In this document: positions 1-64,000 of the stretch, piece after piece
Layout of the letters: the number at the start of each line of letters is the position of its first letter
How positions within the stretch are numbered: the stretch's first letter is position 1
Position numbers and translations under genes: made by a program
Assembly: GCA_003151515.1 (NCBI GenBank)
Contig: PLXS01000022.1
Span: 1 to 64,000 of the forward strand
Direction of reading: 5' to 3'
Source of the DNA: Opitutaceae bacterium
Lineage (GTDB): Bacteria; Verrucomicrobiota; Verrucomicrobiia; Opitutales; Opitutaceae
DNA: 64,000 bases
The notes under the pieces: model-generated
Seen by the model: only the letters and a program-made list of their open reading frames with translations
Told to the model about the DNA's origin: nothing
Database searches by the model: none

Positions 1-2
1 CC

Positions 3-170
3 CGACTCCTTCGCAAACGCGACTTCCCGGAGGTGCGCCGCAGGCTCTGGGGCAACCATTTTTGGACCCCGAGCTACTATGCCGGCTCTTGCGGTGGAGC
101 CAGCCGGAAGACCGTCAAACGATACATCCAAGCCCAGAGGTTGCCGAAGACTCCAGATCGGCGGCGCTAG
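3..170 (+). CDS. tnpA: IS200/IS605-family Y1 transposase (TnpA), C-terminal part
   Basis: The frame is open from the left window edge and gives 55 residues before a TAG stop. The text WGNHFWTPSYYAGSCGGA followed by a helix with YIQAQ matches the C-terminal end of HUH/Y1 transposases: the tryptophan-rich strand, the GG turn and the YxxxQ motif carrying the nucleophilic tyrosine. This enzyme family moves single-stranded DNA copies of IS200/IS605 or REP-type elements. The HUH histidines lie outside the window, so intactness cannot be judged. It could equally be a chromosomal REP-associated (RAYT) transposase. It converges on the TPR gene. The family call is from recognition of these motifs. Confidence 0.75.
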   Translation, partial: RLLRKRDFPEVRRRLWGNHFWTPSYYAGSCGGASRKTVKRYIQAQRLPKTPDRRR

Positions 171-199
171 ACCCGGCCTAAGCTGCGCTTTGGCCGGGT
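171..199. terminator. Hairpin between convergent genes
   Basis: ACCCGGCC at the left pairs exactly with GGCCGGGT at the right across a 13-nt loop. It starts directly after the transposase stop and lies before the end of the TPR gene on the other strand. Only a short T run follows, so it may be a bidirectional terminator or the terminal hairpin of the IS200-like element. Confidence 0.45.
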
Positions 200-216
200 T
201 TGCGCGCCGTCGGAGA

Positions 217-1983
217 TCAAGGTTCGAGCAGCCGCTTGAACTCGTCCATTCGGGCCTTGTCGCCCCCCTTTTCGGCAGCAGTGAGGCCGCGCTTGTAGGC
301 CGCACTTGCATCCGCCTGTCGGCCCAGTTTCTGCAAGAGCCGCCCGAGCGACAAATAGCCCCCGGGATCGTCCGGCTCGACGCGGACGTATTGCTCAAAG
401 GCGTCAACCGCGTCGCCGAATCTGCCGCGCTCGATGGACAGGGTGCCCTCCTCGCCCAGGATCGCCCCGAAATCCGGAGCCACGGCTAGGCCCGCCCGGA
501 ATTGCCGGTCCGCCTCCTCCAGGCCACCGGCCTGGCGCGCAGCAACGCCCTTGACGAGATGCCACGCGGCCAGCAGGTGGCGCGCATTCGGCTCATCCGG
601 ATTGAGCGCGTACAGCTTGGACACGTAGGCTTCCGCGGACGCAAAATCTCCGGCGTCGAGGTAGATCTCCCCGACGGTGTAAAGCGCCTCGGGATAGTCC
701 GGTCGCATGACCAGCGCTTTCTCGATCGCCGCGCGCGCGCCGTCGCGCTCCCCGAGGTCGAGCAGGACAGCCCCGAGATTGTACTGCGCCTCTGTCAGGG
801 TCGGGTCCAGGCGCAGCGCCTCGCGCAGCTCGGATTCCGCGGCGGCGTGGTCCCCAGTGTCATGAAGGGCTGCCCCCAGGGCCGCGTGCAGCCCGCCATG
901 CTGCGGCCAGCGCTGGACTGCTCGGCGCCCGGCGGCGATCGCCGCCTGCGGCTCGCGCTCCGAGCAGAGCATCCGCACAAGGAGCAAGTGCATCTGCGGC
1001 TCGTCCGGGAACTCAGCCACCGCGGCCTCCAGCGTAGCGCGCGCTTGCGCCGCCCGACCCGTCTTGAGGTAGAAGTTCGAGAGCAGGTCCCACACGTACG
1101 GATTGGCCGGCGCTCCGGGCGCCAGTTCGACGAGCCTCTTGAGCAGCCTTTCCGCCTCGTCGAAGCGCCCCTCGCGCCGCATCTTCATTGCGCCCACCAT
1201 TAGGCGGTTGGAGTCGAAGCAATACTGCGCCAGCTCGTCGATCCAGGGATCCTGCGTGCCCAGGTTGAGCTCACTGTCCGCCGCCAGCTTCCGTTCCCGC
1301 GCCGCCCCCTCGGTATCATGGGCCGCGGCCCGCAAGTCCCCCATCAGCTCATGAAGCTCTTTGACCCCGGGGTGGGCGCGGGCCAGCTCTTCGAGGCGTC
1401 TGCGCGACGAATCCCCGCCGACGCCGTGCTCGGCATCGAAGAGAATGATGTCATACTCGGCCCGCACATCAGTCGGTGCGACGGCGGCCGCCCTTGCGAA
1501 GCACTCCCGCGCCCGGTCGCTCGCCCCCAGGCCTTCCAGCAGCTCCCCCATGCGCAGCCACGCGGGCGCGTAGCTCGGATCCAATTCGACGGTTGCGTGA
1601 AGGAACGGCTCCGCTCCCTCCGGGTCGCCCGTGCCCAGGTGCATGTCCGCCAGCAGGTAGGGCCAGCGCGCATTCTTCGGATCGAGCCTCTGGAGCGCCG
1701 AAAGCGCCTGCTCGGCCTGCGGCGCGAGGTCGTTCGCGCAGTACAGGGCGGCAAGCGCCTCCAAGGGACCCAGGTTGGAGCGCGTCCCACCGGCAGCCTG
1801 GCTCTGCGCCAAAACCCGCCGCCTTAGCTCGGCTGGCCAGCGGCTCAGGTCGGGGACCGCCGGCACGCCCGCCGCCGCAATGGCCGCACGCTCCTGCTGC
1901 CGCCAGAGGCGCGCGGCCAGCAGCGCCGCCGCCGCGACGAACGCCGCCAGCACCGCACAGGCAAGGAGGTAGCGGGGCTTCAC
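217..1983 (-). CDS. Membrane-anchored TPR-repeat protein
   Basis: The 588-residue protein has an N-terminal hydrophobic segment (about residues 5-26, rich in Ala and Leu) that would anchor it or act as an uncleaved signal. The rest is tandem TPR helices, visible as recurrent patterns such as ALRLDPTLTEAQYNLGAVLL and YVRVEPDDPGGYLSLGRLL, running to the C-terminus. TPR arrays are protein-protein scaffolds and no enzymatic domain is seen. It begins only 10 bases after the upstream FG-GAP gene, so the two are very likely co-transcribed, and such FG-GAP/TPR pairs recur in PVC bacteria. The exact role is unknown; assembly or presentation of an extracellular complex is an inference. Confidence 0.85.
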   Translation of the reverse strand: MKPRYLLACAVLAAFVAAAALLAARLWRQQERAAIAAAGVPAVPDLSRWPAELRRRVLAQSQAAGGTRSNLGPLEALAALYCANDLAPQAEQALSALQRLDPKNARWPYLLADMHLGTGDPEGAEPFLHATVELDPSYAPAWLRMGELLEGLGASDRARECFARAAAVAPTDVRAEYDIILFDAEHGVGGDSSRRRLEELARAHPGVKELHELMGDLRAAAHDTEGAARERKLAADSELNLGTQDPWIDELAQYCFDSNRLMVGAMKMRREGRFDEAERLLKRLVELAPGAPANPYVWDLLSNFYLKTGRAAQARATLEAAVAEFPDEPQMHLLLVRMLCSEREPQAAIAAGRRAVQRWPQHGGLHAALGAALHDTGDHAAAESELREALRLDPTLTEAQYNLGAVLLDLGERDGARAAIEKALVMRPDYPEALYTVGEIYLDAGDFASAEAYVSKLYALNPDEPNARHLLAAWHLVKGVAARQAGGLEEADRQFRAGLAVAPDFGAILGEEGTLSIERGRFGDAVDAFEQYVRVEPDDPGGYLSLGRLLQKLGRQADASAAYKRGLTAAEKGGDKARMDEFKRLLEP

Positions 1984-1993
1984 GGCGTTGGCC

Positions 1994-3340
1994 TCACCGG
2001 CGCCTCCATATCGTCACCCGGCTCATCTGCGAATAGGGCGGATAGGCGTCGAGCCCGCCCGTGACCAAGACGGGCACGCCGTTGCCGTCCAGGTCGCCTG
2101 CGGCGACCGTGATCAGGTGCGTCGGCTCGTGGGCCAGCGCCACCGGCCTGAAGTACTCGTGGCCGTCGTTCAGCCATGCCGTCATGGTCACGGCCGACGT
2201 GTCGAGGCCGTTTGTGAAGGCCGACACCGTCACGATGTCCAGGTGCTTGCGCCCCTTGCCGCTCAGGTCCAGGCAGAGCGGGCTGTAGCAGCCCGGGCTG
2301 TTGCCGATTCGGTGGTAGACGAACGCGCCGTCGCCCTTGTTCTCGAGCCACTGCAGGCCGTGCCAGGGCGCCGGCGCCTCGTAGGCGCTGTTGAACGCAT
2401 CGCCGTTGGTGACGACCAGGTCCTCGAGGCCGTCCCCGTTCACGTCCGCGGCGGCGATCCCGCTGCATCCGAACTCCAGGTTCCCCGTCTTCCAGACGAC
2501 CGTGTCCCAGAACTCCCCGTTGCCCGTGTTCCTGAAGAGGTGCACCTGTCCGTACACCTGCTGGGAGTCCTGCGACACCAGCGCGGCGATGTCGGTCCTG
2601 CCGCTGCGCTCGAAGTCCGCCACCGGGGTCATGATCGTGCCCGCGAGGTTCAGGAGCGCATGCGGGCGGAAATTCCAGCCGCCGAGGTTCTCCAGCCACT
2701 GGATCTCGCCCTGGTCGTACCCGTACTGCCCCATGATCAGGTCCATGCGGCCGTGGCCGGCCAGGTCGGCGCCGCGCACGTCGGTCACCCGGGCGATGTT
2801 CTCGGCGATCACGTGGTTGCGGAACCGCCCCCCGCCCAGGTTCTCCATCACCACGATCTTCCCGATGCGGTCGTTGTTGGGAAGTATCTGGCCCATGCAC
2901 GCCACAAGAAGGTCCGGCAGGCCGTCGCCGTTGACGTCGCAGACCGAGACGTGGACCGGAGCCTGGACCGGGTCCCCGATGAACTGCTCGGTGAAGACGC
3001 CCCTGGGGCCCTGGCGTATCCAGCCTATGCGGTTGGCCGTCGCGTCGCACACGAGGATTCCGGGGAGGCCGGTCCCTTCCAGGTCGACGACGGCCACGTG
3101 TGCGATCATGGGGTGGCCCCCTATGGGGAAGCCAACGGCCTGCGGCACGTACACGAGCGCGGGCTCTGCCTCAGCCGGTATGCGCGCGCCCGCGCTCGGC
3201 GCCCGTGGCGGCTCCCGCATGAGCAGCACCAGCAGGTAAACGACCAGCCCGGCCATGACGGCGGCGAGCAGCGCGAGCGCCCCCGTTACTAGTTTGGCGA
3301 GCAATGACCTTGGCACTGCGGCAATTCCTAACGCTTTCAC
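1994..3340 (-). CDS. FG-GAP/VCBS-repeat membrane-anchored protein
   Basis: A transmembrane segment near the N-terminus (LLAKLVTGALALLAAVMAGL and following) precedes a beta-propeller-like region with repeated calcium-loop motifs: DVNGDGLPDLLVA, DVNGDGLEDLVVT and DLDGNGVPVLVTGG. FG-GAP/VCBS repeats fold into integrin-like propellers and usually lie outside the cytoplasmic membrane. I chose the GTG start that puts a short basic stretch before the membrane helix; an ATG 60 bases upstream in the same frame (at 3400) is possible. It is followed within 10 bases by the TPR gene. No catalytic residues are recognisable. Ligand binding or surface display is inferred from the fold only. Confidence 0.82.
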   Translation of the reverse strand: MKALGIAAVPRSLLAKLVTGALALLAAVMAGLVVYLLVLLMREPPRAPSAGARIPAEAEPALVYVPQAVGFPIGGHPMIAHVAVVDLEGTGLPGILVCDATANRIGWIRQGPRGVFTEQFIGDPVQAPVHVSVCDVNGDGLPDLLVACMGQILPNNDRIGKIVVMENLGGGRFRNHVIAENIARVTDVRGADLAGHGRMDLIMGQYGYDQGEIQWLENLGGWNFRPHALLNLAGTIMTPVADFERSGRTDIAALVSQDSQQVYGQVHLFRNTGNGEFWDTVVWKTGNLEFGCSGIAAADVNGDGLEDLVVTNGDAFNSAYEAPAPWHGLQWLENKGDGAFVYHRIGNSPGCYSPLCLDLSGKGRKHLDIVTVSAFTNGLDTSAVTMTAWLNDGHEYFRPVALAHEPTHLITVAAGDLDGNGVPVLVTGGLDAYPPYSQMSRVTIWRRR

Positions 3341-3457
3341 AATCGGCAGGTAAAACAAATAGCATCGGCCGCGCGCCGCGGTCCGAGCCGCCGCCACCAT
3401 CGCCCGCTCCAGACCTCCGCAGCGGACGTTTAAGGCATGGCGGCCCTCAACCGAGGA

Positions 3458-3874
3458 TCATTTTGCCCTGAGCAGAAGCACCGGCACGCTGACGCTGTGG
3501 CGCACCCGTCTGGAGGTTGACCCGAGAAAGAGGTCCCCGACGAACCGGTGCCCGTGAGTGCTCATGGCCACCAAGTCGCAGCTCTTGGTCTCGACCCACT
3601 TGACCACCTGCGCACCCGGCTCGCCAAAAGCCAGCTCGGCCTCGGCCGGGATGCCCGCGGCCTCAAACTCGGCCTTCACCTTCTGAAGATAGGCGGTGTC
3701 CTCGGTCACCTCGGCGCTGACGGCGTCGGGCCCGAAGGTGCGCGCGGCCCACCCGTCCGCGACATGCAGAAGCACGACCCGGCTGTGCATGAACTTGGCC
3801 AGCGCCTTCACATGCTCGATGATCGTCCGGTCGGTGGGCGTCGTGTCCAGCGTCACTAGGATCTTGTCATACAT
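3458..3874 (-). CDS. Universal stress protein, UspA family
   Basis: The 138-residue single Usp domain starts with the typical first strand YDKILVTLDTT and ends with VSVPVLLLRAK. The nucleotide-binding loop reads STHGHRFVGDLFLGST. Against the usual G-x2-G-x9-G-S/T pattern the second glycine is replaced by Phe and a Gly appears two residues later, so ATP binding is uncertain. Usp proteins are cytoplasmic stress and energy-state regulators. The gene follows the Nramp transporter by 39 bases on the same strand, so it may be part of a metal or stress response operon. Confidence 0.92.
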   Translation of the reverse strand: MYDKILVTLDTTPTDRTIIEHVKALAKFMHSRVVLLHVADGWAARTFGPDAVSAEVTEDTAYLQKVKAEFEAAGIPAEAELAFGEPGAQVVKWVETKSCDLVAMSTHGHRFVGDLFLGSTSRRVRHSVSVPVLLLRAK

Positions 3875-3913
3875 TGCCGGCCTTTGGTTGAGGGTGCGTC
3901 GTGATCCGGTCTT

Positions 3914-5317
3914 TCAGTGGCCAACAATGACGGCCCAGGCCTGCCTCAGCGCATCCGGCAGGCTATAGATGTCCATCGCCGTTATCAACACCGCGGTGCC
4001 CCAGCCGGCCGCCAGGAGAAACCAGCCGCTGCGCCACTTGCCCATCCTCCTGCGCGAGCTGGTGAACTGCAGCAGCGGGAACATGGCGAAGGGCAGCTCG
4101 AGGCAAAGCACTACCTGGCTTAGGTTTACCAGGTCGGTCACACTGCTGTCTCCGCGGATGCCGATGATCAGGATCGCCGGCACGACCGCGAGCATGCGCG
4201 TGATCAGGCGGCGCACCCAGGGCTGGATGCGCCAGTGCATGAACCCCTCCATTACGACCTGCCCGGCAAGCGTCCCGGTGATCGTGCTGCTCTGGCCGCT
4301 TGCAAGGAGCGCGACCGCAAAGATCGTGCTTGCGAGCGTGGTGCCCAAGAGCGGCGCGAGGGTCAGGTAGGCCACGCGGATCCAGTCGCTGTCGGCCGTG
4401 AACTTGACCACCTGCCCGCCGGCCACCGTCACGCTGTCCTTCCCGTAGAACACGATCGCCGCGAGGACGAGGATCGCCGCGTTGATGACAAAGGCGACCG
4501 CCAGCGCCACCGTCGTGTCGATCGTGTTGAAGCGGATGGCGCGGCGCACGGACTGCTCGTCATGCTGCAATTTTCGGGTCTGCACCAGGGCGGTGTGCAG
4601 GTACAGGTTGTGCGGCATCACCGTCGCGCCGATGATGCCGACCGCCACGAAGAGCATGCCGCTCTGGGCGAAGTCGGGGCGCACCATGGCGCGGCCCATC
4701 TCCAGGAAGTCGGGCCGGGTCTGGGAGAGCCCGAAGATCTCGAAGGCGTAGCAGGCGCCGATCGTCAGGACGAAGACCGTGACCACGGCCTCGATAAGCC
4801 TGACGCCGAGTCCCTGCAGTCCGAGGAGGAACAGGACGTCGAAGGCCGTGATGATGACCGCCCACAGCAGGGGGATGTGGAAGAGCATGTTCAGCGCCAC
4901 GGCGCTCCCGAGCGCCTCGGCCAGGTCGGTCATCCCGATGGCGATCTCCATGGAAATCCAGTTCGGCCAGCGGGTCCACCCGGGGTAGTAGTCGCGGCAG
5001 CACTGGGCCAGGTCCTTTCCCGTCGCGACGCCCAGCCGGGCGGATATCACCTGGAGGATGACCGCCATCAGGCTGGCCAGGGCAACCACCCAGAGCAGCG
5101 CGTACTTGAACTGGGCCCCCCCAGCGAGGTCGGTGCCCCAGTTTCCCGGATCCATGTAGCCGACGCTGATGAGGATCGCCGGCCCGATGAACGCGCGCCA
5201 CTGGCGCCAGAAGCCCGCCCCCTGGTCGGGGACCGCCACGGTGCCGTGCATCCCCTCAAGCGAAACACGGTTGGGTTCCGTTCCCGCTCCGTCGGGCCTC
5301 TTGTCCGGTTCACTCAT
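3914..5317 (-). CDS. mntH: Nramp-family divalent metal (Mn/Fe) transporter
   Basis: The 467-residue polytopic membrane protein has the two Nramp metal-site signatures: DPGN in the first membrane helix (residues 56-59) and MPHNLYLH in the sixth (from 234). Asp, Asn and Met in these motifs coordinate Mn2+ or Fe2+, with proton-coupled import into the cytoplasm. The hydrophilic N-terminal tail of about 38 residues is longer than in E. coli MntH. The gene lies directly upstream of a UspA-like gene. No MntR box was recognised upstream, so metal regulation is only assumed from the family. Confidence 0.93.
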   Translation of the reverse strand: MSEPDKRPDGAGTEPNRVSLEGMHGTVAVPDQGAGFWRQWRAFIGPAILISVGYMDPGNWGTDLAGGAQFKYALLWVVALASLMAVILQVISARLGVATGKDLAQCCRDYYPGWTRWPNWISMEIAIGMTDLAEALGSAVALNMLFHIPLLWAVIITAFDVLFLLGLQGLGVRLIEAVVTVFVLTIGACYAFEIFGLSQTRPDFLEMGRAMVRPDFAQSGMLFVAVGIIGATVMPHNLYLHTALVQTRKLQHDEQSVRRAIRFNTIDTTVALAVAFVINAAILVLAAIVFYGKDSVTVAGGQVVKFTADSDWIRVAYLTLAPLLGTTLASTIFAVALLASGQSSTITGTLAGQVVMEGFMHWRIQPWVRRLITRMLAVVPAILIIGIRGDSSVTDLVNLSQVVLCLELPFAMFPLLQFTSSRRRMGKWRSGWFLLAAGWGTAVLITAMDIYSLPDALRQAWAVIVGH

Positions 5318-5403
5318 GAAATCGCGTCAATGGGCCAATCATCCACAAGTTCACCGCTCTAAAGTCGGATTCGCCTTTGACGCGATCAACTCAAAACCCA
5401 TTA

Positions 5404-5838
5404 ATGGCCCATGGCATTATGACGGACAGGAAGCCCGAGTGCGAAGTCGAGGCCGACGTCCCGCGCAACCTCATTCACGTGAGGTACCGCGGCGACGTTG
5501 CCGCGGCGCAGATGAAGGCATGCTCCGAGAGCGTGAGGAAGCTGCTTCCCCAGATGCGCCAGGGCTTCATTTTCCTCACCGACCTCAGCGGCCTGGGATC
5601 CATGCAGCTGGATTGCGTGCCCGAATTGACGAAGCTCATGGACGCGTGCAAGGCCAGGGGAATCGGGACCGTGGTCAGAATCGTCCCGGACCCGCGAAGG
5701 GACATCGGGTTCAATATTCTCTCCATCGTGCACTACCGGCGCGGCGTCCGCGTTGTCACCTGCCAGAATGCCGCGGAGGCCGAGCAGATCACGGGCATTG
5801 GCGGAAGCGGCGCGGCCGCGGCGAAAAAGCCGGCCTGA
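5404..5838 (+). CDS. Hypothetical protein, possible STAS/SpoIIAA-like fold
   Basis: The protein is about 144 residues with no signal peptide. Alternating strands and helices (VPRNLIHVRYRG, GFIFLTDLSGL, IGTVVRIVPDP, GVRVVTCQNAAEAE) resemble a small alpha/beta STAS or SpoIIAA-like domain, but no diagnostic phosphorylated Ser motif is certain. It is divergent from the Nramp gene with a short spacer. A TTG 27 bases upstream and an ATG 15 bases downstream are alternative starts, and no clear Shine-Dalgarno separates them. Function unknown. Confidence 0.6.
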   Translation: MAHGIMTDRKPECEVEADVPRNLIHVRYRGDVAAAQMKACSESVRKLLPQMRQGFIFLTDLSGLGSMQLDCVPELTKLMDACKARGIGTVVRIVPDPRRDIGFNILSIVHYRRGVRVVTCQNAAEAEQITGIGGSGAAAAKKPA

Positions 5839-6211
5839 GCATCGCCCGCCGTCAGCTCCGCACGTTGCCGGGAACTACGGTGCTTTGCCCGCGAGTTCAT
5901 TTCCATTCGCTGATTTCGGTTTGCAGTGAACGGACATGCATCTCCAAGGCTTTGGCAACCGGTTCGATCCCAGTAACACCCGTCAACTTCCGTGTTCGCC
6001 GGGACGGTTCCGGTCCGAAGCCGGAGATGTCCGGCCGCCTGATTTCTCCCTCCGCAATCCTTGGCGATTGAACGCCGATCTGTGCGCAGCCGCCGGGGGA
6101 AAGTCTCGGTAATGTAACGGCGTGCGGCCTCGCCCCCATCAAATCGATCCTCCCAGCTGGCCGACGCGCCCGCGTCGGTCCCCATGCGGGGCCGCGGCGG
6201 CGCACCTTCCC
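5839..6211. other. Gene-free stretch with a tRNA-3'-end-like fragment
   Basis: No convincing reading frame is present. At 5958-5981 the text ACCGG-TTCGATC-CCAGT resembles a tRNA T-arm (one mismatch in the five-pair stem) followed by AACACCC, like an acceptor strand. No matching 5' acceptor strand or anticodon arm was found upstream, so this is not an intact tRNA. It could be a relic or an attachment-site scar, or chance. Confidence 0.3.
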
Positions 6212-6669
6212 ATGCTTCGAGGAACAGCCTCCGCCCTGTCCGCAGCCGCCGCGGTCATTTCCATGGGCCTTCTTGTCCTGCCGCTCACAGCGCGCGCAGG
6301 TCGGAACCGGCGGGAACATCCTGATCGTGGGCTTCGTCGGCGGCGGCTCCGCCTCCAAGACCGTGCTCACCCGAGCCTTCGGGCCCGCGCTCGCGCCCTT
6401 CGCGGTCGCGGGCTTCCTTCCCGACCCGGCGCTCAGGCTCTACGGCGCGTCGTCGGGCGCCACGGTGCTTGCGTCGAACACGGGCTGGGGCGGCGCCGGC
6501 GAGACAGCCTCCGCGGCGGCCGCGGGTCGGCGCTTTCAGGTGGACAGACGCCTCCTCGGGCGATTCGGCGCTCCTGCTGACGCTGGCCCCCGGCGCGTAC
6601 ACCGCGCAGGTCACCGGCGCGAGCGGCAACTCCGGCGCGGCCCTGCTCGAGGTCCACGAGATTCCGTGA
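6212..6669 (+). pseudogene. Frameshifted relic of a secreted Opitutaceae-type domain protein
   Basis: Three pieces in three frames read as one short secreted protein. A signal peptide (MLRGTASALSAAAAVISMGL, then LVLPLTARA) is followed, after a frame change near 6300, by VGTGGNILIVGFVGG and PDPALRLYGASSG with ASNTGWGG. After a second change near 6530 it continues SGDSALLLTLAPGAYTAQVTGASGNSG to ALLEVHEIP and TGA. The same order of motifs (VGTGQNVLIGGF, ASNTGWQNQ, LEAGAYTSIVEGATGDTGTALVEVYEV) is intact in the C-terminal half of the protein encoded at 29742-30614. The relic lacks the N-terminal half of that protein. Sequencing error rather than decay cannot be excluded. Confidence 0.6.
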
Positions 6670-6678
6670 AGATTGCGG

Positions 6679-7149
6679 TCAGCTCCCGACTTCCTGGTTG
6701 AACTCGATGACCCTGCCGTTGCGAAAGACCACGCGGAAGTGGTCATAGGTGCTGACCGGGCCGACCGGATACGGGCCCCAGTACCCGCCCCAGCCGCCGC
6801 CCCAAAATCCGTGTCTTCCCCACCCGCCCCAGCCGCCCCAGTACGGGCCGCCATAGAGGAAGGCGCCGTCGTAGTACGCGGTCTCGATGTAATGCCAGAC
6901 CTCGACCTGGCCCGTCGCATCCGTCTTCAGCGTGATCCGGTCCGGATTGCCGAGGGCAAGCTTGACGGCGTCCGCGCTGAAGCCGAGGCCCACCTGGCCG
7001 GCCTTGACCATGGACTGCTCCTGGGGACTTAGCTGGGCAAACGCCGCCGGGTTGCTCTGGATGCGCGCATCAGGCGTGGCGTTGCAGCCCGCCAGCCAAA
7101 GCGCGCCCGAGAAGGCCGCTGCCGCGATGAGGTATTGGGTGTGTTTCAT
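6679..7149 (-). CDS. Lipoprotein with Gly/Trp/Tyr-rich tail
   Basis: The 156-residue protein starts MKHTQYLIAAAAFSGALWLAGC, a lipoprotein signal peptide with lipobox LAGC, then a short domain (QLSPQEQSMVKAGQVGLGFS to VRIALG-type text around GNPDRITLKTDATGQVEVWHY). Next come low-complexity repeats of G, W and Y with P, and a final beta strand pair FRVVFRNGRVIEFNQ. The middle resembles SmpA/OmlA-like small lipoprotein folds in which a 'G-x-s-xx-v-x-x-a-l-G-x-P' turn is followed by a W-x-Y strand. It is probably attached to an envelope membrane. An upstream in-frame extension exists but lacks a signal. Function unknown. Confidence 0.75.
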   Translation of the reverse strand: MKHTQYLIAAAAFSGALWLAGCNATPDARIQSNPAAFAQLSPQEQSMVKAGQVGLGFSADAVKLALGNPDRITLKTDATGQVEVWHYIETAYYDGAFLYGGPYWGGWGGWGRHGFWGGGWGGYWGPYPVGPVSTYDHFRVVFRNGRVIEFNQEVGS

Positions 7150-7517
7150 GGCAGTGTCAGTCATGACGTTTCTTCCTGGGCCAAAGGTACGCCAGAATTG
7201 AGATTTCGCCACATGCCGGCATAGGACGGGACCCGAGACGATCCGCGCGCCCTGCGGGCAGGGCGCCGGCCCGGGCCATTCCCGTCCAGACGGCCCAGCC
7301 AATTCTGCTGCTTTGTCACCCGTCATAAGCCGGGAGACATAGACACGCTAGCGCGGCCCAGGTTTCCGTTCGCTGCAGGCTGCAATGGGCCGCTGTGCGG
7401 CATACCTAAAACTACGTAACAATGCGTCTCGCTTGGTGTTCCATAATCGGGTCTCATGAGGTCCGGCCGACTCTTGCCCAAGATTCCGCGGCCTGCCTCA
7501 AACCAGGAGCTCACCCG
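7150..7517. other. Divergent intergenic region
   Basis: This separates the minus-strand lipoprotein from the plus-strand secreted protein and should hold both promoters. I see no clear -35/-10 pair, repeat or RNA. AGGAG at 7505-7509 is a good ribosome-binding site for the plus-strand gene and fixes its start. Confidence 0.4.
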
Positions 7518-8147
7518 ATGATTCCAAGGCTTCCGATGGCCACGACGTCTATCATGCGAAGGATGCTTCCCCTGCTCCTAGCCGCCCTCGCAGCGGGGCC
7601 CGGCGCGCTCGCCGGCGAGCCGGCCGACATCAAGTCCGATCCGGTCAGCTGGGCATTCGTGCGAACGGAAGGCAGCAGCATCTCCCTGGACGGCGTCTTC
7701 CAGATCGAGCTCAAGGGCGACGGCCACTGGAGGCGCAGGCCCGCGGTCGCCGCGCCGGGCGGGGGCATGCTCAACAGCTGGGACATCCTCACAGACACGG
7801 ATTCCCGAATCGGGATGTTCGCGGTCGTGGACGTGGCCATCGACAAGCTCCCGGAAGCCAAGCGCGACGCCTACGTCAGGAGCCTCGCCCAGGCCTTCCA
7901 GCAGAGCGGCGCCGCCGCCATGGCCAAGACGGGTTTCGCGCCGGCCGGCTCCAGCGTGACGGCCGTCGACAGCAAATGGCCCCACACCCAGCTTGCGGTC
8001 ACCCGCTTCCAGCACGGCGACGAGGCCCAGGTGAGCTTCACCTACCTTTATCCCGCCGGCCGCCTCTACGTCATCAGCTGCACGGTCTCCTCCGAGGACG
8101 AGCCGTCGTGGTTCCGGGATACCTGCCAGTCCCTCGACTGCAAGTAA
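7518..8147 (+). CDS. Secreted hypothetical protein
   Basis: The 209-residue protein carries a signal peptide (MRRMLPLLLAALAAGPGALA) after a short polar lead. The start is chosen because AGGAG lies 8 bases before this ATG; the frame is open further upstream without a signal. The mature part has alternating strands (SISLDGVFQIELKGDGHW, RLYVISCTVSSED) and two cysteines near the end (SCTVSSED and DTCQSLDCK), which could form a disulfide in the periplasm. It resembles small photosystem-Psb27/PsbP-like or DUF1795-type stress folds only vaguely. Function unknown. Confidence 0.72.
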   Translation: MIPRLPMATTSIMRRMLPLLLAALAAGPGALAGEPADIKSDPVSWAFVRTEGSSISLDGVFQIELKGDGHWRRRPAVAAPGGGMLNSWDILTDTDSRIGMFAVVDVAIDKLPEAKRDAYVRSLAQAFQQSGAAAMAKTGFAPAGSSVTAVDSKWPHTQLAVTRFQHGDEAQVSFTYLYPAGRLYVISCTVSSEDEPSWFRDTCQSLDCK

Positions 8148-8213
8148 GGGGGGCGCCCTTGCCATCGCCACCGCCGTGGCCTAGGCGGTTGCCCCACCAC
8201 AACGAAGAGCCCG

Positions 8214-8720
8214 ATGACGAGCACCCCCACCATCCGATGCGTCGGCTGCGGCGCGCCCTTCCCCGACGTCTCCGGCCCGACGCACCCCTACATGGAATCG
8301 TGCCCGGGCTGCTGGGCCGCCTATGGAGAGGTGCTTGCCCGTGAGTACGGCGACCGCGGGCACTGGGCGTCCCACCGCCTGACGGTCGACGCGTACGCGG
8401 TCCAGCACCCGGACCGGCCTTCGAGGAAAAGCGCCCAGTCCGTGGCCGGGCACCTGATGAGCCTGTGCGTGGTGCTCGAGCGCGGCATGCCGGCAGAGGG
8501 GGCGACCAAGGTCCTCGCGGCCGCAGTCGATTGCGGGGTTCCGTATCCATGGCTGACTCCGCCGGCCTCCAGGGGTGACATCACCGTTGCGGACGTCCGC
8601 AAGGCGGCCGACGCAGGGGAGCACGCCGAGGTGGTCCTCAGGTGGGCCAAGGGGGCCTGGGCCGCATGGGCCCCGCGCCACGGGCAGATCCACGCCTTGC
8701 TGCGATCCCTGGGCGCCTAG
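8214..8720 (+). CDS. DUF5946 family protein
   Basis: The 168-residue cytoplasmic protein contains CVGCGA near residue 9 and SCPGCWAAY near residue 29, forming a probable zinc knuckle. These are followed by HRLTVDAYAVQHP and SVAGHLMSLCVVLE, the core text of DUF5946. The function of this family is not known. The gene stands alone on the plus strand, 66 bases after the secreted protein gene. Confidence 0.8.
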   Translation: MTSTPTIRCVGCGAPFPDVSGPTHPYMESCPGCWAAYGEVLAREYGDRGHWASHRLTVDAYAVQHPDRPSRKSAQSVAGHLMSLCVVLERGMPAEGATKVLAAAVDCGVPYPWLTPPASRGDITVADVRKAADAGEHAEVVLRWAKGAWAAWAPRHGQIHALLRSLGA

Positions 8721-9189
8721 GTCGTCTCGCCGTGGGCCGGGTTGCGATGCGTGGGCACCGCGACACACGGGGTGGCGTTCCTCGTGGGCATCTGACGCGG
8801 TCGGGCAACCGCAAGGAACTTTTCCCAGGTTCAATCGAGGAGACGCACGGCTTGGGAAATTTTACCAAAAGGTTTGAGATCCCACGGATCCTGTCCCACC
8901 GAACAGGGGCAGCCCTTACATGGCATGGACCCGGCACCGCCGCGAAGGGGCATGGCGTATATCCCGCTCAAGAAATCAACAAGACATTGATATCTAATAT
9001 ATTATGTTTATTTCAGGCACAGGAATCCCTGCGGGTTGGCCGGTTGTGCCGCAATGTCCCGCGCAACGGATGCGCAGCCAACAACAAGGCTTGCGGGGTT
9101 TCCGGACACCCGCAGGTCTAACGTTGGCCTTGGCGGACTCCCTCCCAGGGAGCCGCATATTAGGGAATGCATAAAAACTAGAACATAAC
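8721..9189. other. Long non-coding leader with A/T-rich tract and inverted repeats
   Basis: No believable gene is present. An A/T-rich tract (about 8965-9015, including ATATCTAATATATTATG) stands out against the GC-rich surroundings. Downstream, CCTGCGGGT at 9028-9036 is matched exactly by ACCCGCAGG at 9108-9116, enclosing GTTGGC (9035-9040) and GCCAAC (9077-9082). A further short hairpin CTCCCT-ccc-AGGGAG lies near 9145. Together these look like a promoter followed by a structured 5' leader or small RNA for the tiny gene at 9190. This is inference from pairing by eye. Confidence 0.35.
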
Positions 9190-9396
9190 ATGAGCACTGA
9201 ATCTCCAACACCCGTTGCGGCACAGCCGACAACGCCGACAGCAACTTCCGGGCAGGCCCCGGTATCGCCGATCATCGGCGACACGACGCCGAAGCCCATC
9301 CAGACCCCGGCTCCCGCCGCCGCAGCTCCCGTCGCCACAGCGACGCCGCCGCGCAAGGCCGGCAAGAAGTCGAAACACCTGTTCACGCGCCCGTAG
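9190..9396 (+). CDS. Small Pro/Ala/Thr-rich protein, function unknown
   Basis: The 68-residue frame is low complexity: Pro, Ala and Thr dominate, with a basic end KAGKKSKHLFTRP. No signal peptide or known domain is visible. Support for expression comes from context: it lies between an A/T-rich upstream tract with paired elements and a very strong intrinsic terminator shortly downstream. No Shine-Dalgarno is obvious. It may instead be a spacer inside a non-coding RNA. Confidence 0.45.
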   Translation: MSTESPTPVAAQPTTPTATSGQAPVSPIIGDTTPKPIQTPAPAAAAPVATATPPRKAGKKSKHLFTRP

Positions 9397-9424
9397 GCTA
9401 CGGGCTGCGAAAGTATCCAGTCTC

Positions 9425-9458
9425 AAGGCCGGCCCGATCGCGGGCCGGCCTTTTTTTT
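9425..9458 (+). terminator. Strong Rho-independent terminator
   Basis: AAGGCCGGCCCG pairs perfectly with CGGGCCGGCCTT over a tiny ATCG loop and is followed by eight T residues. It closes the transcription unit of the 68-residue ORF. Confidence 0.9.
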
Positions 9459-9621
9459 CGACCTGCCCCTCCCCGACGCGCCGTTTGCGAACATGGTGTT
9501 ACAGCCAGCACTGTCTCTTGTTATGGGAGCCGGGCGCCGATAGCGTCGGCGTCCGGATGACCCCCTCCAGTTCCCGCCACGGCAAGCATGTCCTTTGCGC
9601 CCACCCCGGCTTGGACTGACC

Positions 9622-10131
9622 ATGCACGACACGAAGACCCCCCTAGGTCTCAAGGTCATCGCGGCGGCCAAGCTCGCGAAGGGGATCGGCCTCGCCTGCC
9701 TTTCGCTCGGCGTATTCGACCTTATCCACCAGGACCTTGCGGCGTTGGCGCGCCGCCTGATCCATGCTGCCCGCATCTCCCCGGAGAACATGTACGTGGC
9801 GCTCGCCCTCGAGAAGCTGGGGCTCGTCGACCCGGCCACGCTCGTGCGCCTGGGCATCCTCACGGCCTTCTACGCCTCGATACTGCTGATCGAGGGGTTC
9901 GGCCTCTGGATTGGCGCCGCCTGGGCCGAGTACATGGTCGTCATCTCGACCGGTATATTCTTGCCGGAGGAGTTCCTCTCGATGATCCACCACTTCACCT
10001 GGCCGCGGGTCGCGATCCTCGCCATAAACGCGGCGATCCTTGTCTACGTGGTGACCCTCGTCTGGCACCGGTACCACGACAGGATGGCGGAGCGGGCGGC
10101 CAGGCGGATGGACTCCGGGACGCCCCGCTAG
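9622..10131 (+). CDS. DUF2127 family membrane protein
   Basis: The protein of about 169 residues starts MHDTKTPLGLKVIAAAKLAKG and has four probable membrane helices. The signature GLWIGAAWAEYMVVISTGIF and LPEEFLSM is typical of DUF2127, whose role is unknown. The ATG is preferred over an upstream in-frame start that lies in the GC-rich spacer. It has no operon partner: it follows the terminator at 9425-9458 and converges on the ApbE gene. Confidence 0.85.
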   Translation: MHDTKTPLGLKVIAAAKLAKGIGLACLSLGVFDLIHQDLAALARRLIHAARISPENMYVALALEKLGLVDPATLVRLGILTAFYASILLIEGFGLWIGAAWAEYMVVISTGIFLPEEFLSMIHHFTWPRVAILAINAAILVYVVTLVWHRYHDRMAERAARRMDSGTPR

Positions 10132-10253
10132 GCCGCGCTCCCGCGCATCCGGCGAAGGTCGGTCGCGGGGCGTCGCAAGGAACCCGGACATCTCCTGCTC
10201 AAGGCGGCCCGGAGCGAACCCATCGGCCGGGCGGCCCCGGCTCCGTCCGGCCG

Positions 10254-11096
10254 CTAGCCTCCCGAATCCCCGGCCGCGAGCGCGCCGTGCAACTCAAGGC
10301 TTCCGTCGGCCCGCGCCAGCGCGGCTCCCACCTCCGCATGCTTCGCGCAGAATGCGGCTACCTCCGGGTCCGCCATCACGAAGAACGCCGTGGAAAGGGC
10401 GTCGGCGAGCACCGCGGCCGGTGCGCTCGCCCAGGCCCGCAGCGAGCGCCGCGCCGCCTGCCCCGTCCGGGGATCGACCAGGTGGGATCCCTTGATGGCC
10501 ACGCCCGACCCGCTCAAGGCCCTGCGGCGAAGGCGCAGCTCGCGGCGCCACCCGCCTTCGCCCAATCCGACGGCCCACCCGGCGGAACCGGGCGCGGGCT
10601 CGAGCGCAAGGACCGTGCTGCCGCCGCTGTTGAGGCATGCCGACGCGACGCCCCAGTCCCCGAGAACCTCCCCCATGCGGTCCAGGGCGTAGCCCTTGCC
10701 GATCGCCCCGAGGTCAAGGTGGAGCCTGGCCGCCCGGGACGTGAGCGCGTGCGCCGCGGGATCGAGCGTGAACACGGGCGCGCCCTGCGGATGCCCCGGC
10801 GCGCCCACCGAGCCATAGGCCGGGTCGAAGGTGCGCCCCGTCGCCTCGGCGACCCCCGCGGCCAGCAGCAGGCACTGCAGCGCATCGTCGCCGACCGCGA
10901 TCGAGGCTCCCTCTTCCAGCCGGTTGGCGCGGGCTATGTCGCTCGACTCCACGAAGAGGCTCAGCTCCGCCTCGAGCCGGTCGAGGACTCGGAAGGCCTC
11001 GGCGGCCGCCTGCCTGGCGTAGGATTCGTCGTGGCCGGCGATCACGACCTCGAAGTGGGTCGCCATCGCCTCGTGGCGGAAGCTCGCATGGGTCAT
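10254..11096 (-). CDS. apbE: FAD:protein FMN transferase (ApbE family)
   Basis: The 280-residue protein has no signal peptide. ApbE enzymes attach FMN from FAD to Thr or Ser of partner flavoproteins such as Rnf/Nqr subunits and FMN-binding domains. Family text is visible: LDLGAIGKGYALDRM, LNSGGSTVLAL (the usual GGD aspartate is Ser here) and GSHLVDPRTGQAAR. Its ATG overlaps the stop of the upstream GT2 gene (ATGA), so translation is probably coupled. That glycosyltransferase partnership is unusual for ApbE. No FMN-binding acceptor gene is seen nearby. The lack of an export signal suggests a cytoplasmic target. Confidence 0.88.
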   Translation of the reverse strand: MTHASFRHEAMATHFEVVIAGHDESYARQAAAEAFRVLDRLEAELSLFVESSDIARANRLEEGASIAVGDDALQCLLLAAGVAEATGRTFDPAYGSVGAPGHPQGAPVFTLDPAAHALTSRAARLHLDLGAIGKGYALDRMGEVLGDWGVASACLNSGGSTVLALEPAPGSAGWAVGLGEGGWRRELRLRRRALSGSGVAIKGSHLVDPRTGQAARRSLRAWASAPAAVLADALSTAFFVMADPEVAAFCAKHAEVGAALARADGSLELHGALAAGDSGG

Positions 11097-11794
11097 GGCG
11101 GCGGACGCCTCCGTCCAGCAAGAAGAAGGCGCACCATCGCAGCGGCGGGCCTCCACCACAGCTCGCCAACGCCGTACTTCGAGTGGCCGAGCATCCGGGG
11201 AAGGTCCCGAACGGGGCGCTCGCCCACCCTCAGGCCGGCGGCGGCGGCGAGCGCCGGGACGAAGGCCTGCATGAGGTCCATGGGCCGCAGCGCGCGCACA
11301 ACCTCCCGGCGCATGACGCGGATCTGGCAGCCCGCGTCGTGGACGCCGTCGCGAAGGACCGCGCGCCTGACCAGGTTCGCGACCCGGGAGGCGCCGCGGC
11401 GCCACCACGCGCCCCTGCGCCCGGTGCGCCAGCCGCACGCGAGGTCCAGCCGGCCGTCCTCCACCGGCTCGAGCAGCGCCGGGAAGTCCCCGGGATCGTT
11501 CTGGCCGTCGCCGTCCATCGTCAGGATGAAATCCCCGCGCGCGCAGTAAAGGCCCGCGAGGAGGGCGGAGGCCTGGCCGACCCGCCCCGGCATGCGCAGC
11601 TCGCGGCACTCGGGCCAGCGCGCGACGGCCTCGGCGATCTCCGCCTCGGTCGAGTCCGTGCTGCCGTCGTCGACGAGGATCACCTCATAGGGGCCCCCGA
11701 GCCCCGAGAGGACCGCGATCGCCCGCTCGAGGAGCGGCTTCACGTTGCCCGCCTCGTTGAAGAAGGGCACGACGAGCGAGAAGCGCGGGTTCAT
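11093..11794 (-). CDS. Family 2 glycosyltransferase (dolichol-phosphate-mannose synthase-like)
   Basis: The 233-residue GT-A protein has SLVVPFFNEAGNV, then VILVDDGSTDSTE, then the metal-binding DGDGQNDPGD motif, as in polyprenyl-phosphate sugar transferases. It lacks C-terminal membrane helices. Probable role: loading a sugar onto undecaprenyl phosphate at the cytoplasmic face, for use by the adjacent GT-C-type membrane transferase. It overlaps that gene upstream (4 bases) and apbE downstream (4 bases). Donor sugar unknown. Confidence 0.9.
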   Translation of the reverse strand: MNPRFSLVVPFFNEAGNVKPLLERAIAVLSGLGGPYEVILVDDGSTDSTEAEIAEAVARWPECRELRMPGRVGQASALLAGLYCARGDFILTMDGDGQNDPGDFPALLEPVEDGRLDLACGWRTGRRGAWWRRGASRVANLVRRAVLRDGVHDAGCQIRVMRREVVRALRPMDLMQAFVPALAAAAGLRVGERPVRDLPRMLGHSKYGVGELWWRPAAAMVRLLLAGRRRPPP

Positions 11795-13248
11795 CGGCGC
11801 GGCGTGAAGACGACAAGGACGAAGCCGGGGCGCAGGCCAAGGTACGCCTGGTCATAGGGGCCGTGCAGGCGGGCCCTGACCGCGCCGGCCAGATCGGCCG
11901 AGGCCACGACCATCGCGCCGTCGCACGCCTCGGGCGGGGAGTTCCAGTATCCGACGTTGCCCAGCCCCCGAAGATACCATGGAAGCGGCCAGTACTCCTC
12001 GCTGATCACGCGCACGGGCCCGCCCGGGGTGCGCGCGAGCGCCCATTCGGCCAGGGGCCTAAACTTGAGGACGTCGGGCGCGCTGTGGACGTAGGCGTAG
12101 GGATTGCGCGGGTCGGAGGCGTACACCCGGGCCGCGCGGTCGGCCTGCAACGCGAGCATGGCCACGACCGCAAGCGCCGCCGCGCCGGCAACGGCCGCGC
12201 CGAACCGGTCCCTCGCGAGCGCGGCCAGCGCGCCTGCGGCCAGCAGGGCGAAGCCGGGCACGAGGTTGACGGCCAGCCACGGCGTCTTGTAGGGCGTCGC
12301 CGAAAGGACCAGAAGGACGAGGCCGGAGTATGCGGCCGCCCAGCGAAGGAGACCTGGGCCGCCCGACAGCGCGATGCCGGCCCCGGCAAGGGCCAGGGCG
12401 CCGAACCCGGCCTGCTCGAACGTGAGCCCCCCGCTGCGCTGCCAGGCGAAGAGGCGCAGGTAGTACCACCAGGGCTTCTCGTGGCCGGTGTCGCCCGAGA
12501 GCACCCGGGCCGCCGCCGGCCGCCAGGACCCGAGCGCGTCGCGAAGCCCGGCCGGGTGGCTCCCGAACGAGGAGTAGAAGAGCGCGGCGACCGCAAGGGC
12601 CGCGCCAAGGCAGGCAAGGGCGGCCAGGCCCCCCCGGGCGTGCGCGGGGCGCGCGGGCAGGGGGCCCGCCGCCGCGAGGGCGAGGAGCGCGCACGCTGCG
12701 AACACCGGGGCGCTCTCCTTCGTCGCCAGCATGAGGCCGAGGCACGCCCCGGCGGCCGCGGCCCAGGCCGCGCCGCCGCGCTCCCACCACCGCCTGGCGC
12801 AAAGGAACGCCGCCAGCGTGAACGCGACCAGCAGCGTCTCCTGGATGAAGTACCGGCTGTAGTAGAGCGCCGGGGGCGACGACGCCATGAAGGCTGCGGC
12901 CGCGAGCGATGGCCAGCGGCCCAGGGGCGCGGCCAGGAGCCCGAGCAGGATGACGCAGGCCGCGCCCGCGATCGCGGGCACCAGGCGCACCGTCACCTCG
13001 TCAAGCCCCGCGAGTGTGCGCTCGCCCCTGATCCAGGCCACGGGAAGCACGGCGTAGTAGAGGACGGGGCCGTGATGGTCGCGCGGGTCGTACGCATAGC
13101 GGCCCGACTCGAGCAGCTCGCCGGCCTTTACGGCCTGGTTCGCCTCGTCAGCGTGCATCGGCCGCGCCCCGAGCCCTTCGCCCCTCCAGAGCATGGCCGC
13201 GACGGCGACCAGCGCCAAGGGCAGCCAGTGGGAGGATGTCTGGGGCAT
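11791..13248 (-). CDS. GT-C-type membrane glycosyltransferase, TIGR03663/Agl23-like
   Basis: The 485-residue polytopic protein starts MPQTSSHWLPLALVAVAAML. The first periplasmic loop contains RPMHADEANQAVK and YDPRDHHGPVLYY, text typical of TIGR03663 (flippase activity-associated Agl23-like) and related to family-39 mannosyltransferases, where the acidic pair binds the lipid-linked donor. About ten further hydrophobic segments follow. It probably transfers sugar from a polyprenyl-phosphate carrier to a protein or envelope glycan. The stop overlaps the start of the GT2 gene, so both act in one pathway. Acceptor unknown. Confidence 0.82.
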   Translation of the reverse strand: MPQTSSHWLPLALVAVAAMLWRGEGLGARPMHADEANQAVKAGELLESGRYAYDPRDHHGPVLYYAVLPVAWIRGERTLAGLDEVTVRLVPAIAGAACVILLGLLAAPLGRWPSLAAAAFMASSPPALYYSRYFIQETLLVAFTLAAFLCARRWWERGGAAWAAAAGACLGLMLATKESAPVFAACALLALAAAGPLPARPAHARGGLAALACLGAALAVAALFYSSFGSHPAGLRDALGSWRPAAARVLSGDTGHEKPWWYYLRLFAWQRSGGLTFEQAGFGALALAGAGIALSGGPGLLRWAAAYSGLVLLVLSATPYKTPWLAVNLVPGFALLAAGALAALARDRFGAAVAGAAALAVVAMLALQADRAARVYASDPRNPYAYVHSAPDVLKFRPLAEWALARTPGGPVRVISEEYWPLPWYLRGLGNVGYWNSPPEACDGAMVVASADLAGAVRARLHGPYDQAYLGLRPGFVLVVFTPRR

Positions 13249-13280
13249 TGCGGGCGGGCGGGCGCCACGCGGTGAGGCCT

Positions 13281-13937
13281 TTAGTTCACGGGCCTGCCGT
13301 AAACCTCGACTTCGGTATAGTGGTTGAGCTCGTCGGACGTGTTTCCGTCGCTGTAGAGGCGCACGTAGCGGGCCGTGACGCCCTTCGCGTCGATCACGCG
13401 GCCCCTGTAGGTCTCGACGTACGCGTAGTCCGAGCCCTTGCCGAGCCCGTCCGCGTTCGTGTCGTCGTTGTTGAACACCGTCGTCACGGCCGCCTTGAAG
13501 TCCGGGTCGTTCGACAGCTGCACCACGACGGCGTGGTAGACGCGGGCCTCCGCGTGGAAGTGCCAGACGGCGATCGCCGCGAGCCTCGCCGGGGCCCCCA
13601 GGTCGACCTGCACCCACTGCACTCCGGGCCCGAGCTCCACGTAGGAGCCCTCGATGCCCGACTTGTCCCCGTCCGTCACGCAGGTGAGCTCGCCGATGAC
13701 GGGCGAGGAGTCGCTCGAGGTCGCGGGCTTGTTTAGAGAGAGCAGAACCGTTCCCGCCGGCACCATGAAGGGCGGGGGCGTGCCGACCTGCGCCGGCTCA
13801 AGGTTCGACACCTTGATCGGGCGGGGCGTGCCGACAAAGAGCGGCTTGGGAAGGTCCAGCTTGAGCGGGACCATCTCCTCGGCGCGCACGGCGCAGACCG
13901 AGGCGAGGGCGATGATTGCGGTGAGGAGGCGAAGCAT
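13281..13937 (-). CDS. Secreted discoidin (F5/8 type C)-like protein
   Basis: The 218-residue protein has a signal peptide (MLRLLTAIIALASVCAVRA). The C-terminal part reads as a carbohydrate-binding-like beta-sandwich: CVTDGDKSGIEGSYVELG, WVQVDLGAPARLAAIAVWHF, GVTARYVRLYSDG and NHYTEVEVYG, the standard order of F5/8C strands. Such domains bind glycans outside the cell. It sits 13 bases after a Tat-exported Gfo/Idh gene and 32 bases before the GT-C gene, suggesting a shared role in extracellular carbohydrate handling. Confidence 0.8.
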   Translation of the reverse strand: MLRLLTAIIALASVCAVRAEEMVPLKLDLPKPLFVGTPRPIKVSNLEPAQVGTPPPFMVPAGTVLLSLNKPATSSDSSPVIGELTCVTDGDKSGIEGSYVELGPGVQWVQVDLGAPARLAAIAVWHFHAEARVYHAVVVQLSNDPDFKAAVTTVFNNDDTNADGLGKGSDYAYVETYRGRVIDAKGVTARYVRLYSDGNTSDELNHYTEVEVYGRPVN

Positions 13938-13950
13938 AGGCGTGTCCTTT

Positions 13951-15348
13951 CTAGGCGGTGAAGTCTTCCGGGGCGAACATGAGCATCTTGCGGGCCGCGA
14001 CCGCATCGTTGACCTTGAGCACGGTGACCGCAGTCGCGAACCCGACCTCGCCCGGGCTGTGAAGGGAGCCCTTCCCGCGCATGGCGTCAAAGAAGTTCTC
14101 GAGGTGGGGCTGGTGGATCGCCTTGTCGAGGACAACGGGCATGTCCCACGCGGAGAGCTCGGCCGTCTCGCGCACGTCCACCGTCGAGTCGCTCTTCGAC
14201 ACCATCGAGAGCTTCGGGCGCGGCTTCTCCCAGGGCTTGACCGGCGGCAGGGCGCCCTCGCCCGTGCCCGGGCGGATGATCAGGCCGTCGCTCACCCATT
14301 TGTCCCACTCGGGCGCCCTCGCCTCGCGGTAGAGCCTCGTGTACTTCGGGTTCTCGGATATCTTGAGCGCGCCCTCGTCTCCCATGATGTACTCGTGGTA
14401 GCCGCCCCCGGCGCTCGTCGTGGTCTCCACCTGGTAGACGGCGCGCACGATGCCCGTCTTCGTCGGGAACTCGTATATCGCCGTCACGTTGTCGTACCAC
14501 TCGTGGTTGGTGTAGTAGTCGCGCCCGCCCCCCGCGAGCACCGAGCGCGGGTTTGCTCCAAGCATCCAGTTGAAGATGTCGATCTGGTGCGCGCCCAGGT
14601 CCGAGATGACTCCGCCGGAATACTTCCTGAACCAGCGCCAGTTGCGGAACTCGTGCATGTTGGCGTAGCCGTACTTGTGGAGAATCGCCTCGGGAATCTC
14701 TTGGTGCGCCGGGCAGCCCAGGTCCTCGGTCACCGCCCTGTTCCACTGCGCGTCGGCGGCGGTGATCCGCCCCAGGATGTGCGCCTGCCCGAGCAGGCGG
14801 TCGTGGGCGTAGACGTAGCGGGGATTGCTGCGCCTCTGGTGACCGATCTGCAGGAAACGCCCGGTCGCGCGCGCGGTGGCCACCATCGAGCGCGCGCCCT
14901 CGACCGTGTTCGAAATCAGCTTCTCGCAGTACACGTGCTTGCCCGCACGCAGGGACGCGTTCGTGTGCTCGGCGTGCATGAAGTCCGGCGTGGCGACAAT
15001 TACGGCGTCGATGCCGGGGATATCCGAGAGCATCTCCCGGTAGTCCTCGTACGGCTTGGGGTCGTGCCCGAACTTCTTGAGGAGGCGCTCGCCGTACCCG
15101 CGGTTGTAGGGCCAGATGTCGCAGACCGCGACAAAGCGGATGTTCGGGATCTTGAGCGCGGCGCTCAGCAGCACGCGGCCCTCCTCGCCGCAGCCTATGA
15201 GCCCGACGTTTATCGTGTCGCCCGCCTCCTGCGGGGCGGCGGCCCGCACTATGTAGGGCGCCGCGAGAATCGCGGCGCCCAGCTTTGCGCCCGCTGAAAG
15301 GAAGTCGCGGCGCGTGAGCCCCGGGGGCTGTTGGGGTGATGTCGTCAC
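13951..15348 (-). CDS. Tat-exported Gfo/Idh/MocA oxidoreductase (EKL variant)
   Basis: The 465-residue protein has Tat signal TRRDFLSAG in its first 20 residues, then a Rossmann NAD(P)-binding start INVGLIGCGEEGR and the C-terminal alpha/beta dimer domain. The canonical EKP catalytic motif is EKL (HVYCEKLISN). This family oxidises or epimerises sugars and inositols with tightly bound NAD(P); export with bound cofactor is typical of PVC paralogues. SGGVISDLGAHQIDIFNW is the conserved substrate-site helix. It lies in a tight minus-strand run between DoxX-like and discoidin genes. Substrate unknown. Confidence 0.9.
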   Translation of the reverse strand: MTTSPQQPPGLTRRDFLSAGAKLGAAILAAPYIVRAAAPQEAGDTINVGLIGCGEEGRVLLSAALKIPNIRFVAVCDIWPYNRGYGERLLKKFGHDPKPYEDYREMLSDIPGIDAVIVATPDFMHAEHTNASLRAGKHVYCEKLISNTVEGARSMVATARATGRFLQIGHQRRSNPRYVYAHDRLLGQAHILGRITAADAQWNRAVTEDLGCPAHQEIPEAILHKYGYANMHEFRNWRWFRKYSGGVISDLGAHQIDIFNWMLGANPRSVLAGGGRDYYTNHEWYDNVTAIYEFPTKTGIVRAVYQVETTTSAGGGYHEYIMGDEGALKISENPKYTRLYREARAPEWDKWVSDGLIIRPGTGEGALPPVKPWEKPRPKLSMVSKSDSTVDVRETAELSAWDMPVVLDKAIHQPHLENFFDAMRGKGSLHSPGEVGFATAVTVLKVNDAVAARKMLMFAPEDFTA

Positions 15349-15358
15349 GGCCGGGATC

Positions 15359-15817
15359 CTAGGAACGGCTGCGCCAGGCGCAGAAGCGGTCGTGGCGCAC
15401 GAGGACGAGCGCGCCGGCGATCAGGCCCACGTAGACGGCCAGCCATGCGACGCCCTCGTTCTCCTGGACGGCCATGAGGCCGAAGGCGAGGCTCACGTAG
15501 AGAAGCCCCGTCAGGATGAGAGTCGCCCGGGTCTTGACGCCCAGCAGGAGCGCCGCGCCCAGGACAAGCAGCGCGTAGCCCAGCGCGTGCGCGTAGTTGC
15601 TCGTCGCCCAGAGCGGCAGGAACGAGTTGGCGGTGATGCCCTGCGCCATCTTGCCCATGTTCTGGTAGTAGTTCGCGAAGGAGTAGGTGCCGCCGAGCTC
15701 GAACTTCTCGACGCCCTCGAAGAACGTGCGCAGGCCCAGGAAGAGGCGCAGGATCAGGAATGCCCAGGTGTACTCGCAGGACGACGGCGCCGGGGCGGAC
15801 GGGTTGGGTTCGTTCAT
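15359..15817 (-). CDS. DoxX-like membrane protein
   Basis: The 152-residue protein has four predicted helices. WAFLILRLFLGLRTFFEGVEKF is the usual first DoxX-like helix, and LGYALLVLGAALLLGVKTR is the later one. These small quinone-linked or redox-associated membrane proteins often accompany exported oxidoreductases. Here it lies 10 bases before one Gfo/Idh gene and 19 bases after another, so an electron-sink role for these enzymes is a reasonable guess but untested. Confidence 0.78.
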   Translation of the reverse strand: MNEPNPSAPAPSSCEYTWAFLILRLFLGLRTFFEGVEKFELGGTYSFANYYQNMGKMAQGITANSFLPLWATSNYAHALGYALLVLGAALLLGVKTRATLILTGLLYVSLAFGLMAVQENEGVAWLAVYVGLIAGALVLVRHDRFCAWRSRS

Positions 15818-15836
15818 GGTGATGGGGGCCGTCGGC

Positions 15837-17177
15837 TCAAACGCCGAAGCCGGCCCGGTATTGCTTCGCGACGTATTCGTTCACGGCGGCGACGTTGGTA
15901 ACCTTCATCGCGGCCGAATCCCACTCGATGCGGCGCCTGGCGCGAATGGCGACGTTGCCCAGGACGACCGACTCGGTCAGGCGTGAAGAGTACTCGAAGT
16001 TGGACCCCGCGGCGACGCCCCCCTTGCAGGCCCGCGCCCACTCCAGGAAGTGGCTCATGCCGACGCGTGCAATCGTCTTTGCGGGCAGGCTCGGCGCGAC
16101 CTGCTTCATCCTGGCCTCCGGTATGATCCGGATGCTCCCGTAGTAGGTGTCGCACAGGACTGTCGCCTTGGAGCCGACGAGCAGCGTCCCGTTGTCCTGG
16201 AGCCTGCGGCCCTCCTCGAGCTCCGGCGGGTACGGGGGCGTGAGGCCGCCGTCGTACCAGGTCCAGCGAACGGGCGGCATGGCGCCGCGCGCTGGGAACT
16301 CAAGGCGCACGACCGAGGCGCCCGGCGGGCTGATCTCGGTCTGGATGCCGCCGATCGGATCGACCGACGTCGGCGCGGTCAGGCCCAGGGCCCAGTATGC
16401 GCCGTCCATGATGTGGCAGCCCATGTCGCCCAGGGCGCCGCTTCCGAAGTCCCAGAATCCGCGCCAGGTGAAGGGCAGGTAGGCCGGGTCGTACTCGCGC
16501 GGCTGCGCGACGCCGAGCCAGAGGTCCCAGTCCAGGGTATGGGGGACAACCGGCATCATCTTGCTGTGATCCAGGGGCTTGACGCCCTGCGGCCAGATCG
16601 GCCTGTCGGTCCAGCTGTGCACCTCGCGCACATCGCCCAGGATGCCGGCGTCGACCCACTCCTTGAGAAGCCTCGCGCCCTCGCCGGCGTGGCCCTGGTT
16701 GCCCATCTGGGTCGCCACCTTCGCCTCGCGGGCCGCCTGCGCCAGGCGCCGGGCCTCCGCCACCGTGTGCGTCAGCGGCTTCTCCACGAACACGTGCTTG
16801 CCGTGCGCGATCGCCGCCATGGCGATCGGGAAATGCATGTGGTCGGGCGTCGAGACCGTGACGGCGTCGATGCTGCCCCCCATCTTGTCGAGCATGACCC
16901 GGAAGTCGCGGAAATGCGGGACGGACGGGAATTCCGCGTACGCCTTCGCCGCGCGCTCGTCGTCCACGTCGCAGAAGGCGACCAGGTTCTCGCCCTTGAG
17001 CCCCTGGACCGCGTCGTAGCCGCGGCCCCCAACGCCGCAGCAGGCGACGTTAAGCTTGTTGTTCGGCGACTGCCCGCCGGCGCCCTGCGACCGAAGGATG
17101 TTCGGCAGCGAGGCCGCCGCTGTGGCCAGCGTGGCGGCTTTGATGAAGGTGCGGCGGTTCATGCTCTTGGAGTCCAT
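15837..17177 (-). CDS. Tat-exported Gfo/Idh/MocA oxidoreductase
   Basis: The 446-residue protein starts MDSKSMNRRTFIKAATLA, a Tat signal with the NRRTFIK box. The nucleotide fold reads LNVACCGVGGRG and the catalytic motif HVFVEKPLTHT is canonical. FGSGALGDMGCHIMDGAYWA marks the conserved active-site helix. It is the first gene of the minus-strand run that continues through DoxX-like, Gfo/Idh, discoidin, GT-C, GT2 and apbE genes. A longer N-terminus is open but lies before the Tat motif and is unlikely. Substrate unknown; sugar or sugar-lactone chemistry is the family norm. Confidence 0.91.
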   Translation of the reverse strand: MDSKSMNRRTFIKAATLATAAASLPNILRSQGAGGQSPNNKLNVACCGVGGRGYDAVQGLKGENLVAFCDVDDERAAKAYAEFPSVPHFRDFRVMLDKMGGSIDAVTVSTPDHMHFPIAMAAIAHGKHVFVEKPLTHTVAEARRLAQAAREAKVATQMGNQGHAGEGARLLKEWVDAGILGDVREVHSWTDRPIWPQGVKPLDHSKMMPVVPHTLDWDLWLGVAQPREYDPAYLPFTWRGFWDFGSGALGDMGCHIMDGAYWALGLTAPTSVDPIGGIQTEISPPGASVVRLEFPARGAMPPVRWTWYDGGLTPPYPPELEEGRRLQDNGTLLVGSKATVLCDTYYGSIRIIPEARMKQVAPSLPAKTIARVGMSHFLEWARACKGGVAAGSNFEYSSRLTESVVLGNVAIRARRRIEWDSAAMKVTNVAAVNEYVAKQYRAGFGV

Positions 17178-17476
17178 TTTCTTGCTGGGGTTTGGGATGG
17201 GGCCCGGCATGGGCCGGGCGTTGTTTGGAAGGGGGGTTTCTCGGCGGGCGGGGGCAACGCCGCGCAAGGGTGTCCGGCCCGTCGACCATGCCCAATGTGT
17301 GTGAAGTTCAACCGGACGCCAAGAAAGACCTTGTGATTAATCGAAGAAATTTCCCGGGCCCGGAACCGCGCGCCAGGTGAGACAGCCTCGCAAGCCGCAC
17401 GGCTTGCAAAGGCGCGGATGCTGCCCATACATCCTGCAGACACCTCCCCCCAAGGGCCGGGCGTCCCCTTCCCCCG
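17178..17476. other. Divergent intergenic region between two Gfo/Idh genes
   Basis: This spacer of about 300 bases should carry promoters for both divergent oxidoreductase runs. The part around 17290-17350 is richer in A/T (for example GTGATTAATCGAAGAAATTT) and is the likeliest promoter area. I see no definite operator or RNA. Confidence 0.35.
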
Positions 17477-18853
17477 ATGAATAACCCCATGCAGGACAAG
17501 GCGCGCTTCGCCGCCAAGGAATTCCAAGTCTCGCGCAGATCCTTCATAGCGAAGGTCGCGACCATAGCCGCGGCGACGGGGCTCCCCACTTGGTTCGTCG
17601 AGCGCCAGCTCCTGGGCGCGCAGGAGGCGGCCGCCGCCCCATCGCCGAACGACCGCCCGGGAATCGCCCTCATCGGCTGCGGCGGCATGGGCAAGGGCGA
17701 CGCGACGAACGCGGCCAACCACGGCGACATTGTCGCGGTGTGCGACGTCGACGACGCGCACGCAGCCGAGGCCGCCGCGAAGTTCACCGTGGACGGAAAG
17801 GCGCCGGCGACCTACAGCGACTTCCGCAGGGTCCTCGAGCGCAAGGACGTCCACGTGGTGGTGAACGCGACGCCCGACCACTGGCACTCGCTCATCAACA
17901 TCGCCGCCGCCAAGGCCGGCAAGGACATCTACGGGGAAAAGCCGCTCACCCTCACGATCGACGAGGGCCGCCATGTCATCGACGCGGTGCGCTCCCACGG
18001 CACGGTCCTTCAGACGGGCACCCAGCAGCGCAGCTCCCAGCGCTTCCGGCTCGCGTGCGAGCTCGTGCGCAACGGGCGGATCGGCGCCCTGAAGCAGGCC
18101 GAGGTGTGGCTGCCCGCGGGGCTGCGCGACGGCCCGTTCGCCCCCGAGAAGGTGCCCGCCGGGCTCAACTGGGACTTCTGGCAGGGGCAGGCTCCGAGCT
18201 TCCCGTACGTGAAGCAGCGCTGCCACACGTATTTCCGCTACTGGTATGAGTACTCGGGCGGGACGATGACCGACTGGGGCGCACACCACAACGACATCGC
18301 CTACTGGGCCATCGGCCTGAAGGCGCCGCGCGAGGTCGAGGGCAAGGCGCTATCGCAGCCCATTCCCGGCGGCTACACTACGTTCGCCGAGTACGAGGTG
18401 AAGTACACGTACGCGAACGGCATCGTGCTCCTCGTCCACACGACCAAGGACGACAATATCTACGGGGAAATCGTGAACCCGAAGGGCCAGCGAAACGGCA
18501 TACGCTTCGAGGGGACTGGCGGCTGGATCTGGGTCAACAGGCACGAGATCACGGCCAGCGACCCGGAGCTGCTGCGCGCCCCCCTGCCCTCGGACGCGGT
18601 CCGGCTCTACGTGAGCAACGACCACATGGGCAACTTCTTCGACTGCGTGCGCTCGCGCAAGCTGCCGATCTGCGACGTCGAGACCGGCCACCGCTCCGCC
18701 ACCATGTGCCATCTGGGGGCGATCGCCCTAAGGACCGGCAAGAAGCTCGTCTGGGACTATGACCTCGAGCAGTTCGTTGGCGACAACTCCCACACGGCGA
18801 ACCGCTACATCGCCCGGGAGATGCGCAAGCCCTACTCGTACGATTTTGTCTAA
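17477..18853 (+). CDS. Tat-exported Gfo/Idh/MocA oxidoreductase
   Basis: The 458-residue protein has a Tat signal with SRRSFIAKVAT near residue 19, Rossmann text GIALIGCGGMGKGD, the motif IYGEKPLTLT and the helix SGGTMTDWGAHHNDIAYWA. It is exported, probably with NAD(P) bound, and is divergent from the paralogue on the other strand. It heads a plus-strand run with a DUF2905 gene, a double VOC gene and an EVE gene. The C-terminal ANRYIAREMRKPYSYDF is the usual end of this PVC subfamily. Substrate unknown. Confidence 0.91.
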   Translation: MNNPMQDKARFAAKEFQVSRRSFIAKVATIAAATGLPTWFVERQLLGAQEAAAAPSPNDRPGIALIGCGGMGKGDATNAANHGDIVAVCDVDDAHAAEAAAKFTVDGKAPATYSDFRRVLERKDVHVVVNATPDHWHSLINIAAAKAGKDIYGEKPLTLTIDEGRHVIDAVRSHGTVLQTGTQQRSSQRFRLACELVRNGRIGALKQAEVWLPAGLRDGPFAPEKVPAGLNWDFWQGQAPSFPYVKQRCHTYFRYWYEYSGGTMTDWGAHHNDIAYWAIGLKAPREVEGKALSQPIPGGYTTFAEYEVKYTYANGIVLLVHTTKDDNIYGEIVNPKGQRNGIRFEGTGGWIWVNRHEITASDPELLRAPLPSDAVRLYVSNDHMGNFFDCVRSRKLPICDVETGHRSATMCHLGAIALRTGKKLVWDYDLEQFVGDNSHTANRYIAREMRKPYSYDFV

Positions 18854-18869
18854 GGGCGCGGCCCCTCCC

Positions 18870-19088
18870 GTGTCAGACCTTGGAAAACCCCTCGTTGTCA
18901 TCGGCCTTGGCATCGCGGCGGCCGGGGCCGTCCTTTGGTCCGGCCTGGGCCGCTCCTGGATAGGGCGGCTGCCCGGCGACATCCACGTGCGCCGGGGCGG
19001 GGCCGACTTCTACTTCCCGCTGGCGACATGCGTCGTCCTGAGCGTTGCCCTGAGCCTGGTCGCGTGGCTCGTCCGCGGCCGCCACTAG
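18870..19088 (+). CDS. DUF2905 family membrane protein
   Basis: The 72-residue protein starts at GTG, 16 bases after the oxidoreductase. Two hydrophobic helices flank WIGRLPGDIHVRRGGADFYF, which is the hallmark of DUF2905 (GRLPGDI followed by FYFP). Function of this widespread small membrane protein is unknown. The GTG start is preferred because the family is about this length and upstream residues in the frame are low quality. Confidence 0.88.
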   Translation: MSDLGKPLVVIGLGIAAAGAVLWSGLGRSWIGRLPGDIHVRRGGADFYFPLATCVVLSVALSLVAWLVRGRH

Positions 19089-19097
19089 CCACCCCGC

Positions 19098-20078
19098 ATG
19101 AACTCGCGACACCTCATGTTGGCGGCCGCCGCCGCCGCGGCGGCGCTCCCCGGCATGCTCGGCGCCGACGAGGCCCCCTCCCCCAGGCGCCCGAGGATTA
19201 CCGGCCTCTCGCACGTGGCGCTCTGGGTCAGGGACCTGGAGCGCTCCAGGGCGTTCTACGAGGGCTTCCTGGGCTTCGGCGAGCCGTACTCGCTCAAGGG
19301 CGACTCGGGCGCGGTGCAGATCGCCTGGATAAAGATAAACGACCGCCAGTCCGTGGAGCTCTTCCCGACCGGCGGGGGCGCGCCCAAGGACGGCGACAGC
19401 CTTTACCACATCGCCCTCGAGACCGACGACGCGCAGGGGATGCTCGACTACCTCAGGTCCAGGGGCGTCAAGGGCCCCGGGGGCCAGCCCCTGCCCGAGA
19501 AGGCCAAGGCGGGCAGGATCGGCAACCTCAACTACTTCACCGAGGACCCGGACGGCCACATCGTCGAGTTCACGCAGTACCTGCCGGACGGATGGACGAT
19601 GCAGAAGGCCGGGCAGTCCATGCCTGCGACCCGGATCGCGTGGCGCATGAGCCACGCGGGGATCACCGTCGCAAACCTCGAGGCCTCCCTGCGCTTCTAC
19701 AGGGACATCCTGGGCTTGCGCGAGTTCTGGAGGGGAAGCTCGGACGGGAAGACGCTCAGCTGGGTGAACCTGCGGGCGCCGGAGGGCCGCGACTACATCG
19801 AGCTCATGCTCTGCGGCGCAAGGCCCGACACCGAGCGCCTCCACGTGCTCAACCACCTCTGCCTCGAGGTCCCGGACGCGCAGGCAGCCGGGGACGAGCT
19901 GAAGTCGCGCACCCTGCCGGCGGGCTGCAAGGCGCCCAACCCGCCCAGGGTCGGCGTGAACAGGAGGCGCCAGGTCAACTGCTACGACCCTGACGGGACG
20001 CGCGTCGAGGTGATGGAGGCGAACACCGTGGACGGAAGGCCCGCGCCGCCGTCGTCGGCCCCCGCGCCGGGCGGCTGA
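19098..20078 (+). CDS. Secreted protein with two VOC (glyoxalase-like) domains
   Basis: The 326-residue protein has a signal peptide rich in Ala (ends near PGMLGA). Two VOC modules are visible: the first from ITGLSHVALWVRDLERSRAF to YFTEDPDGHIVEFTQYL, the second from SHAGITVANLEASLRFYRD to CYDPDGTRVEVME. The His and Glu that usually bind metal are present in each (SHVAL/IVEFT and SHAGI/VEVME). VOC proteins include dioxygenases, glyoxalases and fosfomycin-type transferases. It lies 9 bases after DUF2905 and near the exported Gfo/Idh gene, so extracytoplasmic metabolism of an aromatic or sugar compound is possible. Confidence 0.85.
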   Translation: MNSRHLMLAAAAAAAALPGMLGADEAPSPRRPRITGLSHVALWVRDLERSRAFYEGFLGFGEPYSLKGDSGAVQIAWIKINDRQSVELFPTGGGAPKDGDSLYHIALETDDAQGMLDYLRSRGVKGPGGQPLPEKAKAGRIGNLNYFTEDPDGHIVEFTQYLPDGWTMQKAGQSMPATRIAWRMSHAGITVANLEASLRFYRDILGLREFWRGSSDGKTLSWVNLRAPEGRDYIELMLCGARPDTERLHVLNHLCLEVPDAQAAGDELKSRTLPAGCKAPNPPRVGVNRRRQVNCYDPDGTRVEVMEANTVDGRPAPPSSAPAPGG

Positions 20079-20104
20079 ACGCGCGCCCGGACAATCCCCC
20101 TCCC

Positions 20105-20557
20105 ATGACCACGCGCGCCGCATCGCCCGGAGCAGCGGCCGCCCGGGCTGCGGCGGGCCACTGGCTGGTGAAGCAGGAGCCGGACAGCTACAGCTGGGCC
20201 GACTTCGCGCGGGAGGGCCGCGCCGGCTGGGAGGGCGTGCGCAACTACCAGGCGCAAAACAACCTCAGGCTCATGAAGCCGGGCGACCCGGTCCTCTTCT
20301 ACGCGAGCGGCGACGCAAGGAGCGTCGTCGGGATCGCGGCGGTCGCCAGGGCCGCCTACCCCGACCCGACCGCGGACGAGCCGGGCTGGGTTGCCGTGGA
20401 CCTCAGGCCCGACCGCCCGCTTCCGCGCCCGGTCACCCTTGCGCGGATCAAGGCGGAGCCCTCGCTGCGCGACATCCTGCTCGTGAGGAACAGCCGCCTT
20501 TCGGTGATGCCTCTCCCGCGGGAGGCGTTCCTAAGGATTGTCGCGATGGGAAGCTAG
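20105..20557 (+). CDS. EVE domain protein
   Basis: The 150-residue protein shows the EVE signature WLVKQEPDSYSW near residue 20, then GVRNYQAQNNLRLMKPGDPVLFYASG, and ends with LSVMPLPREAFLRIV. EVE domains (YTH/PUA-like) bind modified bases or RNA, and the thymocyte nuclear protein 1 subgroup is typical at this size. The N-terminus carries an Ala-rich tail of about 18 residues. It ends convergently 11 bases from the SDR gene. Cellular target unknown. Confidence 0.9.
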   Translation: MTTRAASPGAAAARAAAGHWLVKQEPDSYSWADFAREGRAGWEGVRNYQAQNNLRLMKPGDPVLFYASGDARSVVGIAAVARAAYPDPTADEPGWVAVDLRPDRPLPRPVTLARIKAEPSLRDILLVRNSRLSVMPLPREAFLRIVAMGS

Positions 20558-20567
20558 ACGGGGCGCC

Positions 20568-21317
20568 TCAGTGCTGCCCCGCCAGCATGTCGTTGAACTG
20601 CGTGACGAAGGCGGCCTCGCCGGGGCCCGGGTTGTTGCGCAGCATCTTGACGCGCTCGACCAGCACCTCCTCCGAATCCGTGCCGAGCACGCCGAGCGTC
20701 TCCTCTATGAAGCTCGCCAGGGGCATGGCGCGCGCCTCGCTCTTGCTGTTGAGAAGGTCGGTCTGCACCCACGGCGGCGCCACCTCGAGCACCCTGACCG
20801 AGGTGCCCCTGAGCTTGTACCTGAGCGACATCGTGTACGAGTGAAGGGCCGCCTTGGTGGCCGAGTACACCGCCGTCGCGGCCAGCGGCACGAACGCGAG
20901 GCCCGAGGAAACATTTATCACGGTCGCCGACGGCTGCCTCTTGAGGTGCTCGACCAGCGCCGAGGTCACCCGAATCGGCCCCAGGAGGTTGGTCGTCACG
21001 GTCGACACCAGGAGCTCGTCGTCGACGGCGCCCGAGGCGTCGTCGATGCGCATGATGCCCGCGTTGTTTATGAGGACGTTTAGCTCCGGGTGGCTCGCGG
21101 CCAGCTGGCGAGCGACCGCGGCGATGCTCGCCGGGTCGCCGACATCCAGCTCGACGCACTGCATCCCGCGGTTCGCCCGCGTCGTCTCCTCAAGATGGCC
21201 CCTGCGCCGGCCAGCAATGACGACCTGGTTGCCCAGCCTGTGGAGCGCCTCGGCGAGCCCCCGCCCGATCCCTGAGCCGCCGCCCGTGATGAAGATGGTG
21301 TTTCCGGTGAGTTTCAT
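20568..21317 (-). CDS. Short-chain dehydrogenase, DltE-like
   Basis: The 249-residue Rossmann protein has the NAD(P) loop TGGGSGIGRG, the NNAG motif (LINNAGIM), the catalytic Ser in VINVSSGLAF and the YSATK tetrad Tyr/Lys. The opening MKLTGNTIFITGGGSGIGRG and the NPGPGEAAFVTQFNDML end are typical of the DltE-like subfamily. It is cytoplasmic. It stands alone on the minus strand, divergent from the GrpB gene, so context gives no substrate. Confidence 0.9.
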   Translation of the reverse strand: MKLTGNTIFITGGGSGIGRGLAEALHRLGNQVVIAGRRRGHLEETTRANRGMQCVELDVGDPASIAAVARQLAASHPELNVLINNAGIMRIDDASGAVDDELLVSTVTTNLLGPIRVTSALVEHLKRQPSATVINVSSGLAFVPLAATAVYSATKAALHSYTMSLRYKLRGTSVRVLEVAPPWVQTDLLNSKSEARAMPLASFIEETLGVLGTDSEEVLVERVKMLRNNPGPGEAAFVTQFNDMLAGQH

Positions 21318-21414
21318 GGGTGTGACGCTTGTCTACACCAGCCGGCGGCCCGGCGCAACCCGAGGGCAAGGACTGTCGCGTCACAGGTTAAACCCGCCAG
21401 GGCCCCATCGCACC

Positions 21415-21984
21415 ATGCCCGCCATGCCGCCGCCAATCCCGGTCCTCCTTGCGCCCTATGACCCCGAGTGGCCCCGGTTGGCGCCAGCCCACGCGCAGCG
21501 ACTGAGCGCGCTTGGCCCAGTCCTTGTTGCGGTCCACCACATCGGCTCGACCTCGGTGCCCGGCCTGGCGGCCAAGCCGATCATTGAGCTGATGCCCCTG
21601 GTGACCTCCCTGGCCGGCCTCGACCGGGAGCGCCGGCGCGTGGAGGCGCTCGGCTACGGCTGGCACGGGGAGCTGGACATCCCGGGAAGGCGCTACTGCA
21701 CGCTTGCGAACGATTCCGGCGTCCGCCGCGTGCAGCTTCACTTCTTCCAGGCGGACTCGCCCCATGTCGCGCGCCATGTCGCCTTCAGGGACTACCTGCG
21801 CTCCCGGCCCGATGTCGCCAGGACCTACGAGGAGGAAAAGCGCCGCGCCCAGGGGCTTCATCCCCTCGACTCCCACGCCTATGCCGACGAGAAGGCCGCG
21901 TGGGTTCGGACAAGGGAAGCCGAAGCCATCGTTTGGTTCGCCGGTCAGCGCGGCACGGGGCGCACGGGCCAGGCCCCAGGCTGA
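21415..21984 (+). CDS. GrpB family (UPF0157) protein
   Basis: The 189-residue protein begins MPAMPPPIPVLLAPYDPEW and contains HHIGSTSVPGLAAKPIIELM, the GrpB signature related to nucleotidyltransferase folds (the GS motif and downstream acidic residues). YGWHGELDIPGRRYCT and QLHFFQADSPHVARHVAFRD also match. The biochemical role of the family is not settled; CoA-related and nucleotidyltransferase roles have been suggested. Monocistronic. Confidence 0.9.
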   Translation: MPAMPPPIPVLLAPYDPEWPRLAPAHAQRLSALGPVLVAVHHIGSTSVPGLAAKPIIELMPLVTSLAGLDRERRRVEALGYGWHGELDIPGRRYCTLANDSGVRRVQLHFFQADSPHVARHVAFRDYLRSRPDVARTYEEEKRRAQGLHPLDSHAYADEKAAWVRTREAEAIVWFAGQRGTGRTGQAPG

Positions 21985-22101
21985 GACCCGCGCCGCGGGA
22001 CGCCTGCCCAGGCCGGCCTTGCGAAGTCGGCTAAATCCCGGTATTTTGAATCCCCGACACCTGCAGGACCGTCTAGCTACGCGGGAAAGCACGCCCACCC
22101 C

Positions 22102-23226
22102 ATGAAAACCCCATTGGTCATGCTCTGCGCGGTGATGTCCGCGGCCCCGGCGGGCGCCAACCCGTTCTTCGCCCTTTCCGACAGCGAGCAGATGACGGCG
22201 GTCGCCTCGAAGGCGTACAACGGCTATGTCCGCACGAAGAACGCGGACGGAACCTACAAGACCGAGCCCTACGCGTTCGGAAACGGCGGCGACCTCGGCG
22301 AATACACGGGCTACCTGCCGATGAGCGACCCCACCTTCGACGCCGTGGACTTCAGCTCGATCGCTCACATCGTCGCGGTCCCCCTCGCGAAGCAGAACTA
22401 TGTCCCCAGCTTCGACCCGAAGGCGACCAAGCTGTTCATCATGGTGTACTGGGGCCTGACGACCGGCGCCCGGAACATCCTGGACGGATACGGCCAGGAC
22501 GTGCTCAACTTCGCGAATGCCAAGCTGCTCGGCTTTGACACGGAGCCGCCCTTCGACGGCATGACGAACCCGATGGAGGACGCGGGCGCGTTCTTCTGGG
22601 GCCCCTCCTACAGGGAAAACTTCATGCGCAAGATGCACCAGGCGACGATGAGCCAGGTCGAGGTCAACCGCTACTACGTGATCCTGCGCGCGTACGACTT
22701 CCAGACGGCCTGGAAGGAGAAGAAGCTGAAGCTCCTCTGGGAGACGCGCTTCAGCCTGGGCCAGCGCCTCCACGACTTCGGAAGGGACCTCCCGGTGATG
22801 GCTCAGAGCGCCGGGGCATATTTCGGGCACGACAGCTACGGGCTGGTCTACAGGCCGGTGCCCGAGGGCCGCGTCGAGATCGGCCAGGCGACCGTCGTGG
22901 AGGACTCGGTCTCGAGCGGCGACGTCTCGGGAATCGCGGGCGACTGGCGCGGCAAGTCGCCCGCCTTCTCGCAGATCGTCGTGCACTTCGACAAGGGCGG
23001 CGCGTCGACCGTCGGGTACCCCATGGAGCACTGGACCGCCCCGGCGACCGTCACGGTGGCGGGCAGCGATGTCACGATCTGGGTTCCCGGCTGGGGCCTG
23101 TCCTTCCACGGCAAGATCAAGGCGAAGAGGATCACGGGGACCCTGGCACAGTACGGGCACGGCAGCTCCATGACGCTGTTCCGGGAATCCGCCGCGGCGG
23201 CGCCCGGGCTGGGGAACAACCCTTAG
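22102..23226 (+). CDS. Secreted protein of unknown function
   Basis: The 374-residue protein has a signal peptide (MKTPLVMLCAVMSAAPAGA) cleaved near residue 20. The mature protein is mixed alpha/beta with aromatic-rich segments (KLFIMVYWGLTTGARN, FWGPSYRENFMRKMHQATMS, YYVILRAYDFQTAWKEKKLK). The C-terminal 110 residues (TVVEDSVSSGDVSGIAGDW to ITGTLAQYGHGS) read like a beta-rich lipocalin or extracellular domain. I recognise no family. It lies 136 bases before the TonB receptor on the same strand and could be a partner in uptake of the same ligand. Confidence 0.7.
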   Translation: MKTPLVMLCAVMSAAPAGANPFFALSDSEQMTAVASKAYNGYVRTKNADGTYKTEPYAFGNGGDLGEYTGYLPMSDPTFDAVDFSSIAHIVAVPLAKQNYVPSFDPKATKLFIMVYWGLTTGARNILDGYGQDVLNFANAKLLGFDTEPPFDGMTNPMEDAGAFFWGPSYRENFMRKMHQATMSQVEVNRYYVILRAYDFQTAWKEKKLKLLWETRFSLGQRLHDFGRDLPVMAQSAGAYFGHDSYGLVYRPVPEGRVEIGQATVVEDSVSSGDVSGIAGDWRGKSPAFSQIVVHFDKGGASTVGYPMEHWTAPATVTVAGSDVTIWVPGWGLSFHGKIKAKRITGTLAQYGHGSSMTLFRESAAAAPGLGNNP

Positions 23227-23362
23227 GGCAGGCCCCGGGGCGCGGACCCGAGCCGGCGCGCCCGCGCACCCTTTCCGCCGCCGGGGCGCGGCGGCTCCAA
23301 ATGTCACCAAGTCGTCAAGGTGCCGTCGCGCCGGCGTTACGTGCCGACGGCAGAATGACGGA

Positions 23363-25846
23363 GTGAACCGTAACAGAAGCACCCGTTCCCTCAGACTGCT
23401 AAGTTTCGCGGCGATCGTCTCGGTCGCCGGCTGGCCGGCCCTCCGGGCGGCCGACAACACCACCGCCGGCGACGCAACCGGCGACCAGGCGCTCCGGCTG
23501 GACGAGGTCGAGGTGTTCTCCTCGCGGACCTCGGCCCTGACCCAGGCCCCGGTGGACAGCATCCTCGAGGCGACCGAGCCCACGTCGATCATTAGCGCCC
23601 AGACCATCAACAACGAGATCGCGCCCACGGCCGACTATGCGACCATCGCCAACCTCGCCCCCAGCGTGGCCAACGTGGAGACCGAGGGGCCGGGCCTGAG
23701 CGAGTCGAAGATGCTCAACATGCGCGGATTCGCCGACGGCCAGTACAACGTGACGTACGACGGGATACCCTTCGGCGACGCCAATGGCCAGACGCATCAC
23801 ACGACTAGCTACTTTCCCGCGAAGGTCCTGGGCGGCATGGTCATCGACCGCGGCCCCGGAACCGCCGCCGACATCGGGGAGAACACGTTCGGCGGGACGA
23901 TCGGGCTTCTGTCGAAGGACCCGCGCCCCGACATGGCCACGGTGCTCACCTTCTCGGACGGAAGCTACGACACCTTCCTCGGCAACCTGGAGGTGAACAC
24001 CGGCGACATCCCGAAGCTAAACGGCGCCTCCGTGGTCGCGACCTACCAGTACATGAGCTCGGACGGGTACCGGACCTACTCCTACCTGCAGCGCAACACC
24101 TACTACCTGAAGTACCTGCAGCCCATCGGCAAGAACGCGCTCCTCACGGTCGTGGGCAACTTCAACAACATCAAGTTCAACAACCCGGGCACAGTCACGC
24201 AGGCGCAGATCAGCGCGTTCGGGCGAAACTACGGGCTGGACGCGAACCCCTTCGACCCGAACAACAACTACTATCCGTACAACTACCAGCAGAAGCAGGC
24301 CGACTTCGAGTACGTCGGCCTCAAGGCGCGGATGGGCGAGGTCTGGTTCGAGGACAAGGCCTACACCTACGCCTACAACAACGACAGCCATGAGAATTCA
24401 GCGGATCCCGTGGCCGGCGCCTCCGTTACCAAGTATCCCGGGACGGCCTACTCCGGACCGGCCTACGTGAACGACTCCCCGAACACCCTCCCCGACACGG
24501 GCGAGGGCCAGGCGAAGTCGACCGGCATCACGAACGACGACGACCCGGGCGGCAGGATCAAGGTCAACTCCTACCGGGCGCTGGGCGACTACCTGGCCCT
24601 CTCCCACGGAAGCGAAACGTTCCTCGAGGAGAAGGTCGGCCTCTGGGCGGAGTACGTCAAAGCCGACCGCTACGCGTACCTCCTCGACTACAGCCCCGAG
24701 TACGCCGCGGCGAACCCCCAGGACAGCATGCTCTTCGGCTTCATCGACACCGCGAGCTCCAAGGGCTCCCCCTACCAGCCGGGCTACCAGTGGTACATGC
24801 ACGTCGAGAACAAGACGTTCCAGCCGTACGCCGACATCATCTGGAAGCCGATCCCGAACCTGACGATCGAGGCCGGCGTCAAGGACTCGAACTTCACGAT
24901 AGACCTCGAGGCGCCCGTCAACCAGGGGACGGAGCAGCCCGACTTCAGCAACTACACCTATACGAACCTCGAGCCCCACTTCTCGGCGAACTACAGGATA
25001 ACCCAGGACTGGTCGGCGTACCTGCAGCTCGCCAAGGGCATCGCCTACCCCATCGTGACCGACGAGGAGAACGTGCCCGAGGACCCGAAGGACATCGCCA
25101 AGAGCGGCTCGTCCTACACCCCGGGCAGCCTCAAGGAGGAGCAGACGGTCAACTACCAGCTGGGCACCGTCTACAAGATGGACCGGCTCAACGCCGACGC
25201 CGACGTCTACCTGATCGACATAAACAACCTGGTCTCCTCGGTCGTCGACCCCAACGACTCAACGAATACGCTCTACTTCCAGTCGAAGGGCGCCTGGGTG
25301 AGCGGCCTCGAGGCCGAGGCGACGTACTACGTCGGCGGCGGCCTTAGCGCCTTCGCGAACGGCTCCCTCAACCGGGCGGTGTTCAAGACCGACGTCGGCG
25401 TGCCCGGGTTCAACGTCGGCTCCCTCGGGGCGTTCGGGGCCGGCGGCGTGCCGAACTCAACGGCCGCGCTCGGCGTGGTCTTCAACCGCTGGGGCACGTT
25501 CTTCTCGGTAGACGACAAGTACGTCGGCCCGTTCGTCGTCTACTCGAGCGCGCTCGTGAACCCGGACCTGGGGCTCTACGGGCAGCCGAGCACCGGGCAG
25601 CCCGGGGGCGCTAACGTCCCCGTCCTCTCCGCGATCAACCCCGGCTACTGGATGATGGATGTCGCCTTCGGCTGGGCCATCAAGATGCCCCCCGCGAGCC
25701 ACCTGCACTCGGTGAAGGTCAAGGTCCAGCTGGACAACCTCCTGAGCAAGCAGGCGCAGGTGCTGGCCTCGGTGGCCGCCAGCGGCAACGGCTACAACGT
25801 GCTGCCGACCTTCAACTACTTCGTCACGCTCTCGACCGAGTTCTGA
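23363..25846 (+). CDS. TonB-dependent outer-membrane receptor
   Basis: The 827-residue protein starts at GTG with a signal peptide of about 29 residues (ends GWPALRAA). The plug domain includes IISAQTINNEI, MRGFADGQYNVTYDGIPFGD and IDRGPGTAADIGENTFGGTIGL. The rest is a long barrel with many aromatic strands, ending NYFVTLSTEF with the terminal Phe needed for outer-membrane insertion. A TonB-box-like LDEVEVF precedes the plug. Ligand is not evident; no iron or cobalamin regulatory element was recognised upstream. It imports a substrate with TonB-ExbB-ExbD energy. Confidence 0.92.
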   Translation: MNRNRSTRSLRLLSFAAIVSVAGWPALRAADNTTAGDATGDQALRLDEVEVFSSRTSALTQAPVDSILEATEPTSIISAQTINNEIAPTADYATIANLAPSVANVETEGPGLSESKMLNMRGFADGQYNVTYDGIPFGDANGQTHHTTSYFPAKVLGGMVIDRGPGTAADIGENTFGGTIGLLSKDPRPDMATVLTFSDGSYDTFLGNLEVNTGDIPKLNGASVVATYQYMSSDGYRTYSYLQRNTYYLKYLQPIGKNALLTVVGNFNNIKFNNPGTVTQAQISAFGRNYGLDANPFDPNNNYYPYNYQQKQADFEYVGLKARMGEVWFEDKAYTYAYNNDSHENSADPVAGASVTKYPGTAYSGPAYVNDSPNTLPDTGEGQAKSTGITNDDDPGGRIKVNSYRALGDYLALSHGSETFLEEKVGLWAEYVKADRYAYLLDYSPEYAAANPQDSMLFGFIDTASSKGSPYQPGYQWYMHVENKTFQPYADIIWKPIPNLTIEAGVKDSNFTIDLEAPVNQGTEQPDFSNYTYTNLEPHFSANYRITQDWSAYLQLAKGIAYPIVTDEENVPEDPKDIAKSGSSYTPGSLKEEQTVNYQLGTVYKMDRLNADADVYLIDINNLVSSVVDPNDSTNTLYFQSKGAWVSGLEAEATYYVGGGLSAFANGSLNRAVFKTDVGVPGFNVGSLGAFGAGGVPNSTAALGVVFNRWGTFFSVDDKYVGPFVVYSSALVNPDLGLYGQPSTGQPGGANVPVLSAINPGYWMMDVAFGWAIKMPPASHLHSVKVKVQLDNLLSKQAQVLASVAASGNGYNVLPTFNYFVTLSTEF

Positions 25847-25876
25847 AGCCGGGCGCCCGGGGGGCCCTGCGGCGGG

Positions 25877-27739
25877 TCAGCGCTCCCGGCGCGCCATGAG
25901 GAGGGCCACCGAGCGCTTCTCGTCCATCAGGCGGCGCCGGCCGTCCTCCGTGGCGGTCGCGCCCCGCTTGATCAGGTCGATCACCTGCTCGGGCGTGAGC
26001 GAGGGGTCGAGGGCGAACAGCTTGGCCGCCAGGTTGACGACGTTGGGGGAGGCCATCGAGGTGCCCGAGAGCTTGAGCAGGGAGCCGCCGGGCACCCGGC
26101 TTTCGACGTCGTAGCCGTCCGCGTGCACGGCGACCAAGGCGCCGTAGCTCGTGAACGACGTCTCGTCCCCGGCCTGGTTGACCGCGCCCACTGCGATCAG
26201 GTTCGGCAGGCTCAGGGAGGACGGGACGTCCTCCGTGAAGCCCGTGTCGCTGTCGCTGTTGCCGGCCGCGGTCACGAAAAGCATGCCGGGAGCGTTCTTG
26301 ATCGCCCCCTCCACGGCCTGGCGCCAGATGGAGAAGAGCTCCGCCGCGCGCCTCTTCCTGTCCGCCGGGTCGGAGCCGCCTCCGGTCTTCGAGATCCACG
26401 TCTCAAATTCCTGCCTGTCGTCGCCCCAGCTCATGTTGACGACGCGCACGTTGCGCGTCCTGAAGTATTCGGCCATCTGCGCGAAGTCCGCGCCCATGCG
26501 CCGGGCCCACTCGGCGGTCGGGGCGAACGGCAGGTCCGGCAGCTGGTCGTCGAAGCGTGCGACGACCAGGCGGGCCGCCGGGTTTCCCCGCACCGCGATC
26601 CCCGCGCAGTGGGTGCCGTGCATGTAGAAGCCTACCACCTTGCGGATCTCGGCCAGCCTGTGCAGCTGGTCTGGCGACAGGCTCTTCAGCTTCTTCTCGA
26701 GCGCCGCCGCCTCGGGAGAGTCCTTGCCCTCCTCGATGTCGAGGCGCCCCTTGATCTCGTCTCGGATCTCCGGATACGTGGCCTGCTGGTCGGCCGTGAG
26801 CGGGTAGAGCCACGAGGTCGACGGCGCCCCCGAGTCGTCAAACGCCAGGCCGTGGGTCCCGCTCGCGGTCGCGTTCGGGTCGTCGAAGGTCTGCCCCGGG
26901 AAATGGTCCACGTCTATCCCCGAGTCCCAAATTCCGACCAGCACGGGCGTGAGGGCCTGCTGCGGCGTGAGCGTGACCTCGCGCTCCGCCCAGATGTCCG
27001 GCTTCGTGGTCGTGTGCGCCGCGATGTACGCGCCGAGCACCCTCGCCTGGGCCGGCGCGACGGGGATGCGCAGAGCCAGGGTGGCGCGGGTCCAGACGAG
27101 CAGCCCCGCCTCGTCGTCGTCGAGGGCCTGGGACTTGCGCACGGCCGGGTCGAGCTCCGTCATCACGTAGGCAAGGCGGGCCGCCGGCGACGCGAGCCTC
27201 GCCGCCGCGTAGGCCTGCCTGGCGGTGTCCTGGACGACGTCCCAGGGAAGCGGGGAGACCTCCTGGCCGTAAATTCGGGTGAACGCCGCCTCGAACTCGC
27301 CGCCGGAGACATGGCCCGTCTCGATGGCGGCCCGCAGCAGGGCGCGGTCGAGAAGCCCCGCCGTCAGCTTGGGCGAGGGCTTGTCCTCGGCGGCCCTGAG
27401 GGCCTCGATGGCCTCAAGGGCCGCGTGGTAATCGCCGGAGAGCTCGTCCAGGTCGATCCTCGTCGCAAGCAGGTCGCGCAGCGTCGACTTATCCTCGATC
27501 TCGTAGTCCCGGAACTCCGACTCGACGCTCGCCTGGACCTTCGACGCGAACGCCGCGAAGGTGGCGTCGTCCGCCTTGACGAGGGCCGAGGCGAGCCCCT
27601 CGACGGGGTAGCTGTGCCGGGGCAGGTCCGCCTGGCTCGAGACCTTCTTCTTGGCGGCGGGCTGCGCAAAGGACGCGGGGGCGGCAAGGACGAGGGCCAG
27701 GGACAGAACGCGCGCCGTCAGGGCTACGGGGTGTTTCAT
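25877..27739 (-). CDS. Secreted subtilisin-like serine protease (S8)
   Basis: The 620-residue protein has a signal peptide (MKHPVALTARVLSLALVLAA) and a long N-terminal pro-region of about 240 residues. The S8 triad is clear: Asp in VGIWDSGIDVDHF, His in HGTHCAGIAV and Ser in LSGTSMASPNVV, with the oxyanion Asn in TAAGNSDSDT. A helical insert of roughly 100 residues separates the Asp and His motifs. It is likely periplasmic or extracellular. I used the ATG giving the signal peptide; a TTG three codons upstream is open. It converges on the TonB receptor gene. Confidence 0.92.
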   Translation of the reverse strand: MKHPVALTARVLSLALVLAAPASFAQPAAKKKVSSQADLPRHSYPVEGLASALVKADDATFAAFASKVQASVESEFRDYEIEDKSTLRDLLATRIDLDELSGDYHAALEAIEALRAAEDKPSPKLTAGLLDRALLRAAIETGHVSGGEFEAAFTRIYGQEVSPLPWDVVQDTARQAYAAARLASPAARLAYVMTELDPAVRKSQALDDDEAGLLVWTRATLALRIPVAPAQARVLGAYIAAHTTTKPDIWAEREVTLTPQQALTPVLVGIWDSGIDVDHFPGQTFDDPNATASGTHGLAFDDSGAPSTSWLYPLTADQQATYPEIRDEIKGRLDIEEGKDSPEAAALEKKLKSLSPDQLHRLAEIRKVVGFYMHGTHCAGIAVRGNPAARLVVARFDDQLPDLPFAPTAEWARRMGADFAQMAEYFRTRNVRVVNMSWGDDRQEFETWISKTGGGSDPADRKRRAAELFSIWRQAVEGAIKNAPGMLFVTAAGNSDSDTGFTEDVPSSLSLPNLIAVGAVNQAGDETSFTSYGALVAVHADGYDVESRVPGGSLLKLSGTSMASPNVVNLAAKLFALDPSLTPEQVIDLIKRGATATEDGRRRLMDEKRSVALLMARRER

Positions 27740-27916
27740 GGCGACCAAGCAACCGGGGCGTCGGGCCGATTGCAGCCAAAATCTTGACCGGCGGCTTGGG
27801 GCTCGGGCCGGCTCCAGGGCGTGATGGCGGGTTTTGGCGCCCCGGGTGTCTTGGTTTCCCGAGGACCCGGGGCCGCAGGCCCAATGGCAGGACGGCGCGG
27901 GCCCGCAGCACCCGAC

Positions 27917-29128
27917 ATGCAGCCCACCGACAAGGGCACAGCGGCCGCGTACCCGCTCAAGCCCGCGCTAGCCACCACGGCTGCCGCGCTGCTCATCCTC
28001 TTCATGCGGCGCCCGGAGTGCTTCCGCCAGCCGCAGTTCTTCGCCGAGGACGGGCCCGTGTTCTTCATGGGGGCCCACCGCGACCCGCTGGGCTCGATTC
28101 TGGCCCCGTACGCGGGTTACCTCCACGTCGCGGGGCGCCTGGTGGCATCCGCCTGCTCGGGACTGGACCCGCTCTGGGTGCCCACGGCCTATTTCGCGGC
28201 CTGCATGGCCGCCGTGGCCGCCCTCTGCCTCTGCCTGTTCTCCAGGCGGGTCGGCCTGCCGCGGCCCGCCCTCCTGGCGCTCGTTATCGTGCTCATCCCG
28301 CACACGGGCGAGGTATTCGACAACCTGACGAACCTGCAGTGGATGGTGGCGCTCGGGCTCATCGTGCTCCTGGTCGCGGGGGATCCGTCGTCCCCGGCGC
28401 AGTGGTCGGTTGACCTCGCCTTCGCCCTGGTCGCGAGTCTGAGCGGCGTCTTCTCGGTCCTCCTCGCGCCCCTCTTCGCGATCCGGGCGTTCCTCAGGGG
28501 TACGCGTCCGGCGGCCGCCGTCGCGTGCGTGGTTTGCGCGGGGGCCGCCGTGCAGCCCCGCGAGATCCTGGGCGACGCCGCGGCTCCGGCGGCGAACACG
28601 CTGACTGCATTCCTCACGCTCTCGACCTTCGGGCAGCGCGTCTGGATGAGCCTCCTAGCGCCGCCGCACGCCGTGGACGCGTCGCCCCTGTGGCTTCGCG
28701 CATGCTTCGGGATCGCGGGCGCCGCGGTGCTCCTGGCGCTCTGCCTGCGCTCCGGGGCGTTGCGCGCCGAGCGAATCGGCCTCGCAGCCGTCCTGCTGCT
28801 CATCGTCGCAGCGTCGCTCTTCAGGTTCCGGGACTCCATCGAGTCGCTCGGCCGCGTGGAAAACGGGGACCGCTACTTCTTCGTACCCAAGGTGGCGCTG
28901 GCGTGGCTCCTCGCGGCGCAGCTGGGGGGCGCCCTTCCCCTGCGCCGCCTGTCGCTCGCGCTCCTGGCCGCGATGGCGCTCAACACATGCCTTGCATTCC
29001 GCTACGAGCGCTGGAGCGACCTGAACTGGGCCTATTGGGCGGACCGGATCGACCAGGGCGAGCGCGTGGTCGTCCCGATCAACCCGCCCGGCTTCTCCTT
29101 CGTGTACGACGACGACAGGCCGCCCTAG
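27917..29128 (+). CDS. Polytopic membrane protein, GT-C-like
   Basis: The 403-residue protein has about ten membrane helices. After the first helix, PQFFAEDGPVFFMGA provides an acidic pair in the first outside loop, as in GT-C glycosyltransferases, but no family is certain. Later loops include NLTNLQWMVALGLI. The start MQPTDKG is preferred over an upstream ATG that adds only Gly/Ala/Pro-rich residues. The stop overlaps the end of the convergent coiled-coil gene by 4 bases. Envelope glycan work is a guess from fold. Confidence 0.68.
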   Translation: MQPTDKGTAAAYPLKPALATTAAALLILFMRRPECFRQPQFFAEDGPVFFMGAHRDPLGSILAPYAGYLHVAGRLVASACSGLDPLWVPTAYFAACMAAVAALCLCLFSRRVGLPRPALLALVIVLIPHTGEVFDNLTNLQWMVALGLIVLLVAGDPSSPAQWSVDLAFALVASLSGVFSVLLAPLFAIRAFLRGTRPAAAVACVVCAGAAVQPREILGDAAAPAANTLTAFLTLSTFGQRVWMSLLAPPHAVDASPLWLRACFGIAGAAVLLALCLRSGALRAERIGLAAVLLLIVAASLFRFRDSIESLGRVENGDRYFFVPKVALAWLLAAQLGGALPLRRLSLALLAAMALNTCLAFRYERWSDLNWAYWADRIDQGERVVVPINPPGFSFVYDDDRPP

Positions 29129-29625
29129 GCGCGGCCACCCTCGGCGGCTCCGCCCGGGCCTAGCAGCCGGCGGGCGCGCCCGGCCGCGCACCGCGCCCTT
29201 CGCACCATCCGCCATGCCCAGTTGCGGCGCATGGCCAGGACCTCCGCCTGGAGCGCCGCAAACTGCCGGTCGCGGCTCTCCAGCATGCGGCGCACAAAGC
29301 GGTTCTCCCTGGCGAGCGCCTCCGCCGCGGCGCGCTCCCTGGCGCATGCCTCCCGCTCGCGCTCAAGCTGCGCCTGGGCGGCCTTTTCCGCGCGCAGCAG
29401 GCAGTTCACCAGGCGCTCGGTGCTGCCCTCCTTCCTGCAGATCCCGTAGAGCCAGCGCATCGGCTCCCCGGCCTCCGAGAGCGGGTCATCCGTGACCTCG
29501 TAGACACGACGAATCCACTCGGCGAAGTCCCCCCCGGCGCGGCTCTCGAGCGGGTACGCCCCGCCCGGATTGCACAGGCTGCCTCCTTCCGCCGCGCGTG
29601 CCTCAGCCTGGGTACCGGTGTCCAC
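29125..29625 (-). CDS. Coiled-coil protein of unknown function
   Basis: The 166-residue protein begins at GTG. The first part contains GDFAEWIRRVYEVTDDPLSE and GEPMRWLYGICRKEGSTERL, a compact possible globular piece with conserved-looking Trp and Cys. The remainder is a heptad-rich coiled coil (AQAQLEREREACARERAAAE) ending in a basic stretch RRARCAAGRARRLLG. No signal peptide. It could be a remnant of a larger glycan-related protein. Convergent with the membrane protein gene. Confidence 0.55.
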   Translation of the reverse strand: MDTGTQAEARAAEGGSLCNPGGAYPLESRAGGDFAEWIRRVYEVTDDPLSEAGEPMRWLYGICRKEGSTERLVNCLLRAEKAAQAQLEREREACARERAAAEALARENRFVRRMLESRDRQFAALQAEVLAMRRNWAWRMVRRARCAAGRARRLLGPGGAAEGGRA

Positions 29626-29676
29626 AAAAACCTATAACAATCCAGGCGGCAAAACCCTCCATCACGCCAAAGGAAA

Positions 29677-29703
29677 GGGCCGGCCCGATAGGGGGTCCGG
29701 CCC
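29677..29703 (-). terminator. Probable terminator downstream of the secreted domain protein
   Basis: GGGCCGG (left) pairs with CCGGCCC (right) over a 13-base loop. On the minus strand the hairpin is followed by TTTCCTTT. It lies just past the end of the 29742-30614 gene. Confidence 0.55.
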
Positions 29704-29741
29704 CAGGTCAGCCCGGCGGGCATGAGATGCCCGCGGCAGGC

Positions 29742-30614
29742 TTAGTCGAGCAGCACCTCGTAAACCTCGACAAGCGCCGTGCCCGTGTCGCCGGTGGCGC
29801 CCTCGACGATCGACGTGTAGGCCCCCGCCTCAAGCTGGATCAGGATCGCGTCGTCCCCTGCGGCCGGGGGCGACAGGTGCGTCGCCTGGATCTCGGAGAC
29901 GATCGCCGGGCTGGACTGGTTCTGCCAGCCCGTGTTCGAGGCCAGGGGCGTCTGGCCGTGGTAGAGCGTCACCGTCGGGTCCATGATCGGGGCCGTGATG
30001 CTGTACTGGGCAAGGCCCGGGCCAAGGACGCGCACAAGGACGAGCTTCGGGCCGCCGTCGATGATGAAGCCCCCTATGAGGACGTTCTGGCCGGTCCCGA
30101 CGAGGCCCCGGGTGGAGATGTTGCCGAAGCGGTTGGCCGCGGCGTCGCGGAAGGCAACGAAGTCGAACGAGCCGCTGGAGTACGTGAAGCTGCCCGACAT
30201 GGTGTAGGCGTTCGTCGTGAAGGTGCCGCTGCCGACATCGCCCTTCATGCTCGTGAAGCTGAACGCCCCGCCCGTTTCGGCGCCGTTCGGCGTGACCGTC
30301 CCGATGTCGCCGGAGTAGACGCCCGCCGACACCTCGTGGATCAGGTAGAGGTTGTCATTGGCGTCGACGATAAGGGTCAGGTTCGTGGATCCCGAGGCGT
30401 CGATCGTCGCCGTCCCCTTGCCGACCTCCTGCTGGCCCGAGTCGAAGAGGTAGGCGTCCAGCGTGTTGTTGTCGTGGACCGCGACGACGAGGGTCAGGGT
30501 GCTGTTGATGCTTGCCGTGTAGATGCCGCGCAGGCTCACCTGCGCGGAGGCCTGGCCGAGGCCGGCCGCAAGGAACGCCGCAAGGGCGAACGCGATCTTG
30601 TGCAGAGGTTTCAT
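29742..30614 (-). CDS. Secreted protein with Opitutaceae-type C-terminal domain
   Basis: The 290-residue protein has a signal peptide (MKPLHKIAFALAAFLAAGLG, then QASAQ). The first half is beta-rich repeats (LRGIYTASINSTLTLVV, GVYSGDIGTVTPNG, SGTFTTNAYTMSGSF). The second half is the domain with NISTRGLVGTGQNVLIGGFI, VRVLGPGLAQY, LASNTGWQNQ and LEAGAYTSIVEGATGDTGTA. I associate this module with secreted proteins of Verrucomicrobiota; its function is not known. A decayed copy of it exists near 6.2 kb in this window. Confidence 0.78.
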   Translation of the reverse strand: MKPLHKIAFALAAFLAAGLGQASAQVSLRGIYTASINSTLTLVVAVHDNNTLDAYLFDSGQQEVGKGTATIDASGSTNLTLIVDANDNLYLIHEVSAGVYSGDIGTVTPNGAETGGAFSFTSMKGDVGSGTFTTNAYTMSGSFTYSSGSFDFVAFRDAAANRFGNISTRGLVGTGQNVLIGGFIIDGGPKLVLVRVLGPGLAQYSITAPIMDPTVTLYHGQTPLASNTGWQNQSSPAIVSEIQATHLSPPAAGDDAILIQLEAGAYTSIVEGATGDTGTALVEVYEVLLD

Positions 30615-30754
30615 GGTAGGGGTGCAGGAAAACTCAGTTTGACGTGGCGAATCATGTACAAGCCCCCCTGACGCCGGCGCCGGAGCGCAGGTTACACGTC
30701 TCTCTCGCGCACGGCGGGCGGGCCCGCCCCAAAGGGCCGCTGCGACGCCGTCCC

Positions 30755-31549
30755 TCAGATCTGGGAGAAGGGCGCGGGGACGACGAAGCGGCTCGTTATC
30801 TTCGAGACCGTGTCGGCGTACTGGGGGTCGCCCTTCATGCGCACCCACACGGGATGCGCGCCGAAGGCGGCCCAATTGCGCTTGTGCGTCTCCATGTCCG
30901 GGCTGCAGAGCATGTAGGTCAGGTGCGGAAGGTCCCTGCCCACGAGCGCCTGCCCGTAGAACACCGGCGAGAGGCTCAGCTGCTGCATGAGCGCTATCTC
31001 GCCCGCGTTGAACATCTCCACCTTCTTTAGAGCCTTGAGCTCGCTGTAGCTTTCGTAGGTGCGCATCTCGAAGATCCTCGGCTTGCCGGCCGCCGCGAGT
31101 GCGGGCACCGCGAGCCTTGGCAGGCCGGAGAACGACAGGAGCAGCCAGCTGTCGATGCGCTCGAACGCCGGATCCGCGGGCGTGGGCGAGCCCAGGTACA
31201 GCGCGCCGGCCGCCCGGACGGCCGGGTCGGAGTTGATGGAGGCCGTCACCGACGCGACCGACTCAAGCGAGGGGTGCGGGATCAGCACCCAGACGGCGGC
31301 GCCGTCCTTGGCCTGCGGCTCCGTGAACACGCCGACGCTCCCGATCCCGCGGGAGTTGACGGCGGGGATGAACGCCTTCTCGAGGTATGAGTCCAGGAGG
31401 GCGTGCGGCGCGCCCGGCTTGAGGCGGTAGGCGCGAAGCTCAAGGTAGTCGCGGCCTGCCTCGGCCGCCCGCGCCTGGGCGCCCGTCAGGGCCGCGGCCG
31501 ATGCGGCCACGGTTGCTTTCATAAAATCACGGCGGCTGAGTCCATTCAT
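30755..31549 (-). CDS. Tat-exported NIPSNAP-domain protein
   Basis: The 264-residue protein starts MNGLSRRDFMKATVAASAAA, a Tat signal. Two NIPSNAP (dimeric alpha/beta barrel) units are visible: YLELRAYRLKPGAPHALLDS and IFEMRTYESYSELKALKKVE, the latter followed by VFYGQALVGRDLPHLTYMLC. NIPSNAP domains have no settled activity. The ATG overlaps the stop of the MtnA-like gene (ATGA), so it is translationally linked to a sugar-phosphate pathway. Acting in a different compartment from that enzyme is odd. Confidence 0.85.
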   Translation of the reverse strand: MNGLSRRDFMKATVAASAAALTGAQARAAEAGRDYLELRAYRLKPGAPHALLDSYLEKAFIPAVNSRGIGSVGVFTEPQAKDGAAVWVLIPHPSLESVASVTASINSDPAVRAAGALYLGSPTPADPAFERIDSWLLLSFSGLPRLAVPALAAAGKPRIFEMRTYESYSELKALKKVEMFNAGEIALMQQLSLSPVFYGQALVGRDLPHLTYMLCSPDMETHKRNWAAFGAHPVWVRMKGDPQYADTVSKITSRFVVPAPFSQI

Positions 31550-32664
31550 GGGTGTGGGGGGTTGATTGTCGGCGCCCGCTCCGGGAAGAGTCTCCTTAGC
31601 CCGGCCTCGGAGGCCTCCGCGACGCCGCGCTCGGTGATGAGGCCTGTGACGAGCCTCGCCGGGGTGACGTCGAAGGCCGGGTTTGCCGCCGCGCTTCCCT
31701 GCGGCGTTATGGCAACCGTCGCCACGGCGCCGTCCGGCAGCCGCCCCGAGATGTGGGTCACCTCCCTGGCCGGCCTGTTCTCGATGGGGATCTCGCGCAG
31801 TCCGTCCCGCACGCCCCAGTCGATCGATGGCGACGGGACGGCCGCGTAGAACGGGACGCCACAGTCGCGGGCAGCGAGGGCCTTCAGGTACGTGCCTATC
31901 TTGTTGCACACGTCGCCGGTCGCGCTCGTGCGGTCGGTGCCCACGATGACCATGTCCACCTGCCCGCGCTGCATCAGGTGGCCGCCGGCGTTGTCGGATA
32001 TTACCGTGTGCGCGACCCCGTGGTTCAGGAGCTCCCAGGCCGTGAGGCTCGCGCCCTGGTTTCGCGGCCGGGTCTCGTCGACCCAGACGTGGACCAGCAC
32101 GCCCGCGTCGTGCGCCTCGTAGATGGGCGCGGTCGCCGTCCCCACGTCGACCGTGGCGAGCCACCCGGCGTTGCAGTGCGTGAGCACGTTCACGGCGCCG
32201 CCCGCTGGCTTGCGAGCCGCGATCGCCCGGATGAGCGGGAGCCCGGCGGCGCCTATGCCGCGGTTGATCGCGACGTCCTCGTCGCACACCTGCGCCGCCC
32301 GGGCGAGCGCCGCGGCGGCCCGGCCGCCCGCGGGAAGCGGCGCGATCCAGGACGTCATCCGCTCGACCGCCCAGCGCAGATTGACGGCGGTCGGCCGGGT
32401 GGAGAGGAGCGCCTGGGCCGCGGCGCGAAGCGAGGCGTCCGAGGGGTCGCGCAGCATGGCGAGCCAGATTCCGTAGGCGGCGGTGGCCCCGATGAGGGGC
32501 GCCCCCCGCACGAGCATGGCGCTGATCGCGCGCGCCGCCCCCTCGACGGAGTCGAGCCTCGCGACCGCGAACTCGTGGGGCAGGCGCGTCTGGTCGATGA
32601 CCTCGACCGAGGCGCCGTCGCTGCCGGGCCAGATGGTGCGCTGCGGCCGTCCGTTGACCCTCAA
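31546..32664 (-). CDS. mtnA: S-methyl-5-thioribose-1-phosphate isomerase-like aldose-1-phosphate isomerase
   Basis: The 372-residue protein has the MtnA core: MLVRGAPLIGATAAYG, the active-site Cys in LTHCNAGWLATVDVGTA, and the Asp in VGTDRTSATGDVCNKIGTY. MtnA converts an aldose 1-phosphate into the matching ketose 1-phosphate (methionine salvage, or 5-deoxyribose salvage in paralogues). The only start near the right place is TTG, overlapping the TGA of the aldolase gene upstream. Its partner being a class II aldolase, rather than MtnB/MtnC, points to the DHAP-shunt type use. The exact substrate is inferred, not shown. Confidence 0.85.
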   Translation of the reverse strand: MRVNGRPQRTIWPGSDGASVEVIDQTRLPHEFAVARLDSVEGAARAISAMLVRGAPLIGATAAYGIWLAMLRDPSDASLRAAAQALLSTRPTAVNLRWAVERMTSWIAPLPAGGRAAAALARAAQVCDEDVAINRGIGAAGLPLIRAIAARKPAGGAVNVLTHCNAGWLATVDVGTATAPIYEAHDAGVLVHVWVDETRPRNQGASLTAWELLNHGVAHTVISDNAGGHLMQRGQVDMVIVGTDRTSATGDVCNKIGTYLKALAARDCGVPFYAAVPSPSIDWGVRDGLREIPIENRPAREVTHISGRLPDGAVATVAITPQGSAAANPAFDVTPARLVTGLITERGVAEASEAGLRRLFPERAPTINPPHP

Positions 32665-34634
32665 ATGACCCTCTCGTTTCCCCCGTCGACGGGAACCTGG
32701 GCGCCGGTCGTCTTCGCGAACGCGGGCCCGCACATCTCGGCCGCGAGCGCGGCGACGTCGCGGCTGGTGACCTCGACCTTGAGCACGTTGTTGGACCGGT
32801 ATGCCTCGACGGTGAGGCCGTATTGCGTGGCCCTCGACTCCAGCACCTCGGGAGTCCACAGCCCCGTGTCGAAGACCATGTTCGGATGGATCGTGTTGAT
32901 CCTGATTCGGTCCCTGCCCCACTCGAGGGCCGCGACGCGGGCAAGCTGGTTGACGGCGGCCTTGGACGCCGAGTAGGCCGCGGCCCCCGGCCCCGGCGCG
33001 GGCACGTTCTTTGAGCCGATGACGACCACGCGGCCGCCGTTCGGGGCGAGCTTCAGGATCGGGTGGCAGCTGCGCATCATGAAGAAGGTGGCGTCCAGGT
33101 TCGTGCCCATCACCCGGCGCCAGGTCTCGGTGTCGAGTTCCGCGACGGGCCTGCCCTGGCCGAAGATTCCGGCGTTGAGGACAAGCATGTCCAGGCCCCC
33201 GAACGCCCTCACGGCCTCCTCGATGGCCGAGGCGACCTGCGCCTCGCGGGTCAGGTCGCAGACGATCCCCAGGTAGTCGGGCCCGGCGCGAAGGCCCCGC
33301 ACCTGCGCGTTCAGGTCGAGGCCGACGACCGCAGCGCCGCGCGAGAGGAGGGCCTCGGCGCAGGCGCGCCCGATGCCCGATGCGGCGCCGGTCACGAGCG
33401 CGACCTCGCCCGCAAACGGGGCCGGCGGACCCGGGCGCCGCAGCTTGGCCTGCTCGAGGTCCCAGTACTCGACCTCGAACAGGTCCCTTGCCGAAAGCGC
33501 CCTCCAGCCCCCGAGGGCTGTCGCACGCATGATGACGTCGATCGTGTGGCGGTACAGGTCGGCCGTGATCGCGGCCTCGCCGGCCGTGCGCCCGGCACTC
33601 AGGACTCCCCAGGCCGGGTCGATGACCACGCGGGGGGCCGGATCGAGCATCCGCGGCGCGGGGCTCGCGCCCGCAGCGCATTCCCTGAAGTAGGCCTCGT
33701 AGGCCGCGCAGTACGCGGCCAGGTCGCGCCCGACCATGGGGACGCGCTTCGTCCGGATGACGTGGTCGGGCGTCGCCGGACCCTGCTGCGAGATGACAGC
33801 CACGTCGGCGCGGCCTGCGAATCCGAGGGACACCGGGTCGCCGTGGGCGGTCACGATGGCGGGCGCCCCCATGGCCGCCGAGAGCTCGCGCCGGAAGCCC
33901 GCGAGCTCGACCGCCGAGGGGCCCCTGGGGGCCGGCGCCGCCGGCCAGTCTATGCTCCACGCCTTCTTCCTCGCGAGGTACTCCTCGGCGAGGGTGGCGA
34001 GCTCGATCATACGGAGGTAGGAGGACTCGGCCGTGTCGCCGAAGCTGATGAGGCCGTGGCTCTGGAGGACGACGCCGATCGTCCCGGCCGGCAGCTTCGC
34101 GGGTATCAGCCCGGCGCAGAGGCGGGCGAGCCTGAATCCCGGCATCATGTACGGGATGACGATCACGCGCTCGCCGTAGACCTCCCTGATCCTGTCAGCC
34201 CCGCCCGGTGTATTTGAGATGGAGATGAGGGCGTCGGCGTGCGTGTGGTCCACGTAGGCGGCCGGCAGGATAGCGTGGAGGATGGCCTCCACGGAGGGCG
34301 CCGGCGCCGAGGGGTTCGTCATCGAGCCCCTGAGCTCGGCGGCCATGCGCAGGTCGCTCATCGACCCGAGCCGCGAGAGCCGCAGGAGATGCTCCATGCG
34401 GCAGGGCGAGAAACCGGCGGGCTCCATCGACGCCAGGTCCCACCCGCTTCCCTTGATGTAAAGCACTGCCTCGTCGTCACCGAAGATGTTCTTCTCCAAG
34501 ATCTTTACAGAGGTGTTGCCCCCGCCGTGGAGCACGAGCGAGGGCTCGCTCCCGATGAGCCGCGAGGAATAGACTCGCTGGCCCAGTTCCCCCTTGAATG
34601 CCGCCGCGTCGATTCTGTTCCACAGGTTCCTCAT
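32661..34634 (-). CDS. Bifunctional class II aldolase / short-chain dehydrogenase
   Basis: The 657-residue fusion has an N-terminal class II aldolase (residues about 20-390): HGGGNTSVK for phosphate binding, VDHTHADALI and LQSHGLISFGD with Zn-binding His residues. The C-terminal SDR (about 410-657) has VTGAASGIGRA, LNAGIFGQG and the YSASK pair. Rhamnulose-1-phosphate aldolase/lactaldehyde dehydrogenase enzymes share this layout; they split ketose 1-phosphates to DHAP plus an aldehyde and then oxidise or reduce it. The overlap with an MtnA-like gene suggests the ketose phosphate comes from that isomerase rather than from a rhamnose pathway. No rhamnose isomerase is seen. Confidence 0.88.
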   Translation of the reverse strand: MRNLWNRIDAAAFKGELGQRVYSSRLIGSEPSLVLHGGGNTSVKILEKNIFGDDEAVLYIKGSGWDLASMEPAGFSPCRMEHLLRLSRLGSMSDLRMAAELRGSMTNPSAPAPSVEAILHAILPAAYVDHTHADALISISNTPGGADRIREVYGERVIVIPYMMPGFRLARLCAGLIPAKLPAGTIGVVLQSHGLISFGDTAESSYLRMIELATLAEEYLARKKAWSIDWPAAPAPRGPSAVELAGFRRELSAAMGAPAIVTAHGDPVSLGFAGRADVAVISQQGPATPDHVIRTKRVPMVGRDLAAYCAAYEAYFRECAAGASPAPRMLDPAPRVVIDPAWGVLSAGRTAGEAAITADLYRHTIDVIMRATALGGWRALSARDLFEVEYWDLEQAKLRRPGPPAPFAGEVALVTGAASGIGRACAEALLSRGAAVVGLDLNAQVRGLRAGPDYLGIVCDLTREAQVASAIEEAVRAFGGLDMLVLNAGIFGQGRPVAELDTETWRRVMGTNLDATFFMMRSCHPILKLAPNGGRVVVIGSKNVPAPGPGAAAYSASKAAVNQLARVAALEWGRDRIRINTIHPNMVFDTGLWTPEVLESRATQYGLTVEAYRSNNVLKVEVTSRDVAALAAEMCGPAFAKTTGAQVPVDGGNERVI

Positions 34635-34796
34635 CGGGATGATGGGCGGGGCGCGGTCGCCGGGGGGGTCATCCCCAAAGTCGTGCCCCCCCCGCGCCGC
34701 AGAGTCAAGCGAGCCACCCCCGGGTGGCCGCCTTCAAGGCATCCGCTTACCTGTTGAACCGCGGGCGCTGTCTGCTCACATGGGAGGCAACATCCC

Positions 34797-35900
34797 TTGA
34801 ACAAGCGGATCCACGGCCTAGACCTCCTCCGCTCCCTGGCGATCGGGCTGGTCATGTTCGGGCACGCCGGCCAGATCGTGCAGCTCAAGTTCCCCGGGGT
34901 GACGCCGTTCGTGAACACCGGTCCGTTCGGCGTGGACCTCTTCTTCGTGCTGAGCGGCTTCCTGATCGGCGGGATACTCCTGCGCCTGCGGGAGGACCTC
35001 CGAAGCCCGAGGACCCTCGCCGGGTTCTGGGTGAGCCGCGCCCTGCGGACCCTGCCCAGCTACTACCTCTTTGTCCTGGTCAACGTCGCCGTGCGCCTCC
35101 TGGTCTACCGCTTCCCGTTCGAGTCGTGGCGCACGGTCCTTCCCTACTTCTTCTTCGGGCAGAGCCTGCTCCACCGCCCCGACTGGTTCTTTGTAGAGTC
35201 GTGGTCGCTGTGCGTGGAGGAGTGGTTCTATTTCCTTCTCCCCGTGGCTCTGTGCCTCTGCCTGCAGGTCGTGCGGCGCATGATCCCGGCCTACTGCGCC
35301 CTCGTGGGCGCCATGATCGCGGCATCGGTCTGCCTGCGGGCGGTCATCCGCCCCGCGGACCTTGACTCCCTGGCGGTCGTCTACCACGCGGACTCGATCG
35401 GCCTGGGCCTTGCGGCCGCCGTCCTCGCCGCGACAAGGCGGGAGGCGTGGCAGAGGGCGGGCCCGGCGGCCGCCGCGCTCGGCGCAGTCCTAGCCGCGTT
35501 CACCTACGCTTGGGCGGTGCGGCCCCACGATGAGGCCTCCCTCTTCGCCTCCGCAGCGGTCCCGTTCATTCGCGCGCTCGGATACGCGCTTTTGCTCCCG
35601 TGGGCCGCGAGCCGCCTGACGGGCGGGCGCGGCCTCTTCGAGGCTGCCACGGCGGCGGTCGCCCGCTGGTCGTACTCGCTCTACCTGACGAACTTCATCT
35701 GCTGCATCACCTCGATGCTCTTCGTCATGCCGCGCCTCGGTATCACGGCCGCGGTGGCGGCGATGCTCGCCTCGAGCCTCCTCGCGAGCGCTGCCCTGTA
35801 CCGGTGGTTCGAGAGGCCCGTCCTGGAGCTTCGCGGCAGAATCGCGATATGCCGCGAGACCAGAGCCTACGTGCCCTTCGCCCCGACCCCGCCCCGGTGA
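34797..35900 (+). CDS. Acyltransferase 3 (OafA/YrhL-type) membrane protein
   Basis: The 367-residue protein starts at TTG with IHGLDLLRSLAIGLVMFGHAG, the first acyltransferase-3 helix with its catalytic His in GHAG. FGVDLFFVLSGFLIGGILL is the second signature. About ten helices follow. Such enzymes O-acetylate surface polysaccharides or peptidoglycan using acetyl-CoA across the membrane. It is divergent from the aldolase fusion gene. Acceptor unknown; lipid or glycan genes are not adjacent. Confidence 0.88.
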   Translation: MNKRIHGLDLLRSLAIGLVMFGHAGQIVQLKFPGVTPFVNTGPFGVDLFFVLSGFLIGGILLRLREDLRSPRTLAGFWVSRALRTLPSYYLFVLVNVAVRLLVYRFPFESWRTVLPYFFFGQSLLHRPDWFFVESWSLCVEEWFYFLLPVALCLCLQVVRRMIPAYCALVGAMIAASVCLRAVIRPADLDSLAVVYHADSIGLGLAAAVLAATRREAWQRAGPAAAALGAVLAAFTYAWAVRPHDEASLFASAAVPFIRALGYALLLPWAASRLTGGRGLFEAATAAVARWSYSLYLTNFICCITSMLFVMPRLGITAAVAAMLASSLLASAALYRWFERPVLELRGRIAICRETRAYVPFAPTPPR

Positions 35901-35909
35901 CGCGGGTGC

Positions 35910-36575
35910 CTAGACGATCCTGAATCCCAGGGCGCCGAGCTCGTCCATCGCGAAGGGCGCGCAACCGAGGAGCTCCTGGAGGCTGGCCGCCGCCGCCGCA
36001 AGGGACGCGGCGCCGGCCACCGCCGCCCCGTCGTCGCGGTCGTGGACATGGACGGCCCAGGGATCGGCCCCGCCCTCGGCCCCCGTCTCGACCACGGATC
36101 CGTAAAGGTAGTTTCCCGGCAGGCCCGGGTGGGGCCCGCAGCCGGGTACGAGAAAGATCGTGTGCACGAGGTCGTGGGCCGCGGGCAGTCGCTCGGCCCC
36201 GGTGTGCTTCGGCCGGTGGTGCACGGGGCGGCCGACGACCCGCAGCCTGTGGGCCTCGGCCCCCGGGCGCAGGACCGCCGGCAGCGAGCGCAGGTAGCGC
36301 TCGAAGATCGCGTCGTTCGGCTCCATCGCCTCGGCGGGCGCGCTTCCGTCGGCAACGGCCTCGAGGTTCGCCGCGCTGAAGCTCGGGCGGCCGGCGAGCG
36401 AGCGCGCCGTCACGTGCCCGTCGCGGTTGTCGGCGCTGGCGTAGACCTGGTGGGTGCGGTAGAGCCTCTTCAGGGCGTCCTGGTAGGCCGGTGTCATCGG
36501 CACCGATCCGGCGGCGCTCTGCTCGATCATGTCGAGGACGGCGTGGTCAAACAACTCGTTGGGGTCGTGGGGCAT
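35910..36575 (-). CDS. Hypothetical cytoplasmic protein
   Basis: The 221-residue protein starts MPHDPNELFDHAVLDMIEQS without a signal. It contains RTHQVYASADNRDGHVTARS and HRPKHTGAERLPAAHDLVHT, several His residues, and a Gly/Pro-rich segment VPGCGPHPGLPGNYLYG. No family was recognised. The gene is short, alone on the minus strand, and its end lies 9 bases from the acyltransferase. The base composition and codon pattern match its neighbours, supporting a real gene. Confidence 0.6.
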   Translation of the reverse strand: MPHDPNELFDHAVLDMIEQSAAGSVPMTPAYQDALKRLYRTHQVYASADNRDGHVTARSLAGRPSFSAANLEAVADGSAPAEAMEPNDAIFERYLRSLPAVLRPGAEAHRLRVVGRPVHHRPKHTGAERLPAAHDLVHTIFLVPGCGPHPGLPGNYLYGSVVETGAEGGADPWAVHVHDRDDGAAVAGAASLAAAAASLQELLGCAPFAMDELGALGFRIV

Positions 36576-36680
36576 CGTGAAGGGCGACCATGCTGCCGGC
36601 CGCCGCGCAAAAATGCGATCCATTCTGGTTGCGAGATTGCTTTTTTCAGTCGAGGTTTCAGGCCGCATACAGCCATCCCG

Positions 36681-37211
36681 ATGCCCGCATTGAGACCCAT
36701 CCTCGCCGCCGCCCTGGCCGCGGCCACTGCGGCGTGCGGCTACGCCGCGATGCCGACCCAGCACGAGGCGCTCGAGGCGATTGCGACGCTTGAGAAGAGC
36801 GTGGCGGGCCCGGAGGCGCTCTCCGCCGCGCGCACGATAGTGACCTACGCCCAGATGAGCGAGGACGTCCTGGTCGACATCGGCCCCGAGGAGGTCCCCT
36901 GGGCTGAGGAGAACTGGGGCCTGGGCGACGAGCGCGAGCAGTCGTGCCAGTCCGTGCTCCTCGCCTCCTTCGTCGCCGGAGACGTGCGCTCGCAGATCAA
37001 GAACAGCCGGGTCGAGGACGACACGTACTCGGGCTGGATCTTCGTGATCAGCACCTACAACCGGCTCCGCCAGAAGGAGCACTTCAGCAGCCCTTCCATC
37101 GAGTCGCTGTCCAGGATGCAGGCCAACGGGACGCTCCTGCAGCATGCGAGGGAGGTCGAGGCCAGGGCGAGCCAGGAGGAGGAGCCCGCCGAGAAGAAGC
37201 CCATGGCCTAG
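36681..37211 (+). CDS. Secreted hypothetical protein
   Basis: The 176-residue protein has a signal peptide (MPALRPILAAALAAATAACG); Cys follows AATAA, so a lipoprotein is possible although the site is weak. The mature helical part includes HEALEAIATLEKSVAGPEAL and WIFVISTYNRLRQKEHFSS and ends with a Glu-rich tail. No family recognised. It converges on ccsA. Confidence 0.62.
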   Translation: MPALRPILAAALAAATAACGYAAMPTQHEALEAIATLEKSVAGPEALSAARTIVTYAQMSEDVLVDIGPEEVPWAEENWGLGDEREQSCQSVLLASFVAGDVRSQIKNSRVEDDTYSGWIFVISTYNRLRQKEHFSSPSIESLSRMQANGTLLQHAREVEARASQEEEPAEKKPMA

Positions 37212-37234
37212 TTGCCCGGGCGCGCCCCGGGCCT

Positions 37235-39133
37235 TCAGGCCCTGAAGCTGCGCCAGCGCTCGAGGGGGGTTGCGCACAGCGCGATCAGCGCAAGCTGGCT
37301 GGCGATGAAGGCGCTCAGCCACCAAAAGGCCGCCTGGGTGAAGCCGTAGCTGTGCAGACCGATGCCCAGCATGTTGGTGCCGAACCAGCTCCAGCTCGTC
37401 ACGATGTTGCCGAAGATGGCCAGTCCCATGAGGCCGCGCTGCCTGACGATCCCCGCCCAGCGGGCGTGCAGGATGAGCGCGTTCCAGATGACGATGATCA
37501 GGGCCCCGTTCTCCTTCGGATCCCAGCCCCAGAACCGTCCCCACGACTGGTCGGCCCAGATCCCCCCGAGGGTCGTGCCGGCGAAGCTGAAGAGCGTGGC
37601 GAAGCAGACGATCCCGTAGACCATCCGGGAGAGCGAGTCGGCGGTCCCCCTGTCCAGCGTGCTCGTGAACACGCCCCGAAGGACGTAGATCACGGCCAGC
37701 ATGCCCGCGAGGAAGGTCGAGGCGTAGCCGATGGTCACCACGACCACATGGGTCCCGAGCCAGAAGTTGGAGTCGAGGACCGCCCTCATCATCTCCAGGG
37801 TGTCTCCCGCGAGCGCCAGGTGGTGCGCGATCATGAGCGTCGCGAAGCCGATAGCGCCGGCCGCGGCGCTCCCGATCGCGTTCTTGAACGAGGCCTCGAG
37901 GACGAGGCACAGGGCGACCGAGCCCCACCCGATGAAGAGCGCCGACGAGTACAGGTTCGTCACGGGCGGGCGCCCCTCGAGCCACATGCGGGTCGCGATC
38001 CCCGCGGTCGCGAGCGCCCACGCGAGCGCCACCAGACCCCAGGCGGAGACCCGCGCGGGCTCGGCCCACCTGAGCCACGAGAGCGCGGCGAAGAAGAAAG
38101 CCGCGAGGTAGATGAGCATGCACGAGTAGAAGGGCTCCGCGGCGTTGAAGACGGTCTCGACGCGCGCCTTGCGGACCTGGGCGGGGAAGCGCCTGGCGAG
38201 GCTATCGCCGTACATCTTTACGATGTGCGCGAAGCTCGCCTCGTCGCCGCGGCGCCAGGCGTAGCCCATGCCCGCGTAGGCGAGGACCGAGGTGTCCACG
38301 TCGCCGCGGGCGAAGGAGCCCAGGAGGGCCTGGCCCGCGTTGCGCCACGCGGAGGGGCCCTCTCCGGCGTCGGGGGCGATCGCCAGGATGTCCGTGCCGT
38401 CTGACATGGCTATGAACCGCTTGCCCTCCTCGATCAGCGCTTCGGCCTTTGCCTCGTCGTGCGGCTTGCCCGCCTGCTTCGCCCGCACGGCCTCGATCCC
38501 GTCGGGGAGCGCCTCCTGGAGGTGGAGCAGCTCGCCCAGGAAGTCCGCCGACCCGTCGGGCTGCAGGCAGCGCCTGATCCTCACGTAGCGCGAGAGGTCC
38601 CCGTAGAGCTGGACAACAGCCGACTGGAAGGGCGTCCTCGCCTGGGCCTCGACGGCCTCGGCAAGCTTGTACTGGGCCTCGACCTCGGGGATGTAGGGCG
38701 CGATCTCGTTGAATGACATGCGTCGCTGGCGCGTCGGCAGGATGTCGAGGATCGCGGCCAGCTGCTGGCCCGTGCTTTTGTAGCGGATCGCCAGGTTCTC
38801 GTCGTTCTTGCCGATCAAGAGCAGCAGGTCGGTGTTGTCGACGACGAAGGTCCGGTACGAGTCGGCCCTCTCGGGCCTGAAGAGCGCGTCGAGGAGCCAC
38901 TGGTCGGGCGCAAGCTCGGTGCCGTCCGGTGCCACGACGCGCTGGCGCCCCTGGATGACGAGGAGCGTGCTGCGCGCCACGGAGTCGAGCGGCTTGATCC
39001 GGCCCTCGGCGAGCACCGGCAGCCTGCCGAACGCCTCGACGGCGGCGCTTTCCGACGCGGGCCTGGAGAAGAATCCGGAGAGGGCGCACAACGCGGCGGC
39101 CAGGACGACGAAGATGGGCATCCTGCGGCTCAT
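37235..39133 (-). CDS. ccsA: Cytochrome c assembly protein CcsA/CcsB-type (system II)
   Basis: The 632-residue protein has an N-terminal segment and a large extracytoplasmic domain (about 30-330) before eight or so membrane helices. The heme-handling WWD motif reads WGRFWGWDPKENGALI. With ResB-like partner, this forms the system II synthase that exports heme and attaches it to CXXCH motifs of periplasmic c-type cytochromes. The long N-terminal domain (LPVLAEGRIKPLDSVARS and after) is a feature of PVC and Bacteroidota versions. Its ATG overlaps the stop of the ResB gene (ATGA). Confidence 0.9.
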   Translation of the reverse strand: MSRRMPIFVVLAAALCALSGFFSRPASESAAVEAFGRLPVLAEGRIKPLDSVARSTLLVIQGRQRVVAPDGTELAPDQWLLDALFRPERADSYRTFVVDNTDLLLLIGKNDENLAIRYKSTGQQLAAILDILPTRQRRMSFNEIAPYIPEVEAQYKLAEAVEAQARTPFQSAVVQLYGDLSRYVRIRRCLQPDGSADFLGELLHLQEALPDGIEAVRAKQAGKPHDEAKAEALIEEGKRFIAMSDGTDILAIAPDAGEGPSAWRNAGQALLGSFARGDVDTSVLAYAGMGYAWRRGDEASFAHIVKMYGDSLARRFPAQVRKARVETVFNAAEPFYSCMLIYLAAFFFAALSWLRWAEPARVSAWGLVALAWALATAGIATRMWLEGRPPVTNLYSSALFIGWGSVALCLVLEASFKNAIGSAAAGAIGFATLMIAHHLALAGDTLEMMRAVLDSNFWLGTHVVVVTIGYASTFLAGMLAVIYVLRGVFTSTLDRGTADSLSRMVYGIVCFATLFSFAGTTLGGIWADQSWGRFWGWDPKENGALIIVIWNALILHARWAGIVRQRGLMGLAIFGNIVTSWSWFGTNMLGIGLHSYGFTQAAFWWLSAFIASQLALIALCATPLERWRSFRA

Positions 39134-40281
39134 GCGGCAGCCCTCCTCCTGGCGAAACCGACAAGGTGGGTCAGGAACTGGATCACGAGGCCGAGGGTTA
39201 TCGCGGCGCACGCGACGTATGGGACGAGCCAGCTCGGGTTTCGCACCACCTGCAGGACCGTCGTCTGGTCGTTGTTCTCGAAGCCCGCCTGGTAGAAGGT
39301 CAGCCCGCCGTAGCGCAGGGGGTTGTTCATGTAGATCAGGACCTCCCTCGACGCGTCCCCGCCGGGGAGATCTATCCTCACCTTGCTCGAGAAGTTCTTG
39401 GGGATGTCGGTGCCGGGGTAGATGTCGTGGCTGAACTTCTCAAGCGTGAGCGAGAACGGCTGGTAGTGGCGCTCGGGCCTCATGGCGATCCGCCACTTGC
39501 GCCCGGCGTAGTCGAAGCGCTGCGGCGCCCCCAGCTCCGGCGAGACGGCCCAGATGCCGAGCGAGCCCTCGGGCCCCTCGAGCTCGACCGACGCGAACGG
39601 GATGTTGACCTCGTTCTCCCTGTAGGTGACCTCGAGCGGCTGGGCCGCGATCTGCGGCCCGAGGCCGCGGTTGGCGATGGGCGCCGGCGCGCCCTGCGCT
39701 AGCCCCCGCATCTGGATCGCGCTGTTCGGGTAGAATTCCCTCGGCACGACCCTGAACGGGAGCTTCGGGTTCTGCACCGCGGCGCCGCGTGCGAGGAAGG
39801 ACGCGGGGATAGCGACCACCCCGTCGAACCCGGGGTCGGTCTCGTCGACGATCGCGAGCTCGTAGCGCCGGACGCTCTCCGAGAAGTTCTTCGTCTCCCC
39901 GTTGTCGAGGCGCATCTGGAAGTCCTGCTGCAGGAGCCCGGAGATGAGCTCGCCCAGGAGCAGGAGGATGAGTCCCGCGTGGGCGATCCAGATGCCCGCC
40001 TTGCCCCAGCCCGCCCTGAACCGGTAGGCGTGCGCCGAGACGAGGTTAGCCAGCAGCAGGCCGCCGATCAGGTAGCCGCCCGGAAACACCGGCACCTGCA
40101 GTCCGCCCACCCTCACGAACACGAAGAGGGAGTGGAAGAATTTCTGCTGGACCGCCCAGACCCCGAGGTGCACCTGGTCCAGGGTCGCCCAGAACACGAG
40201 GACGATCGAGAGGGCGAGCAGGACCACCGTCAGGCGCAGGGAGACGAGGATCGAACGGATCTGCCTGAGTGCCTCGGCCAT
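39130..40281 (-). CDS. resB: ResB-like cytochrome c biogenesis protein
   Basis: The 383-residue protein has membrane helices at the N-terminus (TVVLLALSIVLVFWATLDQV and a pair near 70-110), a periplasmic domain, and a last helix VACAAITLGLVIQFLTHLVG. ALRQIRSILVSLRLTVVLL and NNPLRYGGLTFYQAGFENND are ResB/Ccs1-type texts. It partners CcsA for c-type cytochrome maturation. Overlaps ccsA by 4 bases and follows a lipoprotein gene by 7. Confidence 0.87.
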   Translation of the reverse strand: MAEALRQIRSILVSLRLTVVLLALSIVLVFWATLDQVHLGVWAVQQKFFHSLFVFVRVGGLQVPVFPGGYLIGGLLLANLVSAHAYRFRAGWGKAGIWIAHAGLILLLLGELISGLLQQDFQMRLDNGETKNFSESVRRYELAIVDETDPGFDGVVAIPASFLARGAAVQNPKLPFRVVPREFYPNSAIQMRGLAQGAPAPIANRGLGPQIAAQPLEVTYRENEVNIPFASVELEGPEGSLGIWAVSPELGAPQRFDYAGRKWRIAMRPERHYQPFSLTLEKFSHDIYPGTDIPKNFSSKVRIDLPGGDASREVLIYMNNPLRYGGLTFYQAGFENNDQTTVLQVVRNPSWLVPYVACAAITLGLVIQFLTHLVGFARRRAAA

Positions 40282-40288
40282 GGGGGTG

Positions 40289-41329
40289 CTAGGGGGCGCG
40301 CACGCCGCGCAGGAACTCGAGGAACTGCGGCTTCGCGGCCGCCACGGCGGGGACGGGCCCCGATAGCTTGAAGAACCAGGTGGAGCCCGCGAAGGGCACG
40401 CTGGCCCCGACGATGGCCCGCGCGTCGGCGGCCTCGCCGGCGCGGATGTCGGCCACCGCGAAGGCCACGCCGTTCGCCTCGAAGCGGCTGAGAGCGCCGT
40501 CCAGGCCATCGGCGGGGAGCTCGGGAAGGCCCAGCTGGGACCTCCACCGGTTCACGTTGGCGAGCTCGCCCCCCACGTCCCCGGGAAACGCCGTGACCGA
40601 CAGGTCGCACGCGCCGCCGCCCGCCACGATCCGGTAGCTCGCCTTGCGCATGGCGGACGCGGGCCCCGGCTCCCATGAGGCCGGCGCGCTCCAGACGAGG
40701 TCGGACCCGCTCGCCACCGGCACCGGCTCGGACGCCATGGCGGCGGCCGGGGCGCGCACGCTGCGCACGAAGCCCAGGAAGTCCCCCTTTGCGGCGCCCA
40801 CCGCCCCGGCGGGCCCCGACAGCTTGAAAAACCACGTCGAGTCCCCGAGGGGCACGATCGCCCCGATCATGCCCCGGCCCGCCTGCGCGCCGGCGCCCTC
40901 CAGCTCGACCAGGGTCGCCCTGAGCCCGTTCGGCTCGATTCGGCTCACTGACGAGTCGAGCTCCCCGGCGCCCAGGGGCGCAAGCCCGACCTGGCCGCGC
41001 CAGCGGTTGACATTGGCAAGCTCCCCGCCGACGTCGCCCGGAAAAGCCGTGACCGACAGGTCGCAGTCGCCCGGAACGCCGTAGCTGGCCCTGCGCATCT
41101 CGCTGGCCGGCTTAGGCTTCCATGACGGCGGTGCATCCCATGAAAGTCCCGGCCCCGAGGCCGCCGGCGCCGCCGCGCCGGCCATCGCTCCCTGGTCCGG
41201 GGCGACCGCCCCGGCGCCCTGAGCCTCCTTCTCCCTGGGCACGCGATACACCGCCGCCTCGTCGCGCCCGCACCCGCAAGCAAGCAGTGCTGTCGCCACG
41301 ATGGCGAGGATGGGCGCGCGCGGTGACAT
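40289..41329 (-). CDS. Lipoprotein with two tandem copies of one domain
   Basis: The 346-residue protein has a lipobox-type signal (ATALLACGCGRDE). The mature part is an internal duplication: each copy opens with a W-x-A-P-x-S-W strand (LSWDAPPSWKP, LVWSAPASWEP), passes through DLSVTAFPGDVGGELANVNR, and closes with STWFFKLSGP and a short helix ending in RAP. The copies share most motif residues. No known family was recognised, and ResB/CcsA co-transcription (7-base gap) suggests a link to cytochrome c or heme handling, which is inference. The duplication is visible directly in the protein. Confidence 0.82.
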   Translation of the reverse strand: MSPRAPILAIVATALLACGCGRDEAAVYRVPREKEAQGAGAVAPDQGAMAGAAAPAASGPGLSWDAPPSWKPKPASEMRRASYGVPGDCDLSVTAFPGDVGGELANVNRWRGQVGLAPLGAGELDSSVSRIEPNGLRATLVELEGAGAQAGRGMIGAIVPLGDSTWFFKLSGPAGAVGAAKGDFLGFVRSVRAPAAAMASEPVPVASGSDLVWSAPASWEPGPASAMRKASYRIVAGGGACDLSVTAFPGDVGGELANVNRWRSQLGLPELPADGLDGALSRFEANGVAFAVADIRAGEAADARAIVGASVPFAGSTWFFKLSGPVPAVAAAKPQFLEFLRGVRAP

Positions 41330-41363
41330 GGAACGTCCAAAGTCCCATCTCGCCACCGAAAAC

Positions 41364-42659
41364 TCAACCCTCTTCCGCACGCACGTGGGTCCTGCCGTCG
41401 GCAAACTCGGCCTCGAGCCTCTGGCCGGGCGCGATCCTGGCGCGCCGCGTAACCGGGTCTCCCCTCTCGTCGCGCATGATGGCGAAGCCCCGGTTCAGGA
41501 CCGAGCCCGGGCTCGCGCCCCGGAGCCGCTTGAACAGGGAAAGGAGCCGGTGCGACTCGAAGCGCACGCGGGTCTCGGGCGAGGCCTTGTCCAGCCCCGC
41601 GGCGGCGGCCGCGAGGGCCTGCCGGCGGGCCTGGGCCGACAAGCGTAGCGCCGCGGCCAGCCGGTTCGACAGGTCGTCGAGCCTCAGGTTGCCGCGCTCG
41701 ACGAGCGCCGCGGGCGACAGGAGCCTCAGGCGCGAGCGGCCGTGGGCTACGCGCTCCCTGGCGCGGCCCAGGGCGTCCTCGACCGCCGAGCGCGCCGCGC
41801 GGCCCGCCGACTCGGTCCTCTGGGCGAACCGCACAAACTCGCTGGAGACAAGCTCCGCGGCCGCGCTCGGCGTCTCGGCGCGGCGGTCCGCAGCGAAGTC
41901 ACAGAGCGTGAAGTCGACCTCGTGGCCGACCGCGGAGATGGTCGGGATGGGACAGGCCGCCACGGCCCGCACGAGCGCCTCCTCGTTGAACGCCCAGAGG
42001 TCCTCGATGCTTCCACCGCCGCGCCCGATGACGATCAGGTCGAAGATGCCGAGGCTCTCGGCCAGCCGCAGCATGCCGATCATCTCCTCGGCAGCGTCCT
42101 CGCCCTGCACCCGGGCGGGGAGCACGACCACGCGCCCGCGCCAGCCGCGCCGGATCAGGATCCTCATGAAGTCCTGGACTGCCGCGCCCGACGGCGATGT
42201 CACGAACCCGACGGTATGCGGCATCTGCGGGATCGGCTTCTTCCTCGCGGCCTCGAAGAGGCCCTCCTCGGTCAGGCGCCGCTTGAGCTCCTCGTAGCGC
42301 CTCTGCAGCTCCCCGACCCCGTCCTCGACCAGCACCTTGACCACAAGCTGGTACTGGCCGCGCGGCTCGTAGACGCCGATGTCGCCGTGGGCGACGACCT
42401 GGAGCCCGTCCCTGAGCTTGACCGACTGGCGCAGGGCCTGCGACCGGAACATGACGGCCGCCAGCTGGGCCCCCGCGTCCTTGAGCGAGAAGTAGACGTG
42501 GCCGCTCGGCTGGACGCGCAGGTTGGAGACCTCGCCCCTCACCCAGCATGAGCCGATGCCCGCCTCGAGGACGTCCTTCACGCGGCGCGTGAGCTCCGTG
42601 ACGGTGAGCGGCCTTGCCGCGCGGCCCGAGGGACCCGGGTCAATCGGCTCGTCCGGCAT
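41364..42659 (-). CDS. xseA: Exodeoxyribonuclease VII large subunit
   Basis: The 431-residue protein has the OB-fold start CWVRGEVSNLRVQPSGHVYF and the nuclease core VGFVTSPSGAAVQDFMRIL, DLIVIGRGGGSIEDLWAFNE and SAVGHEVDFTLCDFAADRRA. Length matches XseA (about 430-460). Exonuclease VII degrades single-stranded DNA from both ends together with XseB. No xseB is adjacent here, although it often follows in other genomes. The start lies inside the VTT gene by 20 bases. Confidence 0.95.
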   Translation of the reverse strand: MPDEPIDPGPSGRAARPLTVTELTRRVKDVLEAGIGSCWVRGEVSNLRVQPSGHVYFSLKDAGAQLAAVMFRSQALRQSVKLRDGLQVVAHGDIGVYEPRGQYQLVVKVLVEDGVGELQRRYEELKRRLTEEGLFEAARKKPIPQMPHTVGFVTSPSGAAVQDFMRILIRRGWRGRVVVLPARVQGEDAAEEMIGMLRLAESLGIFDLIVIGRGGGSIEDLWAFNEEALVRAVAACPIPTISAVGHEVDFTLCDFAADRRAETPSAAAELVSSEFVRFAQRTESAGRAARSAVEDALGRARERVAHGRSRLRLLSPAALVERGNLRLDDLSNRLAAALRLSAQARRQALAAAAAGLDKASPETRVRFESHRLLSLFKRLRGASPGSVLNRGFAIMRDERGDPVTRRARIAPGQRLEAEFADGRTHVRAEEG

Positions 42660-43314
42660 ACCTCTTGCGGAGCATGTGCACGACGGCTGTCGCCGCCACG
42701 ATGACCCCGACCCCGTAGAGGAGGAGCTTGAAGTCCCCGTTGAATATCCCCTTGCCGAGGACGACGAAGGCCACGACCCAGGGCGTGATGCACAGGAAGG
42801 AGACGACCATGTACAGCCTGAAGGGCACCGCGGCCAGGCCCAGGATGTAGGACTGCATGAAGAAGGGGGGGCCGGGCGTCAGCCGCAGGACGAGCGCAAT
42901 GGAAAGAGCGTTGCCGGGCGTGACCGTGGGAATCGTGTAGCCGTAGCGCTGCGCCAGCCAGGAGAGGAGCGGCCGAAGCGCGTACCGGGCGAGCCAGTAG
43001 GTGAGCGCCAGGTTGGCGATCACCGAGAGGAGCACCGCCGCGACGACGCCAGGCAGGGTCATCTGCCGGGAGAACGCCTCGCCCGCCACGAGCGTAAACG
43101 CGCTCAGCGGCGCCCCGACGGCCGGCAGGGCGACGATCGCCGCGAAGAAGACCATGGGGCCGCCCGCGCGTATCGCCGCCATCGCGTGCTCGCCCAGGGC
43201 CCGGTAGTCGTGGCCGCGCATGAGGAGGACCCCGGCCGCGACCGCCACGAGCGCGACGACGGCCAGCCTTAAGATCGGAAGCTTCCTGCCCACGCGGGGC
43301 TCCTCAGAGGGCAT
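42640..43314 (-). CDS. TVP38/TMEM64 (VTT) family membrane protein
   Basis: The 224-residue protein has five or six membrane helices and VTT-domain text: TLVAGEAFSRQMTLPGVV, LRLTPGPPFFMQSYILGLAA and VPFRLYMVVSFLCITPWVVA. VTT/DedA-like proteins are linked to lipid flipping or membrane homeostasis. It overlaps xseA, which is co-transcribed, but no functional link is known. Confidence 0.88.
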   Translation of the reverse strand: MPSEEPRVGRKLPILRLAVVALVAVAAGVLLMRGHDYRALGEHAMAAIRAGGPMVFFAAIVALPAVGAPLSAFTLVAGEAFSRQMTLPGVVAAVLLSVIANLALTYWLARYALRPLLSWLAQRYGYTIPTVTPGNALSIALVLRLTPGPPFFMQSYILGLAAVPFRLYMVVSFLCITPWVVAFVVLGKGIFNGDFKLLLYGVGVIVAATAVVHMLRKRYAGRAD

Positions 43315-43409
43315 GGGGGCAAGCCTGCCCGCGCGACAGTCCGAGCGTCAAGAACTCGCCGAGGCGCCCCCAAGGGCCACAACGGGCTCGCCTGCCGGCC
43401 GGCGCCGCG

Positions 43410-44996
43410 TTGTCATTGCCGGCGGTGTCAAGCAGCGCCCCGAACAAGGATTTGCCCCGGGCACCCGGTGCGTCGGTGCGCCAGATCGCCATCGCGCTTC
43501 CCGTGCTGGCGGCCCTGGCCTACGGCCTGGGCCACCTGGGCTGGTACCTGGGCACCCCGCTGGGACGCGTGCCCGTCCTCGACGAGCGCGAGAACATGGA
43601 CCTCGCGGCCGCGATCGCGTCCGGCAGCCTGCCCCATGCACCGTTCTACAGGGCGCCGGGCTACGCCCTGGTGCTCGCCTGCCTGCGCTGGGCGGGCGTT
43701 TCGCAGGGGGCCCTGTTCCCCGTCGCGCTCCTCCTCGGCGTCGCTCTCCACGCGGCCGGGGCGGCGCTTGTCGCTCGGATCTCGGGCCGCTGGTTCGGGG
43801 CCGGCGCGGCGCTCCTTGCGGGCCTGCTCTACGCCATGGACCCGGTCCTCGTCCACTTCGCGACGCAGGCCCTGGACTCCACGCTCTCGCTCACGCTCTT
43901 CCTGGCCGGCCTGGACCTCCTCCTGGTGGCCGCGAGCGAGCCCGGGCGCGCCGGCGCTTGGGCGGGCGCCGGCATCCTCTGGGCCCTCGCGGCGCTCGTT
44001 CGGCCGAACTACCTGCTCGCGTGGGTGCTCGCCCCGGCGCTCGCGCTCCTGCTGCCCGCGGCGCGGGCCCTGCGGCTGCGGGCCTGCGCCACGGCCCTCT
44101 GCGGCGTCCTGCTCTTCGGCGCCGAGGCCGCGTGGCAGTGGCGCGAGAGCGGCGTTGCCGGGTTCCTGCCCTGGCAGGGCGCCTACAATCTCTGGTCCGC
44201 CAACCGGCCGGGCGCCAACGGCCGCTTCTTCACGCAGCAGGTGAGCCTGCCGCCGGACCTCGCCCGGGCGAACCCCGCCCGCGCCGAGTCCGTGATCCTC
44301 TATGAAAGGGAGACCGGCGGGGCGCCCGCCGACATCGCCGCCATGAACGCCCACTGGCGCGCCAGGTTCTGGGACGAGGTCCTAAGCCACCCCCTGCGCT
44401 GGGGCCGGCTCATGGCCCGCAAGGCCTATGCCCTCGCCAACAACTGGGAGCAGTACAACAACAAGACGTTCGCGTTCCACAAGGCGCTCTCGCCCTGGCT
44501 GCGCTGGAACCCGATCTGCTGGGGCCTGCTGCTCGTGCTCAGCGTCCCCGGCGCCATGCGCCTCGCGCGGGAGTCCCCGCGCCAGGCGGCCGTCCTGGCC
44601 TGCGTCGCGGCGGCCTGCGCGGCCTCGGTCCTCCTCTTCTTCGTCAGCGCGCGCTTCCGCCTGCCGCTCGCGGCCCTCCTGGCGGCGCTTGCGGGCGGCG
44701 CCGCGGGCCTTCCCTCGCGCTGGCGCGACTGGCCCGCCTCGTGGCGCGTGGGCGCCGGGCTCGCGGCGGCCGCCGCGGCCCTCGTGGCGTTCAGCGACCT
44801 GGGCGGGGTCGCCGACACCGACACCTACGTCGCCGACCACGCCCTCCTCGCCCGCGCGGCGTACACGGTCGGCGACGACGTGACCGCGCTCTCCGAGGCG
44901 CGTGCGGCGCTCAAGATCCAGCCGTGGCATCCCGACGCCGCGGCCATAGCGCAGGCCGCCGAGGCGGAGCTCGCGCGGAAGGCGCACGCAAAATGA
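43410..44996 (+). CDS. GT-C-type membrane glycosyltransferase (ArnT/GT39-like)
   Basis: The 528-residue protein has about twelve helices. The first loop has RVPVLDERENMDLAAAIA followed by PFYRAPGYALVLACL, matching the acidic-pair loop and PxYxxPxY region of lipid-linked sugar transferases. The long C-terminal tail contains a tetratricopeptide-like stretch (AYTVGDDVTALSEARAALKI). The TTG start is uncertain; GTG codons at residues 6 and 23 are alternatives. It overlaps the next membrane gene by 4 bases, so both serve one envelope-glycan pathway with the GT2 gene beyond. Confidence 0.8.
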   Translation: MSLPAVSSSAPNKDLPRAPGASVRQIAIALPVLAALAYGLGHLGWYLGTPLGRVPVLDERENMDLAAAIASGSLPHAPFYRAPGYALVLACLRWAGVSQGALFPVALLLGVALHAAGAALVARISGRWFGAGAALLAGLLYAMDPVLVHFATQALDSTLSLTLFLAGLDLLLVAASEPGRAGAWAGAGILWALAALVRPNYLLAWVLAPALALLLPAARALRLRACATALCGVLLFGAEAAWQWRESGVAGFLPWQGAYNLWSANRPGANGRFFTQQVSLPPDLARANPARAESVILYERETGGAPADIAAMNAHWRARFWDEVLSHPLRWGRLMARKAYALANNWEQYNNKTFAFHKALSPWLRWNPICWGLLLVLSVPGAMRLARESPRQAAVLACVAAACAASVLLFFVSARFRLPLAALLAALAGGAAGLPSRWRDWPASWRVGAGLAAAAAALVAFSDLGGVADTDTYVADHALLARAAYTVGDDVTALSEARAALKIQPWHPDAAAIAQAAEAELARKAHAK

Positions 44997-46909
44997 GCTC
45001 GGGCGGGATGCGGCGCTCGGGGCTCGCCCTCTGGCTCTCGGCCGGGGCTTGCGCGGCCGCGGCGTTCTGGATCTCCATGGGGGTCTCGCCCTGGAGGGGC
45101 GACACGAGAAACGTCTGGCACCACTACGAGTACCTGGCCGAGGGGTTCGTCCACGGGCACACCTACCTGCCACTGCAGCCGGCGCCGCAGCTGCTCGCCC
45201 TGAAGGACCCGTACGACCCCGCGGCCAACGCCCCGTACCGGCTGTGGGACGCGACCCTGTACAACGGCAGGTACTACCTCTACTTCGGTCCCGCGCCGCT
45301 CATCCTCTTCCTGCCCTGGAGGATCCTCACGGGCACGGCCCTGCCCCAGAACCTTGCGGCCGCGGCCCTGGCCGCCCTGGGGCTCGCGGGGCTCGCCCGC
45401 CTGCTCTGGGAGGTGCGCGGCCGCCACTTCCCGCGCCTCTCGGACGCTGGCGTGGCCCTCATCGCCGCCGTGGCGTTCCACGCCTCGTGGCTGCCGGTGA
45501 CGTTGCGGCGCTCGGGCGTCTGGGACGTGCCCGTCGTATCGGCTACGGCCTTCGCGTGGTGGTCCCTCTACCTCCTCTGGAGGTTTCACGAGTCCGGGGG
45601 CCGCGCGCGTTGGGCGCTCGCAACCGGCGCCGCGCTCGCTCTCCTCATGGCCTCGCGGGTCACGTTCGTCCCGGGGGCCGCCGCCATCGCGCTCCTCATG
45701 CTCGTACCCGCCGGCGGGCCCGGTGCGGCCCGCTCGAGGCGCTGGGGCGCGGCCTGCGCTGGCGCCGCGGTGGCCGCCGCCGGCGGCATCGCCCTGCTCG
45801 CCTACAACCGCGCGCGCTTCGGCAGCTGGACCGAGTTCGGGCTAAGATACGTGCTCTTCGGCGAGGACTACCGCGCCGTGCGCTACTTCAGCGCCTCCCT
45901 CGCGCCCTTCAACGCCTGGGCCTACCTCTTCTCGGCGCCGCAGCTCGGGCCCTACTTCCCGTTCCTTCACCCGTACTGGAGCGACGCGACCCCGGCAGGA
46001 TTCGTCGGCTTCGAGGAGGTGTACGGAGTCCTCTTCATGGTGCCCGTGCACCTCGCGGGCCTTGCGGCGCTCGCATGGGCCGCGAGGCCGGGCGCCCCGC
46101 GGGGACCCGCCGCCGCCGCGCTCCTCGCGGGGGCCGCGGCGCTGTCCCTCTCGGCGGCCTCGGTCCTGTTCTGCTGGGCATGGGCCTGCTCGCGCTACAC
46201 GAACGAGCTCCTCGCCGGCTGGACCGTCGCGACCGCGGTCGGCCTGATGGCGATCTTCGGCTCCGACGGTGGCGCGCGGCCGAGCCGGCTTGTGCGCGCC
46301 CTCGCGGCCCTCGCCTCGCTCTGGAGCGTCGCGTGCGTGTGGCTCGCCTCGGCCGAGTTTCGCGGGTTCATGGCGCAGACAAACCCAAGGGCCTACGCGG
46401 CGGCGGCGCATCTCCTCGACTACCCGGGCCTCTGGGCCGCCAGGGCCCGGGGAGTGGAGTTCGGGCCCCTTGACCTTGCGATCCGTGCGCCCGGCCCCGG
46501 CGCGGGCGCCGACTGCGTGCTCCTCGCCAGCGGACGCGTGCAGAGGCTAAACCAGCTCGTGCTGAGCCCGGCCGGCGCTGGTCGCGTCACGCTGCGGCTG
46601 GTCGAGAACGAGCACCTTGTGCTCTCGAGCCCCCCTATCGACGCGCACGACGGCGTCGTTCACGTGAGGGTCGCCGCGCCCTGGCTCTACCCCCCGGCCG
46701 CTAGCCCGTACTGGGACGGCGTGGATCCGGCCCTGCGCGGGGGCCTGCAGACCCTCTTCTCGCTCGCGTGGGACGGCGGCGCCGTCTCCGTCCACTCCCC
46801 GCACTCCGCGGACCCGGTGGGATTCGAGCCGGAGGTCCGGCGCTCGCCGGAGTTCCCGGGCGGCCCCTTCGTCGAGGCGGTCGCGCACGCCCCGCAGGCG
46901 GGGCGATAA
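44993..46909 (+). CDS. Large polytopic membrane protein, GT-C-like
   Basis: The 638-residue protein starts MSSGGMRRSGLALWLSAGAC. It has an opening helix and a loop with NVWHHYEYLAEGFVHGHTYL, then YRLWDATLYNGRYYLYFGPA, a pattern of Asp/His/Tyr typical of GT-C-like enzymes with polyprenyl-linked sugars. About ten further helices follow, and the C-terminal 150 residues are soluble and beta-rich. ATGA overlap with the preceding gene indicates coupling. Sugar and acceptor are unknown. Confidence 0.75.
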   Translation: MSSGGMRRSGLALWLSAGACAAAAFWISMGVSPWRGDTRNVWHHYEYLAEGFVHGHTYLPLQPAPQLLALKDPYDPAANAPYRLWDATLYNGRYYLYFGPAPLILFLPWRILTGTALPQNLAAAALAALGLAGLARLLWEVRGRHFPRLSDAGVALIAAVAFHASWLPVTLRRSGVWDVPVVSATAFAWWSLYLLWRFHESGGRARWALATGAALALLMASRVTFVPGAAAIALLMLVPAGGPGAARSRRWGAACAGAAVAAAGGIALLAYNRARFGSWTEFGLRYVLFGEDYRAVRYFSASLAPFNAWAYLFSAPQLGPYFPFLHPYWSDATPAGFVGFEEVYGVLFMVPVHLAGLAALAWAARPGAPRGPAAAALLAGAAALSLSAASVLFCWAWACSRYTNELLAGWTVATAVGLMAIFGSDGGARPSRLVRALAALASLWSVACVWLASAEFRGFMAQTNPRAYAAAAHLLDYPGLWAARARGVEFGPLDLAIRAPGPGAGADCVLLASGRVQRLNQLVLSPAGAGRVTLRLVENEHLVLSSPPIDAHDGVVHVRVAAPWLYPPAASPYWDGVDPALRGGLQTLFSLAWDGGAVSVHSPHSADPVGFEPEVRRSPEFPGGPFVEAVAHAPQAGR

Positions 46910-46959
46910 AAGCTTCCGTTGGCGCTTCGCGCATACCATTCTTTGCAACTTTACCGGAA

Positions 46960-47646
46960 ATGAAGCTCTCGATCGTCATCCCCTGCTACAACGAGGCAAA
47001 AACCATCCGGGCGCTGGTCGAGCGGGTGCGCAACTCGCCCTATCCCGACAAGGAGGTCATCATCGTCGACGACTGCTCGCGGGACGGCACGAGGGACCTG
47101 CTTCGCACCCAGATCGAGCCGCTGGTCGACAGGATCATCTACCATGAGGTGAACCAGGGCAAGGGGGCGGCGCTCAGGACCGGCTTCGCGGCCGCGACCG
47201 GGGAGGCGGTCATCGTGCAGGACGCCGACCTCGAGTACGACCCGAACGAGTACCCCAAGCTCGTGAAGCCCATCATCGACGGCAAGGCGGACGTCGTCTT
47301 CGGTTCGCGCTTCATGGGCGGGGAACCGCACCGCGTCCACTTCTTCTGGCACATGGTCGGCAACAAGTTCCTCACCCTGCTCTCGAACATGATGACGAAC
47401 CTGAACCTCACGGACATGGAGACCTGCTACAAGGTGTTCCGCCGCTCCGTGCTCCAGCAGATCCGCATCGAGGAGGACCGCTTCGGCTTCGAGCCCGAGA
47501 TCACGGCAAAGGTCTCCCGCCTGAAGGTGGTCATCTTCGAGGTCGGCATCAGCTACTACGGGCGCTCCTACGCCGAGGGAAAGAAGATCGGCTGGCGCGA
47601 TGGCTTCAGGGCGCTCTGGGCGATCTTCAAGTACAACCTGGGCTGA
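46960..47646 (+). CDS. Family 2 glycosyltransferase (DPM1/undecaprenyl-phosphate type)
   Basis: The 228-residue GT-A protein has LSIVIPCYNEAKTIRALVER, VIIVDDCSRDGTRD, VIVQDADLEYDPNEY and the FGSRFMGG loop. The C-terminal part has EEDRFGFEPEITAKV and SYYGRSYAEGKKIGWRDGF, as in polyprenyl-phosphate glycosyltransferases. It probably makes the lipid-linked sugar used by the two GT-C-like neighbours upstream. It starts at ATG about 50 bases after them, and no other start fits. Donor nucleotide sugar unknown. Confidence 0.92.
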   Translation: MKLSIVIPCYNEAKTIRALVERVRNSPYPDKEVIIVDDCSRDGTRDLLRTQIEPLVDRIIYHEVNQGKGAALRTGFAAATGEAVIVQDADLEYDPNEYPKLVKPIIDGKADVVFGSRFMGGEPHRVHFFWHMVGNKFLTLLSNMMTNLNLTDMETCYKVFRRSVLQQIRIEEDRFGFEPEITAKVSRLKVVIFEVGISYYGRSYAEGKKIGWRDGFRALWAIFKYNLG

Positions 47647-47927
47647 TCCCGGGGGCCCACCGGGTTCGACCCCCATCGGTGCCATTGCTCCTGGCGTAAC
47701 ATGTTACCATTCAAATGAATACAATGGCATGCCGAAGGTTGCCGTCCCCAGGTGGCCGGCCTCACTGCCCTTTTGACCAGGTCCACGCCGACCATGATCG
47801 AGACCCTGTGCGCAGTCCGGGCGAACGGTCGCTCGCCGACCCGCTCGGCGCTGATAGATTTGCCTTCGATGCCGCCTGCACCGAGAAAAACCTGTCCTAG
47901 ATTGAGCATCCTGAAGACGGATCCCCG
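47647..47927. other. Intergenic junction before the corrinoid cluster
   Basis: No gene is supported. At 47660-47684 the text CCGGG-TTCGACC-CCCAT-CGGTGCC-A is very like the T-arm and acceptor end of a tRNA, but no 5' half is present upstream. It is followed by two short palindromes and a 200-base tract without a clear reading frame. The stretch separates the envelope glycosylation genes from the methyltransferase block and may be an integration scar. Confidence 0.4.
47696..47720. promoter_or_regulatory. Pair of operator-like palindromes
   Basis: GTAACATGTTAC (47696-47707) is a perfect 12-base palindrome, and ATTCAAATGAAT (47709-47720) is an inverted repeat with arms ATTCA/TGAAT. They sit about 210 bases before the first corrinoid-cluster gene. 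Such paired symmetric sites suit a dimeric repressor, but no regulator gene is identified. Confidence 0.4.
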
Positions 47928-48974
47928 ATGAGCCGACAGACCTACCTCTCCCTGGCCGGCGCAGGCGCGCGCTTGCCCATCGGCACGCACCTGCTGCTTC
48001 ACGCTCACCCGGATCCCGAGGCGATTGTTCTCGATGGCCGGCGCCTTGGCGGGGTCATTGTCGAGGCTGCGGAACGATTCCGAACCAGCCTCGCTGTCCC
48101 GCTAATGGATCTCGCCCTTGAGAAGGAGGCGCTGCTGCTGGCTTGCGGCCTGCCCGCGTCACAGGTCGACGGTCATCATTTTTCCGCCCCTCCCGATATT
48201 CCAGATGAGATCCCCCTCACGCCCCGCATGCGGGCCGCCTGCGGGGCCCTGGCCGAGGTGGCCTGCCGGCCCGGCCTGGTTCCCATCGGCATGGCGATCG
48301 GGCCCTTCTCCCTCATGACGAAGCTCGTCTGCGACCCGATCACGCCGGTGTATGTCGCCGGCACCGGCGTGACCGCCGACGAGGATTGCGAGGTCGCACT
48401 AGTCGAGCAGCTGCTTGCGTCCGGCGAAAGGGCCATCCACCGCTACCTGAAGGCGCAGATCGGGGCAGGTGCCAGGGCCATCATGATCTGCGAGCCAGCC
48501 GCCAACATGGTCTATTTCTCCCCGAAGCAGCTCGCCGTCGACGCCAGGGTCTTCGAGCGGTTCGTCATGGAGCCCATGCGGCGCATCGCGGGGCTGCTGG
48601 CCGAGCACCAGGTCGACCTGATCTTCCACGACTGCGGCGAGCTGACCGATGACATGGTCCGCCGGTTCTCCACCCTGGGCGCCGCCGTGCTGAGCTTCGG
48701 CAGCTCACGCAGGCTCTGGGAGGATGCCCGTCTGGTCCCCAGCGACACGGTACTCTACGGCAACCTGCCCACGAAGCGATTTTACGCCGATCAATTTACC
48801 GTCGCCGAAGTCGAGCGCCTGGCGCGAGAACTCATGGCCAGGATGGGCGCCACCGGACACCCCTTCATTCTCGGCAGCGAATGCGACGTGCTCAGCGTGC
48901 CGGGCAAGGAGCGGGAGATTCTCAGCAAAGTCGACGCGTTCATGAACTGCCCCGGCGCCTCCTGCGCCTGCTGA
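47928..48974 (+). CDS. UroD-family methyltransferase (MtaA/MtbA-like), copy 1
   Basis: The 348-residue TIM-barrel protein contains the zinc motif H-x-C in IFHDCGEL (His234, Cys236) with the distal Cys319 in LGSECDVLS. This H-x-C-x(n)-C set matches cobamide:thiol methyltransferases of the MtaA/MtbA group, where Zn activates the thiol acceptor. MAIGPFSLMTKLVCDP is the usual UroD-like substrate-loop text. It heads a plus-strand run with a second UroD copy, DUF1638, RACo, a corrinoid protein and a third UroD copy. The acceptor could be homocysteine or another thiol; coenzyme M use is not evidenced here. Confidence 0.85.
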   Translation: MSRQTYLSLAGAGARLPIGTHLLLHAHPDPEAIVLDGRRLGGVIVEAAERFRTSLAVPLMDLALEKEALLLACGLPASQVDGHHFSAPPDIPDEIPLTPRMRAACGALAEVACRPGLVPIGMAIGPFSLMTKLVCDPITPVYVAGTGVTADEDCEVALVEQLLASGERAIHRYLKAQIGAGARAIMICEPAANMVYFSPKQLAVDARVFERFVMEPMRRIAGLLAEHQVDLIFHDCGELTDDMVRRFSTLGAAVLSFGSSRRLWEDARLVPSDTVLYGNLPTKRFYADQFTVAEVERLARELMARMGATGHPFILGSECDVLSVPGKEREILSKVDAFMNCPGASCAC

Positions 48975-49164
48975 TGGGCCCATCCCCCCTCTCCCAAGAA
49001 AGGGAAATGCGGTCGTCGCCGTGGCAGTTGACCCTCCCGGAGCCGGACCCGCACGGCCTTGGGCTTGCCGTATGGGCCCGCCGCGACAAGTCTCCCCTAT
49101 TGCTTGGGAGATGTCCTGATCCGGCCGGGTCTTGGCCCCCCGGACGCGCTCGCTGGAAATACAC

Positions 49165-50427
49165 ATGACTGGACGCGATCGACTCGCCGCTTCCCTGGAC
49201 CATCGGTCCACCGACCGGGTCGCCGTCGACTTCGGCGCCTCCTTTGTCACCGGCATGCACGTGTCGGCCGTGACCCGCCTGCGGCGCCACCTGCTTGGAG
49301 ACACGGGCTTCAGGGTAAAGGTCAACGAGCCCTACCAGATGCTCGGCGAAATCGACGACCAACTTCGCGCGGCCCTTCCGATCGACGTCATTGGAATCCC
49401 GGGCCGCAAGTCCATCTTCGGGACCGAGTCCCGCGACTGGAAGCCGTTCACCCTCTTCGACGGGACCGAGTGCCTCGTGCCGGGCCAGTTCAACGTCACG
49501 CGCGCCCCGGACGCCGGCTGGCATATGTACCCTGAGGGCGACACCTCGGTGCGACCGAGCGGGCATATGCCCGCAGGCGGCTATTTCTTCGATTCGATCA
49601 TCCGCCAGCCGCCCATTGACGACGACCGGCTCGACCCCGCGGACAACCTTGAGGAGTTTGCGCCGCTTGACGACGCCGACCTCGAGTTCTATCGCGCCCA
49701 GAGGCGCTGGCTCGACGAGCACGGCGACCTGGGGGCCCTCCTGGTGATCCCGGGCGCCGCCTTCGGCGACATCGCGCTCGTCCCGGCACCCTTCCTCAAG
49801 AACCCAAGGGGCATCCGCGACATCGAGGAGTGGTATGTCTCCACCGTGGCGCGGCAGGACTTTGTGCTGGAGGTATTCGACCGGCAATGCGCCATCGCGG
49901 AGCGCAATCTTCTAACGCTCATCGGCCTCTTCGGCGACTCGGTGCAGGTGGCGCTTCTCACCGGCACGGATTTCGGCACGCAGCGCGGGCCATTCATCTC
50001 GAGGGGGGCCTACCGCACGCTCTACCAGCCCTTCCACCGCCGGCTAAACGACCTGATCCACCGCCACTCGTCCTGGAAGACGTTCATTCACTCCTGCGGC
50101 GACGTCTACCCGCTCCTCCCGGACTTCATAGCCTCGGGCTTTGACATCCTGAACCCCGTGCAGTGCTCGGCCGCGGAGATGGACCCGGCCCGGCTGAAGA
50201 GTGAGTTCGGCCGCGACATAACCTTCTGGGGGGGCGGCGTCGACACGCAGCACACGCTGCCCTTCGGAACGCCCGACGAGATCTACCGGGAGTGCCGGGA
50301 GCGGATCGACATCTTTGCAGCCGGCGGGGGATTCGTCTTCAATGCCATTCACAACGTCCAGGGGCCGACTTCCGTGGAGAAGATGCTCGCCATGTTCCGC
50401 GCCATCCGCGACAGCGCGGGCGGCTAA
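49165..50427 (+). CDS. UroD-family methyltransferase, variant zinc site, copy 2
   Basis: The 420-residue UroD-type protein is longer than copies 1 and 3. FIHSCGDV gives H-x-C (His309, Cys311), but where the third zinc ligand Cys is expected the text is AIHNVQGPT, so His396 may replace it. This subtype is the one that resembles O-demethylase-type substrate methyltransferases, so it is a candidate for the enzyme that takes the methyl group off the donor. The ATG at MTGRDRLAAS is chosen; an ATG 33 bases upstream is open. Donor unknown. Confidence 0.82.
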   Translation: MTGRDRLAASLDHRSTDRVAVDFGASFVTGMHVSAVTRLRRHLLGDTGFRVKVNEPYQMLGEIDDQLRAALPIDVIGIPGRKSIFGTESRDWKPFTLFDGTECLVPGQFNVTRAPDAGWHMYPEGDTSVRPSGHMPAGGYFFDSIIRQPPIDDDRLDPADNLEEFAPLDDADLEFYRAQRRWLDEHGDLGALLVIPGAAFGDIALVPAPFLKNPRGIRDIEEWYVSTVARQDFVLEVFDRQCAIAERNLLTLIGLFGDSVQVALLTGTDFGTQRGPFISRGAYRTLYQPFHRRLNDLIHRHSSWKTFIHSCGDVYPLLPDFIASGFDILNPVQCSAAEMDPARLKSEFGRDITFWGGGVDTQHTLPFGTPDEIYRECRERIDIFAAGGGFVFNAIHNVQGPTSVEKMLAMFRAIRDSAGG

Positions 50428-50437
50428 GGCCGCACCC

Positions 50438-51205
50438 GTGACGCCCCTGCCCACCGCCCCCCTCCAACCGCCCGGGGTCAACACGGCCCTCATCGCCTGC
50501 CGCGTGCTCGAGGCGGAGATAGAGGCGCTCTCCACGGGGGCCGCGCACATCGTGCGCCGGGAGTTCTTCGAGATCGGCCTGCACGACCAGCCTACCAAGC
50601 TGCGCTCGCTGCTCGCGGGCGCCATCGCACGCGCCGAGGATGACCCGGCGGTAGAGCAGGTGGCGCTTGCGTACGGACTCTGCGGCCTCGCGCTCGTGGA
50701 CCTCGCCCCGCGCCGCTGCAGCCTCGTGGTCGCCCGGGCGCACGACTGCATAACCCTGTTTCTTGGCAGCAAGGAGCGCTACGCCGCCATCATGCGCGAG
50801 GAGCCCGGGACCTACTGGTACTCGCCGGGCTGGAACAAGGCCCAGCGTGTGCCGGGCCCGGAGCGGGAGGCGAAGCTGCGGGCCGAGTACACCGCGCGGT
50901 TCGGCGCGGAGGAGGCCGAGGCGCTGATGGAGATGGAACGGTGCGCCTTCGCGCAGCACTCGGTCGCCGGCCACACCGACCTGGCCCTGCCCGGCGATGA
51001 TAAGGACCGGAAGTACTCCGAGCGCTGCGCCCAGTCCCTTGGCTGGCGCTTCAGGCACCATGCGGGAGACGCCACGCTCCTGCGCGACCTGCTGCACGGG
51101 CCGTGGGACAGCGAGCGGTTCCTCGTCGTGCGCCCGGGCGAGCGGATCGCGCACAGTGTTGACGCAGCCATAATCAAGGCCATCCCCGCGGAGCGGAGAG
51201 CCTGA
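50438..51205 (+). CDS. DUF1638 domain protein
   Basis: The 255-residue protein starts at GTG, 10 bases after copy 2. ALIACRVLEAEIEALS, the middle ALAYGLCGLALVDLAPRRCS and HDCITLFLGSKERY mark DUF1638, a family I know mainly from corrinoid methyltransferase neighbourhoods. Its conserved Cys and His residues (CGL, HDC) suggest metal or cofactor contact. It is probably a helper of methyl transfer or cobamide handling. Exact role is not known. Confidence 0.85.
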   Translation: MTPLPTAPLQPPGVNTALIACRVLEAEIEALSTGAAHIVRREFFEIGLHDQPTKLRSLLAGAIARAEDDPAVEQVALAYGLCGLALVDLAPRRCSLVVARAHDCITLFLGSKERYAAIMREEPGTYWYSPGWNKAQRVPGPEREAKLRAEYTARFGAEEAEALMEMERCAFAQHSVAGHTDLALPGDDKDRKYSERCAQSLGWRFRHHAGDATLLRDLLHGPWDSERFLVVRPGERIAHSVDAAIIKAIPAERRA

Positions 51206-51225
51206 CAATCGCCTCACGAGGGACC

Positions 51226-52854
51226 GTGACCGCCGAACACATCGGCCTGCAAACCCCGGACGGGCGCCACGAGCTGGCCGTAGCGGGAGCCGAGGCGTCG
51301 CTGCCCCTCTCCGAGGTGCTCAGGCTCAGGGGCTTCCCGCTGAACACGCGCTGCGGCGGTCGCGGGCTGTGCGGGGGCTGCGAGATCGAGCTTCGCGCCG
51401 GCTCGCTCGGCCGCGCCGCCGACGGGGCCCGCGTCGCCGCCGGCGCCGCCCGCCTCAGGTCATGCCAGATGCGCCTGCGCGGGGAGGATGTCGAGATCGC
51501 GCTGCCGGCGGGCTCGCTGCTGCGCCACGATCCCGCGGTCGTGGCGGAGTTCCGCATCAACATCCCCTGGGCACGCGACCCGCTCGTCCCAGGGGTGCGC
51601 TACGGCGCGGCCGTGGACGTCGGAACGACCACGGTCGCCCTGCTGCTGTGCGACCTCGGGACAGGCGCCGTGGTCGGTGACGCCTCGTCGTTCAACGCCC
51701 AGATCCGCTTCGGTGAGGACGTCATCACGCGCATCCAGCGCTGCAGCGCCGATCCCGAGGCGCTCGGGCAGCTGCAGCGCGCGGTCGCCGCCGAGACCAT
51801 CACACCGCTCCTGAGGGAGGCGTGCGGCCAATGCGGCGTGGCGCCGGGCGATGTCGGCGCGATGGCCGTCGCGGGGAACACCACGATGCTGCACCTGCTG
51901 GCCGGCGTGGACCCGACGCCCATGGGAGTCCACCCGTTCCGGCCCGCGTTTCTCGGGCACCGCACGTATTCGCCGAGGGATGTCGGGCTCGCGTTCGGTG
52001 GGAGCGCCGCCCAGGTGCACCTCCTGCCGGGGCCCGCGGCCTACGTGGGGGCGGACCTTGCCGCCGGCATGGTCGCCACGGGCATGATCTACGACGAGGG
52101 TCCGGCGCTGCTGATCGACGTGGGCACCAACGGCGAGATCATCGCGAAGGTCGGCGACCGGCTGGTCGGATGCGCGACGGCGGCGGGGCCCGCATTCGAG
52201 GGCTCCGGCCTCACGAGCGGCACGCGCGCCGTCCGGGGCGCGATCGAGCGCATACGGCTGCGCACCGGTCCCTTCGCGGCCGAGCTTGGGCTCATCGGCG
52301 CGGCCGACCGGCCGCTGGGCATCTGCGGTTCGGCATACGTGGACTTTCTCTGGGAGGCGCGCCGCCTGGGCATCCTGCAGGCCAATGGCCGGTTTGACGG
52401 CGCGTTTTGCTCTCGCGCCGGCGATGCGATCGAGGCCGGCACCTACGGACGCAGGCTGAGGCTTAATGCAAGCGCCTCCACGGGCGCGATCTGGATCTCC
52501 GAACTGGATATTGCCCGCCTCCTGCAGGCGAAGGCCGCCATCGCGGCCGGCACTTCGACGCTGTTGCATTTGCTCGGAAAGGCACCGGCCGACTTTAGGA
52601 GGATCTATCTCGCCGGCGGCTTCGGTTTTCACCTATCCCTCGAGCACGCCATTGGATGCGGCCTTCTCGCGGGCTTTGGGGCCGGCCAGGTCCAGGTGGT
52701 CGGCAACACGTCGCTCGGCGGCGCCTACCTCGTGCTGAACGACCGCAGCCTGCTCGGGGAGATGGCCGGCGCGTGCCGGGCCATGGAGGCGGTCGAGCTC
52801 AATCTGCAGCCCGGATTTGAGGACGCCTATATCGACAACCTGGTCCTTCCCTGA
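51226..52854 (+). CDS. Corrinoid-protein reactivase (RACo-like, [2Fe-2S] + ASKHA domain)
   Basis: The 542-residue protein starts at GTG. The N-terminal ferredoxin-like part has Cys43, Cys49, Cys52 and Cys80 in a C-x5-C-x2-C-x27-C pattern, binding a [2Fe-2S] cluster. The rest has ASKHA motifs: DVGTTTVALLLCDL, AVAGNTTMLHLLAG, IDVGTNGEI and YLAGGFGFHLSLEHAIGCG. RACo proteins use ATP and an electron from the cluster to restore inactive Co(II) to Co(I) in corrinoid proteins. It sits between DUF1638 and the corrinoid protein, as in acetogen operons. Confidence 0.92.
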   Translation: MTAEHIGLQTPDGRHELAVAGAEASLPLSEVLRLRGFPLNTRCGGRGLCGGCEIELRAGSLGRAADGARVAAGAARLRSCQMRLRGEDVEIALPAGSLLRHDPAVVAEFRINIPWARDPLVPGVRYGAAVDVGTTTVALLLCDLGTGAVVGDASSFNAQIRFGEDVITRIQRCSADPEALGQLQRAVAAETITPLLREACGQCGVAPGDVGAMAVAGNTTMLHLLAGVDPTPMGVHPFRPAFLGHRTYSPRDVGLAFGGSAAQVHLLPGPAAYVGADLAAGMVATGMIYDEGPALLIDVGTNGEIIAKVGDRLVGCATAAGPAFEGSGLTSGTRAVRGAIERIRLRTGPFAAELGLIGAADRPLGICGSAYVDFLWEARRLGILQANGRFDGAFCSRAGDAIEAGTYGRRLRLNASASTGAIWISELDIARLLQAKAAIAAGTSTLLHLLGKAPADFRRIYLAGGFGFHLSLEHAIGCGLLAGFGAGQVQVVGNTSLGGAYLVLNDRSLLGEMAGACRAMEAVELNLQPGFEDAYIDNLVLP

Positions 52855-52951
52855 CATGAACGACACTCGCCCACGCGGCCGATGTTCCGTCGTGCCCCAA
52901 GGCCCCCGTTTCTGCTAGACTTCAGGCGCCCCCGACAACCCCCCAACAACA

Positions 52952-53587
52952 ATGACAACGCTCGAGCAACTGTACCAAGCCGTCATAGACGGGAAGAACA
53001 AGGATGCCAGGGCCCTCGCCCAGCGGGCGCTCGACGAGGGAGCCAATCCCGGCGACATCGTGGACAAGGCGCTGGTTCCCGCGATGGCCGCCGTGGGCGA
53101 GAGATTCAAGAGCAACGAGATCTTCGTGCCCGAGATGCTCGTCGCGGCCCGGGCGATGAAGGAGGCGATGGGCGTGCTGGAGCCGCGGCTTGTCGCCGCG
53201 GGCATCACGCCCAAGTACACGGCCCTGATCGGCACCGTGCAGGGCGACCTGCACGACATCGGCAAGAACCTGGTCGCGGTCATGTGGAGGGGGTCCAACT
53301 TCCGCGTCATAGACCTGGGCAGCAACGTGCCCGCCACCAAGTTCGTGAGCGCGATAAACGAGCACCGCCCACACCTGGTCGGCCTGTCCGCGCTGCTCAC
53401 CACGACAATGCCGGCCATGGTGGAAACCGTGCGGGCCATCCGCTCCGCCGGATGCCCGCCCGTCAAGATCATGGTGGGCGGAGCGCCGATCAGCCAGCAG
53501 TTTGCCGATGAGGTCGGCGCCGACGGCTTTGCCCCCGACGCGGCCTCGGCGGCCGAGAAGGCCCGCGCGCTCGTCGAGTCCGCGTGA
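52952..53587 (+). CDS. Corrinoid (cobalamin-binding) methyl carrier protein
   Basis: The 211-residue protein has the four-helix B12-binding cap domain (first 85 residues) followed by the cobalamin Rossmann domain. The lower-ligand motif is D99-x-H101-x-x-G104 in QGDLHDIGKNLV, and the later SALLTT and GGAP motifs also match. Like MtaC/MttC/CFeSP-type carriers, it shuttles the methyl group as methylcobamide between a donor methyltransferase and an acceptor methyltransferase. It is 97 bases after the reactivase and 43 before the third UroD copy, so all are one unit. Cytoplasmic. Confidence 0.94.
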   Translation: MTTLEQLYQAVIDGKNKDARALAQRALDEGANPGDIVDKALVPAMAAVGERFKSNEIFVPEMLVAARAMKEAMGVLEPRLVAAGITPKYTALIGTVQGDLHDIGKNLVAVMWRGSNFRVIDLGSNVPATKFVSAINEHRPHLVGLSALLTTTMPAMVETVRAIRSAGCPPVKIMVGGAPISQQFADEVGADGFAPDAASAAEKARALVESA

Positions 53588-53630
53588 GACCGCCAGACCT
53601 TCCCCCCAGCGCAGCGCACGCCTAAATCCC

Positions 53631-54632
53631 ATGGAGCCCCGTGAACGCTACATGGCGGTGCTGGAGGGGGGCCGCCCCGACATGCTGCCGCGCATGCCCA
53701 TCCTGATGCAGTTCGCCGCCGAGCACATCGGCTCCTATTACGGCGCCTTCGCGTCGGACCATCGCGTGCTGGTCGAGGCCAACCTGCGCTGCGCCGAGGA
53801 GTTCGGCATCGACCAGCTCAGCGCGATATCCGACCCCTACCGGGAGACGGCGGGGTTCGGCGCGCCGATCGAGTTCCCGCGAAACGGCGTGCCCATTTGC
53901 CTGAAGCCGCCGCTGGAGGAGGATCCGGATCTCGCCAGGCTTTCGCGGCCCGATCCCCTCAAGGCGCCGCGCATGCGCGACCGCGTCGACGCCGTGTCCG
54001 CCTACAAGGCGCGGGCCGGCGGCCGCTATTCCATCATGGGATGGGTGGAGGGACCCGCGGCCGAGGCGGCCGACCTGCGCGGGGTTTCCAATTTCTTCGT
54101 CGATTTGCTCGACGACCCGGCCTATGCGAGCGCGCTGATGGCCCGTTGCGTCGACACGGCAATTGACTTTGCCAGGGCGCAGGTGGCCGCCGGCGCCGAC
54201 ACGGTCGGCATCGGCGATGCCGTCGCCAGCCAGGTGTCGGCGAAGCTTTACGAATCCCTCATCCTTCCGCACGAGAGGCGGCTCGTGGCGGCGGTGCATG
54301 AGATGCGCGCGCGCGTCCGGCTCCACATTTGCGGAAACATCAGGCACCTGCTGTCCGGCATCGCGAGCCTCGGCCTCGATATCGTCGACATCGACCACAT
54401 GGTAAGCCTCGCCGAGGCACGGCGGGTGCTGGGCCCGAACATCGTGCTGGCAGGAAACGTCGACCCGGTCGCGTGCGTGATGCGCGGATCGCCGGAGGCC
54501 ATCGCCTCCGCCGTGCGCCAATGCTACGCCGAGGCCGGCGAGCCATTCATGGTGGCCGCCGGCTGCGAGATTCCCGCATCGACACCGCCCGCGAATCTGG
54601 CCGCGCTCTGCCGGCCCATCGTTCCGCGATGA
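53631..54632 (+). CDS. UroD-family methyltransferase (MtaA/MtbA-like), copy 3
   Basis: The 333-residue TIM-barrel protein has complete zinc motif H-x-C (His232, Cys234, in LHICGNIRHL) and Cys312 (AAGCEIPASTP). The start MEPRERYMAVLEGGRPDMLP fits the family. It lies directly after the corrinoid protein and is a candidate acceptor-side methyltransferase. It converges on the homocysteine methyltransferase gene. Copy 1 has the same ligand set but a different sequence. Confidence 0.88.
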   Translation: MEPRERYMAVLEGGRPDMLPRMPILMQFAAEHIGSYYGAFASDHRVLVEANLRCAEEFGIDQLSAISDPYRETAGFGAPIEFPRNGVPICLKPPLEEDPDLARLSRPDPLKAPRMRDRVDAVSAYKARAGGRYSIMGWVEGPAAEAADLRGVSNFFVDLLDDPAYASALMARCVDTAIDFARAQVAAGADTVGIGDAVASQVSAKLYESLILPHERRLVAAVHEMRARVRLHICGNIRHLLSGIASLGLDIVDIDHMVSLAEARRVLGPNIVLAGNVDPVACVMRGSPEAIASAVRQCYAEAGEPFMVAAGCEIPASTPPANLAALCRPIVPR

Positions 54633-54677
54633 GGGAGGCCGGCGGGCGACGGGAATCCCCGGGGGCTCCGGGCGCCA

Positions 54678-55592
54678 TCACCCCGCGCCCGGGCGGAACT
54701 GGTCGACCATCCGCCGGATCTGCCTGGTGTGCTCTGGCGTGCTCCCGCAGCAGGAGCCGACGATCCTGACGCCAGCCTCCAGGACCTCGGGAACCTCACG
54801 GGCCATGTCGCAGGGACCCTGCCTGTAGACGGCCTTGTGGTTCTCGATGATGGGCCGGCCCGCATTCGGCTGCACCATCATGGGAAGCCTGGAGTTCTGC
54901 CGGTAGAGGCGCGCAACCCTCGCTGCCCCCGCCATGTCCATTCCCGTGCCGCAGTTGAGCGCCACGAAGTGCGCGCCCCTTTCCTCGACAAACCGCGCCG
55001 CCTGCTCGGGCGAGACGCCCATCATCGTCCGGTAGGAGGCCCCGTCCTGCAACAGGTCGTAGGCCAGCGACGCGATGACGCACGGCGCGCCCGCCCTCCT
55101 GGCCGCGTCGATTGCGATGCCTAGCTCATCGAGCGCAGTCTGAGTTTCGATGATGATCGCATCGACGCCGGCTCCCACGAGCGCGCCGGCTTGCTCCTCA
55201 AGCGCCACCTTCGCCTCCGCCAAGGGGAAATCGCCGGTGGGCTCCAGGATCGCGCCGAGCGGCCCAATGTCGCCCAGCACAAAACCGGGCCGGCCTTCAA
55301 ATGCCTCGCGCGCGATCCGAGCTCCGGCCCTGTTGATCTCCTCCAGCTGCGCCCCGTGGCCATGCGGCGCGAGCCTGATGCGGTTCGCGCCGAACGTGTT
55401 CGTAATCAGGCAGTCCGCGCCCGCCTCGACATACCGCCTCTGGATCAAGAGCACCCGCTCGGGATGACTCAGGTTCCAGGCCTCGCCGCACCCACCCTGC
55501 TCGAGGCCGGCGAGCACAAGCTCGGTGCCCATTGCCCCGTCGCAGACAAGGCGGCGCTCGCGAACGGCTTCATGAAGGAGGATTCCAGGCAT
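54678..55592 (-). CDS. Homocysteine S-methyltransferase
   Basis: The 304-residue protein has the start LVCDGAMGTELVLAG, and zinc ligands Cys213 (ALNCGTG), Cys281 and Cys282 (GSCCGSTPEH), all as in MetH N-terminal domains, BHMT and MmuM. It methylates homocysteine to methionine; the methyl donor in this subfamily varies. Convergent with the corrinoid run (45-base spacer), it may be the acceptor branch of that system, but it is on the other strand, so shared regulation is not proven. A longer open frame upstream has no family text. Confidence 0.9.
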   Translation of the reverse strand: MPGILLHEAVRERRLVCDGAMGTELVLAGLEQGGCGEAWNLSHPERVLLIQRRYVEAGADCLITNTFGANRIRLAPHGHGAQLEEINRAGARIAREAFEGRPGFVLGDIGPLGAILEPTGDFPLAEAKVALEEQAGALVGAGVDAIIIETQTALDELGIAIDAARRAGAPCVIASLAYDLLQDGASYRTMMGVSPEQAARFVEERGAHFVALNCGTGMDMAGAARVARLYRQNSRLPMMVQPNAGRPIIENHKAVYRQGPCDMAREVPEVLEAGVRIVGSCCGSTPEHTRQIRRMVDQFRPGAG

Positions 55593-56161
55593 TTCGGTCG
55601 CGGCAGTCCCAACCAAACGCCACACAAGCCTATCCGCCGACACCTTACAATTCCTTACTGCGGGTTTCGGCGCGCAATCGGCTGCCCTGTCCAGGCATTG
55701 CGTCTGCACAATGCAGCCTGCCGGCGTCAATCAATCTGCCGCCGGTCGCACATCCCGGTCATTGGAAACCCGAATCCGCAATTGCTTCTTCCAAGCTAAA
55801 GTACCTTTCGTCCATTCAAGGAGAACAACCTAGAGCATCCCAGAATGATCACACATTGTGCAACTCTGTGCGTAATTTCCCCGTCGGATGCACGAGCTGA
55901 TGTGGCCGTGATACCATAGCGACCGTGTCTCCCGTGCCGCGCAGCGTCGTGCAATGAGTTCTCCCGGCCGGGATCGGAATCTCGTTCGCGCTCATGGCCT
56001 CCATGGTATGTTTCGTCCGAGTGCATCAGGTCGCGCACTGCATCGGCGCCGGCGTAGCGAACGAAGTCTCAGGCGTGACACGTTCGCCGTGTTGAACGCT
56101 CGAGCGTTCGACTGTTTCCACAGCCGACAATCACCGCGCCCAAGGTGCGTTTGCTCATGAG
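55593..56161. other. Gene-poor, A/T-richer stretch
   Basis: This 569-base stretch has no gene I can support. Short minus-strand frames are present (for example a 48-codon one starting at 55995) but lack recognisable protein text. The composition shifts to more A/T here than in the corrinoid cluster. A perfect palindrome lies at 56094-56109. The stretch should carry the promoter of the homocysteine methyltransferase gene and the 3' end of the isomerase transcript. Confidence 0.4.
56094..56109. promoter_or_regulatory. Perfect 16-base palindrome
   Basis: GAACGCTCGAGCGTTC is its own reverse complement. It lies past the 3' end of the isomerase gene and about 500 bases from the homocysteine methyltransferase start. 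It may be an operator or part of a terminator, but no T run follows. Confidence 0.35.
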
Positions 56162-57001
56162 CTATCTTGCCAAAAGCTCCCTCACATAGTGAAGACTGGC
56201 CACGCAGTCTTCGCCCGGATCGAAGTCCTCCGGCTCGTGCTCGATCGCGATCGAGTCGCCATAGCCGTGCCGTTTCAGCGCGCGCACGCACTCAGCAATT
56301 GGAACGATTCCTCCGCCGAGCCGGCAGGTTTCGTGTCCCGCGTCGATCAACTGGAAGCCGGCCTTCTCCTTTCGCCGCGCCTTGACGTCCTTTAAGTGCA
56401 CCTGGAAGAGCCGCGGCGCTAGCACCTCGAGCGCCTGCGCCGAATCACAACCCTGCGTTCCGAACCAACCGGTGTCGACCGCCGCACCGACAACGTCCTC
56501 GTCGCCCTGCCCGAATCGCTCCAATAATTCCTGCGGCGTTTTCTCCTGATGATTCTCAACGCCGAGCCTGAGTCTGTGCTCGCGCAGCACGGCAACGAGT
56601 CCGCTGCGTTGTTTGGCGAGGAGCGGCGTCCCGCCCCCGAGCACCGGCGCCCCGACAGCCTGCGCCACGCGGCAGGCGGCACGGAGTTCTTCGAGCGTCT
56701 CGCCAAACCCGCCAGCCAAGCTCGGCACCGTCATCCCATGCCTCTTTAATAATTCGCGGGTCGCGGACAGATGCCGGTCCGTCGCCCACGACCAGTTCAG
56801 ATGTGCCGTCCAGATATCGCACGCATCGAATTCCAACGCCTTAACCGATCGCAGCAGACCATCGAAGCGTTCGGGAAAAGTTTCGACCGGTGAAAACCAG
56901 GCGTTGGCGGCACAGTCGCCCTGCATCCAGCCGCCGGGCATGTGCCAGCCAACTTCGCGCGCAACATAGTTGGCGCTCATGAACGATATCGTGTTTTTCA
57001 T
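56162..57001 (-). CDS. Sugar phosphate isomerase/epimerase (xylose isomerase-like TIM barrel)
   Basis: The 279-residue protein shows the metal-site residues of the AP-endonuclease-like TIM barrel family: Glu in LGVENHQEKT, Asp in AAVDTGWFG, His in FQVHLKDVKA and Glu in IAIEHEPEDF. Such enzymes isomerise sugars or cleave related compounds. It is last in a minus-strand run with two Gfo/Idh genes upstream (19 bases from the nearest), so a small sugar or inositol pathway is likely. The codon pattern is less GC-biased than in neighbouring blocks. Confidence 0.85.
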   Translation of the reverse strand: MKNTISFMSANYVAREVGWHMPGGWMQGDCAANAWFSPVETFPERFDGLLRSVKALEFDACDIWTAHLNWSWATDRHLSATRELLKRHGMTVPSLAGGFGETLEELRAACRVAQAVGAPVLGGGTPLLAKQRSGLVAVLREHRLRLGVENHQEKTPQELLERFGQGDEDVVGAAVDTGWFGTQGCDSAQALEVLAPRLFQVHLKDVKARRKEKAGFQLIDAGHETCRLGGGIVPIAECVRALKRHGYGDSIAIEHEPEDFDPGEDCVASLHYVRELLAR

Positions 57002-57020
57002 GGGACAAAGGTTCTCGCCC

Positions 57021-58151
57021 TCACGCCTTGATTCGCCGAACCGCTCCGGGGATTTGTGGCTGGCCGGTGTCAGCGGAAACCATAGCGGCAAAGGCCAGCG
57101 CAAGACTGTCGAGATTCCCCGCCGCGGCGTTTTCGGGTTCGCGCCGTTCCTCGATAGCGCAGAGCAATTCGCCCATGGCGCCCATGAAGCCATTTGTGAA
57201 CCACGTTCCCTCAAGCTTTGGCGTCGCCTGACAAGCCGGGGTGTACACTGTAACCGACTGCTCCGACAAGCTGGGCCCGAAACTGCGTAAGGTGCCGGAG
57301 CTGCCGGCGATGACGGTGCGGTCCTCCTGCCCGAGCCGCACGTGGCCGTTGAAACTCAGCCGCACTTGAGCCCCGGGATAATCGACCCCGACGTGCGCGA
57401 GCATCGGAGGCTTCATTTTCTGAAACGTGCTACGCGCAACAGACGCCCAAACGCGCTCCGGGCGCCGGCCCTGCAAAAGCCGCACGGTCATGTCGAACCA
57501 ATGGATGCCGAAATCGAGCAGGACGAGATGATGCAGCTCCTCGAACCTCGTACCCGCGGTCCAGGTATGGTCCCAGTGCAATGTGAAGTCCACGCTCGCC
57601 ACCTCGCCGATCAAGCCGCTGCGCACCGCGGCGGTCAGATAGCTGAAGTGCGGCGCCCAGCGGCCGTTCTGATTGACGGCAAGCTTCACGTCATGCTCCG
57701 TCGCGAGCGCGACGAACCGCTCGCCGACATCAAGATCCAGCACAAAGGGCTTCTGGCTTAGGACGTGTTTGCGCGCTCGCAGCGCCGCCTCGATTACCTC
57801 GGCGCGCTCGGCCGGGTGCAGCGCGATGTCGACCACCTCGACGTCGTTTCGCCGCAGCACCTCGCGGTAGTCGCTGGACAAGGCCGCGCCGGGATAGAAC
57901 TCGCTTCGACGCCTCTCGGAGCGCACCGGATCGCGGTCGCACAACGCCACCACGTCGAGCCCCATCGCGCGATAGGCCCTTAGATGGTATTCGGAGATCG
58001 CGCCGCAGCCGATCAGCGCGATCTTCGGCCGATACCTGCGCGGGCACGGTGGCAGGTAGTTGAGAACGGGTGCGGCCATCGCCATCGCCGCCGGGATCGC
58101 GCTCAATCCGTAACCGCTGCTGGGCGTCGACTCGCTCATTGCGTCATTCAA
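57021..58151 (-). CDS. Gfo/Idh/MocA oxidoreductase (QKP variant)
   Basis: The 376-residue cytoplasmic enzyme has a Rossmann start KIALIGCGAISEYH. The catalytic motif is SQKPFVLD, with Gln in place of Glu of the EKP motif; Lys is retained. LLDFGIHWFDMTVRLL is the active-site helix. A non-canonical N-terminal extension of about 40 residues (Ser/Ala/Pro-rich) precedes the fold; a later start is possible. It overlaps the next Gfo/Idh gene by 8 bases. Probably acts with it and the TIM-barrel isomerase on a sugar. Confidence 0.87.
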   Translation of the reverse strand: MNDAMSESTPSSGYGLSAIPAAMAMAAPVLNYLPPCPRRYRPKIALIGCGAISEYHLRAYRAMGLDVVALCDRDPVRSERRRSEFYPGAALSSDYREVLRRNDVEVVDIALHPAERAEVIEAALRARKHVLSQKPFVLDLDVGERFVALATEHDVKLAVNQNGRWAPHFSYLTAAVRSGLIGEVASVDFTLHWDHTWTAGTRFEELHHLVLLDFGIHWFDMTVRLLQGRRPERVWASVARSTFQKMKPPMLAHVGVDYPGAQVRLSFNGHVRLGQEDRTVIAGSSGTLRSFGPSLSEQSVTVYTPACQATPKLEGTWFTNGFMGAMGELLCAIEERREPENAAAGNLDSLALAFAAMVSADTGQPQIPGAVRRIKA

Positions 58152-59214
58152 TGAGCTCCACCGTCTTTCGCATCCGCGCGCTGCGCACCGCGCTGTCGAC
58201 GATCTGCTGACCGATTCGCGCGATCTTCGGCGAAAGCGGCCCCTCGACGGGCAGGCCCTCGTTAATGCAGTGAATGAAATACTGGATCGGGTCTTGGAAC
58301 GGCGGCTTCAGCTCGTCCACCGCGATGTCCTCGCCGCGCGGATCGGCGCGCGTCTGCACGCGAATCGTCGGCTCGTAGTCGTAGGAGCTGATCGTGCCGT
58401 CCTCAGCCTTCAGGACGAACCCGCACTTGGGCTGCGGCTGATGCGTCCACGGATCGGTGAAGGTGCCCCACCGGGTCTCGAATTTCGAGAGCCCCGTCAG
58501 GTAGCGCGCTATCGTCACGCTGTGCTCATCGATTTCAAGTCCTCGCGGCCGATCGACCACGGCCGTCACCTCGATCGGTTTCCTGCCTTCGTGATACCAC
58601 GTGCCGAGCGTCGTGCCGTAGCCCAGATAATCGAGCAGTGAACCGCCGCCTTGTTTCGCCTCATAGAACCAGCTCTTCCGTTTCATCGCGGCCGTCGGCG
58701 TCGTCTCAATCTTGTCCGCCGTATGCCAGAGCGGGCCGCGGTTGCCATCGTAATAGTGCACCTCCTGTAGCGCGCCGATCCGGCCCTCGCGCAGGAGCCT
58801 GTGCGCCGTGACATGGCTCGGATACCACCGAAGCGGCCAGTTTATTGCGAGAAGCCGCGTTGCCCTCTTCGCCGCCGCGATCATCCGATCCGCGTCGCGC
58901 AATGTCGCCGCAAACGGCTTCTCGACGAGCATATGAACGCGATAAGGCGCCACCAGCTCGACATAGTCGGCGTGCCGGGCCGTTGCCGGACAGAGGATCA
59001 CGAAATCGGGCTCTGTAGCCTCGAGACAGCGATGCGGATCGGTAAACACGCGGGCGGACGGGATTTGAAGATCAGCCATCGCCGCCTGCATTCGCGCGGG
59101 GTCATCGTCACAGATGCCCGCGATCTCCACGCCGGGATGCTCGCGGCATTTGCGCAGCAGATCGCCCATGTGCATGTGATCGAAGTTCAGGCCGACAACC
59201 TTGAGTCTTTTCAT
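58144..59214 (-). CDS. Gfo/Idh/MocA oxidoreductase
   Basis: The 356-residue protein starts MKRLKVVGLNFDHMHMGDLL, a slightly modified Rossmann nucleotide loop (GLNFDHMH instead of GxGxxG), which may reflect altered cofactor binding. The motif MLVEKPFAATL is canonical. QGGGSLLDYLGYGTTLGTWY is the substrate helix. No signal peptide, so it acts in the cytoplasm. First gene of the three-gene minus-strand run in the A/T-richer patch. Confidence 0.87.
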   Translation of the reverse strand: MKRLKVVGLNFDHMHMGDLLRKCREHPGVEIAGICDDDPARMQAAMADLQIPSARVFTDPHRCLEATEPDFVILCPATARHADYVELVAPYRVHMLVEKPFAATLRDADRMIAAAKRATRLLAINWPLRWYPSHVTAHRLLREGRIGALQEVHYYDGNRGPLWHTADKIETTPTAAMKRKSWFYEAKQGGGSLLDYLGYGTTLGTWYHEGRKPIEVTAVVDRPRGLEIDEHSVTIARYLTGLSKFETRWGTFTDPWTHQPQPKCGFVLKAEDGTISSYDYEPTIRVQTRADPRGEDIAVDELKPPFQDPIQYFIHCINEGLPVEGPLSPKIARIGQQIVDSAVRSARMRKTVELIE

Positions 59215-59584
59215 GGCGGGATGTTCAGGATCTACGGCGCGTCGTCCAATGACTCAAACGTATGCTGAAGCGGCATTCCGATAATAGCAGTCGAGCATGG
59301 CGCCGCGACAGTCCCTTTTGCAAATCCGGTCTTTGCGCAGACCGACTCTGAGGGCGGTGCGAAAATGGGGATCCGGTCAGCATCGCGCCCGCAGGCTTTG
59401 CGGCGGATTGACGCTCCATTGGCCGATTCCAGTAGTCTTGGTTACTTTTCGTGCTCCTCCATGTTAATCAAAGAGCCCCAAGATACGCGGGGCCCTTTCT
59501 TATACGGAACACCCAGGCCAAGCGCTTCCCAATTGCATTTGTGTGAAAAGCTCGCCTCGAGTATACCGCATCGGGCTCATCATC
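59215..59584. other. Divergent intergenic region of the acquired patch
   Basis: This separates the minus-strand Gfo/Idh run from the plus-strand glycosidase and should hold promoters for both. It is A/T-richer than the flanks. A GCCCC/GGGGC hairpin followed by CCTTTCTT at 59475-59500 could be a weak plus-strand terminator. I see no gene. Confidence 0.4.
59475..59500 (+). terminator. Weak possible terminator
   Basis: GCCCC pairs with GGGGC over a 9-base loop AAGATACGC and is followed by CCTTTCTT. Stem is only 5 pairs. Confidence 0.3.
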
Positions 59585-61252
59585 ATGAAAACGCGAATCC
59601 TCAAGGAATGCATGTCTCGCTGCCTCACTCTGAGACTGGCCTGGCTATTGCCGGCAGTTTGGGCGCCAACACTGCCGGGTAGCCCGCTGAAGGTCACGTT
59701 TACGCAGGCCCCGAAGGAAATCGAAGCTTACGATCTTGTGGAGGTCGCCGCCGATGTGGAACGCCCTGACGCGCCCAACCCGTTCACCGATGCCGCCCTC
59801 AGCGGGACCTTTGTGAAGGCCGGCGGAACCGAGCGCTACGAGGTCGCGGGGTTCTGCGATTCGGCCGACGGCAGCGTCTTTCGGATCCGTTTCATGCCCT
59901 CCTCACCGGGAGACTACACCTACGTGCTGACCTACCGCCAGGGCAGCTTCGAGTCGACCCAATCGGGATTGTTCCGGGCATCCACCAGCCACCGGCGCGG
60001 CCCCATTCGCGTCGATCCCAAGTATCCCTGGCATTTCATCTGGGAGGGAACAGGCGAGCATTATTTCTTCAACGGGACGACGGCCTATTTTTTGATCGGC
60101 TGGAAGGACGAGCGCATCATCGATTATTCCATCGACCGCCTACATCGCCTCAAGGTTAACCGGATCCGCGTGACGATCGCCGGGCGGGAAGACGTGTTCT
60201 TCGGGGAACCCGTGATGAACGGGGACAATTTCACCACCTTTCCAACTCCGTGGCCGGCCCAGCAGGCCAACGACATGTATCATCCAGGCTTCGATTACAC
60301 GCGGTTCGATCTGGAGTATTGGCGCAAGTTTGAGCGCGCAATCCGCTTTGCGCGGGACCGGGACGTGATCATGTCGCTCGTCCTGGATATGAATGACAAC
60401 AAGGTTCACCCCAAGGCGGGCAGCGACGATGAATACCGATTCATTCGCTATGCCATCGCCCGGTTCGGGGCGTTTTCGAACATCACCTGGGACCTAGGTG
60501 ATGACCTGGAGCGCTATCGTTCGGACGAATGGACTCACCAGACGGGCACGCTGATCAAGAGTTGGGATCCGTACAAGCACCTCGCCACCAGCCACCCGGT
60601 TGAAGACGTGCACCAGGACAGGACCTCGGATTGGTTCGACTTCACTTCATTTCAGGAGTGGTCGCGCAATCAGCACGCGTACATCCTCAGGCAGCGCGAA
60701 GCCCAGGAGAGGACGGGCCGGATAATTCCCCAGGCCAACGAGGAGTACGGTTACGAAGACCATTACCCCATGTGGGCGCCGGGTCCCGGTCTGGACTCTG
60801 CAGACGTGCTGCGTCGTACCGCCTGGGACATCTATATGGCCGGCGGGTACCAACTCGTCGGTGAGAGTGCAAGGCGCGGCACAAATATCTTCCCCGACAC
60901 CGGCGGTGGATGGCTGAACGGGCGCGGTGATGACTCCATGACCATGTTTATCGGTTTCGGACACATCGTTGATTTTTTTTCCAGCTTCGAGTGGTGGAAG
61001 ACAAACCCGCACGATGAGCTGGTCGACAACGGCGCCTATTGCCTTGCGAGGCCCGGAGAGATTTATGCCGTTTACCTACCCAAGGAGGGGAAAGTGACCA
61101 TCCATCTCGAGGCTGGAACGTATTCGGCGCAGTGGTTCGGTGCGTCCACGGGCGAGATAATTCCGCTGCCGCTAGTCAATGGCCCGGTATGGACATCGCC
61201 ACCTACGCCGGACCGGCTGGACTGGGCGTTGCTGCTCTTGAGGCTGCCCTGA
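59585..61252 (+). CDS. Secreted DUF5060/DUF4038 glycoside hydrolase-like protein
   Basis: The protein of about 555 residues has a hydrophobic N-terminal segment (CLTLRLAWLLPAVWAP) that acts as a signal. Residues about 35-120 form a DUF5060-type beta domain (VEVAADVERPD, GDYTYVLTYRQGSF). The next block is a TIM barrel of DUF4038 type: WEGTGEHYFFNGTTAYFLIG, LKVNRIRVTIAGRED, NITWDLGDDLERY, and QANEEYGYED where Glu could be catalytic. Related families hydrolyse apiose- or arabinose-type linkages; substrate here unknown. A longer open frame at the start lacks a signal. Divergent from Gfo/Idh genes, so likely the supplier of their sugar. Confidence 0.82.
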   Translation: MKTRILKECMSRCLTLRLAWLLPAVWAPTLPGSPLKVTFTQAPKEIEAYDLVEVAADVERPDAPNPFTDAALSGTFVKAGGTERYEVAGFCDSADGSVFRIRFMPSSPGDYTYVLTYRQGSFESTQSGLFRASTSHRRGPIRVDPKYPWHFIWEGTGEHYFFNGTTAYFLIGWKDERIIDYSIDRLHRLKVNRIRVTIAGREDVFFGEPVMNGDNFTTFPTPWPAQQANDMYHPGFDYTRFDLEYWRKFERAIRFARDRDVIMSLVLDMNDNKVHPKAGSDDEYRFIRYAIARFGAFSNITWDLGDDLERYRSDEWTHQTGTLIKSWDPYKHLATSHPVEDVHQDRTSDWFDFTSFQEWSRNQHAYILRQREAQERTGRIIPQANEEYGYEDHYPMWAPGPGLDSADVLRRTAWDIYMAGGYQLVGESARRGTNIFPDTGGGWLNGRGDDSMTMFIGFGHIVDFFSSFEWWKTNPHDELVDNGAYCLARPGEIYAVYLPKEGKVTIHLEAGTYSAQWFGASTGEIIPLPLVNGPVWTSPPTPDRLDWALLLLRLP

Positions 61253-61334
61253 CGGCGTCGCGCCTATTTGTGCGTGACGCTTGCGACGGGATACGGGTGT
61301 TCACAAGGATCCGCCTGCACCCCGATGCGGCGCG

Positions 61335-62933
61335 TCAGCGTACGAGCCCTATGAGCACGCTGCGGCTCTTGGAGTGGACGCGCAGGACATGGCTGGAAGG
61401 ATCCCATGTCACCGTGGCCCCCTCAATTTCAGAAGGGGAGCACGACCCCAGCTTGAACAGCTCCTCGGAATCCGCATCGAACTTTTCATACCGTATCCGG
61501 GATTCCCCGTACTCGATCGACCGGATCACCGAGGAGGTGCGCAGCAGGTGCACCTGGTTGTCCGGCGCCAGCTGCGGGTCCGAGGCCATCGCGCGGATGT
61601 AATGGCGCACGAAGTCCCCGTAGCCGTCCGTGAGCCAGTTGTCGTCCCTCGGGTACTGGTTCTTGCCGTCGCCATCCACCCAGTAGGTGGCCCAGTTGAG
61701 CCTCCGGATCGCCGCAGGCCTTGCGGACCAGTCCCCGGTCCTCTCGGCGTAGAGCAGCTCCACGGCGGCGTGCCGCGAGGTGTGGCTGTTGCCGGGTACG
61801 GGGAACTGCGTCTGCTCGTTGATGACGACCACGCGCCACTTGTCCGCCTCATGGTTCGCAAACCTGCCGTATGACCAGTCGAGGATGCCCCTCGCCTTCG
61901 CCCTCCACTCGGGATCCCAGCCCGGGTGCTCCAGGATGTAGGCCGCGAGCGTGTCGGCGTTGATCTCCGTGTCGGAATAGTCCTTCGTGCTCACGTCCTC
62001 GAAGAAGGGGCCCCAGCGGTTGTTCCTCAGGGGGTATTTCTTGAGCCAGTCGGTGACGAGCCGGGACGTCTCACGGTACTTGCCCGGCTGGCCTTCGTTC
62101 AGGGCCGCGAGCTCGTCGAAGAGCCGCAGCGCCCCCGTCCAGTTGGTCGTGTAGGACGCCCTGTAGACGAGGTGGTCGCGGTCGTTGAGCTCCTCGTGGA
62201 CCTTTCCCGTGGCGCTGTTAACGCGGAAGGGCCAGGGCGAGTTCGCCTCGTCGCCGGGCGCAACGTTGCGCGCCAGCCTGTCCGCGATCCGGATCGCCCG
62301 CTGCAGGTAGCGCCGGTCGCCCGTCGCCTTGTACAGCACCACGAGCTCCGCCCCGAAGCTCGCCGCCTTGTCGGGTTGCAGGAAGCCGGGGCCCGCCCTC
62401 ATGTCCCCGTCATAGCGGCCCGAGCGCTCGTCCAAGTTGTAGGGATAGGGAAGCCCTCCCCAAAGCTGATCCTCGGGGGCTATCCCGTGCGCCATCCAAT
62501 AGTCGGCCATCAGGCGCATGTTGTCATGGACCGCGGGGTCGCCCAGGTACCCGTAGAGCAGGTTCCACGACGAGAGCGCCATGTTGATCTGGTCCCCCCC
62601 AAGCCCCCTCGGGTCGTCCCTGTCCGCTTTCCAGACCTGGTGAAGCAGGTAGTACGGGACCCCGTTCGGGCATGTCCTCATGGTGATCCAGAAACTCCAG
62701 ACCTGCCGGATCACGTGGTCGTAGGCCTCGGGCGGCCCTTCCCCGTACCAGGGGACAATCCCCCCCTGCGCGTCGACCCTCACCTCGTGGTAGCCGAGGC
62801 TCTCGGCCGAGGCCGCGCGCGCGGGCGCCAGGCAAGCAGACGCCAGCACCGCGCAGAGAAGGACGGCGGGGCGGCCGGGACACCCGGGCAAGGCCCCCGC
62901 AAGGAGCCGCGGTTTCGCCAATATCATCCTCAC
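61335..62933 (-). CDS. Secreted six-hairpin (alpha/alpha)6-type glycosidase-like protein
   Basis: The 532-residue protein has a signal peptide (CAVLASACLAPARA). The mature part has repeating helical-hairpin text (YDHVIRQVWSFWITMRTCPN, ALSSWNLLYGYLGDPAVHDN, NTDTLAAYI-like EINADTLAAYILEHPGWDPE) and aromatic residues (WGPFFEDVSTKD, DRDHLVYRASYTTNW) typical of six-hairpin glycosidases and C5-epimerases. Which activity it has is not clear. Convergent with the preceding DUF5060 gene but richer in GC, so of chromosomal origin. No sugar-binding accessory domain is seen. Confidence 0.72.
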   Translation of the reverse strand: MRMILAKPRLLAGALPGCPGRPAVLLCAVLASACLAPARAASAESLGYHEVRVDAQGGIVPWYGEGPPEAYDHVIRQVWSFWITMRTCPNGVPYYLLHQVWKADRDDPRGLGGDQINMALSSWNLLYGYLGDPAVHDNMRLMADYWMAHGIAPEDQLWGGLPYPYNLDERSGRYDGDMRAGPGFLQPDKAASFGAELVVLYKATGDRRYLQRAIRIADRLARNVAPGDEANSPWPFRVNSATGKVHEELNDRDHLVYRASYTTNWTGALRLFDELAALNEGQPGKYRETSRLVTDWLKKYPLRNNRWGPFFEDVSTKDYSDTEINADTLAAYILEHPGWDPEWRAKARGILDWSYGRFANHEADKWRVVVINEQTQFPVPGNSHTSRHAAVELLYAERTGDWSARPAAIRRLNWATYWVDGDGKNQYPRDDNWLTDGYGDFVRHYIRAMASDPQLAPDNQVHLLRTSSVIRSIEYGESRIRYEKFDADSEELFKLGSCSPSEIEGATVTWDPSSHVLRVHSKSRSVLIGLVR

Positions 62934-63047
62934 CCTAGGCTCGATCGGCGCCTACTAGCGTCAACGGCAAACCGCCCATTGGGGGTCGGCGAGGAAGACG
63001 GTGTTGCCATTTGGGCCCCCGTGCGGTGCCCTTTCGGGGCCCCGCCC

Positions 63048-64000
63048 ATGATCGCCGAGACGCTCGCCTGCCTCCTCCTCGTTCTCGTCGTCGCGGCGGG
63101 CCTGTCGCGCCCGGTGGTTGACCGCATGGGGCTTGCGCCCGCCGAGGCCCTGGCGGCGGGGGCCCTCCTTTCGCTTGTCGCAGCCTGGGCGATCGACTGG
63201 GCGGTCTTCACGACGGGCTGCCCCCTGTCGGGCTACTGGGCCGCGCCAGCGCTGGCGGCGGCCTTCCTCGTGGCCGGGCGGCGCGCCCTCGCGGCCATCC
63301 TGCGCGACCCAGACGCCCGCGGCCTCGCCGCCGGCCAGCTCCTGGTCACCGGCTGGTGCGTGTCCTTCCTCTCCTTCGTTAAGAACTACTCCGGCGGCGC
63401 CTGGACGGGCGACTCCTACGAGCACTGGGAGAGGGCGCTGTACTTCCTGCGGATGTGGGGGCACGACCGGGCCTTCATCGGGCTCTACCAGCTTCCGGCG
63501 CGACCGCCCCTGGCGAACGTGCTGGCCGCGGGCTTCCTGCGCCTCACCTCGGTCGATTACGCGCACTACCAGATCGTGACGACCGCGCTCTGCAGCCTCG
63601 CGTACCTCCCGGTGGGGCTCCTGGCGCTTCGCTTCGGCGGCGCCCGCGCGGCGCGGATGGCCGCGCTCATCCTGATGGTCAACCCCCTCTTCATCCAGAA
63701 CGCCACGTACCCGTGGACCAAGCTCCAGGCGGCGGCGTTCGTCCTGGGTGGGCTGTACTTCCTGCTGCGGGTGCGCGACGGCGGCCCGCAGAGGGGACCT
63801 TGCGCGGCCCTGTGCGGGCTTCTATTCGGGGGCGCGCTCGTCACCCACTACTCCGCCGGGCCCTACGCCGCGGCGGCCGCGGCGGCCTGGCTCGTCATGG
63901 CGTGGCGATCCGGCCGGGGCGGCCGGCTCTGGGGAGGCGCGGCGGCCGCTGCGGTCGCCGGGGCGTGCGTGGCGCTGCCCTGGTTCCTCTGGAGCACGGG
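63048..64000 (+). CDS. Polytopic membrane protein, GT-C-like (cut by window end)
   Basis: An open frame from ATG to the right edge gives 317 residues without a stop. It opens with a hydrophobic helix (MIAETLACLLLVLVVAAGLS) and contains the loop SGGAWTGDSYEHWERALYFL, with Asp and Glu in the position typical of the lipid-linked sugar transferase site, then LPARPPLANVLAAGFLRL. Hydrophobic helices continue to the edge. GT-C-type glycosyltransferase is a plausible call; the C-terminus is missing. Confidence 0.7.
   Translation, partial: MIAETLACLLLVLVVAAGLSRPVVDRMGLAPAEALAAGALLSLVAAWAIDWAVFTTGCPLSGYWAAPALAAAFLVAGRRALAAILRDPDARGLAAGQLLVTGWCVSFLSFVKNYSGGAWTGDSYEHWERALYFLRMWGHDRAFIGLYQLPARPPLANVLAAGFLRLTSVDYAHYQIVTTALCSLAYLPVGLLALRFGGARAARMAALILMVNPLFIQNATYPWTKLQAAAFVLGGLYFLLRVRDGGPQRGPCAALCGLLFGGALVTHYSAGPYAAAAAAAWLVMAWRSGRGGRLWGGAAAAAVAGACVALPWFLWST

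Follow-up and report, generated by a model that had tools for sequence, protein, structure and literature searches.

A corrinoid methyl-transfer gene cluster of an Opitutaceae bacterium as a putative folate-independent demethylase/methionine synthase

The window, i.e., the whole stretch of 64,000 nucleotides that was analysed, contains a group of seven genes (Table 1) which we regard, on balance and with modest confidence, as encoding a folate-independent demethylase/methionine synthase, a modular corrinoid methyl-transfer system ending on homocysteine, not on tetrahydrofolate. Bacterial corrinoid demethylation in its textbook form delivers methyl groups to tetrahydrofolate. According to the proposed scheme, the stand-alone homocysteine S-methyltransferase (HcyMT) would accept the methyl group from the corrinoid carrier to give methionine, and the RACo-type activase, with the help of the DUF1638 protein, would re-reduce the carrier that has slipped to Co(II). 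We infer homocysteine as the acceptor from gene neighbourhood and co-occurrence, and the corrinoid chemistry and its reactivation from the knowledge of the protein families. If the scheme is correct, the degradation of methylated substrates, including methanol in some relatives, would be linked directly to methionine and SAM, the presence in some genomes of donor enzymes and carriers with no recognisable folate acceptor would be explained, DUF1638 would be placed in a definite functional setting, and methionine could be made by a compact route independent of folate and accessible to tests with a few purified proteins.

The seven genes and their products

All seven reading frames announced by an earlier sequence-only reading were confirmed at their place and Pfam domains were assigned to each of them. 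The starts of U2 and DUF1638 were slightly corrected, to the most likely ATG (49165) and GTG (50438), respectively. The six plus-strand genes are separated, in order, by 190, 10, 20, 97 and 43 bp, and HcyMT faces them at a distance of 45 bp; since it is convergent and on the opposite strand, it therefore shares no common transcript with them. The grouping is not due to chance, because partial sets of these genes are found again in other phyla.

Table 1. Genes of the cluster, their coordinates in the window and the matches supporting their assignment
Gene product	Length	Coordinates	Strand	Supporting match
U1, UroD-family methyltransferase	348 aa	47928..48974	+	Pfam URO-D, E 5e-17
U2, UroD-family methyltransferase	420 aa	49165..50427	+	Pfam URO-D, C-terminal part, E 2e-9
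DUF1638 protein		50438..51205	+	PF07796, E 1e-31
RACo-type corrinoid reductive activase		51226..52854	+	PF17651 + PF14574; PDB 3zyy, E 3e-80
MtgC-like corrinoid carrier	211 aa	52952..53587	+	PF02607 + PF02310; PDB 1y80, E 1e-54
U3, MtaA/CmuA-like UroD methyltransferase		53631..54632	+	URO-D, E 1e-61
HcyMT, stand-alone homocysteine S-methyltransferase	304 aa	54678..55592	-	PF02574 (S-methyl_trans), E 4e-58

The residues singled out by the same reading were recovered by direct computation, namely the ferredoxin cysteines 43/49/52/80 of the activase, the lower-ligand motif DxHxxG of the carrier (DLHDIG at residue 99), and the H-x-C...C zinc sites of U1 (H234/C236/C319) and U3 (H232/C234/C312). 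The ferredoxin domain of the activase scores 20.0 bits, slightly under the Pfam cut-off of 21, and its middle and C-terminal domains reach E-values of 1e-46 and 8e-62. The B12-binding cap and B12-binding domain of the carrier are recognized by Pfam with E-values of 2e-24 and 6e-25, and the match to the NCBIfam MtgC model (E 1.5e-54) remains under the cut-off of that model. Only two B12-binding proteins occur in the draft genome, MetH and the carrier. The DUF1638 protein is probably a helper of corrinoid reactivation; a methionine phenotype is associated with its Phaeobacter homologue (PMC5764234).

The three UroD proteins differ in their zinc ligands, those of the thiol enzymes being present in U1 and U3 and absent from U2. 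The ligands of U1 are conserved without exception in the 60 homologues aligned. U2 possesses H309-S-C311 and lacks the later Cys ligand, and an alignment of 15 sequences of its family displays an invariant His (H396) in place of the second Cys; U2 is a candidate demethylase for the donor side. The ligand class was rejected as a proof of the UroD substrate. The top PDB matches of the predicted models are MtaA 4ay8 for U1 (AlphaFold, pLDDT 95.6), narrowly ahead of uroporphyrinogen decarboxylase, and MtaA 4ay7 for U2 (pLDDT 85.8), and no MtvB/OdmB/MtoB-type donor enzyme appears among the 50 PDB matches listed for each of these two models. Foldseek ranks were dropped as evidence for U1 and U2 because MtaA and the uroporphyrinogen decarboxylases score nearly equal. 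Structural alignments with the MtaA from M. mazei gave 15-17% identity for U1 and 14% for U2; U3 shares 26.9% identity with it over 268 residues and matches the MtaA/CmuA subfamily model with an E-value of 3.6e-45, under the model cut-off.

These features bear on a methyl-sulfur or methyl-selenium salvage of the mlp type, in which U1 and U3 would exchange methyl groups between thiols via the carrier, e.g., from a methylthio compound to sulfide or another thiol, HcyMT being one possible outlet or a mere neighbour. This reading is fairly unlikely. The preprint on the type 1 mlp gene clusters (Kountz and Balskus 2023, PMC10418091), which are pterin-free clusters of UroD, corrinoid and activase genes, assigns the His-Cys-Cys set to S/Se-methyltransferases, and the invariance of the U1 ligands, the likeness of U3 to MtaA and the lack of a recognized folate methylase, shared with the mlp clusters, agree with it. 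However, of the two or more MtaA-like proteins with over 25% identity to a soluble CoM methyltransferase that characterize these clusters, the window contains U3 only, as judged from one reference (M. mazei MtaA), U1 and U2 remaining at 14-17% by fold. In relatives, moreover, 12 of the 85 U1 loci combine U1 with MtaB, an enzyme whose substrate, methanol, is an O-methyl donor.

The acceptor side and the search for a pterin branch

HcyMT is proposed to be the methyl acceptor module. Its closest PDB sequence, 1q7m (E 6e-45), is the N-terminal half of a Thermotoga MetH, and HcyMT resembles the homocysteine half of MetH much more closely than it does BHMT (E 1e-11) or MmuM-type enzymes (E 3e-12). 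Its zinc cysteines 214, 281 and 282 are invariant in 12 of 12 aligned sequences, one of which is the MetH domain encoded by this genome itself. That HcyMT would be a direct betaine- or DMSP-homocysteine methyltransferase, the position of which reflects a shared methyl metabolism only, is very improbable: the Phaeobacter Bmt of the same family does use betaine and DMSP directly in vitro, according to PMC12366255, but the far closer relationship of HcyMT with MetH argues against it, as do the four-base overlaps of the HcyMT gene with the carrier gene in L345 and with the DUF1638 gene in L337 and L207.

The sequence-only reading had announced a corrinoid methyl-transfer system deprived of a recognisable pterin branch, and the genome search agrees with it. 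No separate pterin methyltransferase of the MtgA/MtvA type, the presence of which would have refuted that reading, was found elsewhere in the draft (92% complete), because its only pterin-binding domain (PF00809) belongs to MetH. The latter, made of two adjacent genes with homocysteine, pterin, B12 and activation domains, is apparently complete and the cluster would add to it a folate-independent methyl salvage route. Its PF00809 match occurs on another contig, and there is consequently no tetrahydrofolate methylase within 20 kb of the cluster. Searches of the draft for MtaB (PF12176), for an MttB/MtgB-type methyltransferase (PF06253) and for a separate dihydropteroate synthase were equally negative. 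The absence of a pterin gene from the neighbourhood by itself proves little, because the pterin piece of Phaeobacter is unlinked.

Ordinary demethylation into tetrahydrofolate, with an acceptor either missing from the draft or identical to the pterin half of MetH and with HcyMT uninvolved, has accordingly to be considered, and appears unlikely. Some observations speak for it: a PF00809-type protein occurs in four of the 85 U1 loci, with MTHFR alongside in three of them, so that part of the group does possess a pterin branch; in G099, a PF00809-type gene and MTHFR are found at about 1.5 kb from the HcyMT orthologue; and a separate dihydropteroate synthase, found in at least 22 of 32 genomes examined (judged from scores), is likewise not seen in the 92% complete draft. 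Against it, the 12 genomes in which U1 accompanies MtaB contain no clear MtgA-like protein, i.e., no PF00809 protein clearly beyond dihydropteroate synthase and MetH, G400 having one equivocal match, and gene runs with HcyMT and no PF00809-type gene recur. None of 20 HcyMT-anchored loci contained a PF00809-type match with custom profiles.

Gene neighbourhoods and co-occurrence

Homocysteine, which the earlier reading had put forward as a candidate acceptor, is backed by recurrent gene runs and by the co-occurrence of HcyMT with DUF1638. The neighbourhood counts were obtained with custom profiles at E<=1e-8, some of which derive from only one, two or three sequences, with a Pfam check on examples; of the 96 U1 loci that were confirmed, the best 80 are named. 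The acidobacterial locus L337, with the order U2-carrier-HcyMT-DUF1638-U3-RACo, reproduces the window set without U1; L345 keeps this order without U2, L339 without U2 and U3, and L331 is reduced to carrier-HcyMT-U3. The run carrier-RACo-MtaB-HcyMT-DUF1638 occurs in L207, and L341 contains a gene run with MtaB and several UroD genes. The 20 HcyMT-anchored loci derive from 19 of the 50 U1 genomes searched for HcyMT (see below), the HcyMTs already found in U1 loci being left out; against the scheme, nine of them contain no other part of the system. True relatives of U3, with 40-47% identity to the window protein, are those of L331, L337, L345 and one gene of L341. Other genes matching the U3 profile, in L199, L200, L327, L328, L332 and another gene of L341, were rejected as U3, since at 22-26% identity they represent another UroD type.

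Within the 85 U1 loci, the carrier accompanies U1 in 47 and HcyMT in 12, window included; HcyMT directly follows U1 on the same strand in seven and adjoins the carrier in L121. In the 84 loci besides the window, 11 HcyMT genes were seen where 0.73 would be expected, assuming 2 genes per 3.6 Mb. MtaB was detected in the above-mentioned 12 loci with a custom profile, confirmed by Pfam in L082 and L207, and never together with HcyMT in one of the 85 loci. Because U1 accompanies either MtaB or HcyMT and never both in one locus, it may act on the donor or on the acceptor side, and the idea that U1 is necessarily the acceptor enzyme was rejected. Against the scheme, the four closest orthologues of the window HcyMT in the HcyMT search (62-70%) do not stand beside a U1 cluster; that of G099 has the above-mentioned PF00809-type gene and MTHFR nearby, that of G091 has them about 10 kb away, and those of G010 and G143 adjoin a different UroD and a RACo. 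In G158, the cluster is present without a stand-alone HcyMT.

The search for DUF1638, RACo and corrinoid genes in common neighbourhoods, suggested by the sequence-only reading, retrieved all three together in 26 of the 110 loci anchored on DUF1638 within the phylum, a 27th case being MetH (110 of 111 matches were used, the marginal G168 match being left out). Against the acceptor role of HcyMT, a stand-alone HcyMT occurs in only two of these loci, the window and L207, a third match (L045) being MetH, and MtgA-like profile matches occur in four. Closeness within DUF1638-anchored loci was dropped as evidence because in 62 of the 110, partly on short contigs, DUF1638 was the only one of the sought families to appear. 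In four of these 62 inspected by eye, the long surrounding reading frames did not look corrinoid-like.

Across genomes, a stand-alone HcyMT was defined by a custom rule (E<=1e-40, open frame of 250-580 aa). Among 194 genomes of the phylum, HcyMT and DUF1638 occur together in 33, singly in 9 and 18, and are both lacking in 134 (Fisher 2e-16), and in the own family of the bacterium the corresponding numbers are 7, 0, 0 and 12 (Fisher 2e-5), both tests ignoring shared ancestry. The 194 genomes of the HcyMT search were treated as a subset of the 387 of the DUF1638 search because their handles lie within that set, nine genomes without a match not being individually listed; G168 was counted as DUF1638-positive on a marginal match, and p becomes 2e-15 without it. 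A stand-alone HcyMT occurs in 37 of 50 U1 genomes, taken from several phyla without a fixed rule, with one more partial, versus 42 of 194 in the phylum, and in nine of the 11 MtaB-U1 genomes searched, again with one more partial. In the 12 U1 genomes without HcyMT, an MtgA-like protein was found in four and neither was recognized in eight. MtgA-like proteins were distinguished from dihydropteroate synthase by score and span, extra PF00809 matches being left unclassed in G387, G388, G400, G414, G417, G420, G425, G426, G432 and G435.

These distributions are consistent with a broader proposal, plausible but more tentative than that for the window itself: a widespread folate-independent methionine synthase/demethylase of Verrucomicrobiota, Acidobacteria, Armatimonadota and Planctomycetota. 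Its donor enzymes, whether of UroD types or MtaB, would be interchangeable in charging a free carrier, which a dedicated PF02574 protein would then discharge onto homocysteine. Members of the L207 type would be methanol:homocysteine methyltransferases, and the window one member of this group.

Comparison with known corrinoid systems

The cluster is a new combination of parts, the nearest known systems being the split methionine synthase and the mlp clusters. The earlier reading is not fully right, since both of these systems have already been described and some relatives possess a pterin branch. Among the titles listed by an open-access literature search, none describes this combination, the newness of which is as strong as that search, and no paper on corrinoid methyltransferases or demethylation in Verrucomicrobiota, Opitutaceae included, was returned.

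The split B12-dependent methionine synthase of Phaeobacter inhibens and Ruegeria pomeroyi (MtgC/MtbC, Bmt and a pterin subunit) associates a carrier and HcyMT with a RamA-like protein and DUF1638 (PMC5764234, PMC12478193), and also offers a precedent for a carrier common to several methyltransferases. The window resembles it by its separate PF02574 subunit, MtgC-type carrier, RamA/RACo-like activase and DUF1638; however, no separate pterin subunit was found in its draft genome, three UroD proteins being present instead, and the two-gene MetH exists as well. The cluster would accordingly function like the Phaeobacter/Ruegeria enzyme, with UroD-type demethylases in place of the folate-binding part.

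In the mlp clusters, too, a single run devoid of a folate methylase combines a corrinoid protein and an activase with several UroD proteins, and their rule that carrier and activase lie on one strand, not more than 2 kb apart, describes the window too (97-bp gap). They differ by the DUF1638 and HcyMT present in the window, and by their distribution, 73% Firmicutes and only anaerobes according to the preprint, whereas the relatives of the window belong largely to Verrucomicrobiota, Planctomycetota, Armatimonadota and Acidobacteria. MesA-MesD also make methionine without methylfolate, corrinoid proteins being the probable methyl source of MesA-C (PMC7857596), but they are related to MetE, in contrast to the PF02574 enzyme of this locus. 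With MtaABC, MtvABC, MtgBCA and CdmBCA, which act on methanol, vanillate, glycine betaine and chloromethane, the cluster shares the logic of a donor methyltransferase, a carrier and an activase, whereas neither MtaB nor an MttB-type protein nor a PF00809 acceptor outside MetH was found in its genome. As for MtaABC, close relatives of the cluster do carry MtaB.

Architecture of the cluster and proposed mechanism

Corrinoid methyl transfer depends on a donor enzyme, a carrier and an acceptor enzyme, assisted by an ATP-driven activase. The seven-gene corrinoid cluster described in the sequence-only reading was confirmed, with its reading frames in place and Pfam domains assigned in the order URO-D, URO-D, DUF1638, RACo, B12-binding cap and domain, URO-D and S-methyl_trans. 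The motifs reported there were all located: the ferredoxin cysteines of the RACo-type activase P0004 (43/49/52/80), DLHDIG in the corrinoid carrier P0005, and a His-x-Cys with another Cys further on in U1 and U3, two of the three UroD-family methyltransferases. The zinc-site ligands of U1 are invariant (60/60 aligned homologues), while U2 is devoid of the later Cys and shows an invariant His in its place across its family (15 sequences). Under the zinc-ligand rule of PMC10418091, taken as a guide only, U1 and U3 would be classed as acting on thiols and U2 on O-methyl groups. The predicted structures of U1 and U2 best match MtaA, the CoM-type UroD methyltransferase, with a small margin over uroporphyrinogen decarboxylase. 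By sequence comparison P0007, the stand-alone homocysteine S-methyltransferase (HcyMT), resembles the homocysteine half of methionine synthase (MetH) and conserves the three zinc-ligand Cys of that half.

Coordinates of the features in the window and in related loci
Feature	Locus	Coordinates	Strand
Six genes of the cluster	window	47928 to 54632	plus
S-methyl_trans gene (HcyMT)	window	54678-55592	minus, converging on the six plus-strand genes
MetH gene pair	L039 (G000, contig C34)	4262-8118	
Carrier, RACo, MtaB, HcyMT, DUF1638 run	L207 (G115)	1772-7223	
Pterin-linked set	L198 (G099)	9111-17467	
AraC-type regulator with PocR domain	L046	10463-11575	
AraC-type regulator with PocR domain	L073	8073-9272	
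AraC-type regulator with PocR domain (weak)	L047	10340-11821	
Protein of ~370 aa	L042	10447-11553	

In the mechanism judged most likely, one or more UroD enzymes of the cluster would occupy the donor side, P0005 would carry the methyl group, P0004 together with DUF1638 would reactivate the carrier, and P0007, likened to the homocysteine half of MetH, would act as the acceptor enzyme.

Host genome and known systems

The draft genome containing the window (3.6 Mb, 42 contigs, 92.4% complete) holds one PF00809 (pterin-binding) domain and two PF02310 (B12-binding) proteins. The sole PF00809 domain is part of MetH, which carries its homocysteine domain in one gene and its pterin, B12 and activation domains in an adjacent second gene; the pair lies in different frames, homocysteine part first, and reflects either a natural split or a draft frameshift. 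Since one of the two PF02310 proteins is MetH, this leaves the carrier of the cluster as the single further B12-binding protein detected. The search of the 92.4% complete draft turned up no MtgA/MtvA-type protein, in line with the earlier claim that the cluster has no recognisable pterin branch. Neither MtaB, the methanol methyltransferase, nor MttB-type proteins were found in this draft, whose five UroD matches comprise U1-U3, a U2-like paralogue on another contig, and one strong match elsewhere that we take to be HemE. A separate dihydropteroate synthase, seemingly present in at least 22 of 32 comparison genomes, was likewise not found in the draft, owing either to a draft gap or to folate dependence; in the latter case, a folate-independent methionine route would be useful.

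Among the known systems, PMC5764234 used mutant fitness to show that methionine synthesis in Phaeobacter is divided among a separate homocysteine subunit, a pterin protein and an MtbC carrier, with a RamA-like protein and DUF1638 also required. PMC10418091 presents pterin-free mlp clusters with proposed roles in methyl-selenium or methionine salvage, and PMC7857596 MetE-related, folate-independent synthases. The window cluster differs from the Phaeobacter split synthase in that no separate pterin subunit was found in the draft, and from the mlp clusters in falling short of two MtaA-like proteins. With one defining feature missing in each case, it was filed under neither; by analogy, it would function most like a split methionine synthase with a non-folate methyl donor.

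Homocysteine as a proposed methyl outlet

Of 194 genomes from the phylum, 33 encode both a stand-alone HcyMT and DUF1638, 9 the former only, 18 the latter only and 134 none of the two (Fisher 2e-16); the corresponding numbers for the family of the window are 7, 0 and 0, and 12. Stand-alone HcyMT occurs in 37 of 50 U1-holding genomes and in partial form in one more. From 19 of these 50 genomes, 20 HcyMT-anchored regions were collected, 11 with further system genes in the stretch and 9 without. The clearest runs consist of U2, carrier, HcyMT, DUF1638, U3 and RACo on a single strand (L337, Pfam-verified; with starts chosen by script, neighbouring genes share four to eight bases at three of the junctions), carrier, HcyMT, DUF1638, U3 and RACo (L345), carrier, HcyMT, DUF1638 and RACo (L339), or carrier, HcyMT and U3 (L331). 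In L341 (G418), also among the clearest, MtaB, carrier, several UroD genes and HcyMT form a run, with RACo and DUF1638 on the opposite strand. Profiles built for this analysis matched PF00809-type proteins in none of the 20 regions. In L207, located via DUF1638, HcyMT is the only recognised candidate within the run for demethylating the carrier. Judged from gene content, L207 and L341 look like methanol:homocysteine methyl transfer.

A second set consisted of 85 U1 loci. The best 80 of 96 came from scanning named genomes and bear labels from Verrucomicrobia/Opitutaceae/Akkermansiaceae, Planctomycetota, Lentisphaerae, Armatimonadetes, Acidobacteria, Spirochaetes and others; the window and four loci from its own family or order complete the set. 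Profile searches recovered carrier in 47, U2 in 26, RACo and DUF1638 in 25 each, MtaB and HcyMT in 12 each, U3 in 9, and MtgA-like PF00809 protein and MTHFR in 4 each, the MtaB, PF00809 and MTHFR assignments being Pfam-checked on examples; a prior tblastn pass gave U2 29 and U3 7, with identical counts for carrier, RACo, DUF1638 and HcyMT. Seven loci have HcyMT immediately 3' of U1 and in the same orientation, namely L061, L062, L067, L071, L081, L093 (carrier on the opposite strand, ~3 kb further on) and L126; in L088 HcyMT converges as in the window. The 84 non-window loci hold 11 HcyMT against 0.73 expected, assuming two HcyMT-like genes per 3.6 Mb.

Other observations point away from a strict link. 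Only two of 110 DUF1638-anchored loci, the window and L207, have a stand-alone HcyMT nearby, while four loci were matched by an MtgA-like profile and five by MtaB; in 62 of these 110 phylum loci (e.g., L213, L226, L248, L274), DUF1638 was the only one present of the families sought. None of the four closest P0007 orthologues found in the 194 genomes is near a U1 cluster, and G158 possesses the cluster without a stand-alone HcyMT. Among 12 U1 genomes lacking HcyMT, four (G409, G410, G427, G436) have an MtgA-like protein; in the remaining eight neither was recognised. With HcyMT-less U1 genomes, pterin-linked relatives and rare DUF1638-HcyMT proximity in view, homocysteine appears to be a frequent outlet without being universal; in some cases folate may take its place. 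The earlier proposal of a thiol acceptor, with homocysteine as candidate, is partly upheld and strengthened, the recurrent HcyMT runs and the co-occurrence with DUF1638 now speaking for homocysteine.

MtaB, pterin-linked relatives and neighbouring genes

MtaB occurs within 2.3 kb of U1 or carrier in L059, L070, L072, L073, L075, L077, L082, L091, L108, L129, L131 and L136; no clear MtgA-like PF00809 protein was found in these 12 genomes, with one unclear match (G400). On the boldest reading, a methanol- or methoxy-dependent homocysteine methyltransferase may be spread over several phyla. In L198 and L201 (G091), a second carrier accompanies UroD, MTHFR and an MtgA-like protein, with a homocysteine methyltransferase ~1.5 kb (L198) or ~10 kb (L201) away; in G099 this is the P0007 orthologue, ~1.5 kb from the PF00809-type gene and MTHFR, with the second carrier further along. 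By their predicted genes, both are a pterin-linked version inside the same family as the window.

Some relatives have, near the cluster, AraC-type regulators that carry a PocR sensory domain and may sense the methylated substrate; a one-sequence profile matches in 18 of the 85 U1 loci, some of these matches possibly being AraC without PocR. A DUF6580 membrane-protein gene, which could encode a transporter, is found directly upstream of the carrier in L061, L062, L065, L067, L069 (the one Pfam-checked), L129 and L136, and downstream in L059 and L073, with weak scores in L059, L073, L129 and L136. A ~370-aa protein family recurs near U1 in L042, L077, L079, L080, L081 and L097; the one member scanned had no Pfam match, and the family is perhaps a distant UroD relative.
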